From: a virus
IMG/VR virus record: IMGVR_UViG_3300030419_007568
Location: 1 to 52,260 of that record
Reading direction: 5' to 3' (one strand)
Length of the DNA: 52,260 nt
Shown here: in pieces, positions 1-52,260 of the stretch
Layout: the number at the start of each line of letters is the position of its first letter
How positions within the stretch are numbered: the stretch's first letter is position 1
Notes under the pieces: generated by a model
Seen by the model: the letters and a program-made list of their open reading frames with translations, nothing else
The model's database searches: none
What the model was told of the DNA's origin: nothing
Position numbers and translations under genes: made by a program

Positions 1-29
1 TTAGGATAGAGGTCTTTAAGTTTAATCAT
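1..29 (-). CDS. Partial gene, 5' end only, probably next tail/virion gene
   Basis: Only the first nine codons lie in the window (reads MIKLKDLYP) and the gene continues beyond base 1. The start is supported by a GGAG Shine-Dalgarno sequence six bases upstream of the ATG and by a perfect T4-type late promoter octamer just upstream of that. Its place directly after the tail block suggests a virion gene, but the product cannot be identified from so few residues. Confidence 0.55.
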
Positions 30-42
30 GAGAAACTCCAGT

Positions 43-50
43 TATTTATA
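43..50 (-). promoter_or_regulatory. T4-type late promoter (TATAAATA)
   Basis: The minus strand reads TATAAATA, the exact late-promoter -10 octamer recognised by gp55-type sigma factors in T4. It lies 13 bases upstream of the start codon of the partial gene at 1-29, with a GGAG ribosome site in between. A gp55-like sigma gene is present in the window. The octamer is part of an AT palindrome, so a plus-strand copy also exists at 51-58 with no gene to drive. Confidence 0.6.
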
Positions 51-61
51 TATAAATATAA

Positions 62-2551
62 CTAACTGAAATTTTTACTTAAACCTATTAGATATTCCAG
101 CCCATAATCACAAAATGAAAGTATAGATAACCTGCAAAAACCATCATAAACATTTTGAAATACTGAACTCGTTATGAGAGTATTGTCAAATCTGTCTTTA
201 ACAATAAATCTTACATCTTTTATGTCCTCTTCGGGGGACGTTATTTCTGCGTTTTCTGCTGCTGTCTTAACTGCATATATTTGAAACCCTTGGTCCTGCC
301 AAGATTCGCCGACGCCATCGGCAGCGGCGGCTTTTTTAGCCCATGTGGTATCTGTCTCATATGGAGACGAAGCACTGGTGGGGGTGTGCCAGCCAAATAA
401 AGAGCACGAAACCATCGAAGGCGCATTATATTCAAGATTGTGAGAATTTTGTCTATTAGGAAATATAAACTCACACTCAGCAGTCATACCAAGAGAGTTC
501 AAAACACCGTCAGACCCAGTAATGAACCCATGAGAGGCAGGATTTATAGAACTTGAACACTGATATACTGTTGCATCGCTACTCGTGGCACTCGTTCGTA
601 AGCCACTAAAATCCACATATTTTTTGTTGCTTGAGATTGTTCTATAATTGTCTTCTAATTCATAAGCATAGTTGTTTGCATATGTGTTTAGGGAAACAAT
701 ATTCTGATCTATGCCGTAGCAGCGGATCAGGTTTCTTATTGCTTTCTCGTTGCCCTTGGATTTATAAATGTAGCCAAGATTGTTGTGAATATTCTTATAT
801 ATTATGCTCTTAATTTGTTGCAATTCTTGCTCAAAGTTTTTAGAATCACTTCGCTTGAAAAACCTCTCAAGAATATCTGCATTTGCAAACATTTCTGTAG
901 TATTTAAACCTTGGTTCTCCAACAGGCGGTTGTTATAGGGAAACTCGTTGGAACTACCAGTCAGAGTACCGCTCAGATATCTAAGATCTTTTGTTTTATT
1001 AAGTTCCGAAATTTGGATATGCAGTGTATCAAAATAACTTCCTATAATTTGACTTAAGTTTTTCAACTCGTTTCCGGATTTTGCGTCCTCATCAATGATC
1101 CATGCCGGCATAGTGTTCATGAGATATGAAGTGTTCCCATGATCATACTCAGATCCCGTGTTAGCTAACTCAGTCCTTGTGTTTTTGAAATTTGTGTTGT
1201 CTCGACGAATTACTGGTGATCTATCTTCGAAAATGTCCTTTTTCGACATCTCATTAATGGCGGAACCTGTCTGTCGTGAATTGCTACTATCATAACCGAC
1301 ATAAGTTCCGTTTGCAACTCGTCCGGAGTAGTCTAAAACAGTTTTATCAAATCTTGCTACACCAGTAATACCTTCGTTAAATTTATAATAAAGACCTAAA
1401 GATGCATCAGCATCGTTTACATTTGCTCCGCCATCAATGTTGGTGAACCAGTTTCTTCCTATCTCTTTGCCGGTTCTTGCTTTTTTCCAGAATCTAAACT
1501 CATCTATAGAGGCGGATATTTTTCCCCAACCTTCGGTGGGTAGAACTGCGCCGCCGACGTTTGTTCCTGATACAGGTGCTCTTAGTGCTCCAATGTTAGC
1601 AACAAGTGTTCCTGTTACTTCGTTTAGGGAGCCTGATTTGACGCCGCCCTCTGAGGGGATATTACCGGCAGCCGAGGGTCCCCCATAACTACTGGCTGTT
1701 ATGTTTGTCTGATGGCATATTCCATCCATGTAAAAATCAATGTTTGGAGTAGGCCCAGAGGTATTAAAGACAAAAGAGTAGTGATGCCAAGATCCGCTGG
1801 CAATAGCCAGTCCGCCTGTAGTCGGAACAGACTGGGTCATGAACCCAGTGGTTCCCGAAACCAGTGTTACTAGAAATCTATCTTGATCTGACGATGTTAG
1901 TTCTATCCTTAGTCGTCCATAATTGCTGGAGCCGGAGGTTGAGCCGTTTGACAGGTCGAAAATAACCTGTTTTTTGCTCTGGCTGTTGTCGTTGGGTATA
2001 AGGTTGTCTTTTTTCAGGAAAAACTCAATGGTCGATCCAGATACGCCAGCAAAAGTTAAGTTGGATGTTGTGTTGCTTCCTGTCGCATATACGTTTCCTG
2101 CGTGTGGTCCTCCTTTTGCTTGCACAAAATCAATCGAAGAGGAATAATACCCGGAAGGGTTGTCTGCAACGTCGCCAGGTGTTCCATACGAGGCTCCGAT
2201 CTTAATATAACCTGTCTCTTTTGGATAGACATGTTGAAGAACGTATTTTTCCAGCGGAGACAATTCATTATAAAACTTTGTTTTTTCTAATCCGGAGCCG
2301 TCATAAGGATAATTGTCTACAATGTGATCAAATGCTGCTTCATAATATTTTTGCGCTGATCCATATTTTGCAAAGTTTTCTGGCCTAGAATAATCTATCG
2401 GTGGTAAGTAATCGTTTTGTCTTCTAACGCTCTCCGAGAGGTGTCCCGACGATTCAATTTTGGAATCAAGCGACTTTACAGAAGATTTTTTTAGGTATTT
2501 TCCAACAGAACCATTTTTTCTGTTTTTATCAAATAACTTTTTTACACTCAT
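62..2551 (-). CDS. Tail/baseplate structural protein with LamG-like lectin domain
   Basis: An 829-residue protein, the last complete gene of the baseplate block. Roughly residues 165-370 resemble a concanavalin A/LamG jelly-roll: an STIEFFLKKD strand opening, a SGSWHHYSFVFN core and an IDEFRFWKKART closing motif, all typical of laminin-G-like folds in virion proteins. The rest has no domain I recognise. The start ATG overlaps the stop of the upstream gene by four bases (ATGA), so translation is probably coupled. A carbohydrate-binding or structural role at the baseplate periphery or short fibres is inferred from the fold and from its place after gp6 and the 507-residue protein. A position equivalent to T4 gp7, gp8 or gp10 is possible but unproven. 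Confidence 0.7.
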   Translation of the reverse strand: MSVKKLFDKNRKNGSVGKYLKKSSVKSLDSKIESSGHLSESVRRQNDYLPPIDYSRPENFAKYGSAQKYYEAAFDHIVDNYPYDGSGLEKTKFYNELSPLEKYVLQHVYPKETGYIKIGASYGTPGDVADNPSGYYSSSIDFVQAKGGPHAGNVYATGSNTTSNLTFAGVSGSTIEFFLKKDNLIPNDNSQSKKQVIFDLSNGSTSGSSNYGRLRIELTSSDQDRFLVTLVSGTTGFMTQSVPTTGGLAIASGSWHHYSFVFNTSGPTPNIDFYMDGICHQTNITASSYGGPSAAGNIPSEGGVKSGSLNEVTGTLVANIGALRAPVSGTNVGGAVLPTEGWGKISASIDEFRFWKKARTGKEIGRNWFTNIDGGANVNDADASLGLYYKFNEGITGVARFDKTVLDYSGRVANGTYVGYDSSNSRQTGSAINEMSKKDIFEDRSPVIRRDNTNFKNTRTELANTGSEYDHGNTSYLMNTMPAWIIDEDAKSGNELKNLSQIIGSYFDTLHIQISELNKTKDLRYLSGTLTGSSNEFPYNNRLLENQGLNTTEMFANADILERFFKRSDSKNFEQELQQIKSIIYKNIHNNLGYIYKSKGNEKAIRNLIRCYGIDQNIVSLNTYANNYAYELEDNYRTISSNKKYVDFSGLRTSATSSDATVYQCSSSINPASHGFITGSDGVLNSLGMTAECEFIFPNRQNSHNLEYNAPSMVSCSLFGWHTPTSASSPYETDTTWAKKAAAADGVGESWQDQGFQIYAVKTAAENAEITSPEEDIKDVRFIVKDRFDNTLITSSVFQNVYDGFCRLSILSFCDYGLEYLIGLSKNFS

Positions 2552-4071
2552 GGCGCAGGCTCTTCAACCCTAAACTTAAACTCTTCAGACTGTTGTCTGT
2601 ACTGTCCTTGTAAATAGTAAGCAAATTGTAATTTGTAGGTGAACCCCGGCTCTAAATGTGATGTATCCAATTCAAAATAGTTTCCACTAACGTCATATGA
2701 CATTCTAGTGTAGTCTTTAACACCACTGCCTGTACCAAATGGAATAATTTCCATATTATCAATTTCTCTAGTGAGGCGATAATACCCATCATCAATCACT
2801 TCAGGTACAACATTTGTAGTCGCAGATGTGTAAATATTAGGATTCCAGTTTTTCTTTCTTGCAAAAACCCGAAGTCTGGGCTTTTGTCCTTTTATATAAG
2901 ATCCTTTAAGATTTGTTACGTCTGTCACATACTCGTCTTCATAAATAAGCTCCAAAGCACTCAAGGAAGTAGGCTCATATGAGCCTGTGAAAAACTCTGT
3001 GATATTACCGGGCTGAGAAGCTGTAAACCAAACATCATACAGATAATCTTCTGAAGCTGTTGTCGCAAACGAGGCAGAATAAACTCCGACAAGGGCAACG
3101 CCGTTTTCTATAACTTGCCCTCCCGTAACATGGTTTAGGGCGTTATTATCTTCGTCTAAAAGCAGAACGCTATTAGTTGTCGGTGCCGAGACACTGCCGC
3201 TGTAAACTTTAACAAGAACTGTTTCGTTTACCAATCCCGGTATATTTTTCAATTGTCCTCGTATACTGTTGTACAAATAAATCGTGTTTAAATTATCTGA
3301 GCCTGGTGCAAGACTACTACTAAGCATAAAATTGCCTCGGTTGTCTTTTCTGGAAGAATCCCAACGAGCTTCTAGAACAGGTCTTTTAAAGTAAAATTCG
3401 CTATTCCTGCCAAAAAATTTCTTAGTAAAAAATGTTCCGTCGTTGCCAGCGATGGCGGCATCTGTATGCTTTAAAAGAAACCCGTGACTATTAGCAGATC
3501 CAGAGGACACCCATCGATCTACAATCGTATTAACATTTACATCTAGATCTTCCAGTCCGCCGGAGAAAAAATAGTTTACGGAAACGTTGTTCTCTCCTGG
3601 CTCGTAACCACCAGTAATGGCAGTAACCGGGTCAGAAGTGTCGGACCCCCAAAAGGCACCGTTGCTGGCACTTACCCAGTTTGCGGTACCTAAGTCAGAA
3701 TAGTTTTCCATGTCTAGTCCACGGCCCTCTGACCAAGATTGAGTCAACATAACTACATCAAGACTATAACTCATAGGTGTTGTGTTAGCATGTGGTGCAT
3801 TGAACAACTTTAGTCTATAGTCCACGTTAGACGATGGTATCACGCCATTATTAATGTCGTCAATAACATGAGTCATATCAAAATGAAGTAAAATTCTGGA
3901 CTGTTCGGCATTTACGGTGTCAGTAGAAGCCGAAGTTTGACCGTGGATAACGAACGCCTCTAGGATGTCCGACGCCCCCATATTTGAACCAGAAGCACGG
4001 GTAGATAAATTTGCCTTAAAGGCATTTGAGATTGTAGTATCTTTTATAGCAAAGTATCTCTTAATTCCCAT
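2548..4071 (-). CDS. Tail/baseplate structural protein, unknown family
   Basis: A 507-residue protein rich in Ser, Thr, Gly and Asn with beta-type sequence throughout and no signal peptide or membrane segment. The N-terminal part (DTTISNAF, then ILLHFDMT near residue 85) resembles the DNRLRE-like beta folds seen in phage structural proteins. That is pattern recognition, not a firm match. Its start overlaps the stop of the gp6-like gene by one base (TAATG) and its stop overlaps the next start, so it belongs to the same translationally coupled tail operon. A baseplate or fibre-attachment role is inferred from position only. Confidence 0.6.
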   Translation of the reverse strand: MGIKRYFAIKDTTISNAFKANLSTRASGSNMGASDILEAFVIHGQTSASTDTVNAEQSRILLHFDMTHVIDDINNGVIPSSNVDYRLKLFNAPHANTTPMSYSLDVVMLTQSWSEGRGLDMENYSDLGTANWVSASNGAFWGSDTSDPVTAITGGYEPGENNVSVNYFFSGGLEDLDVNVNTIVDRWVSSGSANSHGFLLKHTDAAIAGNDGTFFTKKFFGRNSEFYFKRPVLEARWDSSRKDNRGNFMLSSSLAPGSDNLNTIYLYNSIRGQLKNIPGLVNETVLVKVYSGSVSAPTTNSVLLLDEDNNALNHVTGGQVIENGVALVGVYSASFATTASEDYLYDVWFTASQPGNITEFFTGSYEPTSLSALELIYEDEYVTDVTNLKGSYIKGQKPRLRVFARKKNWNPNIYTSATTNVVPEVIDDGYYRLTREIDNMEIIPFGTGSGVKDYTRMSYDVSGNYFELDTSHLEPGFTYKLQFAYYLQGQYRQQSEEFKFRVEEPAP

Positions 4072-5858
4072 TATCTTACAACTCCTGAAATATCTGTGTC
4101 GGGAAATAATATTTCGGCGACGGCATCCTGGGGTATCGTAATATACCTTCCGTCATCAGAAACGTTGGAATCCATGTCATAGAAAAAGTTACTGTATCCA
4201 CTTCCCGCTTTGTTTTCAATTTCTACCCTTACCGTGTCGATAACTCCTGGCACTTCATTTAAAAACTTGTATAGTTCTGAAATGTGAATGGACTGTCCTA
4301 TATCTCCCTTTACTCTCAACTTATCTTGCAGTTTGGCAATACAGGCGCTTATTACGTCAAACCTGTTTGCGTTTTCAACTGTAATAATTTCAAAATTTAT
4401 CCCATAGTTAATAATTTTTGCGTCCAAAATATCAATCGTATCATTGAGCATTCGATATTGGTTTAGCCAAACTTTAAGATTTCTTTTAAGTGTTTCGTTA
4501 GAAGTGGTAAAGTTACCGTCAGCGTCTTCTGACAGAATATATAAGTTTAGGTTTCTTCTCATGGTAGAAGAGTCTTGGAGAATGTTCGCTCTTTTTATTT
4601 TTCCAAATTTTGATGGCATTCTGTAACACAAAGAAATATAATCGGAACGAGTTACCGCCCTATTCTGGGAAGTAAAAGAAGATAGCGCCCTTGTTCTGAT
4701 TTCGTCTGGTGACAACATAGTTGAATCGCCTAGTATCGGCTCTTCGTTCTCTACCTCGATAGATCCCATGACCTCGCTTACGGTTAGCGGATTTAATGTT
4801 GAACGATTTTTAAAAATCACATCAGGAGAAACTACTGTACTCACCGTTCCCGCAGCGGCGTTAACTTCTCCGACATTGTTCGCCCTGTATAAGATTGTTA
4901 GTGTGGTGTTTACTGGAACAACTCCAAACTTATCAGCCTTTATTAGGTTTGACGGATCAAAAGAACTGTCAGTAACATAATTTCTTCCTGTCACGTCCAA
5001 AACAATATCGGCTGGGTCGGCGACCAAATCTGTTGTTAGATTTTCTTCGGATCCGAATCCAAACTGTAAAAAGCAATTTCCGTTTTCGTCAAATTCTGTC
5101 ACAAATCTTCTGGGAACAGGTTTTGCCTTCATTATGCTGGGTGTTACATCTCTGTCTGATGCAAAGTTTCTATTTTCAGACAGAACAATGTCTTGGGTTA
5201 AATGATCAACTTCTATATATTCATTCCCCTGAGAATCAAAAACGTTTTGAACTTCTATCACAGATCGTACTCCCAAAGGAATTCTCAAAAACCTTTGATA
5301 TCCGCCAACTGATATATCTTTTTGAAATAACTGTCCTGAGACTACTTGTCCGTAAGACTTTATGGCAAAATGACTAGGAACACCCGTTGTTGGGTTTACT
5401 TTTGCTACCGTGATTTCGTTAGTAGGCTTTGAAAAATCAATGTCTTCATTCAAGGTGAATGTTAGTCCTGACTGTGATGAAATTAACGATCCTTTTTGCA
5501 ATGTTGGGATATAACTTGAGTCAGGATCACCTAGAACATCCGCAGGTATCACTGCATAAAAAGCGCAAGCCCCCACAGAGGAAGGGGCTCCGGGCATCTT
5601 AAATCCCATCTGCCTAGCTAACCTAACAATGTTTCCATATTCTATGGCACTATCTATAAAACTTTCGTTTGTTTGGTAATCCAAATAAAATGACAACTGG
5701 TCTCCGACATAGGAGACCAAATCAAGCATCATTGCTCCGAACGACGCTTCATTAAAATCCCGAAATGTTGTTGGATAATATCTTTCAGCATAAGACACTA
5801 GGTCACGCTTAATTGTGTCAAAATCTCTGCTAGTATACGAAATGGGTCTTTTTTTCAT
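4071..5858 (-). CDS. gp6: Baseplate wedge protein, gp6-like (Baseplate_J family)
   Basis: A 595-residue protein (T4 gp6 is 660). The N-terminus has the signature of this family: ISYTSRDFDTIKRDL, then FGAMMLDLVSYVGDQLSFYLDYQTNESFI split around residues 40-70, followed by a Baseplate_J-like middle and a C-terminal region beginning near SRDYISLC that resembles wedge-ring proteins. In T4, gp6 forms the continuous inner ring of the baseplate wedge and switches conformation on contraction. It sits 25 bases downstream of the gp25-like gene, the usual pairing in contractile injection systems. The start ATG gives the conserved MKKRPISYTSRDFDT opening. Confidence 0.9.
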   Translation of the reverse strand: MKKRPISYTSRDFDTIKRDLVSYAERYYPTTFRDFNEASFGAMMLDLVSYVGDQLSFYLDYQTNESFIDSAIEYGNIVRLARQMGFKMPGAPSSVGACAFYAVIPADVLGDPDSSYIPTLQKGSLISSQSGLTFTLNEDIDFSKPTNEITVAKVNPTTGVPSHFAIKSYGQVVSGQLFQKDISVGGYQRFLRIPLGVRSVIEVQNVFDSQGNEYIEVDHLTQDIVLSENRNFASDRDVTPSIMKAKPVPRRFVTEFDENGNCFLQFGFGSEENLTTDLVADPADIVLDVTGRNYVTDSSFDPSNLIKADKFGVVPVNTTLTILYRANNVGEVNAAAGTVSTVVSPDVIFKNRSTLNPLTVSEVMGSIEVENEEPILGDSTMLSPDEIRTRALSSFTSQNRAVTRSDYISLCYRMPSKFGKIKRANILQDSSTMRRNLNLYILSEDADGNFTTSNETLKRNLKVWLNQYRMLNDTIDILDAKIINYGINFEIITVENANRFDVISACIAKLQDKLRVKGDIGQSIHISELYKFLNEVPGVIDTVRVEIENKAGSGYSNFFYDMDSNVSDDGRYITIPQDAVAEILFPDTDISGVVR

Positions 5859-5883
5859 TGTTTATCCTCGCTCAAGCGATGAA

Positions 5884-6291
5884 CTAATTAGTAATTTCCT
5901 CAGTAAAATTTAAGGTATCATTTAAGTTTAGTGATCCGACACTATATTCAATTCTTATAACAACCTGATTTGCTCCCAAAGACGGGTTCTGACTATTGTC
6001 AATAAAGCTAACTTTTCCCAAAGCAATAAAAGGCATCCATTTTTGAACTTGTTCATGAAGTTTTGTTAAAATCTTTTGGTTTGTTCCCGGTGTTATTCCC
6101 TCAAAAAGAAACCTCCTTAAACCAACTCCAAAATCAGGCATCATTATTCTTTCGCCCGAAGAAGTTAAAACTAAATTTTTAAAGTTTTGCTTTATGACCT
6201 CTCCAACAGTTTTGTTGAGTTTGTAAGGACCATCATTAAGATCGACTGTTAAGGGGAGTGAAACAGAAAGTCCTTCTAATTTAAATGCCAT
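5884..6291 (-). CDS. gp25: Baseplate wedge protein, gp25-like (lysozyme-like fold family)
   Basis: A 135-residue protein of typical gp25 length (T4 gp25 is 132). It has the family core NFKNLVLTSSGERIMMPDFGVGLRRFLFE split across residues 36-65, including the conserved GERIM-P-FG-GL-R-LFE pattern found in T4 gp25 and T6SS TssE. gp25 joins the sheath to the gp6 ring and is needed for sheath polymerisation. Despite the family name it is not expected to be enzymatic. A strong GGAGG Shine-Dalgarno lies ten bases upstream of the ATG. It is followed immediately by gp6, which supports the assignment. Confidence 0.92.
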   Translation of the reverse strand: MAFKLEGLSVSLPLTVDLNDGPYKLNKTVGEVIKQNFKNLVLTSSGERIMMPDFGVGLRRFLFEGITPGTNQKILTKLHEQVQKWMPFIALGKVSFIDNSQNPSLGANQVVIRIEYSVGSLNLNDTLNFTEEITN

Positions 6292-6325
6292 GGTGGTTAA
6301 ACCTCCTTAATAAGTATTCTTAAAT

Positions 6326-9300
6326 TTATCCTTGTTCATTTAAGAACTCTCTTAATTTATTGATATCTGACCGAGGGTCGTCTGGATTGGCTGAACTATA
6401 GTATTTTACGGAGTAATAATTGAGAAGATAATAAATGTACGAAATAGCTACCTTATCCAATGTGTCAAAATGTCCGGCAAGGTTATCTGCGGACACAAGA
6501 CCTCTTTCGTGACCTATCAGTCCAAAAGTTATTAAATCTTGGGTATAGTCTATCCCCCTAAACCCGTTTGATCCATAAGGAGGGGGTCCGCCGTTGTAAT
6601 TATCTTGAAAAGCTAATTCACCACCGCTGATCCCCCACATACCTGGGTGAGGATAGGACATACCGTTGTACCCTTGTCCGTCCGCACCTTTTGGTTTATA
6701 CCATCTTGGTATCGGGTCGTAATCGACACCCCAATCAACCGGAAACTCAATTTTTGATTGGTTGTAAAGGGTTGTCCGTTGGTTGCTAATATAATTTTGT
6801 AAAAAAGTTTTGCCGGTGGCAGTGCGAGCGTCTACTGGAGCATAAGGGTTGTAATTTTCTTTAACATCTGCTGAAATTTTATACTGATCTATGAAAGACT
6901 GAGCGCCAGCGTGTTCCATTAATCTTAGTCGTTCTGTAAAAACAACATTTTTGGCATATAATCCCGTAGAAGCGTCTTCAACCACACTTTCATCCCTTGG
7001 CCAAGCACGGATTGAGTTAGAATCTCCATAATTTGCGATGAGTGCATGTCTTTGCCATGTAACTCTTGTGCTTTGCGGTAAAGCTTGAAAACGCTGAAGT
7101 ATTGATTGGTTTCCTTGTGGGCGGAAAGCATAAAGTGTATTCCAAAAATCTCTATTGGTGGAGGCAGTCGCTTCGAGAGGGTCCATGTTCGACGGTTTGA
7201 GGGTCTCCTCTCCGAATGCTACTATAAAGCCAGAATATCCGCCTTGACCATACACAGAAATTCCAAGCATTGTTTGATAATCATTAATTTTATCCCAAAA
7301 CCCTTGAAGTCTCTTGATTTCGTCACGAACTTCCCTTTCTGAATAGTATGTTTTGCCTGAAAGAACCAGAGGAAATGAACTGTAGCTATCACTGAACGCT
7401 GTAATGTTGTCCGGATTAACGGCTGTCATAAAAGTATCATCGGCGGCGGCAATTCTCTTTCCTGTCATAAACTTAAACATCGGAAGGCGGTTCTGAATAT
7501 TTACAACATGATCATGATAAATTGCAAGAAGTCCCATAATCAATGGTTGAGGAAGGTAGTACAAAGAGTCTCGACTATACCAAATTTCAGAATCCGTCCC
7601 AGCGTATCTAGTGTTATGAAGAGCCTTTATTTTAGGGGCAACTCCCGCTGTTTCGCCAGAAAAAGCAGAGGGGCTTTCAGCATTTCCCCCCAGCGACTCT
7701 GCCGTTAGTTGTCTGTTTTCTCCAGCGTTGTGTGTGCCCCGCCTGACAAAGTCGGCAAATGCGGTAAAATGTTCCCTATACTCTCTTTCTTTAAATATAT
7801 TTGTGTTTGCCGAATAATATCTAGTTTTTGTACCTACTCTATACATCATTGTTTTCAGAATTAACTCAATAGCCCTATCAAGCTTGGACCGCAGATCATG
7901 ACGGTCGCCTATTTGGAAGGTAACTCCTGCATCATTAGCGACGCCGCCACTGTACACATCATCTACAGCGTCCATACTTGTCAAATATATCTCATACAAG
8001 CCAGTGCGGCTCGTTTCATATTCAAATTTTTGAGCTAAATATCCCGCCATCATCGATACAGTATCTGGCATATTAAAACCATGATAGGCTCTAAGTATAG
8101 GTCCCAGATTAAGCATAAAAGTTGTAATTCTTGCTTGGAGTGATGCCATACATGATTTGGCTATCATTTCTTTTCGTATATCCGGACACGGATTTCCATT
8201 TGTTACAAACAGTGGTTCAGAAAGCGCCGCAGTATATGGTCTCAAAGCTGCGATACCATCACCGTTGGCGAAGAAATAACTACCAAGATCTTTTATTGGC
8301 GTATAATTTAACCCGAAACCAAGAGGAAAAGCATATCCATCTACATTGCGGTTTCGTACAGTTGTCGGGGCGCTGACTTCAATAGCATTGTTGATAGCGT
8401 TTGCCATCGGTGTCGTAAAAACATCAAAAGTCGTTCCTGCTGGTTTTCCGTCGGGACGGGCTTTGCCTTTAATGACAAAATTATTTCCTTCCATGCCGAT
8501 GGCGTTATCGCTAGCCAGTCGAGCACTGCCAAGAAAAACTGGTGAAATAAGGTTTCCGTCGGCATCGGGCATGACCGCTGACATAAACACTTCTTCGTTG
8601 TTGAAACTAAATTCGACGTAACCGGGACTTTCATCGTTTGGGCTCCCCATGCGCCAAACTGGAACAACTGCACCAGGAAAATCAGGTAGCCTTGAAGCAA
8701 CTACATAAGGCTTTGCCCAGGTGTTACTAAATTCTCCTTGTAGGATTTCATAAAGTACTGTATTGTTTTGTTGTGGCAACGGTGGCTTAGGTGCTGCTGC
8801 GGCTTCAGCGGACATTCGGAGCGCATCTGACATAAACAACTGGAATAGTTTCGAAAGGTAAGCTATTTTTTCTAGAAGTTTTCGCCAATATTCGGCGACG
8901 GGAAAGCCCTCAAAATCTTCAAATAGTTCCCAGTCTCCCCAATCTCCAAACTCAATCCCATTAATCATCTCACAAAGATCATAGATTTGCTCCAATTGTG
9001 CAACAGTCTCTTCTTCGACCTGTTTAGAGTATTGAGCATATGACATGAGGGGTGTCTCTAGTCCTGCGGATCCTATGTCTTTTGGCGCACAAAATTCTTC
9101 AGAAGGTTCTTTTGGTTCGCTAGGAACGGCTTCCGGTCCCAAAGCGTCTCCTAATTTTTTCAAATATTCTTTTAATTTTGCTTCATTTAATTCAAGAGTT
9201 GCGTATCGTTCATCCCCGGCATTAAGAGAATCGGTAGACATTAAAATTCTGGTCTTCATTTCCTCAGACAAGGGAACTATTCTACCGCCATCCTCTATTG

Positions 9301-11224
9301 TAATTTGTGCCTGTTGGTCACCCCATTTGATCATACCAAGAAGAAAACCCCAAGATTCCTCGGTTGATGGTAGTTGATTTGCATTTGAAATTCTTCCTCT
9401 TTGTTGAGCGTTCAAAATATTATTATACTTTGAGGTGTCTATATTGCTGTGGACCATTTCTAATAGTATTTTTATTAGCGACACAGGAGAATTACCATCT
9501 AGAAGACCTTCTAATTCTTCTTTTGTACACTGGTCGGAAATATCTCGATTAAGTTGTCGTATTTGTGCTAAAGTTGGGGCTTTTCTTACTATTTTTGGTG
9601 CGTCAGATGATGGGTCGTCAAGAACTTTATTTACAATCTCTAGTTCAGAAAACATTTTCGAAAGATCTATGTACGTTTCAGATTGATCAATTAGTTCGTT
9701 TAATTGAAGCTCGCCATAGGGGAATTCAGATGTCGGGCGTCCTGTGTCTGGCTTAGATGGGTCTGGCTCAGGTCCACAACCCAAGGCGGCAGCCAGAAGA
9801 TCTTTAAGTGCTGAAAGTATAAATTGCTTAATATACTCAACTAGCATTTTTTCAATGGCTTCTGTCCATAGCGCCAACGAGTTTCTGGTCTTACCCTTGA
9901 ACTTTAAAAGGTCAAACTGGAGACCAGGGTTTGCCTCCGTTACAACCTCCCTAATAAGATTTTTAGCGCCTGGTGCTTCGTCAACAAGTGGGTCTAGAAG
10001 AAAATCACCAGCAGCTTCGCCAATAGCCTCAAGAGCACAACTGATTACTCTGTTGACTTCTGTTTCTATATCTCTGCTAATTTTAGCTGGGTCCCTGACA
10101 TAGTCATCTACATTGTTTGAATTTACTGTAATTGACCCGAATTGAAACTCGGCTTCTTCAACGCCCTCTTTTATTTCTTTCAAAGTTTCGTTGGCATACT
10201 TCGATTGTGCCAAAAACAAAAGATCCTTAGCTTTTACAATAGCGTCGGCGATTATATCTTTTTTTTCCACTTGGTTAAAAATATTAACTATGTCCCAAGC
10301 CTCTTTTATTGTTTGAGAAAGTCCAGTATCACAGGATCCCATAGCACTCCTAAGAGTGTTCGTGACTTCTTTGCCGGTAATATTGGTGGATTGTTCCAGC
10401 ACACGAGCAAGGACGCCCGGTTCTTTAAAAAGTTCTTCGTCTCCCATGGCGGCAGCCATCTTTTGGTTTGCGTTTTTTTTGGCTCCGCCCGCTGATGAGT
10501 TTAAAACGTCCTTTAGGTCTTTTTTATCATCAGGAGAAGGGATGTCGATTGTGGAAGGATATATTGAATTTCTGTTTAAATTAGGGAAAGTGTTTGCTAC
10601 CAAAAACCGTGTCCAGGGAGGAAGTTCTTTAGTTCCAGCATATCCGGCAATTGTTTTCGAATTACAAAGATATGCCATTGAGGTACTGTTTAATGCTTCG
10701 AAAGCATCATAGCTTTCATTATTCTTTATCATCCCATGTTTAGATAACCCAATCCCTTCTAAAATCAAATTACCGTTGTAAAAGACATACCTTAACACAT
10801 AATTGTTGTCAAATCTTAAGTCTATAATATCTTCTGGGTCTCCCTGTAGTCCATTGATTGTTATAAATTTGTCTAAATAACTGCCAAATGGCTCAAGGGT
10901 GGCTATTTCTTGTTCTAAATCAAATCCCGATAAATGAGAAGGAGTTATCCTAGATTTGTCAAGTATATCAGCATACCTCTTTAAAACCTTTAAAGTTTTT
11001 TCTACAGTCCTGCGAAGACTTTCCAAGCCAGACACCACAGAAATTGGCGCAGGAGGAAGCGATAAAAGCAATTTTGATATTTCTAAAGGAGATAAGGCAG
11101 GTGTCTGAGTTAAAACCGGAGGCTGAATGGTGAAATCAGAGAGACGGATGTCTCTTTCTTCCGGGGGGGCGACCTGTCCGGCGTCGCCGCCGCCACCGCC
11201 GCCGTGCTGTGGATTATAAGCCAC
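6326..11224 (-). CDS. Very large baseplate-associated structural protein (1632 aa)
   Basis: A 1632-residue protein and the largest gene in the window. It starts with GTG, supported by a GGGGGG ribosome site eight bases upstream and a one-base gap from the preceding stop. The N-terminus carries a Gly run (residues 8-13) and a Pro-rich stretch, followed by long helical, acidic segments (about residues 230-780) and then a beta-rich, aromatic C-terminal half. I recognise no domain. It lies between hub/spike genes and gp25/gp6, so a structural baseplate role, perhaps a scaffold or an equivalent of large wedge proteins such as gp7, is inferred. It might also serve as a tape-measure-like or hub component, but its low coiled-coil content in the C-terminal half argues against a simple tape measure. 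Confidence 0.7.
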   Translation of the reverse strand: MAYNPQHGGGGGGDAGQVAPPEERDIRLSDFTIQPPVLTQTPALSPLEISKLLLSLPPAPISVVSGLESLRRTVEKTLKVLKRYADILDKSRITPSHLSGFDLEQEIATLEPFGSYLDKFITINGLQGDPEDIIDLRFDNNYVLRYVFYNGNLILEGIGLSKHGMIKNNESYDAFEALNSTSMAYLCNSKTIAGYAGTKELPPWTRFLVANTFPNLNRNSIYPSTIDIPSPDDKKDLKDVLNSSAGGAKKNANQKMAAAMGDEELFKEPGVLARVLEQSTNITGKEVTNTLRSAMGSCDTGLSQTIKEAWDIVNIFNQVEKKDIIADAIVKAKDLLFLAQSKYANETLKEIKEGVEEAEFQFGSITVNSNNVDDYVRDPAKISRDIETEVNRVISCALEAIGEAAGDFLLDPLVDEAPGAKNLIREVVTEANPGLQFDLLKFKGKTRNSLALWTEAIEKMLVEYIKQFILSALKDLLAAALGCGPEPDPSKPDTGRPTSEFPYGELQLNELIDQSETYIDLSKMFSELEIVNKVLDDPSSDAPKIVRKAPTLAQIRQLNRDISDQCTKEELEGLLDGNSPVSLIKILLEMVHSNIDTSKYNNILNAQQRGRISNANQLPSTEESWGFLLGMIKWGDQQAQITIEDGGRIVPLSEEMKTRILMSTDSLNAGDERYATLELNEAKLKEYLKKLGDALGPEAVPSEPKEPSEEFCAPKDIGSAGLETPLMSYAQYSKQVEEETVAQLEQIYDLCEMINGIEFGDWGDWELFEDFEGFPVAEYWRKLLEKIAYLSKLFQLFMSDALRMSAEAAAAPKPPLPQQNNTVLYEILQGEFSNTWAKPYVVASRLPDFPGAVVPVWRMGSPNDESPGYVEFSFNNEEVFMSAVMPDADGNLISPVFLGSARLASDNAIGMEGNNFVIKGKARPDGKPAGTTFDVFTTPMANAINNAIEVSAPTTVRNRNVDGYAFPLGFGLNYTPIKDLGSYFFANGDGIAALRPYTAALSEPLFVTNGNPCPDIRKEMIAKSCMASLQARITTFMLNLGPILRAYHGFNMPDTVSMMAGYLAQKFEYETSRTGLYEIYLTSMDAVDDVYSGGVANDAGVTFQIGDRHDLRSKLDRAIELILKTMMYRVGTKTRYYSANTNIFKEREYREHFTAFADFVRRGTHNAGENRQLTAESLGGNAESPSAFSGETAGVAPKIKALHNTRYAGTDSEIWYSRDSLYYLPQPLIMGLLAIYHDHVVNIQNRLPMFKFMTGKRIAAADDTFMTAVNPDNITAFSDSYSSFPLVLSGKTYYSEREVRDEIKRLQGFWDKINDYQTMLGISVYGQGGYSGFIVAFGEETLKPSNMDPLEATASTNRDFWNTLYAFRPQGNQSILQRFQALPQSTRVTWQRHALIANYGDSNSIRAWPRDESVVEDASTGLYAKNVVFTERLRLMEHAGAQSFIDQYKISADVKENYNPYAPVDARTATGKTFLQNYISNQRTTLYNQSKIEFPVDWGVDYDPIPRWYKPKGADGQGYNGMSYPHPGMWGISGGELAFQDNYNGGPPPYGSNGFRGIDYTQDLITFGLIGHERGLVSADNLAGHFDTLDKVAISYIYYLLNYYSVKYYSSANPDDPRSDINKLREFLNEQG

Positions 11225-11225
11225 C

Positions 11226-12305
11226 TTATTGTCCCCCCTCTTCTTCGTTTGGCACGTTGGTACCCTCTAAATACACAACAAAAGTATTAAATGGAATTCG
11301 TAATCCCAGCAACCAAACACCAACACCATTGGGTGCGGAAGGACGATCAGAATCACCATATCTTGATAAAAAATTGCCCCTATCAAGAATAGAAACGGCT
11401 TGTGTTAAGTCGCTTATCTCTTTCGAGGGCAAAAAATCAATCCCTAAATAGGACAAGAGCTTGTTCACACCCTGTCCTATAAATAATTTTCTTTTTCTTG
11501 CTTGGATGGTACTATTTTTTCCTTTTTCATCAAAACTTCTTATATCTCTGTCGTTAGTTCGAACAATGTAGTACATGTTTTTGTCTCGGTTGTTAAAATA
11601 AATGACCGAGCTTTTTCTATCTGCCGTTAAGTTTTTCGTCCAGTCGTTAAAGTTTAAATCATCTGGCTGCTTGTTCATAATGCTGTTTTTCAAGTTGGCA
11701 GCAGGCTCAAGTGGGGAACCCAAAGCAGGCGAAAATGGTTGAAGCTTAAAACTTCTCCTAATTGCAAACGTTCTTGCTTGTGAAGATTGATATGGTATTA
11801 CTGTAAGTCTCATGTATGCTATATTTGGCTCATCCGAATCATTTCCTGGGTTTAGTGCTTCCTTGGTTGATAATGTGATTAACATATCTCCATTAGTTTC
11901 TTCTGTTATTCTGGTGTACATGTTTGCCAACTGATCGTTTCTTTGTTTTTCCGACAAAGGATGAAAATCAAATATAGTAATGTATTCTTCGTCATTCTTT
12001 GGGAGTGGGAGCTTTTTTATTATTGCGTTTTGCGGGTAAACGGCGGCATAAGCCATTGCATCACCAAGGGTTATTTTTTTATGCCTGTCCGTTACTGGTC
12101 CAGAGGGAACTAAATCCTCACCTATAACCGGAAACTTTCCATAGTTAATATAGGAATCGTGAATTCCTTCTATAACCCACTTATTTCTTGCGTTGGAATA
12201 ATCATAATCTCGACCGTTGCGGCCGCCAGAACCAGCAGCGGTAACCTGATCGGTAAAAAATTCAGGATGAGGATTAACTATGTTTTTATAATCTTTTTTT
12301 GACAT
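11226..12305 (-). CDS. Tail/baseplate protein of unknown family
   Basis: A 359-residue protein with no signal peptide, membrane segment or motif I recognise. It is polar and mixed alpha/beta, with a basic patch around SSTIQARKRKLFIGQG (about residues 265-285). It lies two bases from the spike-like gene upstream and one base from the 1632-residue gene downstream, within an uninterrupted tail operon. A structural role in the hub or baseplate follows from the neighbours alone. Confidence 0.6.
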   Translation of the reverse strand: MSKKDYKNIVNPHPEFFTDQVTAAGSGGRNGRDYDYSNARNKWVIEGIHDSYINYGKFPVIGEDLVPSGPVTDRHKKITLGDAMAYAAVYPQNAIIKKLPLPKNDEEYITIFDFHPLSEKQRNDQLANMYTRITEETNGDMLITLSTKEALNPGNDSDEPNIAYMRLTVIPYQSSQARTFAIRRSFKLQPFSPALGSPLEPAANLKNSIMNKQPDDLNFNDWTKNLTADRKSSVIYFNNRDKNMYYIVRTNDRDIRSFDEKGKNSTIQARKRKLFIGQGVNKLLSYLGIDFLPSKEISDLTQAVSILDRGNFLSRYGDSDRPSAPNGVGVWLLGLRIPFNTFVVYLEGTNVPNEEEGGQ

Positions 12306-12307
12306 GA

Positions 12308-13243
12308 TTAGTTTGTAGTATTATAAGGACTATTAATATAACCCTTTCCTAAAGGTGTGTAAAAATGAGTGTTATGGAGAACAATATTTGATTGATGAGT
12401 TGACAGGTCCAATACTAGTTGCGCTACATTGTTAAGCTGCGTTAAGCAATGTCCTGCAAGATCGGGCGAAGGAGAGACGGGACCACCGGCCAATGGTGCA
12501 GCAATGTGTGTATGTGCAGCTAAAGCTGCCTGAAGGCTTAGGAAGGCATTAACAAGTGAAAAAACAATCCCATTAAGGTCAGTTATCATCTTGTTCTGAT
12601 CTTTCATAGCTGCCATCAATTTTCTTCCTTTTACTAACGGTTCCAGTTCGGCACCTCTGTTTCCAGCGATAAGGTCGATGCCAGGGACAAATTTTGTTCT
12701 TATTCCTTGTGAATTAAAAATATCAGTTCCCGAAGAAACTATTTTAACCCCCTCTCTTGCAACCAGGCGGACAGCATCTGCCTTTATAACTATTCCCGAT
12801 TTGGCTACTGATGATCCTACTTTTCCGTCGTGAAGATTAAAATATTCATCAACATCTGATTTTTGACTGATGTATATTCTTGCTGCATCCAATTCCGGGC
12901 TCTTATCTGTGTAAAGAATTTTCCCTTCCTTGTCTGTACTCCTAGCCAAACGCCCGGTCATGCCTGCAATTATATCAATACACGCAGCGTGTGTGTTTCC
13001 TCGTCCACCGTAACCACTGGAACCTCCACGGGGTCGGTCTCTACCCATCATAATAAAACAATTTGACGGTGGGTGGTCTGGTAGAGCAACCTCATTACCG
13101 AAGAGTGATGGGTTTGGTATTGGTTCTATTATGTGAGAATTTAAAACGCCACTATTTTTTTGACCATAATTTTGGACGTCTGCTGCTTTTTCGAGCAATA
13201 CAGGATCGACGCCGTTTTTTGAATCTACTGGTATATTGGCCAT
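12308..13243 (-). CDS. Probable central spike / baseplate puncturing protein
   Basis: A 311-residue protein. The middle (about residues 140-210) has short repeating beta segments (GIVIKADAVRLVAREGVKIV) like those in spike beta-helices of gp5/VgrG/gpV-type proteins. The region near residues 240-260 contains an AAHTH motif followed by a PVSPSPDL segment, a pattern often seen near the C-terminus of phage spike or baseplate proteins, where His pairs can bind metal. It follows the lysozyme-bearing hub gene, matching a division of gp5 into hub/lysozyme and spike. No conventional PAAR motif was seen. The spike call is inference from composition and context. Confidence 0.5.
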   Translation of the reverse strand: MANIPVDSKNGVDPVLLEKAADVQNYGQKNSGVLNSHIIEPIPNPSLFGNEVALPDHPPSNCFIMMGRDRPRGGSSGYGGRGNTHAACIDIIAGMTGRLARSTDKEGKILYTDKSPELDAARIYISQKSDVDEYFNLHDGKVGSSVAKSGIVIKADAVRLVAREGVKIVSSGTDIFNSQGIRTKFVPGIDLIAGNRGAELEPLVKGRKLMAAMKDQNKMITDLNGIVFSLVNAFLSLQAALAAHTHIAAPLAGGPVSPSPDLAGHCLTQLNNVAQLVLDLSTHQSNIVLHNTHFYTPLGKGYINSPYNTTN

Positions 13244-13257
13244 TCTTTGCCCTTATC

Positions 13258-14601
13258 TCACTTGGGGACTTTCCCAAAAAACCAATCAGCCTCAATTCTC
13301 CTTCTTTTCATAAGTCCTCGGTTCCTTTTACCTTCGGAATAAATCCATTCTAGGAATTTGGCATGAATTTCAAATTTAGACCCACCTTTTTTAATAACCC
13401 TTATGATGCTTGCGGGTCCTTTTGGTCCCGTATTATATCCCATAGAAACTAACGCATCCATTTGATTTTGAGTAAACTTTGATGCTAAATCTTTGCCGGC
13501 AGAAGTGCGGACTTCCTCGGCTGTGATGTTTTGGAGGTAGCTTGCCAGCAATGATGCTGCTTGTGGTTCTGATATTGCCGAATACAGAGTGTTTGGAACA
13601 GCCTCTTTCCATTTAAAATTCCTTTTTCCGTTTGCGCCCCAAGTCGTAGCTTTGGGGGCAGCCTTTATTTGAGTGGTATCGGGATTGGTTTGAACCCATA
13701 AATAAGACTTCTTTGCGCCGGGATTTGTTCCGATTGTTTTAGCTCCTTGAGGCGAGCCGTCATGCAAAACATATAATAACAATCTTTTATTCCTTTCGGA
13801 CGTTAAAGTAAGTCCGTACCCTACAGCATCATGACCTGCGTCGTACCCCGCTAAAACTGTAGATATGAAGGCTTCCTTTTTCTTAACAAAGTTAATAAGT
13901 TCCTGTGAGGGTATATAAGCAGCGGGAGTTTTTACTATGTTTCCTACCGAGAATATTTTACCGCAAGCTGCTTTTGTTTGAGCCTCTGAAAACCCACCAA
14001 AAGTTGCCTTTTTTCGGCCGCCCTGAGAACCAGCACCCGGAGCGCCAGAACCTGGGACAATTCCAGACGGTGCAATATAATCAGCACAAATTCTAAATTC
14101 TTCGGAAGGCTTAAGTCCGGCAATACTAATGCCTGCTGCATAATTTGATTGCAAAATCCCATTTCCATACTCCCATGGTGTTTTCTTTTGAACATGGGAT
14201 ACCACAACATCGTCTCCTTCTTCCAATTTAGCAAACCTGGCTTTTTGTTGGCTTGTGTATACCGGATGGAGACCTATTTTTAATAAATTCTTCTTTCCGA
14301 GAGGAGTAGTCCACTGAGCGGGACCCTGGGGTATGGGTAGGTAGTCGTGCATACCTTTAACACGACACCTTACAGAAATTGGATCTTTGTTATTTTCGTC
14401 TAGAGCATTTTTTGTTGGAGATGTGAGAACTTTTGCGATGAAAGAATTGACACCATCATAAACATCATGGGTATACCTTTCTGCCAACATTTCCTTCATG
14501 GCTGCATGTGGATTGTCAACATCAGCATTATACCCTGGGCGGGCTCCGGCGCTTCTTTTAATTAATCCCACGGTAGGATTAGGATTATCCTGAACACTCA
14601 T
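13258..14601 (-). CDS. Baseplate hub protein with C-terminal lysozyme-like (GH24) domain
   Basis: A 447-residue gp5-like protein. Residues 1-170 are an OB-fold-like N-terminal region (SVRCRVKGMHDYLPIPQ). A Gly/Ser-rich linker at about 180-205 leads to a GH24-type muramidase domain at about 230-447. In that domain a candidate catalytic Glu (E243), an Asp (D254) and the GYG turn (261-263) are visible, plus the family's C-terminal pattern FTQNQMDALVSMGYNTGP and LMKRRRIEADWFFG. The Thr that normally precedes the (I/V)GYG turn appears to be Ala (A259), so activity is uncertain. Its role would be local peptidoglycan degradation during tail penetration. The start overlap with the 99-residue gene (ATGA) indicates coupling. 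Confidence 0.8.
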   Translation of the reverse strand: MSVQDNPNPTVGLIKRSAGARPGYNADVDNPHAAMKEMLAERYTHDVYDGVNSFIAKVLTSPTKNALDENNKDPISVRCRVKGMHDYLPIPQGPAQWTTPLGKKNLLKIGLHPVYTSQQKARFAKLEEGDDVVVSHVQKKTPWEYGNGILQSNYAAGISIAGLKPSEEFRICADYIAPSGIVPGSGAPGAGSQGGRKKATFGGFSEAQTKAACGKIFSVGNIVKTPAAYIPSQELINFVKKKEAFISTVLAGYDAGHDAVGYGLTLTSERNKRLLLYVLHDGSPQGAKTIGTNPGAKKSYLWVQTNPDTTQIKAAPKATTWGANGKRNFKWKEAVPNTLYSAISEPQAASLLASYLQNITAEEVRTSAGKDLASKFTQNQMDALVSMGYNTGPKGPASIIRVIKKGGSKFEIHAKFLEWIYSEGKRNRGLMKRRRIEADWFFGKVPK

Positions 14602-14897
14602 TGGTCGCCTCCTGAATTAATAATGTCGAAGAGTTCGCTTTTGTCTCTGTCCGAAAGTGATTCGAAACCTTTTTGAGCCTCTCTTTTGTGTACTAGTGTT
14701 GCTAATTTAACAAGTTGCTCATTACTCCTTTGGAGGGTTTCCACAAATTTTGCAGCGGTATTCCCAGAATCAGCGTACCTTTCCTTGGAGACATCCATAT
14801 ATTCTTTCAACTGGCTCAACAGAGTTTCTGTCTCCTGTCTATCATTATTGATATTCACAAGTGCCTGTTCTATCAAGGACTCTAGATCTTTTTTCAT
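14598..14897 (-). CDS. Small helical protein of unknown function
   Basis: A 99-residue, strongly helical and charged protein with heptad-like spacing (DLESLIEQALVNI, LLSQLKEYMDV), probably a coiled coil. It has no cysteines, signal or membrane segment. A GAGGGG ribosome site stands six bases before the ATG. It lies between the late sigma factor and the hub gene and is translationally coupled to the latter, so it could be a tail assembly chaperone or a regulatory partner. Neither is supported by motif. Confidence 0.6.
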   Translation of the reverse strand: MKKDLESLIEQALVNINNDRQETETLLSQLKEYMDVSKERYADSGNTAAKFVETLQRSNEQLVKLATLVHKREAQKGFESLSDRDKSELFDIINSGGDQ

Positions 14898-14926
14898 TAT
14901 TAACCCCTCATCATTTAAATAGGGCT

Positions 14927-15607
14927 TTAATTAATTTCTCCCCGGTTCCATTTTTCCTTAAAAATTCTAAATTTTACTCTCATTTTGTTTAAACAGCTTA
15001 CAACCTGCTTTGTATTGAGTCCTGTTATTTCCCGCATATAAAGATAAATTGCCTTCTTATTGAATATTTCTATATCATCTATGTTTTTCATAAGAAGCAA
15101 AACAGCATCCAAAACTTTCTTCTCGTTTTCTTTAAGTTTGATGTTTTGCCATCCCTCAACTTCTCGAAGCAGGAAAGCCCAAAATTCTTTCTCCTCGGCT
15201 TCAGACAAAATATCCTTACTGTCGGCATTCGAGATTTCGGCTTCTTTGATCATGCTGTCATAATTTACTTCTCGGCGGTTTTTTTGTGTTTGTTTCTTGG
15301 CTTTGTGAGTAAACCAGTTTTTGGTAACCACGGAAAAATAAGAAAAAGCTTTCGTACCTTGCTTTGGGTCAAATTTCGACAATATAGTTGTCAGCCACAC
15401 CTTGCAATCATCCTTGAGAACATCTACATTTTCAAGAGAAGTAAATTTATAAGTATAAACTATTTTATCTACTAGTTCGTTAAATGCTGGCTGTATTTCT
15501 TCAATATAAAGCTTTGATCTTATTGTGTTGTCGTTTGTTTTACAATAATCAATAATTGCTTGTTCTGTTACTTTTGTAAAATAATAGTTCTTACTCTTCT
15601 TCTTCAA
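14927..15607 (-). CDS. gp55: Late-transcription sigma factor, gp55-like
   Basis: A 226-residue protein (T4 gp55 is 185). The region around residues 75-120 (FDPKQGTKAFSYFSVVTKNWF) resembles sigma region 2 as found in gp55: a short divergent sigma-2 helix set that melts the TATAAATA box. The C-terminal lysine-rich half has a helix that may contact the clamp loader/sliding clamp system, as gp55's C-terminus does in T4. It directs host RNA polymerase to late promoters. T4-type octamers were found at 43-50 and 39915-39922, which supports the call. Its gene overlaps the upstream small membrane protein gene by 17 bases. Confidence 0.85.
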   Translation of the reverse strand: MKKKSKNYYFTKVTEQAIIDYCKTNDNTIRSKLYIEEIQPAFNELVDKIVYTYKFTSLENVDVLKDDCKVWLTTILSKFDPKQGTKAFSYFSVVTKNWFTHKAKKQTQKNRREVNYDSMIKEAEISNADSKDILSEAEEKEFWAFLLREVEGWQNIKLKENEKKVLDAVLLLMKNIDDIEIFNKKAIYLYMREITGLNTKQVVSCLNKMRVKFRIFKEKWNRGEIN

Positions 15608-15866
15608 TACTAAACCTCTCCGTCATAACACTTAGTTCTTCTGAAAAGTCTTTCGTATGTTCGAGCAATCCTTTCAATGTAGAGTCCCCGTAAAAGGTTT
15701 CTAGGTTATAGACAGTTATTAAGTGTTCTTCATATTTGTTCATATTTTCTTGGAAAATTAAAAAATTTTCCGCATGATCATTAAATCTAATGAGTAGTTC
15801 TCTAACGTACCAAACAAAGAACAAATTCAAAACTAAACTAAGCGTTAGAAAAATATACAAACTCAC
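15591..15866 (-). CDS. Small single-pass membrane protein
   Basis: A 91-residue protein with one N-terminal membrane segment (about residues 3-22, hydrophobic SLYIFLTLSLVLNLFFVWYV cut at the window of the helix) followed by a charged, helical, largely acidic cytoplasmic part containing the phrase YEEHLITVYNLETFYGD. To my recollection, small proteins with this membrane-helix plus YEEHL/FYGD layout recur beside the late sigma gene in T4-like marine phages. The function is unknown. It overlaps the zinc-ribbon gene upstream by four bases and the sigma gene downstream by 17, so it is co-translated with them. Confidence 0.7.
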   Translation of the reverse strand: MSLYIFLTLSLVLNLFFVWYVRELLIRFNDHAENFLIFQENMNKYEEHLITVYNLETFYGDSTLKGLLEHTKDFSEELSVMTERFSIEEEE

Positions 15867-16120
15867 TTTTTCCTCTCTTTCAGTTTTTTCTTATCATTTT
15901 TAATTTCTTGTTTGATTTCTTCTATTGTTTGGACAACTAATTTTCCAGATTTCTTATTTTGTTTTGTTATCCCTTTCCTGACTTTGGTGGGGATTGCGAG
16001 TTGTTTTTGTACGCAGCCTTCTTTTTTGCAAAGTTCGCAGGAAGAAATCTTCTCTTTATAAGAGTGTGTTTTTTCAAAAGTTCCGAAACATTCGGAACAA
16101 TAATAATCATACCTCGGCAT
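15863..16120 (-). CDS. Zinc-ribbon protein (FmdB-like)
   Basis: An 85-residue protein starting MPRYDYYC, the typical opening of FmdB-type zinc ribbons. Two CxxC pairs (CSEC near residue 8 and CELC near residue 29) can bind one zinc ion. The rest is a lysine-rich tail. An in-frame upstream ATG would add 21 residues inside the preceding gene, but the MPRYDYYC start is preferred because it matches the family opening and gives a 14-base overlap. It may bind nucleic acid or proteins. The function in phage is unknown. Confidence 0.75.
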   Translation of the reverse strand: MPRYDYYCSECFGTFEKTHSYKEKISSCELCKKEGCVQKQLAIPTKVRKGITKQNKKSGKLVVQTIEEIKQEIKNDKKKLKERKK

Positions 16121-16301
16121 CTTGGTCAGGTGATGCTTTGAAAGAGGTCGGTGGATTTTCAACAAAGATCTCACCTCCTTCAACTTTCAGATCCCAGTCA
16201 GCAAGAAGTTCCATGATATCTATTTCTTCAGATAAGCACTTTTGTAGTGTCATAAGAAGAGAAGTCATGGCCTGTTTTGATAGCTTGAGATTATTAGACA
16301 T
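16107..16301 (-). CDS. Small protein of unknown function
   Basis: A 64-residue, mostly helical and acidic protein with no recognised motif. It overlaps the zinc-ribbon start by 14 bases and starts one base before the stop of gmd, so it is read from the same message as both. Its spacing and clean fit between real genes argue that it is translated. Confidence 0.55.
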   Translation of the reverse strand: MSNNLKLSKQAMTSLLMTLQKCLSEEIDIMELLADWDLKVEGGEIFVENPPTSFKASPDQDAEV

Positions 16302-16302
16302 A

Positions 16303-17307
16303 TTATTCTCCTTCTGTTTTTAAAATGTATTCATAATCTTGTTCGAACATTGTTTGAGCAAGTTTTTTAAAAGTTATTTTTGGCTCCCAACCCAAAACAG
16401 TCTTCGCTTTGGACGGGTCTCCCAAAAGATAGGGAACCTCATGTGGACGAAAAAGTCTTGGGTCTATCTCCACATGCTTATTTATGTCAAGACCGGCAAA
16501 GTCAAACACTTCTTCTAAAAATTCTTTGACTGTATGGGTTTCACCAGTTGCGATCACATAATCATCCGGATTTTCTTGTTGGAGCATTAACCACATTGCC
16601 TCTGCATAATCTCCTGCGAAACCCCAGTCTCTCTTGGCTTCTAGATTACCAAGATATAATTTATCTTGCAATCCTTGTTTGATCCTGGCAGCCGCAAGGG
16701 TTATTTTTCTCGTGACGAATGTTTCTCCTCGGCGGGGGGACTCATGGTTGAATAATATACCACTCGAAACATGTAATCCGTATGCTAATCTGTAATTTCT
16801 ACAAAGGTTGTGAGCAAAAACTTTTGCACACGCATAAGGGGATGCCGGCATTAATCTAGAATTTTCGTCAAAAGGATAATTTGGATTATCCCCAAACATC
16901 TCTGACGATGAAGCCTGATAAAATCTAGACTCAGGTACCAACTCCTTGAAGGCATTCATAAGCCTCATGGACCCCATAGCAATTCCGTCAACCGTGTTTT
17001 CTGGGATATCAAAAGAGACCCTGACATGGGACATTGCCGCTAGATGATATATTTCATCAGGCTTGTATTTGTTTATTAGTTGCCATGTTCTAGATGTGTC
17101 ATTGAGATCATAATATTCTAAAATAAAATTTGGATGGTCAAAAAGGTGGTCGATTCTGTCGGAACATATTATTGAGGTTCTTCTTTTTGCCCCAACTACT
17201 TTATATCCCTTTTTCAACAAAAGTTCCACAAGATATGATCCATCTTGTCCGGTCACCCCTGTTACAAAAGCTGTCTTAGTTTTTAAATTGTTTTTCGTAC
17301 CAGTCAT
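16303..17307 (-). CDS. gmd: GDP-mannose 4,6-dehydratase
   Basis: About 334 residues. It converts GDP-D-mannose to GDP-4-keto-6-deoxymannose, the first committed step to GDP-L-fucose. It is an extended SDR with an NADP-binding TGVTGQDGSYL motif at the N-terminus, YHLAAMSHV, a QASSSEMFG Ser/Glu segment, SPYACAK (catalytic Tyr-x3-Lys) and the GMD-specific NHESPRRGETFVTRK substrate-binding stretch. The start chosen is the ATG preceded by AGGA six bases upstream, 15 codons inside the longest frame. It overlaps the fcl gene by 32 bases. With fcl next door the GDP-fucose route from GDP-mannose is complete. Confidence 0.93.
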   Translation of the reverse strand: MTGTKNNLKTKTAFVTGVTGQDGSYLVELLLKKGYKVVGAKRRTSIICSDRIDHLFDHPNFILEYYDLNDTSRTWQLINKYKPDEIYHLAAMSHVRVSFDIPENTVDGIAMGSMRLMNAFKELVPESRFYQASSSEMFGDNPNYPFDENSRLMPASPYACAKVFAHNLCRNYRLAYGLHVSSGILFNHESPRRGETFVTRKITLAAARIKQGLQDKLYLGNLEAKRDWGFAGDYAEAMWLMLQQENPDDYVIATGETHTVKEFLEEVFDFAGLDINKHVEIDPRLFRPHEVPYLLGDPSKAKTVLGWEPKITFKKLAQTMFEQDYEYILKTEGE

Positions 17308-18178
17308 AGGTATTCCTAACTCCATCCTCAAATTTAATAAATTCATAACCACCGAGAAGATCGATCAGCCTTTGGTTTGAACCATCTTTTCTATATTGCC
17401 CATCAAGTTCATTATTGTAAACAACTTCAATCTTTTTATTAGATCTTTTTTTAATAATCGAAACCATTTCGGATATAGAAATATTTTCATTCGGCGCAAC
17501 GATAATTGGTATGTCCGTGTGGTGCTTTTCCAATAGTATAGGAATAATTTTTGCCAAATCATCAACATGTAATTGTTGACGAAGGGGTTTTCCTGTTCCC
17601 CATACCTCGATCTCATCACCGTCGGAAGCCTCGGAAAACTTTCTAATCATAGCCGAGACAAAATGGGAAGTATCCAGATCAAAATTGTCCTCTGGTCCAT
17701 AAAGATTTGATGGACAAAAGGCTGAATAATCAAGACCGTATTGGCGGCGATAAGCCATTATTTGTATATACAGGCTTCTTTTAGCATACCCATAAGATAT
17801 ATTTGTGGCAGCAGGTGGACCGTTAAATATATCTTCTTCTTTTAAGGGGTATTCTTCTACAACATCAGGAAATGTACATGTACTTAAAGATACAAGAAGT
17901 CTTTTCACCCCATTCTCATAGGCTTTTTGGACCACATTTGTGTTCATCATGGTGTTCATGTAATAAAAGTCTGCTGGTCTATCATTATTGGCTTTTATTC
18001 CTCCAACCTGTCCCGCTAAATGGATTACGGCATCAGGCTTTAACTCCTTATACATTCTGTCACAATCTTCAGTGTCCATAAGGTTATAGTCTTTTGACGA
18101 CAGATAAATCCACTCAGGCTTTATTAATTGTAGTCTTTTTCCGACGAACCCGGACCCTCCAGTTACTACTACCTTCAT
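17276..18178 (-). CDS. fcl: GDP-L-fucose synthase (epimerase/reductase)
   Basis: A 300-residue protein. It carries out the 3,5-epimerisation and 4-reduction of GDP-4-keto-6-deoxymannose to GDP-L-fucose. The N-terminal GGSGFVGK is the NADP-binding loop. HLAGQVGGIKANN and the SYGYAKRSLY catalytic Tyr-x3-Lys segment are diagnostic of this family, as is CPSNLYGPEDNFD. Its length matches the family (about 310-320). It lies between gmd and a methyltransferase, with a one-base overlap to the latter. A fucosyltransferase of family GT10 is encoded at 25541-26422, giving a plausible use for the product. Confidence 0.92.
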   Translation of the reverse strand: MKVVVTGGSGFVGKRLQLIKPEWIYLSSKDYNLMDTEDCDRMYKELKPDAVIHLAGQVGGIKANNDRPADFYYMNTMMNTNVVQKAYENGVKRLLVSLSTCTFPDVVEEYPLKEEDIFNGPPAATNISYGYAKRSLYIQIMAYRRQYGLDYSAFCPSNLYGPEDNFDLDTSHFVSAMIRKFSEASDGDEIEVWGTGKPLRQQLHVDDLAKIIPILLEKHHTDIPIIVAPNENISISEMVSIIKKRSNKKIEVVYNNELDGQYRKDGSNQRLIDLLGGYEFIKFEDGVRNTYDWYEKQFKN

Positions 18179-19461
18179 TATACTTCTATTTCCCCGTCTT
18201 TGGTAACAAGATGTGGGTACGGCATTGGAAATAGTAATTTTCCGCCAGACTGAATATATTCTTTTTCTCTTTCCACAATCTCATCTTTAAAATACCAGGG
18301 CAGAACCAGCATACAACTAGGATTTAGCGATCGTGCGTGTTCTTCTGAAATCAATTCTATGTCAGTTCCTAAAGTTTTTAGTCCTACTTTATCTGGGTTT
18401 CTCTCGCTTATGTACGGGAGCATCTGTTTATCTATGCCGAAAAGCTGAAGTAACATGTTTCCTTTTGTTGATGCTCCAAGACCAATTACAAACTCGCCTT
18501 TGTTAAGTTCTGCTAACATTGAGTTTTTAATTCTGTCTCTAAGGTCTTTGATCTTATCGTAGAAGTTAACATAAGTCTGGGGATTATACAGATCTAATTT
18601 ATCCTCTTCTTCTAGGAGGGTTCTGAGGGCTTGGGATTCTTGATCTGGGTGGTCAATATGTTTTATGAAAACCCTGGCGCTTCCTCCGTTGACATTATTT
18701 GTACTTGCATCAACAATTTTTAAGCCGTTCCTTTTCATAAGAGTGTTTAGAACTTGTAAAGAATAATACTCTAAGTGTTCATTACAAATGTCGTAGAAAT
18801 TAATATTCTCCAACATCAATGGAAGATAACTCAACTGTATACACCAAACACCATCCTTGTCAAGACATTTTTTAATGTCTTTCACGAAGCTGTTCGGATC
18901 GTCCAAATCATAAAACATAGCACAACTGGTAAATATCTTTACTTTCTCTTCCCCAATAGCTGAACTTACGGCATCAAAAGAGAAATAATCATTAACAATT
19001 CTTATATTTTCATTAACGTGAGACCAGTTAATATTTTCCGCTGGCTCGACGCCAACTCTACGCAAATCTTCGGGAAAGTAAGACAGCATAGTGCAGTCGT
19101 TAGCGCCAATATCTACAACAATTTCACCCGGATTACAAGACACTCTTGATGTGACATCTGATACTACATCCTTAAGGTCTTTTCTCATAGTGTCGCTTAC
19201 GGCTGACCTATAAAAATATTGTTTGTATAACAAATCAGGTTTAACTGTTTCCTTTAATTGCAAAAGACCACAATTGTTTTCATCTTTTGATTTATCGCAC
19301 AACAGGAGTGTCTGTGTAACTTTTAAATCTGATAGTTTATTGTTTTCATTCGAGATGACAAATGTTGGCGACAAATGCTGTTCTTCAATTTTGATAACTT
19401 CGATTAGGTCCGAACAACCACAAATTCTGCATCTTTGAATATTTGTAAAATGGTTTGCCAT
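18178..19461 (-). CDS. Sugar C-methyltransferase (three-domain, TylC3-type)
   Basis: A 427-residue SAM-dependent methyltransferase of the type that methylates carbon atoms of NDP-deoxysugars. Three parts are visible: an N-terminal putative zinc-binding domain (CRICGCSD near residues 11-18 with a further Cys pair CDKSKDENNC), a central Rossmann methyltransferase domain (EIVVDIGANDCTML, motif I, near residue 110) and a C-terminal domain with the GLGASTKGNMLLQ motif typical of this architecture. Length and domain order match NDP-hexose 3-C-methyltransferases. The sugar substrate in this phage is not determinable. Confidence 0.82.
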   Translation of the reverse strand: MANHFTNIQRCRICGCSDLIEVIKIEEQHLSPTFVISNENNKLSDLKVTQTLLLCDKSKDENNCGLLQLKETVKPDLLYKQYFYRSAVSDTMRKDLKDVVSDVTSRVSCNPGEIVVDIGANDCTMLSYFPEDLRRVGVEPAENINWSHVNENIRIVNDYFSFDAVSSAIGEEKVKIFTSCAMFYDLDDPNSFVKDIKKCLDKDGVWCIQLSYLPLMLENINFYDICNEHLEYYSLQVLNTLMKRNGLKIVDASTNNVNGGSARVFIKHIDHPDQESQALRTLLEEEDKLDLYNPQTYVNFYDKIKDLRDRIKNSMLAELNKGEFVIGLGASTKGNMLLQLFGIDKQMLPYISERNPDKVGLKTLGTDIELISEEHARSLNPSCMLVLPWYFKDEIVEREKEYIQSGGKLLFPMPYPHLVTKDGEIEV

Positions 19462-19464
19462 TTA

Positions 19465-20298
19465 TTAGACTCCTCTTAGTGATTTTCTTTTTTCTAGCTC
19501 TGAACCCATAACTTCTCTTGGTCCTGATTTTCCCATGGACATTTCCACCGTTCTAATACCCTTCACAAGCTTCATAAGCCCCATAGGTTCGACAGACGAT
19601 AGTTGATCTGAGCCCCACATTGTTCTGTCCAATGTCACATGTCTCTCAACCCACTCCGATCCCAGAGCAACTGCGGCAAAGGTTGAAACTAAGCCATACT
19701 CATGACCGCTATATCCTATTTGTGCTTCTGGGAATTTATGCTTAAGGTGGTTAATGTAGTTTAAGTTTAATTCCTCGTACTTGCTTGGGTACGATGAATT
19801 TGTATGCATGATAACTTCTGGGTTACAAATATTTACACATTCTTCGATTTCTTGTTCTGTGCTCATACCTGTTGAAATTATTAAGGTGTCAAAAGCCTCT
19901 CTTGCTTTTTTGCACAACTCTAAATCTGTAATCAAAGCAGATGGGATTTTGCCAATATTCGTATATTTTACCATAAAGTCAACTGATGGTATGTCCCACA
20001 CAGAGGAAAAGCACTGGATTCCGATTTCCTCGCAGTGTCTGTATATTTCGTCGTATTCTTGTTCTTCGAACTCAATTTTTTTCTTGTAGTCGATATATTT
20101 TATTTCACCCCAAGGGGTTTTTCTAAGCTTGTCTTTTTGCTCTTCGGGGACACAGATATCCGGCGTTCTTTTTTGGAATTTTACATAGTCGCAGCCCGCT
20201 AGGGACGAAGCGTTTATTATTTTTTTAGCTAAATCTACGGAACCATTGTGGTTTATTCCTATCTCCGCTATAATTTTAGTCACTATCTTTTTTTCCAT
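19465..20298 (-). CDS. neuB: Nonulosonic acid synthase, NeuB family, lacking the SAF domain
   Basis: A 277-residue protein. NeuB-family enzymes condense phosphoenolpyruvate with an N-acetylhexosamine derivative to form sialic acid or a related nine-carbon acid. The TIM-barrel motifs are present: IIAEIGINHNGS, DYVKFQKRTPD, IISTGMST, HTNSSYPS and IGYSGHEYG, and the metal-binding ERHVTLDRTMWGSDQ. The protein ends at the point where other members continue into the C-terminal antifreeze-like (SAF) domain of about 65 residues, which in bacterial NeuB contributes an active-site Arg across the dimer. That domain is not found nearby. The substrate (ManNAc, legionaminic or another precursor) is unknown, since no NeuC-type epimerase is in the window. 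Confidence 0.85.
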   Translation of the reverse strand: MEKKIVTKIIAEIGINHNGSVDLAKKIINASSLAGCDYVKFQKRTPDICVPEEQKDKLRKTPWGEIKYIDYKKKIEFEEQEYDEIYRHCEEIGIQCFSSVWDIPSVDFMVKYTNIGKIPSALITDLELCKKAREAFDTLIISTGMSTEQEIEECVNICNPEVIMHTNSSYPSKYEELNLNYINHLKHKFPEAQIGYSGHEYGLVSTFAAVALGSEWVERHVTLDRTMWGSDQLSSVEPMGLMKLVKGIRTVEMSMGKSGPREVMGSELEKRKSLRGV

Positions 20299-20915
20299 TT
20301 CATAAAATCATAAGGTGTATCTACATCTATAACATCTTCGATAGGATAGAACACGGTATGGTTATTGTACATGTTATTGTTAAGGGTGTTTAGCGAAAAA
20401 ACTTTGAAGATACAAACAAAGTGAGAAATCTCAAAACATTCTGGATAATCTTGTCTTCTATATAGATCATGTTTGATTACCTGATCTCCTTTGTTTCCTT
20501 CTTTTGAGAACATACACAGGTAAGGGTGCGATAGCAGTTTTTTAGAACATAGAAGCGAATTTGGTTTTTCTGTTTCAAAGTATTTTAAAGCGTCCTCGAT
20601 ATTTCTCCAAGTTCTTTCAGGGTATGTTAAATAAAGCATTACAACTGTGTCATCTTGATTCATTTTGAATTTTTGTGTGACATCCTGCATCACGCTTTTG
20701 ATCGTTGTTTCATCCTTTGCTAGATCTTTGCTTCTTTTTAATATTTTGGCACCGCACAACTCAGCTTTTTTTAATATTTCTTCGTCATCAGAAGTAACTA
20801 TAGTTCTATCCCGCATGTATGCTGGAATTGAATTAATAGTGCTATCAAAAAGTTTTCTATTTTTAAGCGGGAAACCTTTAGATCCTTGTCTCGCCGGTAT
20901 CACATACCAAATCAC
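20283..20915 (-). CDS. neuA: CMP-nonulosonate (acylneuraminate) cytidylyltransferase
   Basis: About 210 residues. It activates a nonulosonic acid with CTP. The N-terminal nucleotide-binding motif IPARQGSKGFPLKN is the NeuA variant of IPAR-GSKG-P-KN, and DRTIVTSDDEEIL and a late DVDTPYDFMKW segment fit the family. The start is a GTG overlapping the upstream TGA (GTGA) with AGGA eight bases before it. The alternative upstream start would add 11 residues inside the preceding gene. It follows neuB by reading direction with a 16-base overlap, the usual pairing for sialic-acid-like sugars. Confidence 0.85.
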   Translation of the reverse strand: MIWYVIPARQGSKGFPLKNRKLFDSTINSIPAYMRDRTIVTSDDEEILKKAELCGAKILKRSKDLAKDETTIKSVMQDVTQKFKMNQDDTVVMLYLTYPERTWRNIEDALKYFETEKPNSLLCSKKLLSHPYLCMFSKEGNKGDQVIKHDLYRRQDYPECFEISHFVCIFKVFSLNTLNNNMYNNHTVFYPIEDVIDVDTPYDFMKWKKR

Positions 20916-21775
20916 TTTATCTTTCCTTTCGGAAAAACATCGTACCAAGATAACTCATTAAGATTTACAATTTTTGCCCCCAAGTTAGTGGCGCTATCCA
21001 ATAGTATGCTCATGTCCGATAGGAGGTTTTCACTGTTTTCTTGCCACATGGTATAATGTCCCATGGGTATTGATTTTTTATCGTTCGCATAACCCCGGCT
21101 ATAATCTAAATCCATCCCTGAAATATAGATAGGGCTGCATCCCATCAGAATAGCAAAAGCTATCGCATGTAAGGCAACAGTATCACCTGTGCTGTAGTGC
21201 TTTTCGCATTTTGTTAATTTTTGTAAATGCTCTTGAATGGTTAATTCGTTTTTTTCTATTCCCTTGCAGCACCTACCATACAGGTCAAACCCAGCCCAGC
21301 CCTCTCTTCCGCCGATGCGAGGTGGATGCCACATAATATTGTTATTGCCATACCCTTTAAAATCAAAGTTATTATTTTCTGTATGATAATCTTTGAAATT
21401 TTTCAGTATCGTAATACAATTATGACCCTTAAAGTGTCTTTGATCATATGGCAAATAATCACAAGTTAGGGTTTTTTGAATATACTCGTCAGAAGAATCA
21501 TCCCCATCTTTTGAATACAAAACCGGAGATCCATACTCGTTCATCTTTTTGTGCATTAATGGTATTGAATATTCACTATTTGAAATAACCCAGTAATTTG
21601 GTGATATGTCAAAATGATCGTACCAATTATTCACAGAAAAACGAATCAAGTTGTCAGACTTTTGCATATCAACTATTTTTTCTCTATCTTTATTCAAACT
21701 TGGACCATGGGCGCAAATGGCTGCTGGTTTTCCTTTGTGAATATTGATTATATCAGCTATCTTTAACTTCGTCAC
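20912..21775 (-). CDS. Glycosyltransferase-like protein, GT42 sialyltransferase/DUF115 fold
   Basis: A 287-residue protein. Near the N-terminus it has AAICAHGPSLNKD and then RFSVNNW. Near residues 200-230 it has STGDTVALHAIAFAILMGC followed by IYISGMDLDY. The order GPSL / R-x-N / (S/T)(S/T)G.....A.A...G...IY.SG(I/M)D is shared by GT42 sialyltransferases (CstII) and by DUF115/MptE-like proteins, so the two cannot be separated by eye. Because it is directly coupled to neuA (four-base overlap), transfer of a CMP-activated nonulosonic acid is the most economical reading. It overlaps the Nudix gene by 23 bases. Confidence 0.6.
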   Translation of the reverse strand: MTKLKIADIINIHKGKPAAICAHGPSLNKDREKIVDMQKSDNLIRFSVNNWYDHFDISPNYWVISNSEYSIPLMHKKMNEYGSPVLYSKDGDDSSDEYIQKTLTCDYLPYDQRHFKGHNCITILKNFKDYHTENNNFDFKGYGNNNIMWHPPRIGGREGWAGFDLYGRCCKGIEKNELTIQEHLQKLTKCEKHYSTGDTVALHAIAFAILMGCSPIYISGMDLDYSRGYANDKKSIPMGHYTMWQENSENLLSDMSILLDSATNLGAKIVNLNELSWYDVFPKGKIK

Positions 21776-22193
21776 TTAAAACCTTTTCTTTAGCCCATGA
21801 TATAGCAGGTTTTAGATAATCATAAGTTTTTTCTAACATTTCATCCCAGTCCAGCCACCTTAAATGTTCATGTTCTAAAATACCAGAGTGCCTATTTCTG
21901 ACTATCTTTCCTTCTTGTGTGGTCTCAGCTAAGTATACTATCAATCTATCCGCTTTTATATGGTCTCTCCCCCATTTAAAATTTAGTGCTGTAATACTTG
22001 ACTCTTCTTCTGTTTCTCTAATTGCCGTTTCAAAAAAGTCCTCCCCGTCCTCAACATGCCCCTTTGGTATATCATATCCACCACGAGCCCACAAGCCAAG
22101 AACTTTATAGTCTCCACCAACAACACGGACGACAACAATTCCAGAGCCTGGTGCTTTTGGCGCTGTTTCCCAAGTCCATTTAAAATCTCCCAT
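21753..22193 (-). CDS. Nudix hydrolase
   Basis: A 146-residue protein with a complete Nudix box (G-x5-E-x7-REUxEE) beginning GHVEDGEDFFETAI and ending RETEEESS, near residues 45-67. The family hydrolyses nucleoside diphosphates linked to another group. Placed between the sialyltransferase-like gene and a radical SAM gene, it may cleave a sugar nucleotide or act in housekeeping. Substrate specificity cannot be read. It shares one base with the radical SAM stop. Confidence 0.85.
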   Translation of the reverse strand: MGDFKWTWETAPKAPGSGIVVVRVVGGDYKVLGLWARGGYDIPKGHVEDGEDFFETAIRETEEESSITALNFKWGRDHIKADRLIVYLAETTQEGKIVRNRHSGILEHEHLRWLDWDEMLEKTYDYLKPAISWAKEKVLSDEVKDS

Positions 22194-24175
22194 TATCTCT
22201 TAAACCCACTAAGAGGATTGAGAATATCCGTTGTTTTGTGTTTTTTTGTTATTTTTGTTCTTTTTGTCTTGCAAGCACCAACTCTTCTGCCCCACCACAA
22301 AGTCTCTTTACCCCATTCGTATAAATCACCATCATAATTCTTAGCATTAAATTCAATTTCGTTTTTATACTTTCTGAGTTTTGATTTTCTGGTAATGACG
22401 TCGTGAATGTTGTACTTAAATACTCTCCTGATGGGGTAAGTAATGGTGGGATCCAGAATCCCGACTTTTTGATATTCAAATAAATCATCTAAAACGTCTT
22501 GTTCTATTTTGACACCTAAATACCTTTTGATCAAGTCGAGCACCTCTAGGTAATATCTTTCTTTGTGCATACAGACATTGATGGCGGTAGCTTCTTCAAA
22601 GTCCCAGCCAAAGTTTTCTCTAACTTCACCAATAATTCGACCCCACGGCTGTGTGGCCCCAAGCGATCCCTCTAAATTAGTGATAGTTTCCTTTAATTCA
22701 TTGCCAAGAAAACTATCAGGATTATCATAGCAATATTTTAAAAGATTAGTATAAAACTTTTTGTAAGATATATCATGCTCTGCTCTTAAAAACCTACTAA
22801 TAAACTGCGTCAAGCCGAGGTAGTGTCCGGACATTACAGCCCATCTAAAGTAATGCATATTTTTATAGTCTTCGAAAGTTAATTTCTTATGCCCGACTAC
22901 CATCTTTTCTCTTTCTAGTTCATTGTCTCCAGATATATCATAATGATTAAAAGCTTGAAACGTGCTGATGATTTGCAGTTCATATTCGTCTATATAAGAT
23001 TGCATACCAAACGGAGTGTTCGGTAAAGCCGTCATGGCATATATTCCAATATAATTGTGTTGATCTAATTCAATCACATCGCTGATGCCTTGGATAAATG
23101 TCTCTAGCGTTTCTTCTGGTAATCCTAAGATCAACTCAACGTAAGCCGGTACTTTTGCTTTATTATACATCTTAAGAAACTCGCCCAATTTGCCATCGTC
23201 TAGGTTCCTTCTTTTTACGGCTTTAAGGGTATCAGGGTTTCTCGATTGTAATGCTACCGTGATCCCTTTATCCATACCTGAGTCCGTAAAAAGTTTTGCA
23301 AGCTCTAAGACTTTGTCCGCTTTGTTTTTAGCCCAGTCACATCTGTGTTTATCCGGATATCCAGTTTCTTTTTTCTTTTTTACAAAATATTTGGTCACCT
23401 CTAAGTGGTTCGGAAGTAGCCCAAAGTTTGAATCAGCATTATAGACAAAAGCCACCTTGTTGTCTGCCATCCAATCTATCTCTTTAAAAACTTTGTCTAA
23501 ATCTTGCCATTTAATCCTTTGATAATATTTCGTCCCAATCTCACAAAAAGTACACTGATAAGGGCAACCTCTCGTTGTCTCCAGGGTTGCCTCCAAAACA
23601 TAGGGACAATCCTTTGCTATTTCGTCGAACAAACCATTTAGATAAGGACTTGGCATACCATTAATGTCCGGTATTCGGTCTCGGCTAGGGGTTACAAAGG
23701 TTGATAAATCTTCAAGAGGAACAGAGCATCCGGCCACTGCGGTCCAGTCTTGTTCCTCTTTGGGTTTTAAATTTTCTAAAAGTACATCCTTGAATGTAAA
23801 TTCGCCTTCGCCGTGGACTATAATATCCACATATGGATTATCCTCAAAAAATCCTTGGCTACGGTCTTGAATGGGTGGGTACCATCCCCCAAATACGATC
23901 TTACAATCAGGCCACCTCTCTTTTATTCTTTTCGAAATGTCTCGATTAAACTTCCAGTTCCAAACAAAACAACTAAAACCTATAACCGAAGGATCTTCGA
24001 TCTGTTCTATAATTTCGTCCATGTCTTGTCTATAATAAAACCAACCATCGAGCTTGTAGTTGTTTGTTATTTGTTCATCCAAAATACAGTAAGACCAGAT
24101 AAGCCCTGTACTATAAGGAAGCTTCATCTGGTTTGCAATTATGTCATTGATTTCGAACAAGTAAACGTTTTGCAT
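22193..24175 (-). CDS. B12-binding-domain radical SAM protein
   Basis: A 660-residue protein. The N-terminal 140 residues form a cobalamin-binding-type Rossmann domain (IGFSCFVWNW, KIVFGGWYPP) without the DxHxxG His loop. A radical SAM domain follows with the [4Fe-4S] motif CxxxCxxC at C204, C208 and C211. A SPASM-like extension was not seen. Members of this class catalyse difficult methylations or rearrangements, including on sugars and lipids. It is located inside the sugar cassette. The substrate is not predictable. It is preceded by a 41-base AT-rich gap from the aminotransferase gene. Confidence 0.82.
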   Translation of the reverse strand: MQNVYLFEINDIIANQMKLPYSTGLIWSYCILDEQITNNYKLDGWFYYRQDMDEIIEQIEDPSVIGFSCFVWNWKFNRDISKRIKERWPDCKIVFGGWYPPIQDRSQGFFEDNPYVDIIVHGEGEFTFKDVLLENLKPKEEQDWTAVAGCSVPLEDLSTFVTPSRDRIPDINGMPSPYLNGLFDEIAKDCPYVLEATLETTRGCPYQCTFCEIGTKYYQRIKWQDLDKVFKEIDWMADNKVAFVYNADSNFGLLPNHLEVTKYFVKKKKETGYPDKHRCDWAKNKADKVLELAKLFTDSGMDKGITVALQSRNPDTLKAVKRRNLDDGKLGEFLKMYNKAKVPAYVELILGLPEETLETFIQGISDVIELDQHNYIGIYAMTALPNTPFGMQSYIDEYELQIISTFQAFNHYDISGDNELEREKMVVGHKKLTFEDYKNMHYFRWAVMSGHYLGLTQFISRFLRAEHDISYKKFYTNLLKYCYDNPDSFLGNELKETITNLEGSLGATQPWGRIIGEVRENFGWDFEEATAINVCMHKERYYLEVLDLIKRYLGVKIEQDVLDDLFEYQKVGILDPTITYPIRRVFKYNIHDVITRKSKLRKYKNEIEFNAKNYDGDLYEWGKETLWWGRRVGACKTKRTKITKKHKTTDILNPLSGFKR

Positions 24176-24216
24176 TTTTGCTCCCAGAGTTACAACGTAA
24201 ATATGATATATTTATT

Positions 24217-24873
24217 CTATTTTTTGAATATATCATACTCAGACAAGTCTTTGTAAGCCCAATCTCCACCTGTGTCTTCGTTTTCTGGATCGAGTTCCTC
24301 AAAAAGTAAAATCCCTCTAGCTGCCTGTTCTGGTGTCATATACATGTTCCATCCCAAAATTTTGTGATCATCTTTTTCGTAGGGAACTTTTAAATTCCTT
24401 CCCTCGTATCGTGCAATCTTAAACCATTCGTAGGCATCCTTGTCATCTGTGAATATCATTCCGCCCTTACCAATCTTTAATCTCTTCCTGTGGTGAAAAG
24501 AAACACACTGGTAAGACCCTGGGACATACATTCCTTTTGTAAATCTTGTAGCTCCGTCATAAACTGGGGTTGGTTTTAATTGATAAACCCCAGACCACTC
24601 AACGTCTTCAAATTTTACGGTACACCCGGCATGTTTAATCATCCCTGGGACAGAGAGCCAGGTCTTTGAAGGAATTGTTATCTCCCCTTGAAAATTCAAA
24701 TATTTTAAACAAAGAAACATCCCGTCAGTACAATTGTCAACAGATACGGCGTATTTGCTACCAGCGAAAGTTGCTAATTTTCTCTCAAAGATATCAACTA
24801 TGTCCCAAGGATCAACAACCCTGTATCCTTGTCTTTCCAATAACGGAACAACGCTCTCAATTGGTTCAAACAT
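24217..24873 (-). CDS. Short DegT/DnrJ/EryC1/StrS-type aminotransferase
   Basis: A 218-residue protein, much shorter than the usual 370. It keeps the PLP-domain core: YAVSVDNCTDGMFLCLK near residue 40, TIPSKTWLSVPGM, the FHHRKRLKIGKGGMIFTDD region carrying the candidate PLP Lys and GG turn, and the start of the domain that follows. The C-terminal substrate/dimer domain is essentially missing and the protein ends in an acidic tail. Sugar aminotransferase activity would need a different dimer arrangement. I recall similarly short relatives in marine phage genomes, so it may be a functional mini-version rather than a fragment. Confidence 0.7.
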   Translation of the reverse strand: MFEPIESVVPLLERQGYRVVDPWDIVDIFERKLATFAGSKYAVSVDNCTDGMFLCLKYLNFQGEITIPSKTWLSVPGMIKHAGCTVKFEDVEWSGVYQLKPTPVYDGATRFTKGMYVPGSYQCVSFHHRKRLKIGKGGMIFTDDKDAYEWFKIARYEGRNLKVPYEKDDHKILGWNMYMTPEQAARGILLFEELDPENEDTGGDWAYKDLSEYDIFKK

Positions 24874-24879
24874 TTTTTC

Positions 24880-25548
24880 TCACTTTTCAAAAAAATTATA
24901 ATAACTGCCAACAACAAACTTGGTGCCCTTCTCGGCTGATGCTTTGTTGCTTTCGGGGTCATACCTGTCAAGCGGAAGAACCCTAAAATCCATACTAACC
25001 CTGGTTAATCCTGTTTCATTGGGTTTATTGCCATGGGTACACTTATTGCCGTTAAAGATAGCAAACTCATCTTTTTTTAAATTTACCGGGAAAAAATCCT
25101 TAAGCCCTGGCACTGACTCAATCCACATTGCCTGTGTATTGACAGAATCTGTTAATGCTATTTGAAAGTTTATTTCTCCCTCGGGGTGTTTGTGGTCTTT
25201 GTCACTGTCGTAGTGCCACTTATTTACTGCCTTTTTGTCAGGCAAGTGAACCCTAAAAGATGGAAAACCTTGGTAACAAAAAGATTGACTAAAGAAAGGT
25301 GACACAACCTCCTCTATAAAAAGTCTGTATGCTTTTTTGATCTCAGTGTTTTTTGTTTCATCGTTCAACGACGAGTAGAACATCTTGTGATAATCTGTTT
25401 TTACCTCGTTGTGGAACCCAAGCTCATAGTCTGGAAATAATTCGTGCCTGTATTTGTGCAGGAGGGAGAGGTCGGACACTTTGAATATTTTCTCTACCTC
25501 TTGTGTGAACTTATACCTTTGTTTGTCATACTTGAGAATTTTAACCAT
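24880..25548 (-). CDS. Putative Fe(II)/2-oxoglutarate oxygenase, StrG-like
   Basis: About 222 residues. It contains a NKWHYDSD segment (His and Asp of a 2-His-1-carboxylate facial triad) and, further on, CTHGNKPNE (second His) and GLTRVSMDFRV (Arg for 2-oxoglutarate). This order and the DFR ending resemble StrG, a protein of streptomycin clusters, and related 2OG oxygenases. Hydroxylation or oxidation of a sugar or lipid is inferred. The chosen ATG overlaps the upstream stop (ATGGTTAA) with AGGA ten bases before it. Longer starts would run deeper into the fucosyltransferase gene. Confidence 0.65.
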   Translation of the reverse strand: MVKILKYDKQRYKFTQEVEKIFKVSDLSLLHKYRHELFPDYELGFHNEVKTDYHKMFYSSLNDETKNTEIKKAYRLFIEEVVSPFFSQSFCYQGFPSFRVHLPDKKAVNKWHYDSDKDHKHPEGEINFQIALTDSVNTQAMWIESVPGLKDFFPVNLKKDEFAIFNGNKCTHGNKPNETGLTRVSMDFRVLPLDRYDPESNKASAEKGTKFVVGSYYNFFEK

Positions 25549-26422
25549 CTCGTCGTAATCCTTTCTTGATAATTTCATAAAAGAAATCATCTTGTATCAT
25601 GTAATGTTTTGCTGCCTCATAATTTTCTTTTATGTAAGGCATCATCTCATAATACTTCTCTTTTGAAATGTCGTTAAGAATATCCTTAAGTTCACTCGGA
25701 TGGTTAAACTGTAGAATTCCCTTGGGGTTGAAAAAGTCACCTATATTTTTTGGTCCCCAATAAATTGGCACAGTGCCAGTTATCGCACAGTCTAATATTT
25801 TGTCTGTATAATAATACTCTTTCTGCACATTCTCTGTAGCAATTTGAAACATGTAGTCCTTTAGTGTCTCAAGCTTATCATCAACAAAATTTCCAACTCC
25901 TGCTCCGTAATAATCTATTTCATATGAAAGATCTAAGTTAGGTATAATACTTTTGGCAATTATGTGCCTTAATTTGTGCCCAAAAAGTTGTGTCTTTAGC
26001 GAATAAGGGAACGATATAAGTTTAGTTTTTTGATGTATTTTACACCCATCCGTTCTAATTGCAGCAGTATCGCCAGGGCAAAACACATAGTTTTTACCTC
26101 TTTTGATGAGATCAATGTCAAAAGTTAAGATCAGATCATAATGATCCTCATATTGAACTATTACCTCATAAGCCCACGGCAGAAGCTCTCGTGGTTCTTG
26201 TATAATTGCTACTTTATATGTTGACTGAACCTCAGCTACTCTGTGAAGCTGTTTGTCAGTAAAAATAGTTATCCCCTCAAAAGGGTTCTGGTCTCTGACA
26301 TACTCGACATATGTTGGTTTTCTCCAAAACTCTTTTGGACAAGCGGCTGCCATTGCGGATTCGCTAAAACTGTCCTGCAAGGCAGTCAAATCAAATCTAT
26401 TTATAAGCTCTTTCTTTACCAT
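25541..26422 (-). CDS. Glycosyltransferase family 10 (fucosyltransferase-like)
   Basis: A 293-residue protein. The C-terminal third has the GT10 signature YYTDKILDCAITGTVPIYWG, followed by a hydrophobic ILQF segment, matching the Y-xTEK-x-x-x-x-x-x-GxVPVxxG donor-binding motif of alpha-1,3/4-fucosyltransferases, with Lys in TDK binding the GDP diphosphate. It transfers L-fucose from GDP-fucose, which gmd and fcl in the same cassette would make. It overlaps the rfbB gene by seven bases and its own downstream neighbour by eight. Confidence 0.85.
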   Translation of the reverse strand: MVKKELINRFDLTALQDSFSESAMAAACPKEFWRKPTYVEYVRDQNPFEGITIFTDKQLHRVAEVQSTYKVAIIQEPRELLPWAYEVIVQYEDHYDLILTFDIDLIKRGKNYVFCPGDTAAIRTDGCKIHQKTKLISFPYSLKTQLFGHKLRHIIAKSIIPNLDLSYEIDYYGAGVGNFVDDKLETLKDYMFQIATENVQKEYYYTDKILDCAITGTVPIYWGPKNIGDFFNPKGILQFNHPSELKDILNDISKEKYYEMMPYIKENYEAAKHYMIQDDFFYEIIKKGLRRDG

Positions 26423-27366
26423 ATAAAGTTTTCTTTATACCACTTAGTTATGTGTTTTATCTCTTCATCAAAATTTTTCTCTGGTCTCCAGCCCAAGGAT
26501 TTTATCTTAGTATCATCAAGAGCATATCTTAAATCCTGACCTACTCTAGAATATGAGTAGTCAATATGTTTTTCCCAGTCCTTGTCTGTGTCATAAAAAG
26601 ATTTGATTATCTTTCGCACAGTCTCTTTGTTCTGTTGTTCAAAATCTCCCGCAATGTTGTAAATCTCATTTACTTGTCCTTTTTCTATGAGAGTTAATAT
26701 TGCATTTGCTGTATCATCAGCGTGTAGCCAATTTCTTACAGGTGTGCCATTGTTGTGTAAGCTTATCTTCCTTCCCCTCAAGAGGTTTTTCACACATAGA
26801 GGTATTAATTTCTCGGGATATTGTCTAATACCATAATTGTTCGTTGGTCTAGCTATCATATACTCTATATCATATGTCCTAGACCACGCCATGACTAGCA
26901 TATCTGCTGATGCCTTGGCTGCTGAATATGGGTTACTTGGGTGTAGTAAGTCTGTCTCTGTGTGGTGTCCTTCTATAATATCCCCATAAACCTCGTCCGT
27001 GCTTATGTGTAAGAACACTGGTCTGTTGCCACAGTTTTTTGGTTTATTCTTTACTAAATCAAGTAAATTTTTTGTTCCTAAGATATTTGTGCTTACAAAT
27101 TCATCACTATCAATAATGCTGTTCCCAACGTGTGATTCAGCAGCAAAATTAACAACGTAGTCACAATCATATAGAAATCTCATATCCTTAATATCAGTTT
27201 TTTCAAACCTGAAGTTTTTATACTTTTCAAACTCTTTAAGAATTTTGGTGTTTGCCGCATATGTGATTTTATCAACACCAAAAACCATCCAGCCCTTGTC
27301 TAGTGCCTTCTTAACAAAATAAGATGGGATAAAACCTAAACATCCCGTGACATAGATTATTTTCAT
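26416..27366 (-). CDS. rfbB: dTDP-glucose 4,6-dehydratase
   Basis: A 316-residue extended SDR. Diagnostic segments are GCLGFIPSYFV (NAD loop), NFAAESHVGNSI, HISTDEVYG (Asp-Glu catalytic pair), NPYSAAKASAD (Tyr-x3-Lys) and RPTNNYGIRQYPEKLIP. It converts dTDP-glucose to dTDP-4-keto-6-deoxyglucose. No rfbA, rfbC or rfbD is present in the window, so the intermediate is likely supplied to the E1-type dehydrase next door rather than to rhamnose. Its start overlaps the stop of that gene by four bases (ATGA). Confidence 0.9.
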   Translation of the reverse strand: MKIIYVTGCLGFIPSYFVKKALDKGWMVFGVDKITYAANTKILKEFEKYKNFRFEKTDIKDMRFLYDCDYVVNFAAESHVGNSIIDSDEFVSTNILGTKNLLDLVKNKPKNCGNRPVFLHISTDEVYGDIIEGHHTETDLLHPSNPYSAAKASADMLVMAWSRTYDIEYMIARPTNNYGIRQYPEKLIPLCVKNLLRGRKISLHNNGTPVRNWLHADDTANAILTLIEKGQVNEIYNIAGDFEQQNKETVRKIIKSFYDTDKDWEKHIDYSYSRVGQDLRYALDDTKIKSLGWRPEKNFDEEIKHITKWYKENFIW

Positions 27367-28739
27367 CTTTCGATGCCACGCTCCTTGAAGAAATCATCTA
27401 AAACATCTTCGATATAATCGAGCTTCTCTGCGGTCAATCCGATATAAGTGCCCAAGAAAAACGTTTGTTTTGTAACAATGTCGGCGTTAGGAAATCTTGT
27501 TACAAGATCGCCGTAATCATTTCCATACTTTTCTGCAAAATCTCTATAAGCAGGATGATACAGACAATTTCCTGTAAAATAAGATCTTGTTTGTACTTTG
27601 TTTTCCTCAAAATGTGAAACAAGCTCTTGTTTGTCAAAAACATCATTTTCTTTCACTGTTAATGCGTAACCAAACCAACAAGGGTCGGCTTTTTCCGTAG
27701 CCTTTGGTAGCATGAAAAAGTCCTCGTATTTAGAAAAAGTCCTTTCCATACGTTTGAAATTCTTACGGCGGGCTTCATCCATCTCTGGCAACTTATCAAG
27801 CTGATGTAGTCCCATTGCTGCCTGGAGATCTAAAGGCTTTGTGTTGAAGCCGATTTCATCAAAAACATAACGGTGATCATAACATATCTTATTCTTTCCA
27901 TCGTTTAACCATTCTTGAAATCTGTCGCCGCAGGCTGTTCCGGCTGTAACATCTCCTGGTTTTCTCTCGTTGCAATAACAAGCCCGTCCCCAGTCTCTAA
28001 TACTGGCTAAAACCTTTCTGATCCTGGCGTTGGAAGTTGCAGCAAAGCCTCCTTCCCCCATCGTCATGTGGTGTGCTGGAAAAAAAGAACAAGTCGAAAT
28101 AAGTCCGAAAGATCCTAATTTTTTCCCATCGTAATAGGAGCCCAAAGCATCACAACTATCCTCTAAAAAGTTTAAATTATACTTTTCAACCAAAGCCATC
28201 AATCTATCCATATTCGGAGGGTTACCAAGAACATGTGCGAAGGTTATTGCTCGAATGTTCGGATCTTTTTCAAGTTCCGCCTCAACCTCATCAAGATTTA
28301 AATTCATACTGGGTAAGTCTACATCAACGAAAACAGGCTCATACCCTGCTTGAATAAGGGGATTGATTGTAGTCGGAAAGCAAACGACTGGGGTGATAAA
28401 TTTAGACCCAGGCGGCATGTGGAATTTTTTCATTGCCAGTGACTTACTTTTGAAAACATTAGCCATCAAAAGATTGGCAGAACTTCCAGAGTTAGTTAAA
28501 ACACCATACCTCTTACCAAGGTGCTCTGGAAATACATTCTCAAAATGTCTTGCTTCTTTTCCGAAAATTAGCCATTCACTAAGTAATATCTTAATAGCGG
28601 AAGTATATTCGTCTGAACTGTAATAGGGTCCTGAGTAATTGACCCAGTCTTCTCCTCTGTTCCAACTCTCTGTTTTTCTTTTTTCGTCGATATACTCTTT
28701 GACTAAATTTAATATTTGATCTACTTTTTCGTTGGACAT
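27363..28739 (-). CDS. rfbH: E1-type NDP-4-keto-6-deoxyhexose 3-dehydrase, PMP and [2Fe-2S]
   Basis: A 458-residue DegT-fold enzyme. The Lys that normally binds PLP is replaced by His in FFPAHHMTMGEGG (H223/H224), the hallmark of RfbH/DdhC/E1 3-dehydrases. The cysteines needed for the [2Fe-2S] cluster are kept with the E1 spacing (C196, then C254 and C256, with C270 after a short insertion), so this is the iron-sulphur type rather than the ColD type. It removes the 3-OH to give a 3,6-dideoxy-4-ketosugar and needs a reductase partner, which is not in the window. It is coupled to rfbB, so a dTDP-linked substrate is likely, although the family prototype uses CDP sugars. Confidence 0.85.
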   Translation of the reverse strand: MSNEKVDQILNLVKEYIDEKRKTESWNRGEDWVNYSGPYYSSDEYTSAIKILLSEWLIFGKEARHFENVFPEHLGKRYGVLTNSGSSANLLMANVFKSKSLAMKKFHMPPGSKFITPVVCFPTTINPLIQAGYEPVFVDVDLPSMNLNLDEVEAELEKDPNIRAITFAHVLGNPPNMDRLMALVEKYNLNFLEDSCDALGSYYDGKKLGSFGLISTCSFFPAHHMTMGEGGFAATSNARIRKVLASIRDWGRACYCNERKPGDVTAGTACGDRFQEWLNDGKNKICYDHRYVFDEIGFNTKPLDLQAAMGLHQLDKLPEMDEARRKNFKRMERTFSKYEDFFMLPKATEKADPCWFGYALTVKENDVFDKQELVSHFEENKVQTRSYFTGNCLYHPAYRDFAEKYGNDYGDLVTRFPNADIVTKQTFFLGTYIGLTAEKLDYIEDVLDDFFKERGIER

Positions 28740-29584
28740 TCCAACCCTCCATATATTTCAAATAAGCCTTTTTGAAATCCCGAAAACAAATCTTTGGGAA
28801 ATGTTTTAGCGCATAGTTTCCAATCACCAGTATAACTGTTAGTTCTTGTATTGTTTAGGGACAAACTATCGTTAGATAAACCAACAGTCCTTTCAAGTAT
28901 TTTTGAAATCTCTCCAAGGTTCATTTTTTCTTCGTAAACAAGGTTTACATCTCTCGGTAAATCAGTTTTTTCGTGGTTGTTCATATAAAATTCTATTGCT
29001 CGACAAACGTCTTTATCATAAAAAAAGTCCATCTTTTTACCTGAGTCTATTTCTGCCTTGGATTGGTTTTTTATTCCCTTATAGAGGATCTTTAATAATC
29101 TGTTTTCTGCCTCGTCAGCACCAAAACAACCAAAAAGCCTAAAGTTATAAACGTTGGAGTTGTGCCTGATAATTTTTCTTGTGATCATGTTTTTTGCTAA
29201 TCCGTAGAAATCTTCTGGCAGGGTGTCAAAAATCTTGTTTTCTTCAAATAAGTCTATATTGTTTCTGCGGTCAAATTCTGCTCCTGATCCAAAATTGATC
29301 ATAAGAGAATATTTTTGACGGCACTCAAATAAGTTTTCAAACATTTTTAAATTTAAAACATAATCCGAAAAAGTATCTGACTGTCCTCTTCTTCCTCCTT
29401 TTATGGCTGTATGGATAACGTAATCCGCTTTGTTGTTTTTAAACCAATCCAAAACCTGTGTTCGATCAGAAACATCCAATTCTTGCCTGGACAAAGGAAA
29501 GACTGTATGACCTTTTTGAATGAAATAATCACTTACTGATTTTCCGAGAAAACCACTAGCTCCTGTAACTAATATTTTTGTCAT
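28721..29584 (-). CDS. NAD(P)-dependent sugar epimerase/reductase (extended SDR)
   Basis: A 287-residue protein with the N-terminal GASGFLGK nucleotide loop, a DVSDRTQ acidic segment, IHTAIKGGR and DFYGLAKNMI, where Y-x3-K is retained. The C-terminal substrate domain is divergent. It could reduce the C4 ketone or another ketone formed by the E1-type dehydrase and split transketolase. It overlaps the transketolase C-part gene by four bases and the dehydrase by 19. Confidence 0.78.
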   Translation of the reverse strand: MTKILVTGASGFLGKSVSDYFIQKGHTVFPLSRQELDVSDRTQVLDWFKNNKADYVIHTAIKGGRRGQSDTFSDYVLNLKMFENLFECRQKYSLMINFGSGAEFDRRNNIDLFEENKIFDTLPEDFYGLAKNMITRKIIRHNSNVYNFRLFGCFGADEAENRLLKILYKGIKNQSKAEIDSGKKMDFFYDKDVCRAIEFYMNNHEKTDLPRDVNLVYEEKMNLGEISKILERTVGLSNDSLSLNNTRTNSYTGDWKLCAKTFPKDLFSGFQKGLFEIYGGLECPTKK

Positions 29585-30057
29585 CGTCTTAAATTAAGGT
29601 AATTTGGTTTGTTATCAAAAAGAAACTCATCAACTATTTCTTCAAGTTCTTCTAAATCTTCTGGCCAATAGCCCGTTATTTTATCAAAGTTTGATATCAT
29701 CTTTTTATCGTCCTCTGCCCAGTGAGAAAACCCAAGATAGCCATAATCTTTATCACGTCCGCCTCCCAATAACTTAACTGGAATTTCTTCATGGTTAACA
29801 TAATTCCTGATAAATTCATAGGGCCTATAAAGAACAAACGGGGTTATCGAATACACCACTGGGATTAATCCCTCTGTGGCAAGCCCACACGCAGCGGCAA
29901 CCATGAGTTGCTCTGATGATCCGAAATCTTGAAACCTGTCTGGAAAGTCTATTTTTATCTTGTCCCAAAGTCCGTATCCAAGATCGCCTGTAAGTAGGAA
30001 AAGTCTTTGATCTTTTCCCATTTTGTCATGCAGTATGCTACTAAATTGTTTTCTCAT
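29581..30057 (-). CDS. Split transketolase, pyrimidine-binding (C) subunit
   Basis: About 158 residues. It corresponds to the pyrimidine-binding domain of transketolase/DXS-type enzymes: LFLLTGDLGYG, then RFQDFGSSEQ, with the catalytic Glu of the family's G-x-x-EQ motif, and aromatic residues (VYSITPFVLYRPYEFIRNYV) for the pyrimidine pocket. The third transketolase domain is absent. The start ATG overlaps the upstream TAA by one base (TAATG). Together with the N subunit at 30655-31299 it can form a thiamine diphosphate enzyme that transfers a two-carbon unit. Such split transketolases occur in branched-sugar and polyketide clusters. Confidence 0.82.
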   Translation of the reverse strand: MRKQFSSILHDKMGKDQRLFLLTGDLGYGLWDKIKIDFPDRFQDFGSSEQLMVAAACGLATEGLIPVVYSITPFVLYRPYEFIRNYVNHEEIPVKLLGGGRDKDYGYLGFSHWAEDDKKMISNFDKITGYWPEDLEELEEIVDEFLFDNKPNYLNLRR

Positions 30058-30665
30058 TACCAAAACCTAACCACACTTGAATGAAAGGGTATTCCTTCAC
30101 TAAATGTGTGTATAACTTGTGTTATAATTTTTTCATATTTTTTATTGACATATTCAAAAACTTCAAAGATTTCTGGTATAGATGTGTCATCAATTATGAG
30201 TAATTTTGAGGTAGCATTCTCCTTTTTATCATCTAATTGCAAAGCAATTTCTGCTAGTTGAAAATCTATCATAGCCATTTCTTTTGTATGATAACCATCT
30301 ATTATACAAACTCCAATATCTAAATCTACTATCTCTTTTTTTGAGAACTTAGACATAAAATCAGATGTTTTCATTTCATGAAATCTAACATTATCGAGTC
30401 CAGCTATATTTTCATGTAAAAGTCTTCTTGTTTGTTTCATTCCGTCTATTTTATTTAATCCATAATCCGGCACTTTTCCGTCGGATATGAACGGATCAAT
30501 ACCATGTATAGTTCTATTCGGAAATTGTTTTGATAGATCCGTTAAGTTGCGACCCTCAAAACAACCTATCTCCAGTATATTTCCCTCGGTAATTGAAAAT
30601 ATTTCCCATATTGAAGATAAAGGTAACAGGGAAAAACTATGTCCTTTAATAATGTTATCTAACAT
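30057..30665 (-). CDS. Class I SAM-dependent methyltransferase-like protein
   Basis: A 202-residue Rossmann protein: ILEIGCFEGRNLTDLSKQ is SAM motif I (residues 30-48), HGIDPFIS motif II and CIIDGYHTKEMAMIDF a metal/acid motif like that of Methyltransf_24 sugar or tetrahydrofolate enzymes. It sits exactly between the two transketolase subunit genes, with a one-base overlap on one side and an 11-base overlap on the other. It therefore probably acts on the product of that enzyme or on a sugar of the same branch. Confidence 0.75.
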   Translation of the reverse strand: MLDNIIKGHSFSLLPLSSIWEIFSITEGNILEIGCFEGRNLTDLSKQFPNRTIHGIDPFISDGKVPDYGLNKIDGMKQTRRLLHENIAGLDNVRFHEMKTSDFMSKFSKKEIVDLDIGVCIIDGYHTKEMAMIDFQLAEIALQLDDKKENATSKLLIIDDTSIPEIFEVFEYVNKKYEKIITQVIHTFSEGIPFHSSVVRFW

Positions 30666-31299
30666 TTTTATCCAACTCTTTTAATGCCAAATTATAATCA
30701 TCCTCACTCATTATGTGATAGTGTGCGTTCAGACCTTTTAGGAAAGAAAATTCATTCACTTTCGTATACCGTATATTTATGTCCGGTAAAAATGCCTGTA
30801 GTCTTTTGACTAGATAAGTTGAGTCTACTGCATCATAAGCAGAATACCCATTAACAGAGACATATACCTCAATATTCTTAAGATTGTTTTCGTAAATAAA
30901 CTTTAAACTTTCCCATATAGAGCCCTCGGCACACTCTCCGTCACTTATCAAGCAATAAACTTTTCTATCCTTATTTGCAAGTGCTTTCCCTACTGCAAAA
31001 GGAAGTCCCATACCCAAGCTTCCCGTAGAACAATATATACCATCTTTTTCATTTCGGTGCGGATGACCACCATGAACTTTAAACAATTTGGATGCATCGG
31101 CTCCTTCGTATTCTTCTAGAGCAACATACAATGCCAAGGCAGCGTGACCACAGGATAAGATAAAAATATCGTCCTCGGACTTGTTTGAGTATATTTCATC
31201 CACCACAGGAAGACAAGAAAAATAGCTCCCCAAGTGAGATAGTCTGTTTTGGAAAGCTATTTCGGTAATTCTTTTTTTCATTCTTATTAGAGTTTCCAT
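30655..31299 (-). CDS. Split transketolase, thiamine-diphosphate-binding (N) subunit
   Basis: About 214 residues. It corresponds to the N-terminal TPP domain of transketolase: SHLGSYFSCLPVVDEIY, SCGHAALALYVALEEY, GGHPHRNEKDG, TGSLGMGLPFAVG and the metal/diphosphate motif SDGECAEGSIWE...NN (near residues 120-140). The start is the ATG with GGAG six bases upstream. An in-frame TTG four codons earlier is less likely. Its partner domain is encoded separately at 29581-30057. It overlaps the glycosyltransferase gene by 13 bases. Confidence 0.82.
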   Translation of the reverse strand: METLIRMKKRITEIAFQNRLSHLGSYFSCLPVVDEIYSNKSEDDIFILSCGHAALALYVALEEYEGADASKLFKVHGGHPHRNEKDGIYCSTGSLGMGLPFAVGKALANKDRKVYCLISDGECAEGSIWESLKFIYENNLKNIEVYVSVNGYSAYDAVDSTYLVKRLQAFLPDINIRYTKVNEFSFLKGLNAHYHIMSEDDYNLALKELDKNVR

Positions 31300-32018
31300 T
31301 TTTCTCTCCAATGAGATTGTATCAAACTATCGTAATTTATTTTAGACCGATGCATTCCCCATGTAGCCTGTTCATCGTGCCATCTATAATTGTATCCCAA
31401 CCAACTTGGAACAGGTAATATAAAAAAACCCTTATCTGCAAGGTCGCAATAAAGATCATAATCAGCGGCACCGCTATATTTCTCTGGGTTTGTTTTTATC
31501 AACCCCTTATCGTATATTTCCCTCTTGTAAAAAACAGTGGGACTTGTTACAGGACACTTATTTACCGCCATATTTTTAAAATGCTCGATGTCATCATATT
31601 GATGACCCACCCTGTTTATCTCATTCCCGTTGGTATCTACTCCTCGGATAGGGCTCTGTATTAAGGAAATTTTATTCCTTAGCTTATCCATAATTTGGAC
31701 ACAGTTTTTTATGTAATCTTTTTCGTAATAATCATCAGAACACAAAGTTGTAATATAATCTCCAGTTGAAATCTCTAACCCTTTTTCTCTTGCCTCATCC
31801 CAGCAAAAGGGGTAAATGTTTTCAGCTTCTGAGAGGATTATGTTATTATTCTTGGAAGCTATATCCTCTAAAATCTTGTATGTGTTATCTGTACTCTCGT
31901 TGTCAACGGCGACTATTTCTATATTGTCGTATTCCTGTTCGATCACCGAGTTTATTGTCTTAGATATGTACTTCTCTGCATTATAACAGGGAATTATAAC
32001 CGATACTCTGGAACTCAT
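31287..32018 (-). CDS. Family 2 glycosyltransferase
   Basis: A 243-residue GT-A enzyme. The N-terminal VSVIIPCYNAEKYI and VAVDNESTDNT are the GT2 donor-binding motifs, and TLCSDDYYEKD supplies the DxD-type metal site. The acceptor and donor sugars are unknown. One base separates its start from the stop of the HAD gene, within the glycan cassette. Confidence 0.85.
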   Translation of the reverse strand: MSSRVSVIIPCYNAEKYISKTINSVIEQEYDNIEIVAVDNESTDNTYKILEDIASKNNNIILSEAENIYPFCWDEAREKGLEISTGDYITTLCSDDYYEKDYIKNCVQIMDKLRNKISLIQSPIRGVDTNGNEINRVGHQYDDIEHFKNMAVNKCPVTSPTVFYKREIYDKGLIKTNPEKYSGAADYDLYCDLADKGFFILPVPSWLGYNYRWHDEQATWGMHRSKINYDSLIQSHWREKWKL

Positions 32019-32019
32019 T

Positions 32020-32325
32020 TTACCAATTTTCTGTATTCATCACCTTATCATCTATAAAAAGATCATAATAAGGTTTGTCAAGTTTTAAGTCGTGGTATCT
32101 TACCCCCCATTGGGATAATTGTTTCGTGGTTACATCAGTCCAATCAATACCACTAACGGCACCTCTGGCTGTCCAATATACTATGGTGTGCCCAGCATCA
32201 TAAAGATCGTTAGCTTTTTTTATATTTTCAACAATGGGTTCTGCCAATGTGTAATCACGAGCCACATTTGGTGATTCATTGGGATGATAACATATTGTTT
32301 CGTCAATATCAATGTAAATAATCAT
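32020..32325 (-). CDS. HAD-superfamily phosphatase
   Basis: A 101-residue, compact HAD protein. Motif I is DIDETIC (nucleophile Asp and general acid/base Asp), motif II is YWTARG and the acidic motif DLFIDDK closes it, with a Lys in between. In capsule and phage sugar clusters such small HAD proteins dephosphorylate sugar phosphates. The specific substrate is not known. It overlaps the next gene upstream by four bases. Confidence 0.8.
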   Translation of the reverse strand: MIIYIDIDETICYHPNESPNVARDYTLAEPIVENIKKANDLYDAGHTIVYWTARGAVSGIDWTDVTTKQLSQWGVRYHDLKLDKPYYDLFIDDKVMNTENW

Positions 32326-33239
32326 ACTTTCAATATATTATCTAAGATCTTTGGCAGGCGTTGCTTGGACTCATGTTCTTTTAAAAATCTTTCGTGACCA
32401 TTTTCAGCTATCTTGTTTAAAATATTCTCATTTTTCAACAAAAAACTACACTTCTCGAAAAGCTCTGTGGCTCCTTCATATACAATAACTTCTTTGTCGA
32501 TATCATAATATTCTTCTAAGTTGGGAGTTTTTTCTGTACACAATACTGCTTTGCCGGCAGGGACCTCGAATAATCTTGCCTTAATTTGCCGGCGAGGCGG
32601 TGTCAAGGTCATGTTTTTCGAAAAGTTCAAACTTATCTTTGATCGAGAAAACAGTTCACACATGTCTTCGTGCGAAACACCATATTTGTACTCAACGGAC
32701 AACCCCTCCCTTGTTAATGCGTTTGTCAGACTTTGTCTTTCTGGGTTGGGGATGCCGCAAAAGGATATGTCGATATCTTTCGTTGTAACCTTGGGGTAGA
32801 AATCTAAATTTGTATGCCACATAGAGTGAATTATGTTGTTGTATCCAATTTCTTTAAACCTCTGTATATAATCGACCTCGACAGTAGAGCAAACATGAAA
32901 CAAGTTACACACCTTGCTAGAGAAGTTATCAAACCGCCAGGTGTCATCACAAAACCAGTTAAAAGTCTTACAGCGACCTTTTTGGGTTTCTTTCTCTATA
33001 TCTTCCCATGGTTCGTATGGGGTTAGTGATGGGTCACCCGTCATACAACAATAAATCAACTCAGGCTTAAAACTATCTACAACATCCGACAGTGACTTTT
33101 CTGGCTCTGTTGTGGTATCAAAGAAATGAACTTGGTGCCCTAATTGCAATAACGAATAATATGTATTCCAAAACCCAATGTCTATTTTGTGAACATTCCC
33201 TCTTCTAAGAGTTTTATTCCACACCATAACGATATTCAA
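32322..33239 (-). CDS. Glycosyltransferase, CgeB-like (GT4/GT-B)
   Basis: A 305-residue protein of GT-B type. C-terminal signatures are IKARLFEVPAGKAVLCTEKTP and LEEYYDIDKEVIVYEG, the segment used by CgeB/Glyco_trans_1_2-type transferases to bind the nucleotide sugar. SMWHTNLDFYP resembles the start of the second domain. The donor and acceptor are unknown. It overlaps its neighbours by four bases on both sides. Confidence 0.78.
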   Translation of the reverse strand: MNIVMVWNKTLRRGNVHKIDIGFWNTYYSLLQLGHQVHFFDTTTEPEKSLSDVVDSFKPELIYCCMTGDPSLTPYEPWEDIEKETQKGRCKTFNWFCDDTWRFDNFSSKVCNLFHVCSTVEVDYIQRFKEIGYNNIIHSMWHTNLDFYPKVTTKDIDISFCGIPNPERQSLTNALTREGLSVEYKYGVSHEDMCELFSRSKISLNFSKNMTLTPPRRQIKARLFEVPAGKAVLCTEKTPNLEEYYDIDKEVIVYEGATELFEKCSFLLKNENILNKIAENGHERFLKEHESKQRLPKILDNILKV

Positions 33240-34084
33240 AATATCTCTCCTAAAATTTTTGATGGTATTGTCTCTCTTTTGTTTCTCATCTCATTTATCA
33301 AATCTTTACCTTTAAGAGAAAACCACTCCTCACTGGAAGCACCTATTTTACCATTAGTGATAGTTCTCATATTCATCATCCTAGCTTCTACTACCACTCG
33401 ACACAAAGTCTCTAAGGTCTCAGGCATAAATAAAAACGTCCTATTTTCACCTAATTTTTCTAAAAAACTATCATACGGCAAGTTTCCAACCAAATCATAC
33501 TCAAGCCCCTTGAACTTACAATATGCCACCGTTTGTGAAGTGTTTTTTATAGGGTTAAAAGAATCCCATATGGCTATTTTGTCTCTCTTTGATTTTTTAG
33601 AGTTTTCTTCAAGCAAATCTAGTGTCTTTAGATCCCACAAATTTCCTCCAAGATTGTGAATGTTTTTTGTTTTTAAGTTTTTCTTTACGACCTTTTTATG
33701 GAGGTCGCTTTGACAAAAAACAGCCCTAGCGTTTCTGTAAAAATCTAAGTTACAAAGGTATTCCTCCGGTGCAACATATTCAGGAAACCTTGAGGGATCT
33801 CTTGTTGTTAAATATTTGTGGTCATGTTCATAAATGCTATAATTCAAACCTTCATTGATAAGATATTCGATGGAGTTAGAATTCAGGTTTATAAAATTTC
33901 CTATCACAAAAGTGTGATCTTTGTTTTGCTTCAGATACTCAACACTTACAATCTCTGATTTGACTGGGCGGATGTTTATGTTTCTTGCCAGAACTAGTTT
34001 TATAAATTCGTCGTTGTTTAATTCTCCGCCCCCAGGTATTTGGTTCGCAAAAAAATCAGCAACAAAAATAATCTTTTTATTCAT
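33236..34084 (-). CDS. Glycosyltransferase, GT4-like
   Basis: A 282-residue protein with a GT-B organisation: an N-terminal FVADFFANQIPGGGELN donor-side loop and, near residue 225, ENRTFLFMPETLETLCRVVVEARMMNM (quoted in part), which fits the GT4 motif E-x7-E and Leu-rich helix. The donor is unknown. It overlaps the 425-residue glycosyltransferase gene by eight bases. Confidence 0.75.
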   Translation of the reverse strand: MNKKIIFVADFFANQIPGGGELNNDEFIKLVLARNINIRPVKSEIVSVEYLKQNKDHTFVIGNFINLNSNSIEYLINEGLNYSIYEHDHKYLTTRDPSRFPEYVAPEEYLCNLDFYRNARAVFCQSDLHKKVVKKNLKTKNIHNLGGNLWDLKTLDLLEENSKKSKRDKIAIWDSFNPIKNTSQTVAYCKFKGLEYDLVGNLPYDSFLEKLGENRTFLFMPETLETLCRVVVEARMMNMRTITNGKIGASSEEWFSLKGKDLINEMRNKRETIPSKILGEIF

Positions 34085-35351
34085 TATCTTCTAAGTTTTT
34101 TTCTATCTCTTTTAGCCAATCTGCTACCTCAAAAACTTCTGGTGGATAAACTTTGTTTATCATGTCTACATATTTTTCTTGTATTTTTTCTTCTGTGTTA
34201 TTTTCGAGTAGGTGGTCCTTTAGTTCTTCTGCCATTTTTAACTTGTGTCCGTGGGTTTCATAAACGTTTCTCATGACTTTCTTAAAAGACTTTTCATCAC
34301 TAAAAGCCCACTTTGATTCGGGGATGATTACATTTTCCCAGAGAACATTTTCTTGGACATTTTGTAGTTCATACTTCACTTTATTAAAGAGACATTTTTT
34401 ATCAGTTCGTCCATTTTTTTTCTGGTATGTTTTATATAAAAAATCCACATGCCCAGACCAAGCCGGAGCAATTACCGGAAGACCGCTATACGCCGCTTCA
34501 TAAATAGGTAACCCAAAACCTTCTCCGTGAGTTGTTGTAACATATGCCTTTACGAAATCATTGTTATACAGATAGTGAATTTCCTCATCCGACAAATTAC
34601 CATGCAAAAGATAAACCTTGCACTTTTTGTCTTCGATTTGAGCTATCCATTGTTTAATTTGTACGAGAATATTATGCCGATCTGGTGTTGAGTTGTTTGC
34701 TAAATTTGTTTTAATGATAAGTCCAACATCTTCATCATCCTTAAACTCTTCGGCAAACCATCTTACAGTTGCATCAAGACATTTTCTTGGTCCCGCTTGG
34801 GCAACTGTCAAAAAGTTAAATTTCGTAGATATATCTAAATCTATAGGAGAAGGTTCGATCGTTTTAACCGGGTACCCAATTACATCTATTGTCTTTTCGC
34901 ACTTCAGTAAAACTTCCGTACCTGTATTAGGGTCTCTTCCTGAGTGTTTTGATTTTAGAAAAACATCTTTCGCATGATTAGAAACAACAACAACATGGTC
35001 AACCTGATTACAGGCGTGTACCCATTGTGCCGAAGCTCTGTCTGTTTCAATTCCTGCCGTTACACCTATGTTTTTCTCAGCTAGCGGTTGCCATTCATTA
35101 GGTATCATAACCTGTAGAGATACGTTTGCCTTAAATCCTGCGCCAGCATGTTCTCTTTTCATAATGCATCTTTTGATTGCTTCATTCTCTTCATTATCCT
35201 TGTATGACCAACTTGTGGTACCCCAAACTGTTGGTTCGATATACACATCATATAAATCTGGTCGGGTCTGTAATGCTCTAAATACACACCGAACATGTTC
35301 TCCATATCCGCTGCGGCTGTATATTGGTCCTTTTAATAAAACAGATCTCAT
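34077..35351 (-). CDS. Glycosyltransferase family 4
   Basis: About 424 residues, starting at the ATG that overlaps the upstream TGA (ATGA). An in-frame start six codons upstream is possible. GT4 features are SRSGYGEHVR at the N-terminus, FLTVAQAGPRKCLD at the domain junction and THGEGFGLPIYEAAYSGLPV near residue 280, which carries the E-x7-E motif with GFGLPxxEA. It transfers a sugar with retention. Donor and acceptor are not determinable. Confidence 0.88.
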   Translation of the reverse strand: MRSVLLKGPIYSRSGYGEHVRCVFRALQTRPDLYDVYIEPTVWGTTSWSYKDNEENEAIKRCIMKREHAGAGFKANVSLQVMIPNEWQPLAEKNIGVTAGIETDRASAQWVHACNQVDHVVVVSNHAKDVFLKSKHSGRDPNTGTEVLLKCEKTIDVIGYPVKTIEPSPIDLDISTKFNFLTVAQAGPRKCLDATVRWFAEEFKDDEDVGLIIKTNLANNSTPDRHNILVQIKQWIAQIEDKKCKVYLLHGNLSDEEIHYLYNNDFVKAYVTTTHGEGFGLPIYEAAYSGLPVIAPAWSGHVDFLYKTYQKKNGRTDKKCLFNKVKYELQNVQENVLWENVIIPESKWAFSDEKSFKKVMRNVYETHGHKLKMAEELKDHLLENNTEEKIQEKYVDMINKVYPPEVFEVADWLKEIEKNLEDNE

Positions 35352-36619
35352 ACCTCTATTAACTCCCATCTTTTATGGTTTTTTCTTGTGTCCCAAGAGC
35401 CGTACTTTTCATGGATACCGAGCATGACTTCAACCCAGGTTTTATTAAAATCTTCAAAGTTGTAGTTCTTTTCAACGTGTGCTCTGCCTTTTCGTCCAAG
35501 TTCTCGACGCTCTTCTTCAGTCATCAGGAACATTCTTTCCATAGCGTCAACAACTTCATCCTCATTAAGACGGTCTTCTCTAATAAAAGGAACATTCAAT
35601 GATCCAATTATCGCTTTTGAACAAGGTTCAATACCAATACCAAACCAATCTTCTCCGTCGGTCACCTGTTCTTGAAGTCCTCCGGTCATATTAACAATAA
35701 TGGGAGTTTCACAAGACAGGGATTCTAGCGTTGCTAATCCAAAACCTTCAGCATCTGCTATGTTTATGGTGCAATCTGCCATGTTATACATTAAAGCAAG
35801 TTGATCAGGGTCTACTTTTTTCTTACTAAACACTACTTGTCCGTCTGTTAATCCTAGATGTTGTGTTATGAATTCAAGCGGTTGCCCATTTGGGTCAACA
35901 ACTTCTGTATGCATCAACAAACAGGCTTTATCGTGACCAACTTTATCAAGGAACTTCTTAAACCAAAATATTATAGTCCCGCTTTGTTTTCTTCTTGCGT
36001 TTCTGTTGTTCCAAAAAAATACAAATTTATTTTTTAAAAATGCGTTGTTATCTTTTGCGTCTTTCAATATACGGCTAGTATTCGGATCGTCCCTTAAATT
36101 CTTGAAATAATCAGGAACGGCGTGAGGTACATATTTCTCTTCAACTTCAGGAGCGACACCCCTAACACACTCGCTTGTTACTTTCGAGATTGTTGCTATA
36201 AAATCGTTGGAAGTGTAATAGGGCTTGTTGAAAACCGGAATCGGTTTATTGTCCCAAACGTGATAATAAACCATTGGAATATTTTCTCTGATTTCGTCTT
36301 CAATTTGCCATAACCAATCATAAAAACGAGGATCCGTCATGAACCATAAAATATCAGGTTTATGGGCGTGCAGAACTTGCCTTATCGTGTTAACATCACC
36401 ATACCCATCAACTGGGATTATCGTCCATGCTTCCCGCCATTCTTCTGTTTGCATCGGGGTATAGTCGGGGTGTTTAATAGCTCCTCCGAGGGAAATAATC
36501 TCAAATTTACCCGATCTTAAAAGTGCTTCTATCACATATTTTGTCTGTGTACCAACACCCGAAGGTAACATGGGGTGATCACTGATTGTTAAAACCTTTA
36601 TTTTTTTATCTTCTGACAA
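35348..36619 (-). CDS. Glycosyltransferase family 4
   Basis: A 423-residue GT-B enzyme. Its N-terminus has ISDHPMLPSGVGTQTKYV, the middle has FFWNNRNARRKQ and the C-terminal half has DAEGFGLATLESLSCETPI with the E-x7-E donor-binding pattern. It is the first gene of the glycan island in reading direction and is separated by 12 bases from the nuclease gene, so the island is fed by read-through from the genes upstream. Confidence 0.88.
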   Translation of the reverse strand: MSEDKKIKVLTISDHPMLPSGVGTQTKYVIEALLRSGKFEIISLGGAIKHPDYTPMQTEEWREAWTIIPVDGYGDVNTIRQVLHAHKPDILWFMTDPRFYDWLWQIEDEIRENIPMVYYHVWDNKPIPVFNKPYYTSNDFIATISKVTSECVRGVAPEVEEKYVPHAVPDYFKNLRDDPNTSRILKDAKDNNAFLKNKFVFFWNNRNARRKQSGTIIFWFKKFLDKVGHDKACLLMHTEVVDPNGQPLEFITQHLGLTDGQVVFSKKKVDPDQLALMYNMADCTINIADAEGFGLATLESLSCETPIIVNMTGGLQEQVTDGEDWFGIGIEPCSKAIIGSLNVPFIREDRLNEDEVVDAMERMFLMTEEERRELGRKGRAHVEKNYNFEDFNKTWVEVMLGIHEKYGSWDTRKNHKRWELIEV

Positions 36620-36631
36620 GTGAATATCCTC

Positions 36632-37471
36632 CTACGAACAATATTCCGTCTGGTAAAATTCGCAAACCCCAAAACGGTCTTTACAACTTGTACAAGCAGT
36701 ACGGTTCTTGATATAGTTCTGTTTGTTAATATTATGCAACGCTTTTGTTAAGGCGTTAAGTGCGTCTGTTGTTCTTTTTTTGGCTGCCGTCACCCGCACG
36801 AACTCAGCTTTCTTGCCAGGCTTGGCTGTGCGCTTCAATAAAACGAAGTGACAATCAACGTCTTTTGGATCTACGTCATATTTACGAGCATAAAAATGTT
36901 TGTAAAAAACAAGTTGATACGCCATAATCTTGTCGCTCTTTTTTTCACGACGCCATCCCCATGAGCAGGTTTTCCAATCAATCAGGTGAACCTTTTCATC
37001 CTTTTTGGAGTAGACTACAAGGTCAATAAAACCTTTGAAGTTTTTTTCTGCTTCCGTGAATTCGGTGATGGGAACATAGAGTTGTTCTTCTGCCTTGAGT
37101 ACTTCCCAATCCTCGCCGAGCTTACCAAACTTATCCACCAAACAGCGATAAAGGTCAGGGATGATGTCGAGACCATTTACAAGCCAATCTTTGAGTTTAA
37201 AATTAGCTTTAGCATCGTGCTGTGCGTCTTCGGGCAGAGCCTTCAATTCTTTCAGAAATTGCTCTTTAACTAGCGCATCAATCTTGCCCGGCTCTCTGTA
37301 CTTTTCGGGGGAAGTCAAAGTAAATTCACAAACAGTGTGAATGGCTTTCCCAAAAGCAGTGTAGATATTGCCCTCGAACTGGGCAACCTTGTCAATGTAA
37401 GTGAGTTTGTGGTAGTGAGGGCAGATGTGCCAGTTCCGCCACTCGGAATAGGAGATGTGTTTGCCAGCCAA
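36632..37471 (-). CDS. PD-(D/E)XK nuclease, RecB/Cas4-like, putative Fe-S cluster
   Basis: A 279-residue protein. The N-terminus SYSEWRNWHICPHYHKLTY carries the first conserved Cys (C17) of Cas4/AddB-like Fe-S nucleases. FGKAIHTVCEF gives the GxxxH element. GFIDLVVYS and LIDWKTCSWGW give the catalytic D-(x)n-D-x-K. AYQLVFY is the QhxxY motif. Three further cysteines at the C-terminus (CTSCKDRFGVC, then YC) complete a four-Cys cluster. It probably degrades or trims DNA in replication, recombination or host DNA takeover. Its place next to metallopeptidase and phoH suggests it belongs to the DNA/accessory block rather than the sugar island. Confidence 0.8.
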   Translation of the reverse strand: MAGKHISYSEWRNWHICPHYHKLTYIDKVAQFEGNIYTAFGKAIHTVCEFTLTSPEKYREPGKIDALVKEQFLKELKALPEDAQHDAKANFKLKDWLVNGLDIIPDLYRCLVDKFGKLGEDWEVLKAEEQLYVPITEFTEAEKNFKGFIDLVVYSKKDEKVHLIDWKTCSWGWRREKKSDKIMAYQLVFYKHFYARKYDVDPKDVDCHFVLLKRTAKPGKKAEFVRVTAAKKRTTDALNALTKALHNINKQNYIKNRTACTSCKDRFGVCEFYQTEYCS

Positions 37472-37488
37472 TGTAACCTACTTTCGTA

Positions 37489-38154
37489 TTATATTCTGTA
37501 GTGGTGAAGCTCGTTAATTTTATCATAGAGCATAGGACTAATTCTTTCTAGAGTATTTTCCTGTCCTAAATAGTAGGCTTCGAAACCAGTCGCAAAATAT
37601 TCTCGCAAAGAAACGGAAGCATATGGTCTTATGAACATTCCCGCCGTAACCATTTGAAGCATGTTCTTTCCAACCCTTTTGTACAAGAACTTATCAAAAT
37701 CTTCATCAAACTTTAAATTATCAAAATCAAACTCCTCTGTCCAATAACCCTCAGAGCGTAGTTCAAAATTTAATTCTTTTCTTTTTCTTCGGAATTCGTT
37801 GATAAGGGTTTCGTCACTGTAAATTAACTCTGGGAATTTCATTTCCATATGGTGTGCAAATTCGTGGACTATGTCATCCATAAGGTCCTTAGAGTTTTCT
37901 TGTTTGTTCGTGATATAAAATATTCCATCTTTATAAACAGCATTGACTTCTCGTTCATCAAATTCTTGTATGTGTTGTATTTTAATACCCTTTAAATCCC
38001 TAAAATAATAAGGGGGAAAACTCCTATCAATTGTTTTTAAAATTGCCTCTAAATCAATACCATCTGGCATTGGGTCGATTTCATGCACTTTAACATTACC
38101 AAATTTAAAGTGTCGAGTTGTGTTCTTAACTTTTTCTAATATGTATTCTCTCAT
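37489..38154 (-). CDS. Putative zinc metallopeptidase (HExxH)
   Basis: A 221-residue protein with the zinc-binding motif HEFAHH at residues 97-102, followed further on by ESLREYFATGFEAYY-like sequence (REYFATGFEAYY), where a Glu is a candidate third ligand. No signal peptide, so it acts inside the infected cell or in virion assembly. The substrate is unknown. Its start overlaps the phoH stop by four bases. Confidence 0.72.
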   Translation of the reverse strand: MREYILEKVKNTTRHFKFGNVKVHEIDPMPDGIDLEAILKTIDRSFPPYYFRDLKGIKIQHIQEFDEREVNAVYKDGIFYITNKQENSKDLMDDIVHEFAHHMEMKFPELIYSDETLINEFRRKRKELNFELRSEGYWTEEFDFDNLKFDEDFDKFLYKRVGKNMLQMVTAGMFIRPYASVSLREYFATGFEAYYLGQENTLERISPMLYDKINELHHYRI

Positions 38155-39458
38155 AATATCTCTGCTGCCAATGTGGCTAATTTTGACCTTTCTCCCTTAT
38201 AAAGAGTGACATGCCCAGAAATACTGTATTCTTTAAATTTTTCTACAGCATGGGTGAGTCCGTTAGACACAGCATCTACATATGAATTATCAATTTGTTG
38301 AATGTCGCCCGTAAGCACTAATTTGGTCCCATGTCCTACTCTAGTTATTATAGTCTTTAATTCGTGTGCTGTTAAGTTCTGGGCTTCATCTACTATCATA
38401 AAAGCATTGGATATGGACCGACCTCTGATATATGTCATTGCCTCTATCTCGACTACACCTTGCTCCATGTGCATATCCAAGGCTGTTTTATCTCCAAATA
38501 AATATTCAAGATTATCTCTTAGTGGGGCGATCCATGGCATCATCTTCTCTTCTAAGGTGCCTGGCAGGAAGCCTATATCACGTCCCATGGGTTGCACTGG
38601 TCGGGTGATGATCAGTTTATCATATCCTCCTTGGGATTTGGTACTGTTCAATACTTGTTCTAATCCACATGCCGCAGCGATTAAAGTTTTTCCCGTTCCT
38701 GCTTGTCCTGTCAATGATACGATCTGTATCTCCTTGTCGAATAGCAGATCCATCGCATATTTTTGCTCTTTGTTATTCGCAGTGAGCCCCCATATATCCC
38801 TATAAGAGTACACTTTTCTTAGCGGTGTTTCATAATTCTTAAACCGGCAAATTGCAGACTTTTTCTCGTCTTTTTCGGACTTTAATAAAATGTAGTGGTT
38901 TGGATATAATTTACTTTTCTGTTCTGGAAGAAATATTTCTTTATTCTCATAAAAAGAATCGATCAATTCGTCGGCGACTAAAGCCTCTACGGTCCCATCG
39001 AACAACTTGTCTACAGATTTAACCGCTTGTTGTGGCTGGTAATCATAGCAAGTTATCCCAAAAGAATCGCATTTAACTCTCATATTCAAGTCACGAGATA
39101 CAACAACTATGTCACGACCTTCCATTCTCAAGCGAATTGCAATTGCTATAATTTTGTTATCAGAATCGTTGGGCTCCATTCCAGCCGGCAAATAACGAGG
39201 ATCATATTGAGCAGCGAAAATTTGTCCTTTTCCACGACCGAGGGGAACCCCTGTAAACAAACTACCTTTTGCTCTGAGTTGATCAAAGACACGATTCATA
39301 GATCTAGCATTTAATCCTGCTGTATCTTGTCTGTGTTTATGTTTGTCAATCTCGTCCAACACTATTGTCGGGAGAGCTATATCATTTTTTCCGAAAGTAA
39401 AAAGCGAGTTAACTTCTGTTAGGTACACGTTCGTGTCTAATATTATTGTTTTTCTCAA
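38151..39458 (-). CDS. phoH: PhoH-family ATPase with N-terminal PIN domain
   Basis: About 435 residues. The N-terminal PIN-type domain starts with IILDTNVYL and has an acidic pair later (EPNDSDNKI), followed by the PhoH ATPase domain: Walker A GQAGTGKT (about residues 251-258), ITRPVQPMGRDIGFLPG, Walker B FMIVDEAQN and TGDIQQID. PIN-PhoH proteins combine putative RNase and RNA-helicase-like activities. The start is most likely TTG, with AGGA eight bases upstream. A second TTG six codons further up is weaker. phoH is common in marine T4-like phages. Confidence 0.88.
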   Translation of the reverse strand: MRKTIILDTNVYLTEVNSLFTFGKNDIALPTIVLDEIDKHKHRQDTAGLNARSMNRVFDQLRAKGSLFTGVPLGRGKGQIFAAQYDPRYLPAGMEPNDSDNKIIAIAIRLRMEGRDIVVVSRDLNMRVKCDSFGITCYDYQPQQAVKSVDKLFDGTVEALVADELIDSFYENKEIFLPEQKSKLYPNHYILLKSEKDEKKSAICRFKNYETPLRKVYSYRDIWGLTANNKEQKYAMDLLFDKEIQIVSLTGQAGTGKTLIAAACGLEQVLNSTKSQGGYDKLIITRPVQPMGRDIGFLPGTLEEKMMPWIAPLRDNLEYLFGDKTALDMHMEQGVVEIEAMTYIRGRSISNAFMIVDEAQNLTAHELKTIITRVGHGTKLVLTGDIQQIDNSYVDAVSNGLTHAVEKFKEYSISGHVTLYKGERSKLATLAAEIL

Positions 39459-39509
39459 AATAAAACATCCTTCCAAGTCTTAAGTAATTAGATCCAACTA
39501 ATAAAAGAA

Positions 39510-39538
39510 GGTAAAACAAAAAGCCGCCCGAAGGCGGC
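39510..39538 (-). terminator. Rho-independent terminator of the tmRNA gene
   Basis: The minus strand reads GCCGCC-TTCG-GGCGGC followed by TTTTTGTTTT. A perfect six-pair GC stem with a stable UUCG-type tetraloop begins at the base immediately after the encoded CCA of the tmRNA, so the terminator abuts the mature 3' end. Confidence 0.85.
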
Positions 39539-39861
39539 TGGTGGAGGTAGGGAGAATCGAACTCCCGTCTTGTCTAGTTCCATAGAAGGGTCATTCACAA
39601 GGTTAGGTCTGTTTTTTTCGTCAGACAGCCCGCTTGACTAGATCATCTTATTATGGCTGAGATAATCAAAAGCACTTACAGGACACAATACGGCTTTCTG
39701 TTTTTTGGCTGCCGTCGCCTCAAGCTAAGTCAGGTTATTAAGCTGCTTGTGCTAGTTCGAAATCGTCGTTTGCGATTAGAGTTTAAGCGTTTTTAGTGAG
39801 CCACGCTTCCCTCACCCTTGCACCTTTTCTACTTTCCCATCAATCGATACCGTTTACCCCC
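39539..39861 (-). ncRNA. ssrA: Transfer-messenger RNA (tmRNA), one-piece
   Basis: A 323-base RNA. The 5' end GGGGGUA pairs with UACCUCC at the 3' end, giving a seven-pair acceptor stem with G3-U70, the alanine/tmRNA identity wobble. The T-arm is GGGAG-TTCGATT-CTCCC and the 3' CCA is encoded. The internal frame at 39741-39773 follows the conserved ATCGCAAACGACGA resume context and encodes ANDDFELAQAA, ending TAATAA and then the conserved ACCTG. It rescues stalled ribosomes and tags the products. It has its own promoter and terminator. A phage-encoded tmRNA is unusual, and the AQAA end differs from the usual LAA. Confidence 0.93.
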
Positions 39862-39873
39862 AAGATTAAATAG

Positions 39874-39902
39874 ACTATACAATAATACGCAACAGTTGTC
39901 AA
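39874..39902 (-). promoter_or_regulatory. Sigma70-type promoter of the tmRNA gene
   Basis: The minus strand has TTGACA (39897-39902), a 17-base spacer and TATAGT (39874-39879). The first base of the mature tmRNA lies 12 bases further on, which leaves a few bases of leader to be removed by RNase P. The match to -35 is perfect and to -10 is four to five of six. Confidence 0.8.
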
Positions 39903-39914
39903 CTTATTTACTCT

Positions 39915-39922
39915 TATTTATA
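39915..39922 (-). promoter_or_regulatory. T4-type late promoter (TATAAATA) upstream of tmRNA
   Basis: An exact TATAAATA octamer on the minus strand, 12 bases upstream of the sigma70-type -35 box. With the gp55-like sigma factor in this window it could give late transcription of the tmRNA and of phoH downstream, if the terminator is read through. Confidence 0.55.
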
Positions 39923-40005
39923 TGCTAGCAATTGCTGGCATAGTTTTAAAGGCTGACAATAGCAGTATAATAGTAATTTAAAAAGTGTTAAGGGTAAGAA
40001 TATAT

Positions 40006-40803
40006 TTAAGCTGCTGGTTCGATATCTGCTAAATCTCCACCTTCTTCTGTTTCTTCTTCCGCAGGTTCTGAATCTTCTCCAGTTTCGCCTTTATCTTTTT
40101 CTTCCTCGTATTCTGGAGTTGTAGTATCTGGCAATTCTGGGGCTAACTCATCTTCAAACTTATCAAAATAAAGAAGCATGTTTGTGATTAGGTAGTCATA
40201 AAACAAATTTTGATCTTCTTCGTCTGCCAACATATCATAAGCATCTACAATTTGTTTTTCAATCTTTTTAAAGCTTGTAGCTGCAAAATTTCTTCCTGTT
40301 TCATTTTGATCGTCAATTTGTACAAAATCATCAATTTCTTCAGTGCCCTCAATGTCAATAAATTCTCCCTCGATAGATTCTCCGGCACTATCTTCCTCTG
40401 GGTCTAAATCGATTTTTAATTTTTCTAGAAGTTTTTCGGGAGAATATAAAAACTCATAGTTTTCAGGTAACTTTTCCGCACCTGAAGCTGCTTCAATTGG
40501 TCTTAATGAGTTTTTAATCGCATGTACAACATGATTTCGGAAAGATTCTCTTTGTTCTGCGGATGTTGTAAGCATTTTATAGTCATTTTCAATAGTTGGG
40601 ATAATTTTTTCCAACAGGTCAGCTAAAACGTTAATTCCGGTGTTTTGGCTTGGTTCTTCTGTACCTGTTTCGGTTTCCAGAAGTCTTTTAACTGCTTTTC
40701 TTATTTCTGTTTCGACTAGCTTTTTTTGATCTAGTTTTTTCTTAATCCTTTCGTGAATATAATCACGAATTAATTGCTCTGCTAAAATCTGGTCTCTTTT
40801 CAT
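40006..40803 (-). CDS. Acidic protein of unknown function
   Basis: About 265 residues. The protein is helical and highly acidic, with an extremely Asp/Glu-rich C-terminal 50 residues and another acidic segment near residue 150-170. No motif was recognised. The start ATG is preferred because it lies ten bases after the stop of the upstream gene. A longer reading would put 55 residues inside that gene. A GGAG-like site occurs 14 bases upstream, further than ideal. It may be a scaffolding or nucleic-acid-mimic protein, or a partner for the basic tail of the preceding product. None of these is shown. Confidence 0.6.
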   Translation of the reverse strand: MKRDQILAEQLIRDYIHERIKKKLDQKKLVETEIRKAVKRLLETETGTEEPSQNTGINVLADLLEKIIPTIENDYKMLTTSAEQRESFRNHVVHAIKNSLRPIEAASGAEKLPENYEFLYSPEKLLEKLKIDLDPEEDSAGESIEGEFIDIEGTEEIDDFVQIDDQNETGRNFAATSFKKIEKQIVDAYDMLADEEDQNLFYDYLITNMLLYFDKFEDELAPELPDTTTPEYEEEKDKGETGEDSEPAEEETEEGGDLADIEPAA

Positions 40804-40813
40804 AGTACTATAA

Positions 40814-42865
40814 TTATCTCCGCCTTTGTCGTTTTGCTCGTTTAACTTTAGGGCGCTTACTTTTAGCCCTTTTATTGGGGTTGTTTTTTCTTCTTTTGTT
40901 AAAGACGTTATAGGTGTTCGGAGGACCAAACCCAACTCCCCCTGGGGATCCTTCGACGGCTCCGGCACCCATTGTGGTCATTTCTTCAATAGTTGTGTCA
41001 ATATAAGAATTTAGAGCAGTATTGTTATTGCTTACAATATCCCATGCACTCTCAGCTTCTGAAACTAGCAAGTGTTTGGGAATTTTTGATAGAAATCTTT
41101 CTTTTTGATCAGCCGCTATCATATTTCGAAGAGCAGTTCCTCCCATGTTTTTACCACCAATCATCGGAAAAACCATTTCTTCTACATTTACACCGGGATT
41201 ATGCATCTCAGCATAAGACTGCGCTCGGGCATATCTTGTATCGCCAACATCTTTATCGCTTTTCCCGAGGACCACAGTATCTCCTTCAGAAAAAGAATTT
41301 TTATCTGCTATTAAATCATAGACATCCGCAACAGGAGTTTTACCTTCTTGAATTCTAACCTTAATATTTTCATCTTTCATGGTATAAAGATCCCACAGAT
41401 CCTTGGATTGCTCCGCTGTGATTGTAATCTTTGGTTCTATTTCTGAAAAGCGAGGGTTTTTGCCAATAATAACTATAACCTCATCAATGTCGGGAAGGGA
41501 GGATAATTCTTTAGCAAGACCATAATGTCCTGCATGAGGAGGCTTAAATCCTCCTGGCAATAAAGCTACTTTTTTCCCTCTCTGGTCGGTTATAACTTGG
41601 GAATTAAAGTTTATATTTTCTTTAGCTAATTTTTTTGGAGATTTCGGGTACTTGAACATTCCTAATATTTGATTCAAGGGAGCAAAATTCCCAGCAAATT
41701 TATATGTGTGTCCATCATAGTCAAAAACAATTGCTTCAATTGGAGTTGTAATATTTGAAAAATCTTTAATTTTATTCAGATGAAATTGCATTATTTCCAT
41801 GGCGTGGGGGTCTTCTTCGCCTCTAGATTTAATTTCTTCTACTGCCTCTGATAAGTTTTCTTTTAGACGCATGACCTCAGCATCTGTATCGGCAATAAAA
41901 ACACTTTTTAAGCCTTTTAAGATTTCAACCGTAAAATCATGTACTGCCATCTCTATTGGGTGTATTGCTTCTTTGAGTAGCATCTTTTTGTTAGAAATAA
42001 TTGAAGTTAGATCTTGTAAATCTTCCGGACTTAGTCCTTTTTTTAGCGCCTTGAGTCCAATGTTTCCAGGCATTCCTAGGATATATTTTGCTATTCCTTC
42101 TTTTAGATTTTTGGGCAATTCTGCATCTATCCCGTTTAATATGCGAGAAAACATATAATCCTGAATTGTTGAATTATCAGACAACTCCTCTGCCGAAAGG
42201 GTAGAATCTATTTTGGACTTTGCTTCTAGAAGTGGTGCTTTATCTTCTAATTTTTGCAACTGAATAACTGCTCGTCTTGCTAACGAAAAATCATGAGAAC
42301 TTAAGGTATTTTGCATCCTGTCATAAGCGGCATCTAAAGTTTCGAGAGTTCCGTCAGGGATATCGCTTTTTTCTCCTGTTTTTCTATCAAAAATAAAATG
42401 ACCTACATTATGAATTTTTAATGTTTTGCTATCATATTTAATGACATTTGTAGACCCAGGATCATTGGGATCATCGGGAGTGCCTGGGTCCATTACTTCG
42501 GCATTGTACCATATATTGGTGTCTGGTCCGAATATTCTTTGTTTTTCCTCATCAGATAGAGCCTCTGCTGCTTTTTCGAAAGCATCAAATCCGCCTGTAA
42601 ATGCTTTTTCTAACCCGCCTCGACCAGCAAACTTGTTTGCTAATCCAGCAGCGTCAAGACCACCTGTTCTTAAGTTACCTTTATTTCTGGCACCTTTTGC
42701 TTTGCCTTCGGGTATAGAATAGGAAAGAAAAAGATTTTGTCCGTCTACTTTTTCTTCGACATCCAATTCTGCATTAGACGCTGCCTCCATAATTTCTTTC
42801 ATTTTGGCAAAAGTTAAATTTGGATTATCATAAAGATGATCCATGTGTCCTGCAACGCCACCCAT
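40814..42865 (-). CDS. Predicted bifunctional protein: ligase-like adenylation fold plus HxGH nucleotidyltransferase
   Basis: A 683-residue protein. In the N-terminal 400 residues there is a KxDG motif (K39 to G42, EEKVDGQNLFLSY) and later IEAIVFDYDG...YKFAG, which look like motifs I, IV and V of the covalent nucleotidyltransferase (ligase/capping) superfamily. Residues about 430-590 form a second nucleotidyltransferase domain, with HAGH at 444-447 and the GGTALR counterpart of ISSTxxR at 575-580, as in NMNAT/PPAT-like enzymes. The last 30 residues are a Lys/Arg-rich tail. RNA repair, RNA ligation or NAD salvage are possible. The exact reaction is unknown. Confidence 0.7.
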   Translation of the reverse strand: MGGVAGHMDHLYDNPNLTFAKMKEIMEAASNAELDVEEKVDGQNLFLSYSIPEGKAKGARNKGNLRTGGLDAAGLANKFAGRGGLEKAFTGGFDAFEKAAEALSDEEKQRIFGPDTNIWYNAEVMDPGTPDDPNDPGSTNVIKYDSKTLKIHNVGHFIFDRKTGEKSDIPDGTLETLDAAYDRMQNTLSSHDFSLARRAVIQLQKLEDKAPLLEAKSKIDSTLSAEELSDNSTIQDYMFSRILNGIDAELPKNLKEGIAKYILGMPGNIGLKALKKGLSPEDLQDLTSIISNKKMLLKEAIHPIEMAVHDFTVEILKGLKSVFIADTDAEVMRLKENLSEAVEEIKSRGEEDPHAMEIMQFHLNKIKDFSNITTPIEAIVFDYDGHTYKFAGNFAPLNQILGMFKYPKSPKKLAKENINFNSQVITDQRGKKVALLPGGFKPPHAGHYGLAKELSSLPDIDEVIVIIGKNPRFSEIEPKITITAEQSKDLWDLYTMKDENIKVRIQEGKTPVADVYDLIADKNSFSEGDTVVLGKSDKDVGDTRYARAQSYAEMHNPGVNVEEMVFPMIGGKNMGGTALRNMIAADQKERFLSKIPKHLLVSEAESAWDIVSNNNTALNSYIDTTIEEMTTMGAGAVEGSPGGVGFGPPNTYNVFNKRRKNNPNKRAKSKRPKVKRAKRQRRR

Positions 42866-43105
42866 TTACTTTTCCTCTTTGAGTAAATTTAATTCTTCTT
42901 CTAAAGTTTCAATACGTTCATTAAGGGACCTTAATTGTCTCTTTATACCACGAAGATGCTCTTTTGCCAAGGAAATTCTGTTAGTATCTCTTTTGTTTGA
43001 AACACGAATATTACTGACAATATCATAAAGTGCTTGCACTGATGCGGCAGCATCAACCTTTAAATTCTCGTTCATCAGGAACGCTTTTGTTATTTTTCTT
43101 AACAT
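42866..43105 (-). CDS. Small coiled-coil protein
   Basis: A 79-residue, helical, Lys/Glu-rich protein with heptad-like LRSLNERIETLEEELNLL at its C-terminus. It ends exactly where the 683-residue gene begins. No function recognised. Confidence 0.6.
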   Translation of the reverse strand: MLRKITKAFLMNENLKVDAAASVQALYDIVSNIRVSNKRDTNRISLAKEHLRGIKRQLRSLNERIETLEEELNLLKEEK

Positions 43106-43124
43106 TTTAAACCCTCGTTAACAT

Positions 43125-43958
43125 TTATTCTAAGTCGTCGTCAATTATTTTCAGAAACCCATTTTCAACGCCAATTCTCATCTTCGAAGCGTTGCCATCG
43201 GCATCTGTTCCTTGTATAAATAGTTTCGCTCCGGGTATTCCATCACTACCAATTGAGCTTGAAACATAAAGATCGACACTTGAAGAGATAGCACCGTGCG
43301 TACTGTTATATTGGAGTTGGGATATGCCTTGTAGTGTGTTTGCTACACCAGTAGCGGTCAAGAAATAACCGTTGGTATTATTATTAATGGTTACTGCGCC
43401 ACCACCGACACCACCGCCTACATCGCCAATCCTCATTATATTCACCGTTGTGCCAAGGTTTGGAAAAATATTTGCCGTACCATCATCTTCATAAGTGACA
43501 GTAACAGTATCTCCCGCATTTAGGGACAAGACTACACCTGTAGTACTTTCATCAGGATCAGTGGTGGCTGCTGATCCAATTCTCTTTGTGTGTTTAAGTA
43601 CAGCCGAACCCCCAGAAGCTGCGACCTTTACCCTAACATCATACTGAGTCGTAGTAGATACTTTGCATATAAACGTAACCTCTATATAATAATTACCGTC
43701 CTTTTCAACGACAAATGTTCCACCCGAAGCGGTAAAAGTCATATCGGTAGATTCACTATTAGTAGTTAAAGTAGGCGTAGTTCCTTGTTCTGACGTGTTG
43801 AACAAAGTTCTTTCGTTTCCTGATCCAGCATCTGATCCAATAGAGGTAATATCATTAGTTTGTGTTACAGAAATAAATGATGGCTCATCTAAGTTTAGCG
43901 CACCACCCATTCCGTCTTTGATTGGACCTAGAGTTCTTCTAGCAAGATACGGAGCCAT
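43125..43958 (-). CDS. Virion-like beta-rich protein (C1q/TNF-like pattern)
   Basis: A 277-residue, Thr/Gly-rich protein. The middle (about residues 65-180) resembles the C1q/TNF-type jelly-roll seen at the tips of phage fibres: FVVEKDGNYYIEVTFICKV, then GDTVTVTYEDDG. The remainder contains GVGGGAVTINNNTNG and ISSSVDLYVSSSIG segments like those in the fibre gene at 48323-49900. No signal. A tail fibre, neck or head-decoration role is inferred. One base is shared with the next gene. Confidence 0.55.
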   Translation of the reverse strand: MAPYLARRTLGPIKDGMGGALNLDEPSFISVTQTNDITSIGSDAGSGNERTLFNTSEQGTTPTLTTNSESTDMTFTASGGTFVVEKDGNYYIEVTFICKVSTTTQYDVRVKVAASGGSAVLKHTKRIGSAATTDPDESTTGVVLSLNAGDTVTVTYEDDGTANIFPNLGTTVNIMRIGDVGGGVGGGAVTINNNTNGYFLTATGVANTLQGISQLQYNSTHGAISSSVDLYVSSSIGSDGIPGAKLFIQGTDADGNASKMRIGVENGFLKIIDDDLE

Positions 43959-44455
43959 TATTCAGTTGCCTGACCACCAAAATTAAAACCAGCTACCGCT
44001 GTATTTGCACGATCTCTTGGGTAATGTCTAACAACAAATCCATACAACAAAAGCTTGCTATTTGCACTAGCTTTTGCAAAAATATTCGGATTATTATTGG
44101 CTATATCATCATCGCCTGGTTCCGGTGGTTGGTGGGGTATACCAGGCCAAACAAGATTTAAACCAGATTGAGCACCTATTTTTATAATCAATGAAGTTGC
44201 GGTAGCAAAAGAACTATTTCCATCAAAATTTAAATATAAAGAAGCCTCAGTGGTGGAATAATTTGCACACCACAAATATACCTCCTCAATAACCCCCTGA
44301 GAAAGAGTATGTACAGTAGAGGCACCTGTACTTAATTGTATCGCACGCCCCAGAGGAGACCCCGACAAAGGAAACCTAGCACTTCCCTGAGACGCTGCTC
44401 CAACTGCGGCATCCGAAACCACACCAGGGGATGCCGGTCTGTTTCTTGCTCCCAT
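43958..44455 (-). CDS. Small virion-like protein
   Basis: A 165-residue protein with a flexible Ala/Gly/Ser N-terminal region (residues 1-40) and a compact beta-type region (VIEEVYLWCANYST, ASLYLNFDGNSSF). No signal peptide. It overlaps the next virion-like gene by one base. A decoration or fibre-accessory role is inferred from composition and pairing. Confidence 0.55.
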   Translation of the reverse strand: MGARNRPASPGVVSDAAVGAASQGSARFPLSGSPLGRAIQLSTGASTVHTLSQGVIEEVYLWCANYSTTEASLYLNFDGNSSFATATSLIIKIGAQSGLNLVWPGIPHQPPEPGDDDIANNNPNIFAKASANSKLLLYGFVVRHYPRDRANTAVAGFNFGGQATE

Positions 44456-44487
44456 AATTCAACTCCTTGCCTAGTAATTAAATATTA

Positions 44488-45378
44488 TTAAATCCCAAAA
44501 ACTTCATCAAGTTTTGTTTTCATTTTTTGAATCCACAAACGATCAATTTGTGTATCTAATTTTGGATCGTTACCTTTTTCCCACAGAGCCATTTCTCCTT
44601 TGGCAATTGCTTTTTTTAAAAATACTTTGATTGCTACAAGAGGAGAAGATAATCCTACATTTTCTATCATAGGATACCCTGCAAAAATTACTCCGACTAG
44701 TTTGTTGTCTTTGTTGATGATAGGTGATCCGCTTGATCCTGGCTTGGTAGGAATTGTATATATCGAATATCCTTTATTGTGGTACCCTGAAAACTGACCC
44801 TTAAAAATTAAGACTGTTCCTGGCCAATAAAGTCCGTGAGGTGCTGCCATGTTTGTTACAGTTTCTCCCCTTTTTGGCTCCTTATCAGCAACCTTTAATA
44901 CAGGTGGACTCATTAATACATCTGAAACTCTTAGTAAGCACAGGTCAAATCTGTTATTTATATCAATTACTTCAGCATCGTGTTTGAAGCCATTTAAATC
45001 CACAGCCTTGAAAGTAGACCCTTTGTTTAAAACTTTAAACCCTTCAATGTCTTGTTCTTTCGGAATTTTACTCTGACAGGAGTGCCCCGCCGTCAAAACA
45101 TAGGAAAACCCTTGGGTGACCTCGCTATGAAATACATACGCACCAGAGGAAACGTATCTCATTACCGCTGTTTGGCATCTTTTTTCTTTAGTCTCGGCGT
45201 CGATGCCACAACCTTCTAATTCTACCGATTGTTGAATTTGAACAAAAGATTGTCGAGGTAATATTTCTTGTTTTTCACCATTTGTGATCTTAATTGTGGT
45301 ACAACCACTTACACAACTGGTGATACAAAGCATAACAATTATCAGAAACTTGACGTAAAATGATGTTTTTTTGTGCAT
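44488..45378 (-). CDS. Trypsin-like serine protease, predicted lipoprotein
   Basis: A 296-residue protein with an N-terminal signal sequence (basic start, hydrophobic core at residues 9-20) and Cys residues at C22 and C26 that fit a lipobox. The trypsin/HtrA-type triad is complete: H99 in VLTAGHSC, D145 in NRFDLCLLRV and S216 in PGSSGSPI. No PDZ domain is present. It would act in the periplasm or at the outer membrane. The gene starts divergently from the plus-strand exported-protein cassette. It may modify host envelope proteins during infection or release. Confidence 0.8.
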   Translation of the reverse strand: MHKKTSFYVKFLIIVMLCITSCVSGCTTIKITNGEKQEILPRQSFVQIQQSVELEGCGIDAETKEKRCQTAVMRYVSSGAYVFHSEVTQGFSYVLTAGHSCQSKIPKEQDIEGFKVLNKGSTFKAVDLNGFKHDAEVIDINNRFDLCLLRVSDVLMSPPVLKVADKEPKRGETVTNMAAPHGLYWPGTVLIFKGQFSGYHNKGYSIYTIPTKPGSSGSPIINKDNKLVGVIFAGYPMIENVGLSSPLVAIKVFLKKAIAKGEMALWEKGNDPKLDTQIDRLWIQKMKTKLDEVFGI

Positions 45379-45460
45379 AGTATAGTAACTAGATTGATAG
45401 GGGACTAATTATCCTCAGTAAATCAATTACAGTGATTTCAAGAAAGGACTGGATTAATCA

Positions 45461-45715
45461 ATGATAAATAGCATTATGTTGTCAGGGCTATTGCTCTTTT
45501 CAGGACAACCTATTGACTTTCCTCAAGTTTGGCAGAAAATAGAGGGCAAATGGTCCTACGTTGGACAAGTCAAGGAAAAAAACCAAATTTTGGTTTGGAT
45601 AGAAAAGAAAACAAAAACCCCCAATACAAAGATACTTAATAAAGAGATAAAGAAGATGCCTTTCATTACTTTATCACCGACAGGAGAGGTGCTAAATTTA
45701 GAACCTCTCCACTAA
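45461..45715 (+). CDS. Small putative exported protein
   Basis: An 84-residue protein, the first of the only plus-strand genes. Residues 1-16 are hydrophobic (SIMLSGLLLFSG) and could be a short signal sequence. The mature part is Lys-rich with no known motif. A GGA seven bases upstream of the ATG is a weak ribosome site. The intergenic 45379-45460 is shared with the divergent protease gene. Confidence 0.55.
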   Translation: MINSIMLSGLLLFSGQPIDFPQVWQKIEGKWSYVGQVKEKNQILVWIEKKTKTPNTKILNKEIKKMPFITLSPTGEVLNLEPLH

Positions 45716-45730
45716 GGAGTTGTTTTCTAA

Positions 45731-46201
45731 ATGTTTGGTTTTCTTAAGAAACGAGTTACACTTTTAAGCATATTGGCTCTTGTTAGTGCTGTGGGTCTTC
45801 ATTACCAGATTAAAGCCAATAACCTTTATCAAACTGTTTTCCCCAAAGAGTCAACGTACTATACACCCGGTCAGCACGGCAACTGTAAATGGGTTGTTCA
45901 TATTAGTAGCCGCATCACAACTGAGGCTGGAGACAATTCCGCAGCCCAAATTGGCATCCCTGAAGTTATCAAAGACGGATATATTGCCGGTATCTTACAA
46001 AATGGTCCTGGGAATTCTTTGCTTTTTGCTTTCAAACTTCCGACACAGTCCGAAGAATCTCCCCCTATCATAATGACGGCATCTTATAAAAAAGAAAGCC
46101 TACCATTAAAAAAAATTAGATTTCGTGTGTTTAACAGCACAGCGATGAGTATGGTTCTTTATAGTTCTTACGAGGCTTGTGTTGAGGCAACAATGGAATG
46201 A
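45731..46201 (+). CDS. Putative exported or membrane-anchored protein
   Basis: A 156-residue protein. A basic N-terminus (KKR) is followed by a hydrophobic segment (residues 9-25, LLSILALVSAVGLHY), which is either a signal peptide or a membrane anchor. The rest is a polar beta-type domain with two cysteines (GNCKWVVH and YEACVE) that could form a disulphide outside the cytoplasm. Its last codons overlap the lipoprotein gene start (ATGA), so the two are translated together. Confidence 0.6.
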   Translation: MFGFLKKRVTLLSILALVSAVGLHYQIKANNLYQTVFPKESTYYTPGQHGNCKWVVHISSRITTEAGDNSAAQIGIPEVIKDGYIAGILQNGPGNSLLFAFKLPTQSEESPPIIMTASYKKESLPLKKIRFRVFNSTAMSMVLYSSYEACVEATME

Positions 46202-47460
46202 AACGGTTAGTTTTATTTTTTGTGCCCTTAATTTTGATGTCATGTCAAGCTTGTCTCGAAGATGATCAACTGGTGCCGCTTGAGTGCCGCCCAGGACAAA
46301 AGCAAGTGTGCGATCATCATGGGGCAATATTATCTTCACTTAACCCAAACGATATTCCTCAGAAATCGGGCGTATGTAAATATGGATTAAGAACTTGCAG
46401 CTTTGATGGGTGGTCTGAATGTATCGGTGCCGTAGGTCCCGAACCAGAAATCTGTGATGGGCTAGATAATGACTGCGATGCAGCTATTGATAATAACTTT
46501 CCGGAACAGCACCAATTGTGCGGCTTTGTAGAAGGGGCTGACTATGGCGTCGGTATTTGTACGCCGGGGGTCATGAAATGCGATGATGGTAGTCTTTATT
46601 GTGATGGTCATGTTGGACCATCTGAAGAAACCTGTGATGGGTTAGATAATAACTGCGATGGGTCGATTGATGAGGGAGTAGCAAACACAACGGCTATTGT
46701 TTGTTATGACGGACCAGATGGTACAATGGCAGTTGGCGAATGCCGAGCGGGTGTTCGATATTGTCAAGATGGTGGTTTTGATGGACCTTGTGATGGACAG
46801 GTTTTACCTGTTGAAGAAATCTGTGATAATCTTGATAATGATTGTGATGGTGAAGTTGATGAAGGTTTTGATACTCGTGGTGTAGACTTAGTTTTTATAA
46901 TTGATATTTCCGGCTCATTTGAGGATGAGATCACATCAATGATAGAAGGGATCACACCGCTTTTAGACGACCCGATCACGAGCAATTTTCGATTTGGACT
47001 TGCTGTTATAGGTAGACAGAACCAGGGAAACCTTGAACCTCCATTTAGACGCCATTCTGAGATGGTAACTAACTTTGTGGCGGCTGATGAGTTTTTGGAA
47101 TACCTTGAAGCTATGAGACTATTAGAAGATGGAGGAATTGAACCATCTATAGATGTGGCGTTGTGGTCGATGGACGGGACGTACCCTTTTGGTTGGACCC
47201 AAGGGAATCAAAAAGTAATAATATTAATGACGGATGAAATAGCCCAGACTATTGTCAATAACAATGTAGCGCAAGTAAATGCTCATGCTATAGACCAAGG
47301 ATTTGAAATATTTGTTTTTGCTCTTCCCGAGCATCATACTTCATTTATTCAGATGGTAAGAGGGGACCCAGCAAGATTATATACCCCCGCTGTTAATTCA
47401 GAAACGGTCTTCCTTCAAATTAAGCAAATCTTCGAAGATCTTTGTATTGGCAGAAACTAG
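46198..47460 (+). CDS. Lipoprotein with MopE-type repeats and a vWA domain
   Basis: A 420-residue protein. The N-terminal signal ends in a LMSC lipobox (C16). Three MopE-type metal-binding repeats with the pattern C(D/N)xLDNxCD follow, near residues 85-99, 145-159 and 208-223, with cysteine-rich spacers. The C-terminal half is a von Willebrand A domain with the MIDAS motif DISGS (D236, S238, S240) and a later LMTDE acidic residue. It is predicted to sit on the outer membrane and bind calcium or a ligand. Such a mix is usual in delta-type proteobacterial surface proteins and unusual in phage genomes. The gene ends convergently with the minus-strand operon. Confidence 0.85.
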   Translation: MKRLVLFFVPLILMSCQACLEDDQLVPLECRPGQKQVCDHHGAILSSLNPNDIPQKSGVCKYGLRTCSFDGWSECIGAVGPEPEICDGLDNDCDAAIDNNFPEQHQLCGFVEGADYGVGICTPGVMKCDDGSLYCDGHVGPSEETCDGLDNNCDGSIDEGVANTTAIVCYDGPDGTMAVGECRAGVRYCQDGGFDGPCDGQVLPVEEICDNLDNDCDGEVDEGFDTRGVDLVFIIDISGSFEDEITSMIEGITPLLDDPITSNFRFGLAVIGRQNQGNLEPPFRRHSEMVTNFVAADEFLEYLEAMRLLEDGGIEPSIDVALWSMDGTYPFGWTQGNQKVIILMTDEIAQTIVNNNVAQVNAHAIDQGFEIFVFALPEHHTSFIQMVRGDPARLYTPAVNSETVFLQIKQIFEDLCIGRN

Positions 47461-47708
47461 TCGTCAAACTCTTGCACAAAGGGTACCAATCTAGATAGTT
47501 CTTGACAAGTTTCTTCTAAGACTTCTACCATACCTTGCAAACTTTGCAGAGTGTCGGCTTTTGTTCCGGACTCTATTTGATCTTTTATAACTTCAAGTTG
47601 ATTAGAATATTTTGCCCCGTGTCTTCCTAGAATAAAAGTTAAACTCGCCACAGCTAATCTTCTTGTATCGTCTTTGTGAACGGATATCGTAAATGTTTTA
47701 TCACTCAT
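47457..47708 (-). CDS. Small protein of unknown function
   Basis: An 83-residue, mostly helical protein with no recognised motif. Its stop shares four bases (CTAG) with the convergent lipoprotein gene. The start overlaps the stop of the J-domain gene by four bases, so the two are translated together. Confidence 0.6.
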   Translation of the reverse strand: MSDKTFTISVHKDDTRRLAVASLTFILGRHGAKYSNQLEVIKDQIESGTKADTLQSLQGMVEVLEETCQELSRLVPFVQEFDD

Positions 47709-48253
47709 TGAATATCTCCCTTTTTGTTTAATATATACTGTATAATTTCATCTTTTTCACTGTTAGACTTTGCCTGAGCCCATAACCATGCTGATGTTTG
47801 TTTCTTGCTTTTGATTTCTTTCTCTAGGTCGTCTATATTTTTATCTAGTAAAATTATAGTTTTTTGTGAAAGTTCTTGTATTTCTATGCCTATAGTTCCT
47901 GCTATCTCTAATAGTTTTCCTATATCGCTTTCACTATAAGCTTTTGCGGCTTTGGAAAACAAGTCTCCATCACCCCTATCTTTGTCTGGGTGTATTTTCG
48001 AAGCTATTTTTCTATATAACGTTTTCAGGTCTTTGTTTTTTATTTTTGGCACTGGTTGGTTTTCTTTGTGTGGGTTGTCTTCTGTTTGGTTTTTTGTTTG
48101 CAATCCAAAATACGCCTGATAATGTTCAGGATAATGCTCGTCTAGATAAGACCGCATTTCTCCCTCAACAGAAGAGCATATTTCTTCTATTTCCTCTTTT
48201 TCAAGACTTAAATAGGCATACTTTAAGGTCAATTTTTTGATTTTGAAGCGCAT
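47705..48253 (-). CDS. J-domain (DnaJ-like) protein
   Basis: A 182-residue protein. A middle segment has TLYRKIASKIHPDKDRGDGDLFSKAAKAY split around the HPD tripeptide, the residues by which J-domains stimulate Hsp70 ATPase. N- and C-terminal thirds are helical and charged with no zinc fingers. It could recruit the host DnaK to a phage protein, for example in replication or folding. A good ribosome site is not seen. The short gap to the upstream terminator suggests a separate promoter that I cannot place. Confidence 0.75.
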   Translation of the reverse strand: MRFKIKKLTLKYAYLSLEKEEIEEICSSVEGEMRSYLDEHYPEHYQAYFGLQTKNQTEDNPHKENQPVPKIKNKDLKTLYRKIASKIHPDKDRGDGDLFSKAAKAYSESDIGKLLEIAGTIGIEIQELSQKTIILLDKNIDDLEKEIKSKKQTSAWLWAQAKSNSEKDEIIQYILNKKGDIQ

Positions 48254-48263
48254 ATAATAAATA

Positions 48264-48297
48264 GATAAAAAAATAGGGAGCCGAAGCCCCCTATTTT
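48264..48297 (-). terminator. Rho-independent terminator after the fibre gene
   Basis: The minus strand reads AAAATAGGGGGC-TTCG-GCTCCCTATTTTTTT: an AT plus GC stem with a TTCG loop and a T run. It lies just after the fibre gene stop at 48323. The flanking A and T tracts mean it may work in both directions. Confidence 0.8.
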
Positions 48298-48322
48298 AAA
48301 AACCATAATTTTATAAAACTTA

Positions 48323-49900
48323 TTACTTCTGAGTAACTTGGAACATGCCTCCTGAAACTTGCAGCCTGTAAATTCTAAGTTTAGCATCCTCATCTACACC
48401 CATCATTTCAATGTAGGGTATTTGATTAATAGTATTAGCTGTAGCAGCAGCGCCAAGCTCAATCTTAGCCATGCTTGCGTTATATACAACTCCGGATACT
48501 CTCATATTAGCAGCATCAAATCCACCACCGAGGGCGGGTGAACCTGCAAGGATCTGCCCACTACCTGTCAATGCGTCTCCGACATTCACAGTATTAAACG
48601 TAGCAGCACCCATGTTTACGAGTGTCCCATCAAAGTTAACATTTCCGTTTGTTGGATCAATGTTAACATGTGTCCCGGTTAATGAAGCTGATAACGAAAT
48701 ACCATTAGCAATGATTTGATTATTCACATTTATAGCTACGTTACCAGAAATAGCCGATGGAGAAAAAGTGGCAGCAGTTAAAGTACCTGACACATTCACA
48801 TCTTCAGCAAAAAGACTTCCCAAAAAGCTTGCTCCAGCAGAAGATGATAGTGTACCTGACAAAGTTAATGCGGAAGCCCCAGCTTTACTAAGTGTAACTC
48901 CACCACCGACAATTAATGCACCAGCCGATGAGGATATTGAACCTGTTGTTACCAACGAGTTAATAAATCCTGTACCACCAATGTTTAAATTACCAGCAGA
49001 CGAAGATATCGAGCCAGAGGTCGTAAGCGATCCACCAAAAACATCTCCAACAAATCTTGCTGCCGCTGAAGAACTGACATTCCCAGCAGTAGTAAGAACA
49101 CCAGAAACATTAACTGTGTTGGAAAGTGTAGTTCCGCCACCAATGATCAGTGACCCAGCAGACGATGAGACAGAACCCGAGGTTGTCAACGATCCACCAT
49201 AAACATCTCCAACAAATCTAGCCGCTGCCGAAGAACTGACATTCCCAGCAGTAGTAAGCACACCGGAAACATTAACTGTGTTACTAATTGTAGTACCACC
49301 ACCAATAATTAGTGCGCCGGCTGAAGACGATATTGAGCCAGAGGTCGTGAGCGAGCCACCAAAAACATCTCCAACAAATCGAGCCGCTGCCGAAGAACTA
49401 ACATTTCCAGCAGTAGTAAGCACACCGGAAATATTAACCGTGTTGCTAATCGTGGTTCCGCCACCGATAATCAAAGCACCGGCAGACGACGATATCGACC
49501 CGGTTGTTACTAAAGAACCTATGAACCCTGCACCAACTATATTGATTGGACCAGAACCGCTTATTGTATCAGTTCGACTTGGGTCACCTAAAAGTATAGA
49601 CCCAGTGGACTCCTGAAGTGCGTTATTCACTTCTACAAAAGTAACATCACCACCCTCAGCGGTAATCGCCTTGAGATAATTTAATGCTTGAATAACACTA
49701 CCCGTAGCATCTGCATCGGCAAACGATCTACTGAGAGTATATTTTCTGTGATAACCGACGGGAGCGCCGTCTGTAGATCCGGTCCAGGCTGGCAAACCAC
49801 CGAAGCCCGAACCACTCATTACAACACCACCGAGAACTTCACCGTTTAGTTGAAATGCTCGGTTTCCCGTATTAGAACCGGAAAATGTTGAAAAAGCCAT
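48323..49900 (-). CDS. Fibre-like protein with 54-residue tandem repeats
   Basis: A 525-residue protein rich in Ser, Gly, Thr, Ala and Val. Three near-identical repeats of 54 residues (residues 129-290) begin SLTTSGSISSSAG and contain LIIGGGTTISNTVN, VLTTAGNVSSSAAARFVGD. Partial, diverged copies follow. The pattern suggests a beta-helical or triple-stranded shaft. Residues 1-125 (YTLSRSFADADATGSV) are unique and may attach to the virion, and the last 60 residues form a distinct tip. No signal. A tail or head fibre role is inferred. An AGGAGG ribosome site lies just upstream. Confidence 0.7.
   Translation of the reverse strand: MAFSTFSGSNTGNRAFQLNGEVLGGVVMSGSGFGGLPAWTGSTDGAPVGYHRKYTLSRSFADADATGSVIQALNYLKAITAEGGDVTFVEVNNALQESTGSILLGDPSRTDTISGSGPINIVGAGFIGSLVTTGSISSSAGALIIGGGTTISNTVNISGVLTTAGNVSSSAAARFVGDVFGGSLTTSGSISSSAGALIIGGGTTISNTVNVSGVLTTAGNVSSSAAARFVGDVYGGSLTTSGSVSSSAGSLIIGGGTTLSNTVNVSGVLTTAGNVSSSAAARFVGDVFGGSLTTSGSISSSAGNLNIGGTGFINSLVTTGSISSSAGALIVGGGVTLSKAGASALTLSGTLSSSAGASFLGSLFAEDVNVSGTLTAATFSPSAISGNVAINVNNQIIANGISLSASLTGTHVNIDPTNGNVNFDGTLVNMGAATFNTVNVGDALTGSGQILAGSPALGGGFDAANMRVSGVVYNASMAKIELGAAATANTINQIPYIEMMGVDEDAKLRIYRLQVSGGMFQVTQK
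49031..49516 (-). repeat. Three tandem 162-base coding repeats
   Basis: Three consecutive in-frame copies of a 162-base unit encode the 54-residue repeats of the fibre gene. Copies differ by scattered, mostly third-position substitutions. A partial copy continues below 49031. Such units can expand or contract by recombination and so change fibre length. Confidence 0.8.
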
Positions 49901-49926
49901 TCATATTTCCTCCTGCTATGGCTAAA

Positions 49927-49934
49927 CTTTTATA
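49927..49934 (-). promoter_or_regulatory. Possible late promoter variant for the fibre gene
   Basis: The minus strand reads TATAAAAG, six of eight matches to the T4-type octamer, 26 bases upstream of the fibre gene ATG. The distance is right and the fibre would be a late product, but the match is imperfect. Confidence 0.3.
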
Positions 49935-49953
49935 ACCAATTTGAGGAACCTAG

Positions 49954-49970
49954 GTGAAGATAATCTTCAC
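49954..49970 (-). repeat. Short perfect inverted repeat
   Basis: The 17 bases form two 8-base arms around one central base (GTGAAGAT-A-ATCTTCAC). It lies in the 92-base gap between the small gene at 49993 and the fibre gene. No T run follows, so it is not a standard terminator. A protein-binding site or RNA hairpin is possible. Confidence 0.4.
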
Positions 49971-49992
49971 GATATTATAACTAGTTTCGAAA

Positions 49993-50199
49993 CTATTCTT
50001 TTTTGTCGAAATTAACTTTTAAAGTAGAGATATTTTCTTCTGCTTCCGCAAGTTTTTGAGACCACTCTAGAATTTCTTTTAATAGATTGGAATGCTCCCC
50101 AATACCTACAGAATTATCAAAGTAGACCTCTAGCACTGCAAGAGCTTCATCTCGTTGTGCCTCGTAGTGACTTAACGCTGCTTTGAGAAGTTTATTCAT
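49993..50199 (-). CDS. Small helical protein of unknown function
   Basis: A 68-residue acidic helical protein (SHYEAQRDEALAVLEVYF, ILEWSQKLAEAEENI). It starts one base after the nucleosidase stop, so it belongs to the same message. No motif recognised. Confidence 0.55.
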   Translation of the reverse strand: MNKLLKAALSHYEAQRDEALAVLEVYFDNSVGIGEHSNLLKEILEWSQKLAEAEENISTLKVNFDKKE

Positions 50200-50200
50200 T

Positions 50201-50773
50201 TTATTCTTCCTCTTTCAAATAGGTCTGCAAAATTTGCACAAATGCACTAGCGCCTTTTTTGCAGTTTTCAATCCACTCATTGGCGGCGTCTTCATCGGCA
50301 CCGTCTGTAATATATTTGAAAGAAACAAAATCTACCCCACATTCGTGGCAACATTTAGCAATTGCATAAGCTTCCATGTCAACTACATCACAAGGAAGGC
50401 TGCTCATATCGCTAACAAAAGTATCCCCCGTTCCGCAAACTAACCTTTTGTTGATTGGATTTTTTGAAGGAAACTCTAAGAAAGAAGTATCTTGATCTTC
50501 AAACGGAGTAACCCCAAAATCAAAACCAAGCTCTTTGATATGCATGTCTCTTTGAATAAATCTTGTACAATCAACTAATGTATGTTGATCGACCGTTTTA
50601 CTACCCGCAGTTCCAAAATTTATAATAAGATCGGGATTATAATCTATGATCGATTTCATCGCAGTCATTGCTGCGTTTACTTTTCCAACACCTGTATAAT
50701 ATGTCGGAACATATTCTTCGACCAATCCTTGAGATTCTTCTGGTAACGCACAAAGGACTATTATTCTATTCAT
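50201..50773 (-). CDS. MTA/SAH nucleosidase-like protein (PNP/UDP superfamily)
   Basis: A 190-residue protein. Active-site elements of 5'-methylthioadenosine/S-adenosylhomocysteine nucleosidase are visible: ALPEE with E12 near the N-terminus, NFGTAGS, VDMEAYAIA with E134 and YITDGAD with D157 as the base-protonating Asp. It is shorter than E. coli MTAN (232). It would release adenine from SAH or MTA. The next gene in the operon encodes adenine phosphoribosyltransferase, overlapping by eight bases, which fits an adenine-recycling pair. Confidence 0.82.
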   Translation of the reverse strand: MNRIIVLCALPEESQGLVEEYVPTYYTGVGKVNAAMTAMKSIIDYNPDLIINFGTAGSKTVDQHTLVDCTRFIQRDMHIKELGFDFGVTPFEDQDTSFLEFPSKNPINKRLVCGTGDTFVSDMSSLPCDVVDMEAYAIAKCCHECGVDFVSFKYITDGADEDAANEWIENCKKGASAFVQILQTYLKEEE

Positions 50774-51251
50774 ATATGATCACACTTTTAGCACTTATAT
50801 CATTATCGTGTAAAAACTTTAAGTCGATTAAAACACCACAATCTAAAACATTATAACCAGCACGATTACATAGTTCTTTTGTTACCTTGAGTGTTCCGCC
50901 TGTTGCGAGCACATCGTCGATTATCACGACGTTTCCTGTTCCGGGTGCGATCTCTAGAGAATCCTCTCCATATTCTAAGCTATATTGTTTCGTGACCACG
51001 GGAGGTGGAAGTTTTCCTTTTTTTCGGACGAGAACCAACCCTTTATCGAACAAAACCGATAAAGCGGAAGCAAAAATAAATCCCCGTGAATCAATGCCCA
51101 CAAAATGATCAACAGAACTTAAATCAAATTGGTCACCAAGATTTCTTACGGCGTTTTTAAATTCTTTAGATTTAAGTAACGGGCTGATATCCTTAAAGGA
51201 AACACCCTCTTTTGGCCAGTCGGCGATCTCATTGATTAAGTGTTTATACAT
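50766..51251 (-). CDS. apt: Adenine phosphoribosyltransferase
   Basis: A 161-residue protein close to the family's length (about 170-180). The PRPP-binding motif VVIIDDVLATGGT (residues 108-120) and the FKDISPLL and GIDSRGFIF segments are diagnostic for APRT. It makes AMP from adenine and PRPP. AGGAAAA stands just before the ATG, only a few bases after the 3' end of the tRNA-Gly gene. Its partner nucleosidase follows. Confidence 0.9.
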   Translation of the reverse strand: MYKHLINEIADWPKEGVSFKDISPLLKSKEFKNAVRNLGDQFDLSSVDHFVGIDSRGFIFASALSVLFDKGLVLVRKKGKLPPPVVTKQYSLEYGEDSLEIAPGTGNVVIIDDVLATGGTLKVTKELCNRAGYNVLDCGVLIDLKFLHDNDISAKSVIIYE

Positions 51252-51264
51252 TTTATTTTCCTTG

Positions 51265-51339
<75 letters not shown>

Positions 51340-51342
51340 TTA

Positions 51343-51418
51343 TGGTGCCCAAAGTAGGATTCGAACCTACGACCTGATGATTACAAATCAACTGCTCTCC
51401 CATCTGAGCTATTCGGGC
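51343..51418 (-). tRNA. tRNA-Thr (anticodon UGU)
   Basis: A 76-base tRNA with acceptor stem GCCCGAA/TTTGGGC containing a wobble pair, and encoded CCA. The anticodon loop TTTGTAA gives UGU, which reads ACA. The T-arm is GTAGG-TTCGAAT-CCTAC. Confidence 0.93.
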
Positions 51419-51419
51419 A

Positions 51420-51496
51420 TGGTAGGGGACCAGAGACTTGAACTCTGAACCTCCCGATTATGAGTCGGATGCTCTAACCAATTGAGCTAATCCCCC
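51420..51496 (-). tRNA. tRNA with anticodon CAU, probably tRNA-Ile2
   Basis: A 77-base tRNA with an encoded CCA. The anticodon loop CTCATAA gives CAU. A CAU tRNA is methionine-specific unless the C34 is changed to lysidine by TilS, after which it reads AUA as isoleucine. The anticodon arm CCGACTCATAATCGG is close to the E. coli tRNA-Ile2 arm, a tilS gene is directly adjacent and the other four tRNAs read NNA codons. Together these favour tRNA-Ile2. Elongator tRNA-Met cannot be fully excluded. The 1-72 pair is G-U. Confidence 0.85.
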
Positions 51497-52102
51497 TTAG
51501 TATAATAGATTATATTCCCTTTCCACCATTTTTTTAAATGTTTTTTCGAGCCCTTTATTTACCTTGCGGGCATGAGGCATAATATCGTTTCTGATAATAC
51601 TTCTCATAAACTTTCTGTCTGTGTTTCCTGGGTCAACCATAAACGGCACATCCTTGCGTTCGCACCAGTCTTCTAGCGATCGTTTAGAAGTAGAGATAAA
51701 CGGTCTATAAACGTTTTGGTTCTTATAGGGCATAAGTTTACCCTGTCCATGCAAAGACGAGAATAAAAACCACTCAATCACATCGTCTAAGTTATGACCT
51801 GTAATAACCGTCGGCTCAAAGGTGCGAAAGAATTTGTAACGCTCATCACGCCAGTGTTCCTCTGTTGATTTCTCGGGCGGACAATCAAGAAAAATATTAC
51901 CCGTAACTAAAGGAATATTACGTTCTTCACAAAAGTCTTTTACAAAATATTTACACTCTTCTCCAAATGGTGTTCCGTGGTTAAAATAGGCAGCAGTTAC
52001 TTTATGGTTGTTAGAGAGGAAATCTAAGATAGCCATAGAGTCTGGGCCGCCGCTCACAGCGACGACCAGTTCTCTTGGCAACTTTCCTAAAACTCTCAAC
52101 AT
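51497..52102 (-). CDS. tilS: tRNA(Ile)-lysidine synthase, N-terminal domain form
   Basis: A 201-residue PP-loop ATPase. The motif SGGPDS (residues 17-22), TGHNLDDVIEWFLFSSLHG and the closing RPFISTSKRS and FMRSIIRNDIMP segments follow the order in TilS (PP-loop, HhxDDxxET, RPLL, RNxIR). It attaches lysine to C34 of a CAU tRNA. The C-terminal substrate-binding domains of larger bacterial TilS are absent. Start chosen: the ATG with AAGGAG six bases upstream, where the Shine-Dalgarno directly follows the CCA of tRNA-Arg. A longer frame would run into the tRNA. It lies between that tRNA and the CAU tRNA. Confidence 0.88.
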   Translation of the reverse strand: MLRVLGKLPRELVVAVSGGPDSMAILDFLSNNHKVTAAYFNHGTPFGEECKYFVKDFCEERNIPLVTGNIFLDCPPEKSTEEHWRDERYKFFRTFEPTVITGHNLDDVIEWFLFSSLHGQGKLMPYKNQNVYRPFISTSKRSLEDWCERKDVPFMVDPGNTDRKFMRSIIRNDIMPHARKVNKGLEKTFKKMVEREYNLLY

Positions 52103-52112
52103 CTCAACTCCT

Positions 52113-52189
<77 letters not shown>

Positions 52190-52192
52190 AAA

Positions 52193-52260
52193 TGGTCGGA
52201 ATGGTAGGATTCGAACCTACGACCCCCTGCTCCCAAAGCAGGTGCGCTAACCAGACTGCT
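52193..52260 (-). tRNA. tRNA-Pro (anticodon UGG), 5' end outside window
   Basis: The 3' 68 bases of a tRNA, with encoded CCA. The anticodon loop TTTGGGA gives UGG, which reads CCA. The T-arm is GTAGG-TTCGAAT-CCTAC. The 5' acceptor strand lies beyond the window end. Confidence 0.9.

Follow-up and report, generated by a model that had tools for sequence, protein, structure and literature searches.

The window analyzed here, 52,260 nucleotides of the viral record IMGVR_UViG_3300030419_007568, carries an RfbB-E1-SDR-TKC-TKN cassette that, with a probability of about three in four, makes a nucleotide-linked 3,6-dideoxy sugar with a ThDP-dependent branch during infection. The product, probably a dihydroxyethyl-branched octose, would be destined for a phage glycan. 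The first-pass annotation had raised the idea that a 3,6-dideoxy-4-ketosugar is branched here by a thiamine enzyme, and this is now supported by gene co-occurrence among related viruses, by the replacement of the transketolase with YerE- or PDH-E1-like enzymes, and by the active site. As that annotation anticipated, no description of such a phage pathway was found in the literature searched.

In the proposed pathway, RfbB would convert host dTDP-glucose into a 4-keto-6-deoxy sugar nucleotide, from which the E1-type [2Fe-2S]/PMP enzyme, reduced by a host ferredoxin or flavodoxin, would remove the 3-hydroxyl group to yield a 3,6-dideoxy-4-ketosugar. TKN and TKC would assemble as an alpha2beta2 ThDP enzyme that draws on a host ketol, either a ketose phosphate or hydroxypyruvate, and adds two of its carbons to C4 as hydroxyacetyl, creating a tertiary alcohol. 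Reduction of the branch ketone by the SDR would give a 3,6-dideoxy-4-C-(1,2-dihydroxyethyl) hexose, an octose. Neighboring glycosyltransferases may then build it into a glycan made by the phage, for which virion proteins are the most likely carriers. We infer these reactions, together with the donor, stereochemistry, nucleotide, and target, from the enzyme families, active-site residues, conserved linkage, and replacement of ThDP classes that were observed.

Organization of the cassette and its carriers

The cassette spans positions 26416-31311, with all genes on the minus strand (Table 1). RfbB and an SDR are coupled to the E1-type enzyme, as noted initially, although RfbB lies just outside the interval annotated at that time (27363-31299). 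The two transketolase halves reported next to them are genuine according to their Pfam matches but are not adjacent, being separated in the window by a methyltransferase-like ORF of 202 amino acids that perhaps serves in O-methylation. TKN and TKC are adjacent in almost all relatives; the other exception seen (L118) has a methyltransferase-like ORF at the same position. A family 2 glycosyltransferase (GT2) is found next to TKN in most relatives of the same gene order, and that of the window is a candidate transferase for the branched sugar.

Table 1. Genes of the cassette and the adjoining glycosyltransferase gene
Feature	Coordinates	Strand	Evidence
RfbB-like dTDP-glucose 4,6-dehydratase	26416..27366	-	TIGR01181 E 1.6e-97; PDB 2hun E 3.8e-71
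E1/RfbH-type PMP, [2Fe-2S] 3-dehydratase	27363..28739	-	NCBIfam RfbH model NF011936, 449 bits (cut-off, 423); 3bcx alignment
SDR reductase, putative YerF-like role	28721..29584	-	PF01370 E 3.3e-24
TKC, transketolase pyrimidine-binding half	29581..30063	-	PF02779, 45.2 bits (cut-off, 27)
Methyltransferase-like ORF	30057..30665	-	PF13578 E 2.1e-5, just under cut-off
TKN, transketolase ThDP-diphosphate half	30655..31311	-	PF00456, 33.3 bits (cut-off, 22)
Family 2 glycosyltransferase adjoining TKN	31287..32018	-	PF00535 E 1.4e-28

The carriers of the cassette are large marine viruses of bacteria, namely, T4-like tailed phages. The window encodes a baseplate wedge protein (phrog_6, E 8e-22) and an endolysin, and the T4-type gp23 capsid gene was present in 9 of the 18 cassette contigs tested; it was not found in the window, which is a fragment. 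"Phage" records of Listeria, Acinetobacter, and faecal origin also matched but were left out, as identity was 25-39% and most of these records are short and lack annotation. A 2OG gene of the locus matched TIGR04324 (sporadic carbohydrate cluster) weakly, and literature searches on "sporadic carbohydrate cluster" and on "split transketolase" retrieved no papers.

The RfbB-E1 core and the SDR reductase

RfbB scored 326 bits against TIGR01181, by far its best model (equivalog cut-off, 365 bits), and only 84 bits against the CDP-glucose 4,6-dehydratase model. For the product of the next gene, E1 itself (3bcx) is the nearest solved structure (E 2.6e-99), and the RfbH cut-off is passed. The histidine substitution claimed for this enzyme was confirmed: His223 aligns with His220 of E1 in 3bcx, a residue that is lysine in 3bb8 (K220). 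The cluster cysteines likewise have exactly the E1 spacing (Cys196-x57-Cys254-x-Cys256), and the fourth ligand, Cys270, aligns with its E1 counterpart across an insertion, following Cys256 by 13 residues versus 7 in E1. His223 and Cys196, Cys254, Cys256, and Cys270 are conserved in the FeS-type relatives. Judged from its sequence, the enzyme is predicted to remove the 3-hydroxyl group by means of PMP and an electron donor.

An E3 reductase is not present at the window locus, and none of E3 (PF00175, PF00111), ferredoxin, or RfbA (PF00483) was detected in the 13 contigs searched, one of which has 190 kb. Since the phage contigs have no recognizable E3 or nucleotidyltransferase RfbA, both the electrons and dTDP-glucose would have to come from the host.

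The SDR retains the GASGFLG and YxxxK motifs, and its best solved relatives are GDP-fucose synthase and RmlD. It moves together with the ThDP module, as seen in the comparison of L106 and L195, and its proposed role is a YerF-like reduction of the ketone in the new branch.

A compact split transketolase

TKN has 218 amino acids, its first possible start being TTG at 31311 and its second ATG at 31299, whereas TKC comprises 160 residues from TTG at 30063 or 158 from ATG at 30057. Both halves pass their Pfam cut-offs, and the single-chain AF2 predictions are confident (pLDDT of 91.5 for TKC and 93.4 for TKN), with Foldseek matching TKC to 6yaj (TM 0.89) and TKN to 6yak (TM 0.81). Glu51 of TKC corresponds to the catalytic E411 of Escherichia coli TktA, and in the TktA alignment TKN keeps the equivalents of H26, H66, H100, D155, N185, and H261. 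The earlier statement that the catalytic Glu and the TPP motifs are kept therefore stands for these residues but needs an amendment, as the ThDP motif begins with SDG instead of GDG, a feature shared by 75 of 76 distinct viral N-halves. With the ThDP and donor residues in place, TKN and TKC are predicted to form a ketol-transferring ThDP enzyme.

Linkage to 3-deoxygenation and exchange of the ThDP module

The linkage set comprised 48 nonredundant viral contigs with TKN and sufficient flank; TKC and the SDR were present in all 48, RfbB in 45, a His-type 3-dehydratase in 46, and all five genes in 43. FeS-type 3-dehydratases were present in 36 loci and non-FeS ones in 12, with both in some. The non-FeS enzyme retains the diagnostic histidine (that of L009 is closest to E1, followed by ColD), so that 3-deoxygenation appears to be kept although the enzyme changes. 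Two loci, L110 and L168, have no recognizable 3-dehydratase.

Cassettes of related phages have, next to the same RfbB-E1 block, a YerE-like carboligase or a compact pair resembling PDH-E1 alpha/beta instead of TKN-TKC. The YerE-like enzyme (PF02776/00205/02775), often accompanied by PanB, has JanthE (8rph; PMC12188165) as its nearest solved structure, with an E value of 2e-129, acetolactate synthases following at about 1e-72. Among 46 E1 loci with full flanks, 17 contained the transketolase, 23 the YerE-like enzyme, and none both (Fisher p of 1.2e-7, a value that overstates independence because related, gene-exchanging phages were counted). Four of the remaining six have the PDH-like pair (L209, L264, L267, and L270) and two, L207 and L225, have none of the three classes; at least one ThDP class is thus present in 44 of the 46 loci, and the transketolase never occurs there with another class. 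At least 16 switches between transketolase and YerE were counted on the E1 tree. L183 and L220, for instance, share 96-97% identity to either side of a block in which GT2-TKN-TKC-SDR is swapped for GT2-YerE-SDR. YerE-like and PDH-E1-like enzymes are the other two classes known to branch ketosugars (PMC12247030), and their presence in the same slot indicates what the transketolase pair does.

We consider it probable, though with less assurance than the branched-sugar assignment itself, that the RfbB-E1 core is constant in marine T4-like phages and that the ThDP slot beside it is exchangeable, accommodating either the compact split transketolase, the compact PDH-E1 pair, or the YerE-like carboligase, the last alone or together with PanB building its donor. 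The transketolase form would hydroxyacetylate the 3,6-dideoxy-4-ketosugar, and phages would vary their glycan chemistry through this slot in much the same way as they vary their tail fibers.

Donor and role of the transketolase pair

A transketolase would be expected to draw its hydroxyacetyl unit from a ketol, not from pyruvate. The split transketolase 6yak/6yaj is the best-scoring match for both halves, and the pair keeps, besides H100, the equivalents of H473 and F434 in the TktA alignment; in transketolases, H100 and H473 hold the C1 hydroxyl of a ketol donor. These features argue against a 2-oxo acid donor such as pyruvate, which would follow the same branching logic to a yersiniose-like acetyl or 1-hydroxyethyl branch and which we regard as unlikely. 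In its favor, TKC is similar to DXS, which uses such a donor, and not just to transketolase; an L209-type PDH pair occupies the same slot; and the YerE and PDH-E1 modules that are interchangeable with the transketolase here use 2-oxo acids (PMC12247030).

The wider glycan locus makes several sugars, given that it also encodes NeuB, a CMP-sugar synthetase, GMD, a C-methyltransferase, and a KedN5-like radical SAM enzyme. Cyanophage S-H68 has an E1 gene in an annotated neighborhood that lacks a transketolase. The cassette might accordingly make an ordinary 3,6-dideoxyhexose of the abequose or tyvelose kind, with the transketolase serving another sugar of the locus. This is improbable, as the other genes of the glycan locus vary among the TKN loci while the 3-dehydratase accompanies TKN nearly throughout, and a role on an unrelated sugar would make no sense of YerE- and PDH-like replacements in the same slot.

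Phage transaldolase genes are thought to feed the pentose phosphate pathway or nucleotide synthesis. Transketolase homology by itself would suit a similar role in infection, which is nevertheless very improbable for this pair: relative to E. coli TktA the acceptor-phosphate site is lost (R358 and S385 absent, H461 replaced by Gly), D469 is replaced, the third, C-terminal domain is absent, TKC ending after the Pyr domain, and the pair is always found among sugar-nucleotide genes. Leu occupies the D469 position in 73 of the 74 viral C-halves; this loss of Asp was ruled out as a marker of E1-linked transketolases, as split transketolases of other polysaccharide loci (e.g., Pelagibacteraceae) also have Leu. 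The shortness of the halves relative to the solved split transketolase and their SDG motif could suggest that they no longer catalyze a reaction, being in decay or kept as structural remnants. This is hardly credible given their confident predicted folds and catalytic residues that do not vary among viral pairs with 54-88% identity to that of the window and among bacterial pairs of 40-55% identity.

Significance

Judging by the review PMC12247030, branching of ketosugars by a transketolase has so far only been proposed, from Streptomyces antibiotic clusters, and no transketolase has yet been demonstrated to hydroxyacetylate a 3,6-dideoxy-4-ketosugar, the reaction that the phage pair would catalyze if this reading is true. 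Since the phage pairs are small and conserved in many contigs, and their acceptor can be read from the neighboring gene, the question of ketosugar branching becomes directly testable. Three ThDP branching classes swapping beside one core amount to a natural swap experiment, and the enzymes of this slot are a source of tertiary-alcohol-forming catalysts. Phages thus encode sugar chemistry beyond simple 6-deoxy sugars.

Comparison with known systems

The yersiniose A pathway of the Yersinia pseudotuberculosis O-antigen (DdhB-DdhC-DdhD, YerE, YerF) has in common with the cassette a 4,6-dehydratase, an E1-type 3-dehydratase, a ThDP enzyme acting on a 4-ketosugar, and a reductase, and in related phage cassettes (e.g., L195) the slot is even filled by a YerE-like enzyme. 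However, in the window the transketolase pair takes the place of the FAD/ThDP decarboxylase YerE, which acts on CDP-3,6-dideoxy-4-keto-glucose (PMC12247030); the phage RfbB is of the dTDP type by score and not of the CDP type, there is no E3, and the system is phage-borne. Cyanophage glycan loci such as that of S-H68 also carry an E1/RfbH 3-dehydratase, with 36% identity to that of the window.

Split-gene transketolases were proposed for miharamycin and amipurimycin in Streptomyces, none of them tested in vitro (PMC12247030). By published description, and not by sequence, these resemble the phage system in having a two-gene transketolase and a proposed hydroxyacetyl branch on a ketosugar, whereas the phage halves are compact and E1-linked. 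The alphaKADH2 enzymes (KbDH-alpha/beta, Plm8/9, and the avilamycin type) are two-subunit ThDP enzymes that extend a deoxy-ketosugar by a branch of two carbons (PMC12247030, PMC4802897), but they belong to the PDH-E1 family and use pyruvate as donor, while the pair of the window is of the transketolase family.

In sequence and fold, the best match is the split transketolase of Carboxydothermus hydrogenoformans (6yak/6yaj), an active alpha2beta2 enzyme. Its subunits comprise 309 and 341 amino acids, the C-subunit with an extra domain, compared to 218 and 158 in the phage pair, which lacks the C-terminal domain and, as mapped on E. coli TktA, the acceptor-phosphate residues. The same two short halves are found in loci of Patescibacteria, Omnitrophica, Pelagibacteraceae, and Actinomarina (L024-L040, L051-L066), and we know of no described function for these compact bacterial pairs. 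Most have no E1 gene in the flank, and the pairs of Patescibacteria and Omnitrophica keep Asp at the D469 position. On the chromosomal Actinomarina contig L024, in turn, TKN-TKC lies directly behind an E1 gene.

Gene layout and active site of the transketolase pair

The 52,260-base IMG/VR virus record encodes a baseplate wedge protein and an endolysin, and the minus strand is the coding strand of nearly every gene. From 32018 to 26416, the order of transcription is a family 2 glycosyltransferase (GT2), the diphosphate-binding transketolase half (TKN), a methyltransferase-like ORF, the pyrimidine-binding half (TKC), an SDR, the E1-type dehydrase, and RfbB, and the cassette genes overlap or stand a few bases apart. 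The first-pass annotation had recognized rfbB, the dehydrase, the SDR, and a split transketolase; its coordinates and motifs were correct and its observation is confirmed, while its interpretation as a branched-sugar pathway is supported by inference. The His substitution that it assigned to E1 is present (His223 aligns with E1 His220, and the curated RfbH cut-off was passed). The proposed cluster cysteines align with the cluster ligands, but the spacing of the last one is 13 instead of 7. Both transketolase halves exist, but they stand apart in the window and are adjacent in nearly all relatives. The methyltransferase-like ORF sits exactly between them, as it does in the relative L118.

Coordinates of cassette genes, of other window genes, and of alternative ThDP enzymes at related loci
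Feature	Position	Strand
GT2	upstream end of the 32018 to 26416 segment	minus
TKN	30655-31311	minus
Methyltransferase-like ORF	30057-30665	minus
TKC	29581-30063	minus
SDR	28721-29584	minus
E1-type dehydrase	27363-28739	minus
RfbB	26416-27366	minus
GDP-mannose 4,6-dehydratase, epimerase, sugar C-methyltransferase	16303-19461	
NeuB-like synthase, CMP-sugar cytidylyltransferase, MptE/Maf-like protein	19465-21775	
B12-binding radical SAM protein	22193-24175	
Short DegT-like protein	24217-24873	
2OG-Fe(II) oxygenase-like protein	24880-25590	
Protein with zinc-peptidase matches	37489-38154	
tmRNA	39539-39861	
tRNA cluster	51265-52260	
YerE/JanthE-like carboligase and PanB before SDR-E1-RfbB (also L201, L224, L230, L236, L255, and others)	L195:6320-9175	
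PDH-E1 alpha/beta-like pairs near phage E1 genes	L209:4741-5894; L264:13706-14877; L267:10883-12053; L270:12306-13481	

In sequence as well as in fold, the closest match of both halves was the Carboxydothermus split transketolase (6yak, E 4e-15; 6yaj, E 2e-22), to which the AlphaFold2 models (pLDDT 93.4 for TKN and 91.5 for TKC) were aligned by Foldseek with TM scores, by query length, of 0.81 and 0.89. Together the halves comprise about 376 residues, and the third transketolase domain is missing. As had been claimed, the ThDP residues and the catalytic E411 are kept when mapped on E. coli TktA: H26, H66, H100, D155, N185, H261, E411, F434, and H473, which serve ThDP and metal binding, proton transfer, and the donor in transketolase, are retained, and the R520 position is R or K. 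Of the acceptor-phosphate residues, R358 and S385 have been lost and H461 is replaced by Gly. Since donor residues are kept and acceptor-phosphate residues are gone, the sequence is consistent with an enzyme that can still work on a ketol donor but uses an acceptor other than an aldose phosphate. Among 74 distinct viral C-halves, 73 have Leu at the D469 position; loss of D469 was rejected as a mark of E1-linked pairs, to which it is not specific.

Conservation and exchange of the cassette in phages

Profile scans of IMG/VR for relatives yielded 328 confirmed candidates, of which the best 80 were used. Once duplicates were removed, 48 loci had TKN flanks no shorter than 7 kb on one side and 6 kb on the other. 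TKC and the SDR were each present in 48 of them, a DegT-family enzyme bearing the diagnostic His in 46, RfbB in 45, and all five genes in 43. Two gene orders were found, TKN-TKC-SDR-E1-RfbB as in the window and 3-dehydratase-RfbB-TKN-TKC-SDR. In part of the latter group, the [2Fe-2S] enzyme gives way to a relative of 380 residues that lacks the cysteines but keeps the His; the closest match of one such protein (L009) was E1 (3bcx, E 3e-61), followed by ColD. Because the His is kept and ColD, which has no iron-sulphur cluster, also removes the 3-OH, 3-deoxygenation seems to be retained despite the enzyme change. A T4-type gp23 capsid gene was found on 9 of 18 tested cassette contigs, so the cassette really is carried by phages. 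Loci L020-L022, in bins named after cells (Maricaulis and Thaumarchaeota MAGs), hold the full phage cassette at 61-70% identity in TKN, TKC, E1, and RfbB and are probably misbinned phage contigs.

Phage E1 genes were also gathered irrespective of transketolase presence. At loci such as L195, L201, L224, L236, and L255, TKN-TKC is absent and the slot between GT2 and SDR-E1-RfbB is filled by proteins of 594-637 and about 310 residues. The larger shows the three-domain composition of the ThDP decarboxylase superfamily, and by a wide margin its closest solved relative (8rph, 436 bits; acetolactate synthases follow at 248 bits) is JanthE, a YerE-like enzyme coupling 2-oxo acids to ketones (PMC12188165, PMC12247030). 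The smaller is the ketopantoate hydroxymethyltransferase PanB, which could supply a 4-hydroxy-2-oxo acid, the donor type preferred by the YerE-like ErwE of erwiniose synthesis (PMC12247030). This set would be a further, distinct branched-sugar module, possibly including an enzyme that makes its donor. Four more E1 loci carry a compact PDH-E1 alpha/beta-like pair (about 209 and 178 residues), a class linked to the two-carbon branches of paulomycin, avilamycin, and kibdelomycin (PMC12247030, PMC4802897). These pairs are far shorter than the PDH E1 models that they match.

In 46 non-redundant full-flank E1 loci, the transketolase pair occurred in 17, the YerE-like enzyme in 23, and both in none (Fisher p 1.2e-7, a guide only, as the loci are related and recombining). 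With the PDH-like pair included, 44 of 46 had at least one ThDP class (transketolase only, 17; YerE-like only, 20; PDH-like only, 4; YerE-like plus PDH-like, 3). Repeated exchange is a stronger argument than the p-value: a quick E1 tree required no fewer than 16 switches between transketolase and YerE-like enzymes. In DNA, L183 and L220 share 97% identity along a 5-kb flank and 96% along E1-RfbB at the opposite flank; the stretch that these regions enclose is GT2-TKN-TKC-SDR in one and GT2-YerE-SDR in the other. Between L106 and L195, similarity ends at the GT2 end and returns in E1, TKN-TKC-SDR corresponding to YerE-PanB-SDR. The SDR travels together with the ThDP enzyme; this would be expected of an enzyme that reduces the new branch, as YerF does in yersiniose synthesis.

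Proposed route and neighboring sugar genes

RfbB would convert host dTDP-glucose to a 4-keto-6-deoxy sugar, from which E1 would form the 3,6-dideoxy-4-keto sugar; TKN/TKC may then add a hydroxyacetyl group to C4, and the SDR may reduce the branch, giving a 3,6-dideoxy-4-C-(1,2-dihydroxyethyl)-hexose nucleotide for a glycosyltransferase. A dTDP rather than a CDP nucleotide is suggested because RfbB scores 326 bits with the dTDP-type and 84 bits with the CDP-type model. Searches of 13 contigs for E3, ferredoxin, and RfbA gave no match; therefore, the host would have to reduce E1 and make dTDP-glucose.

The NeuB-like synthase, CMP-sugar synthetase, and MptE/Maf-like protein lie side by side in the window; from their sequences, they are predicted to give the phage a route to a nonulosonic (sialic-like) acid and a transferase of the Maf type. 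Proteins of the Maf family attach sugars to flagellin in the cytosol. Because of this row, and because a simple hydropathy scan of the window revealed no multi-span membrane protein of the flippase or polymerase kind, glycosylation of virion proteins is weakly favored over that of host LPS.

The GDP-mannose 4,6-dehydratase set (methyltransferase families Methyltransf_13/23/14) would make another deoxysugar, probably C-methylated. The radical SAM protein has its best match in the KedN5 C-methyltransferase family (E 3.6e-73); it is 91% identical in L002 and has distant relatives near several cassettes. The DegT-like protein (218 aa; Pfam model length, 360) is 89% identical in L002 and is thus a real compact gene and not a fragment. 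The oxygenase-like protein weakly matches TIGR04324 ("sporadic carbohydrate cluster"). The protein with sub-threshold matches to PF07737 and PF06167 lies between PhoH and glycosyltransferases and is kept in relatives. The tmRNA encodes the tag ANDDFELAQAA, and the tRNA cluster comprises Gly, Thr, Met, Arg, and one gene cut by the window end.

Relation to known systems

The literature searched, in which most subscription journals are absent, yielded no description of this pathway in phages. Every cassette enzyme belongs to a known family, and the yersiniose-like pathway type is known. A transketolase for ketosugar branching has been proposed only, without test, for Streptomyces antibiotics (PMC12247030). 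Compact two-part transketolases with a C-half of mostly 156-190 aa, mostly without E1 in the flank, form a wider family in Patescibacteria, Omnitrophica, and Pelagibacteraceae (L025-L040, L051-L066). E1 genes have already been seen in cyanophages, and compact transketolase pairs are present in bacterial polysaccharide loci; on an Actinomarina chromosomal contig, such a pair lies directly behind E1, and the contig also encodes an arginyl-tRNA synthetase and a sugar transferase.
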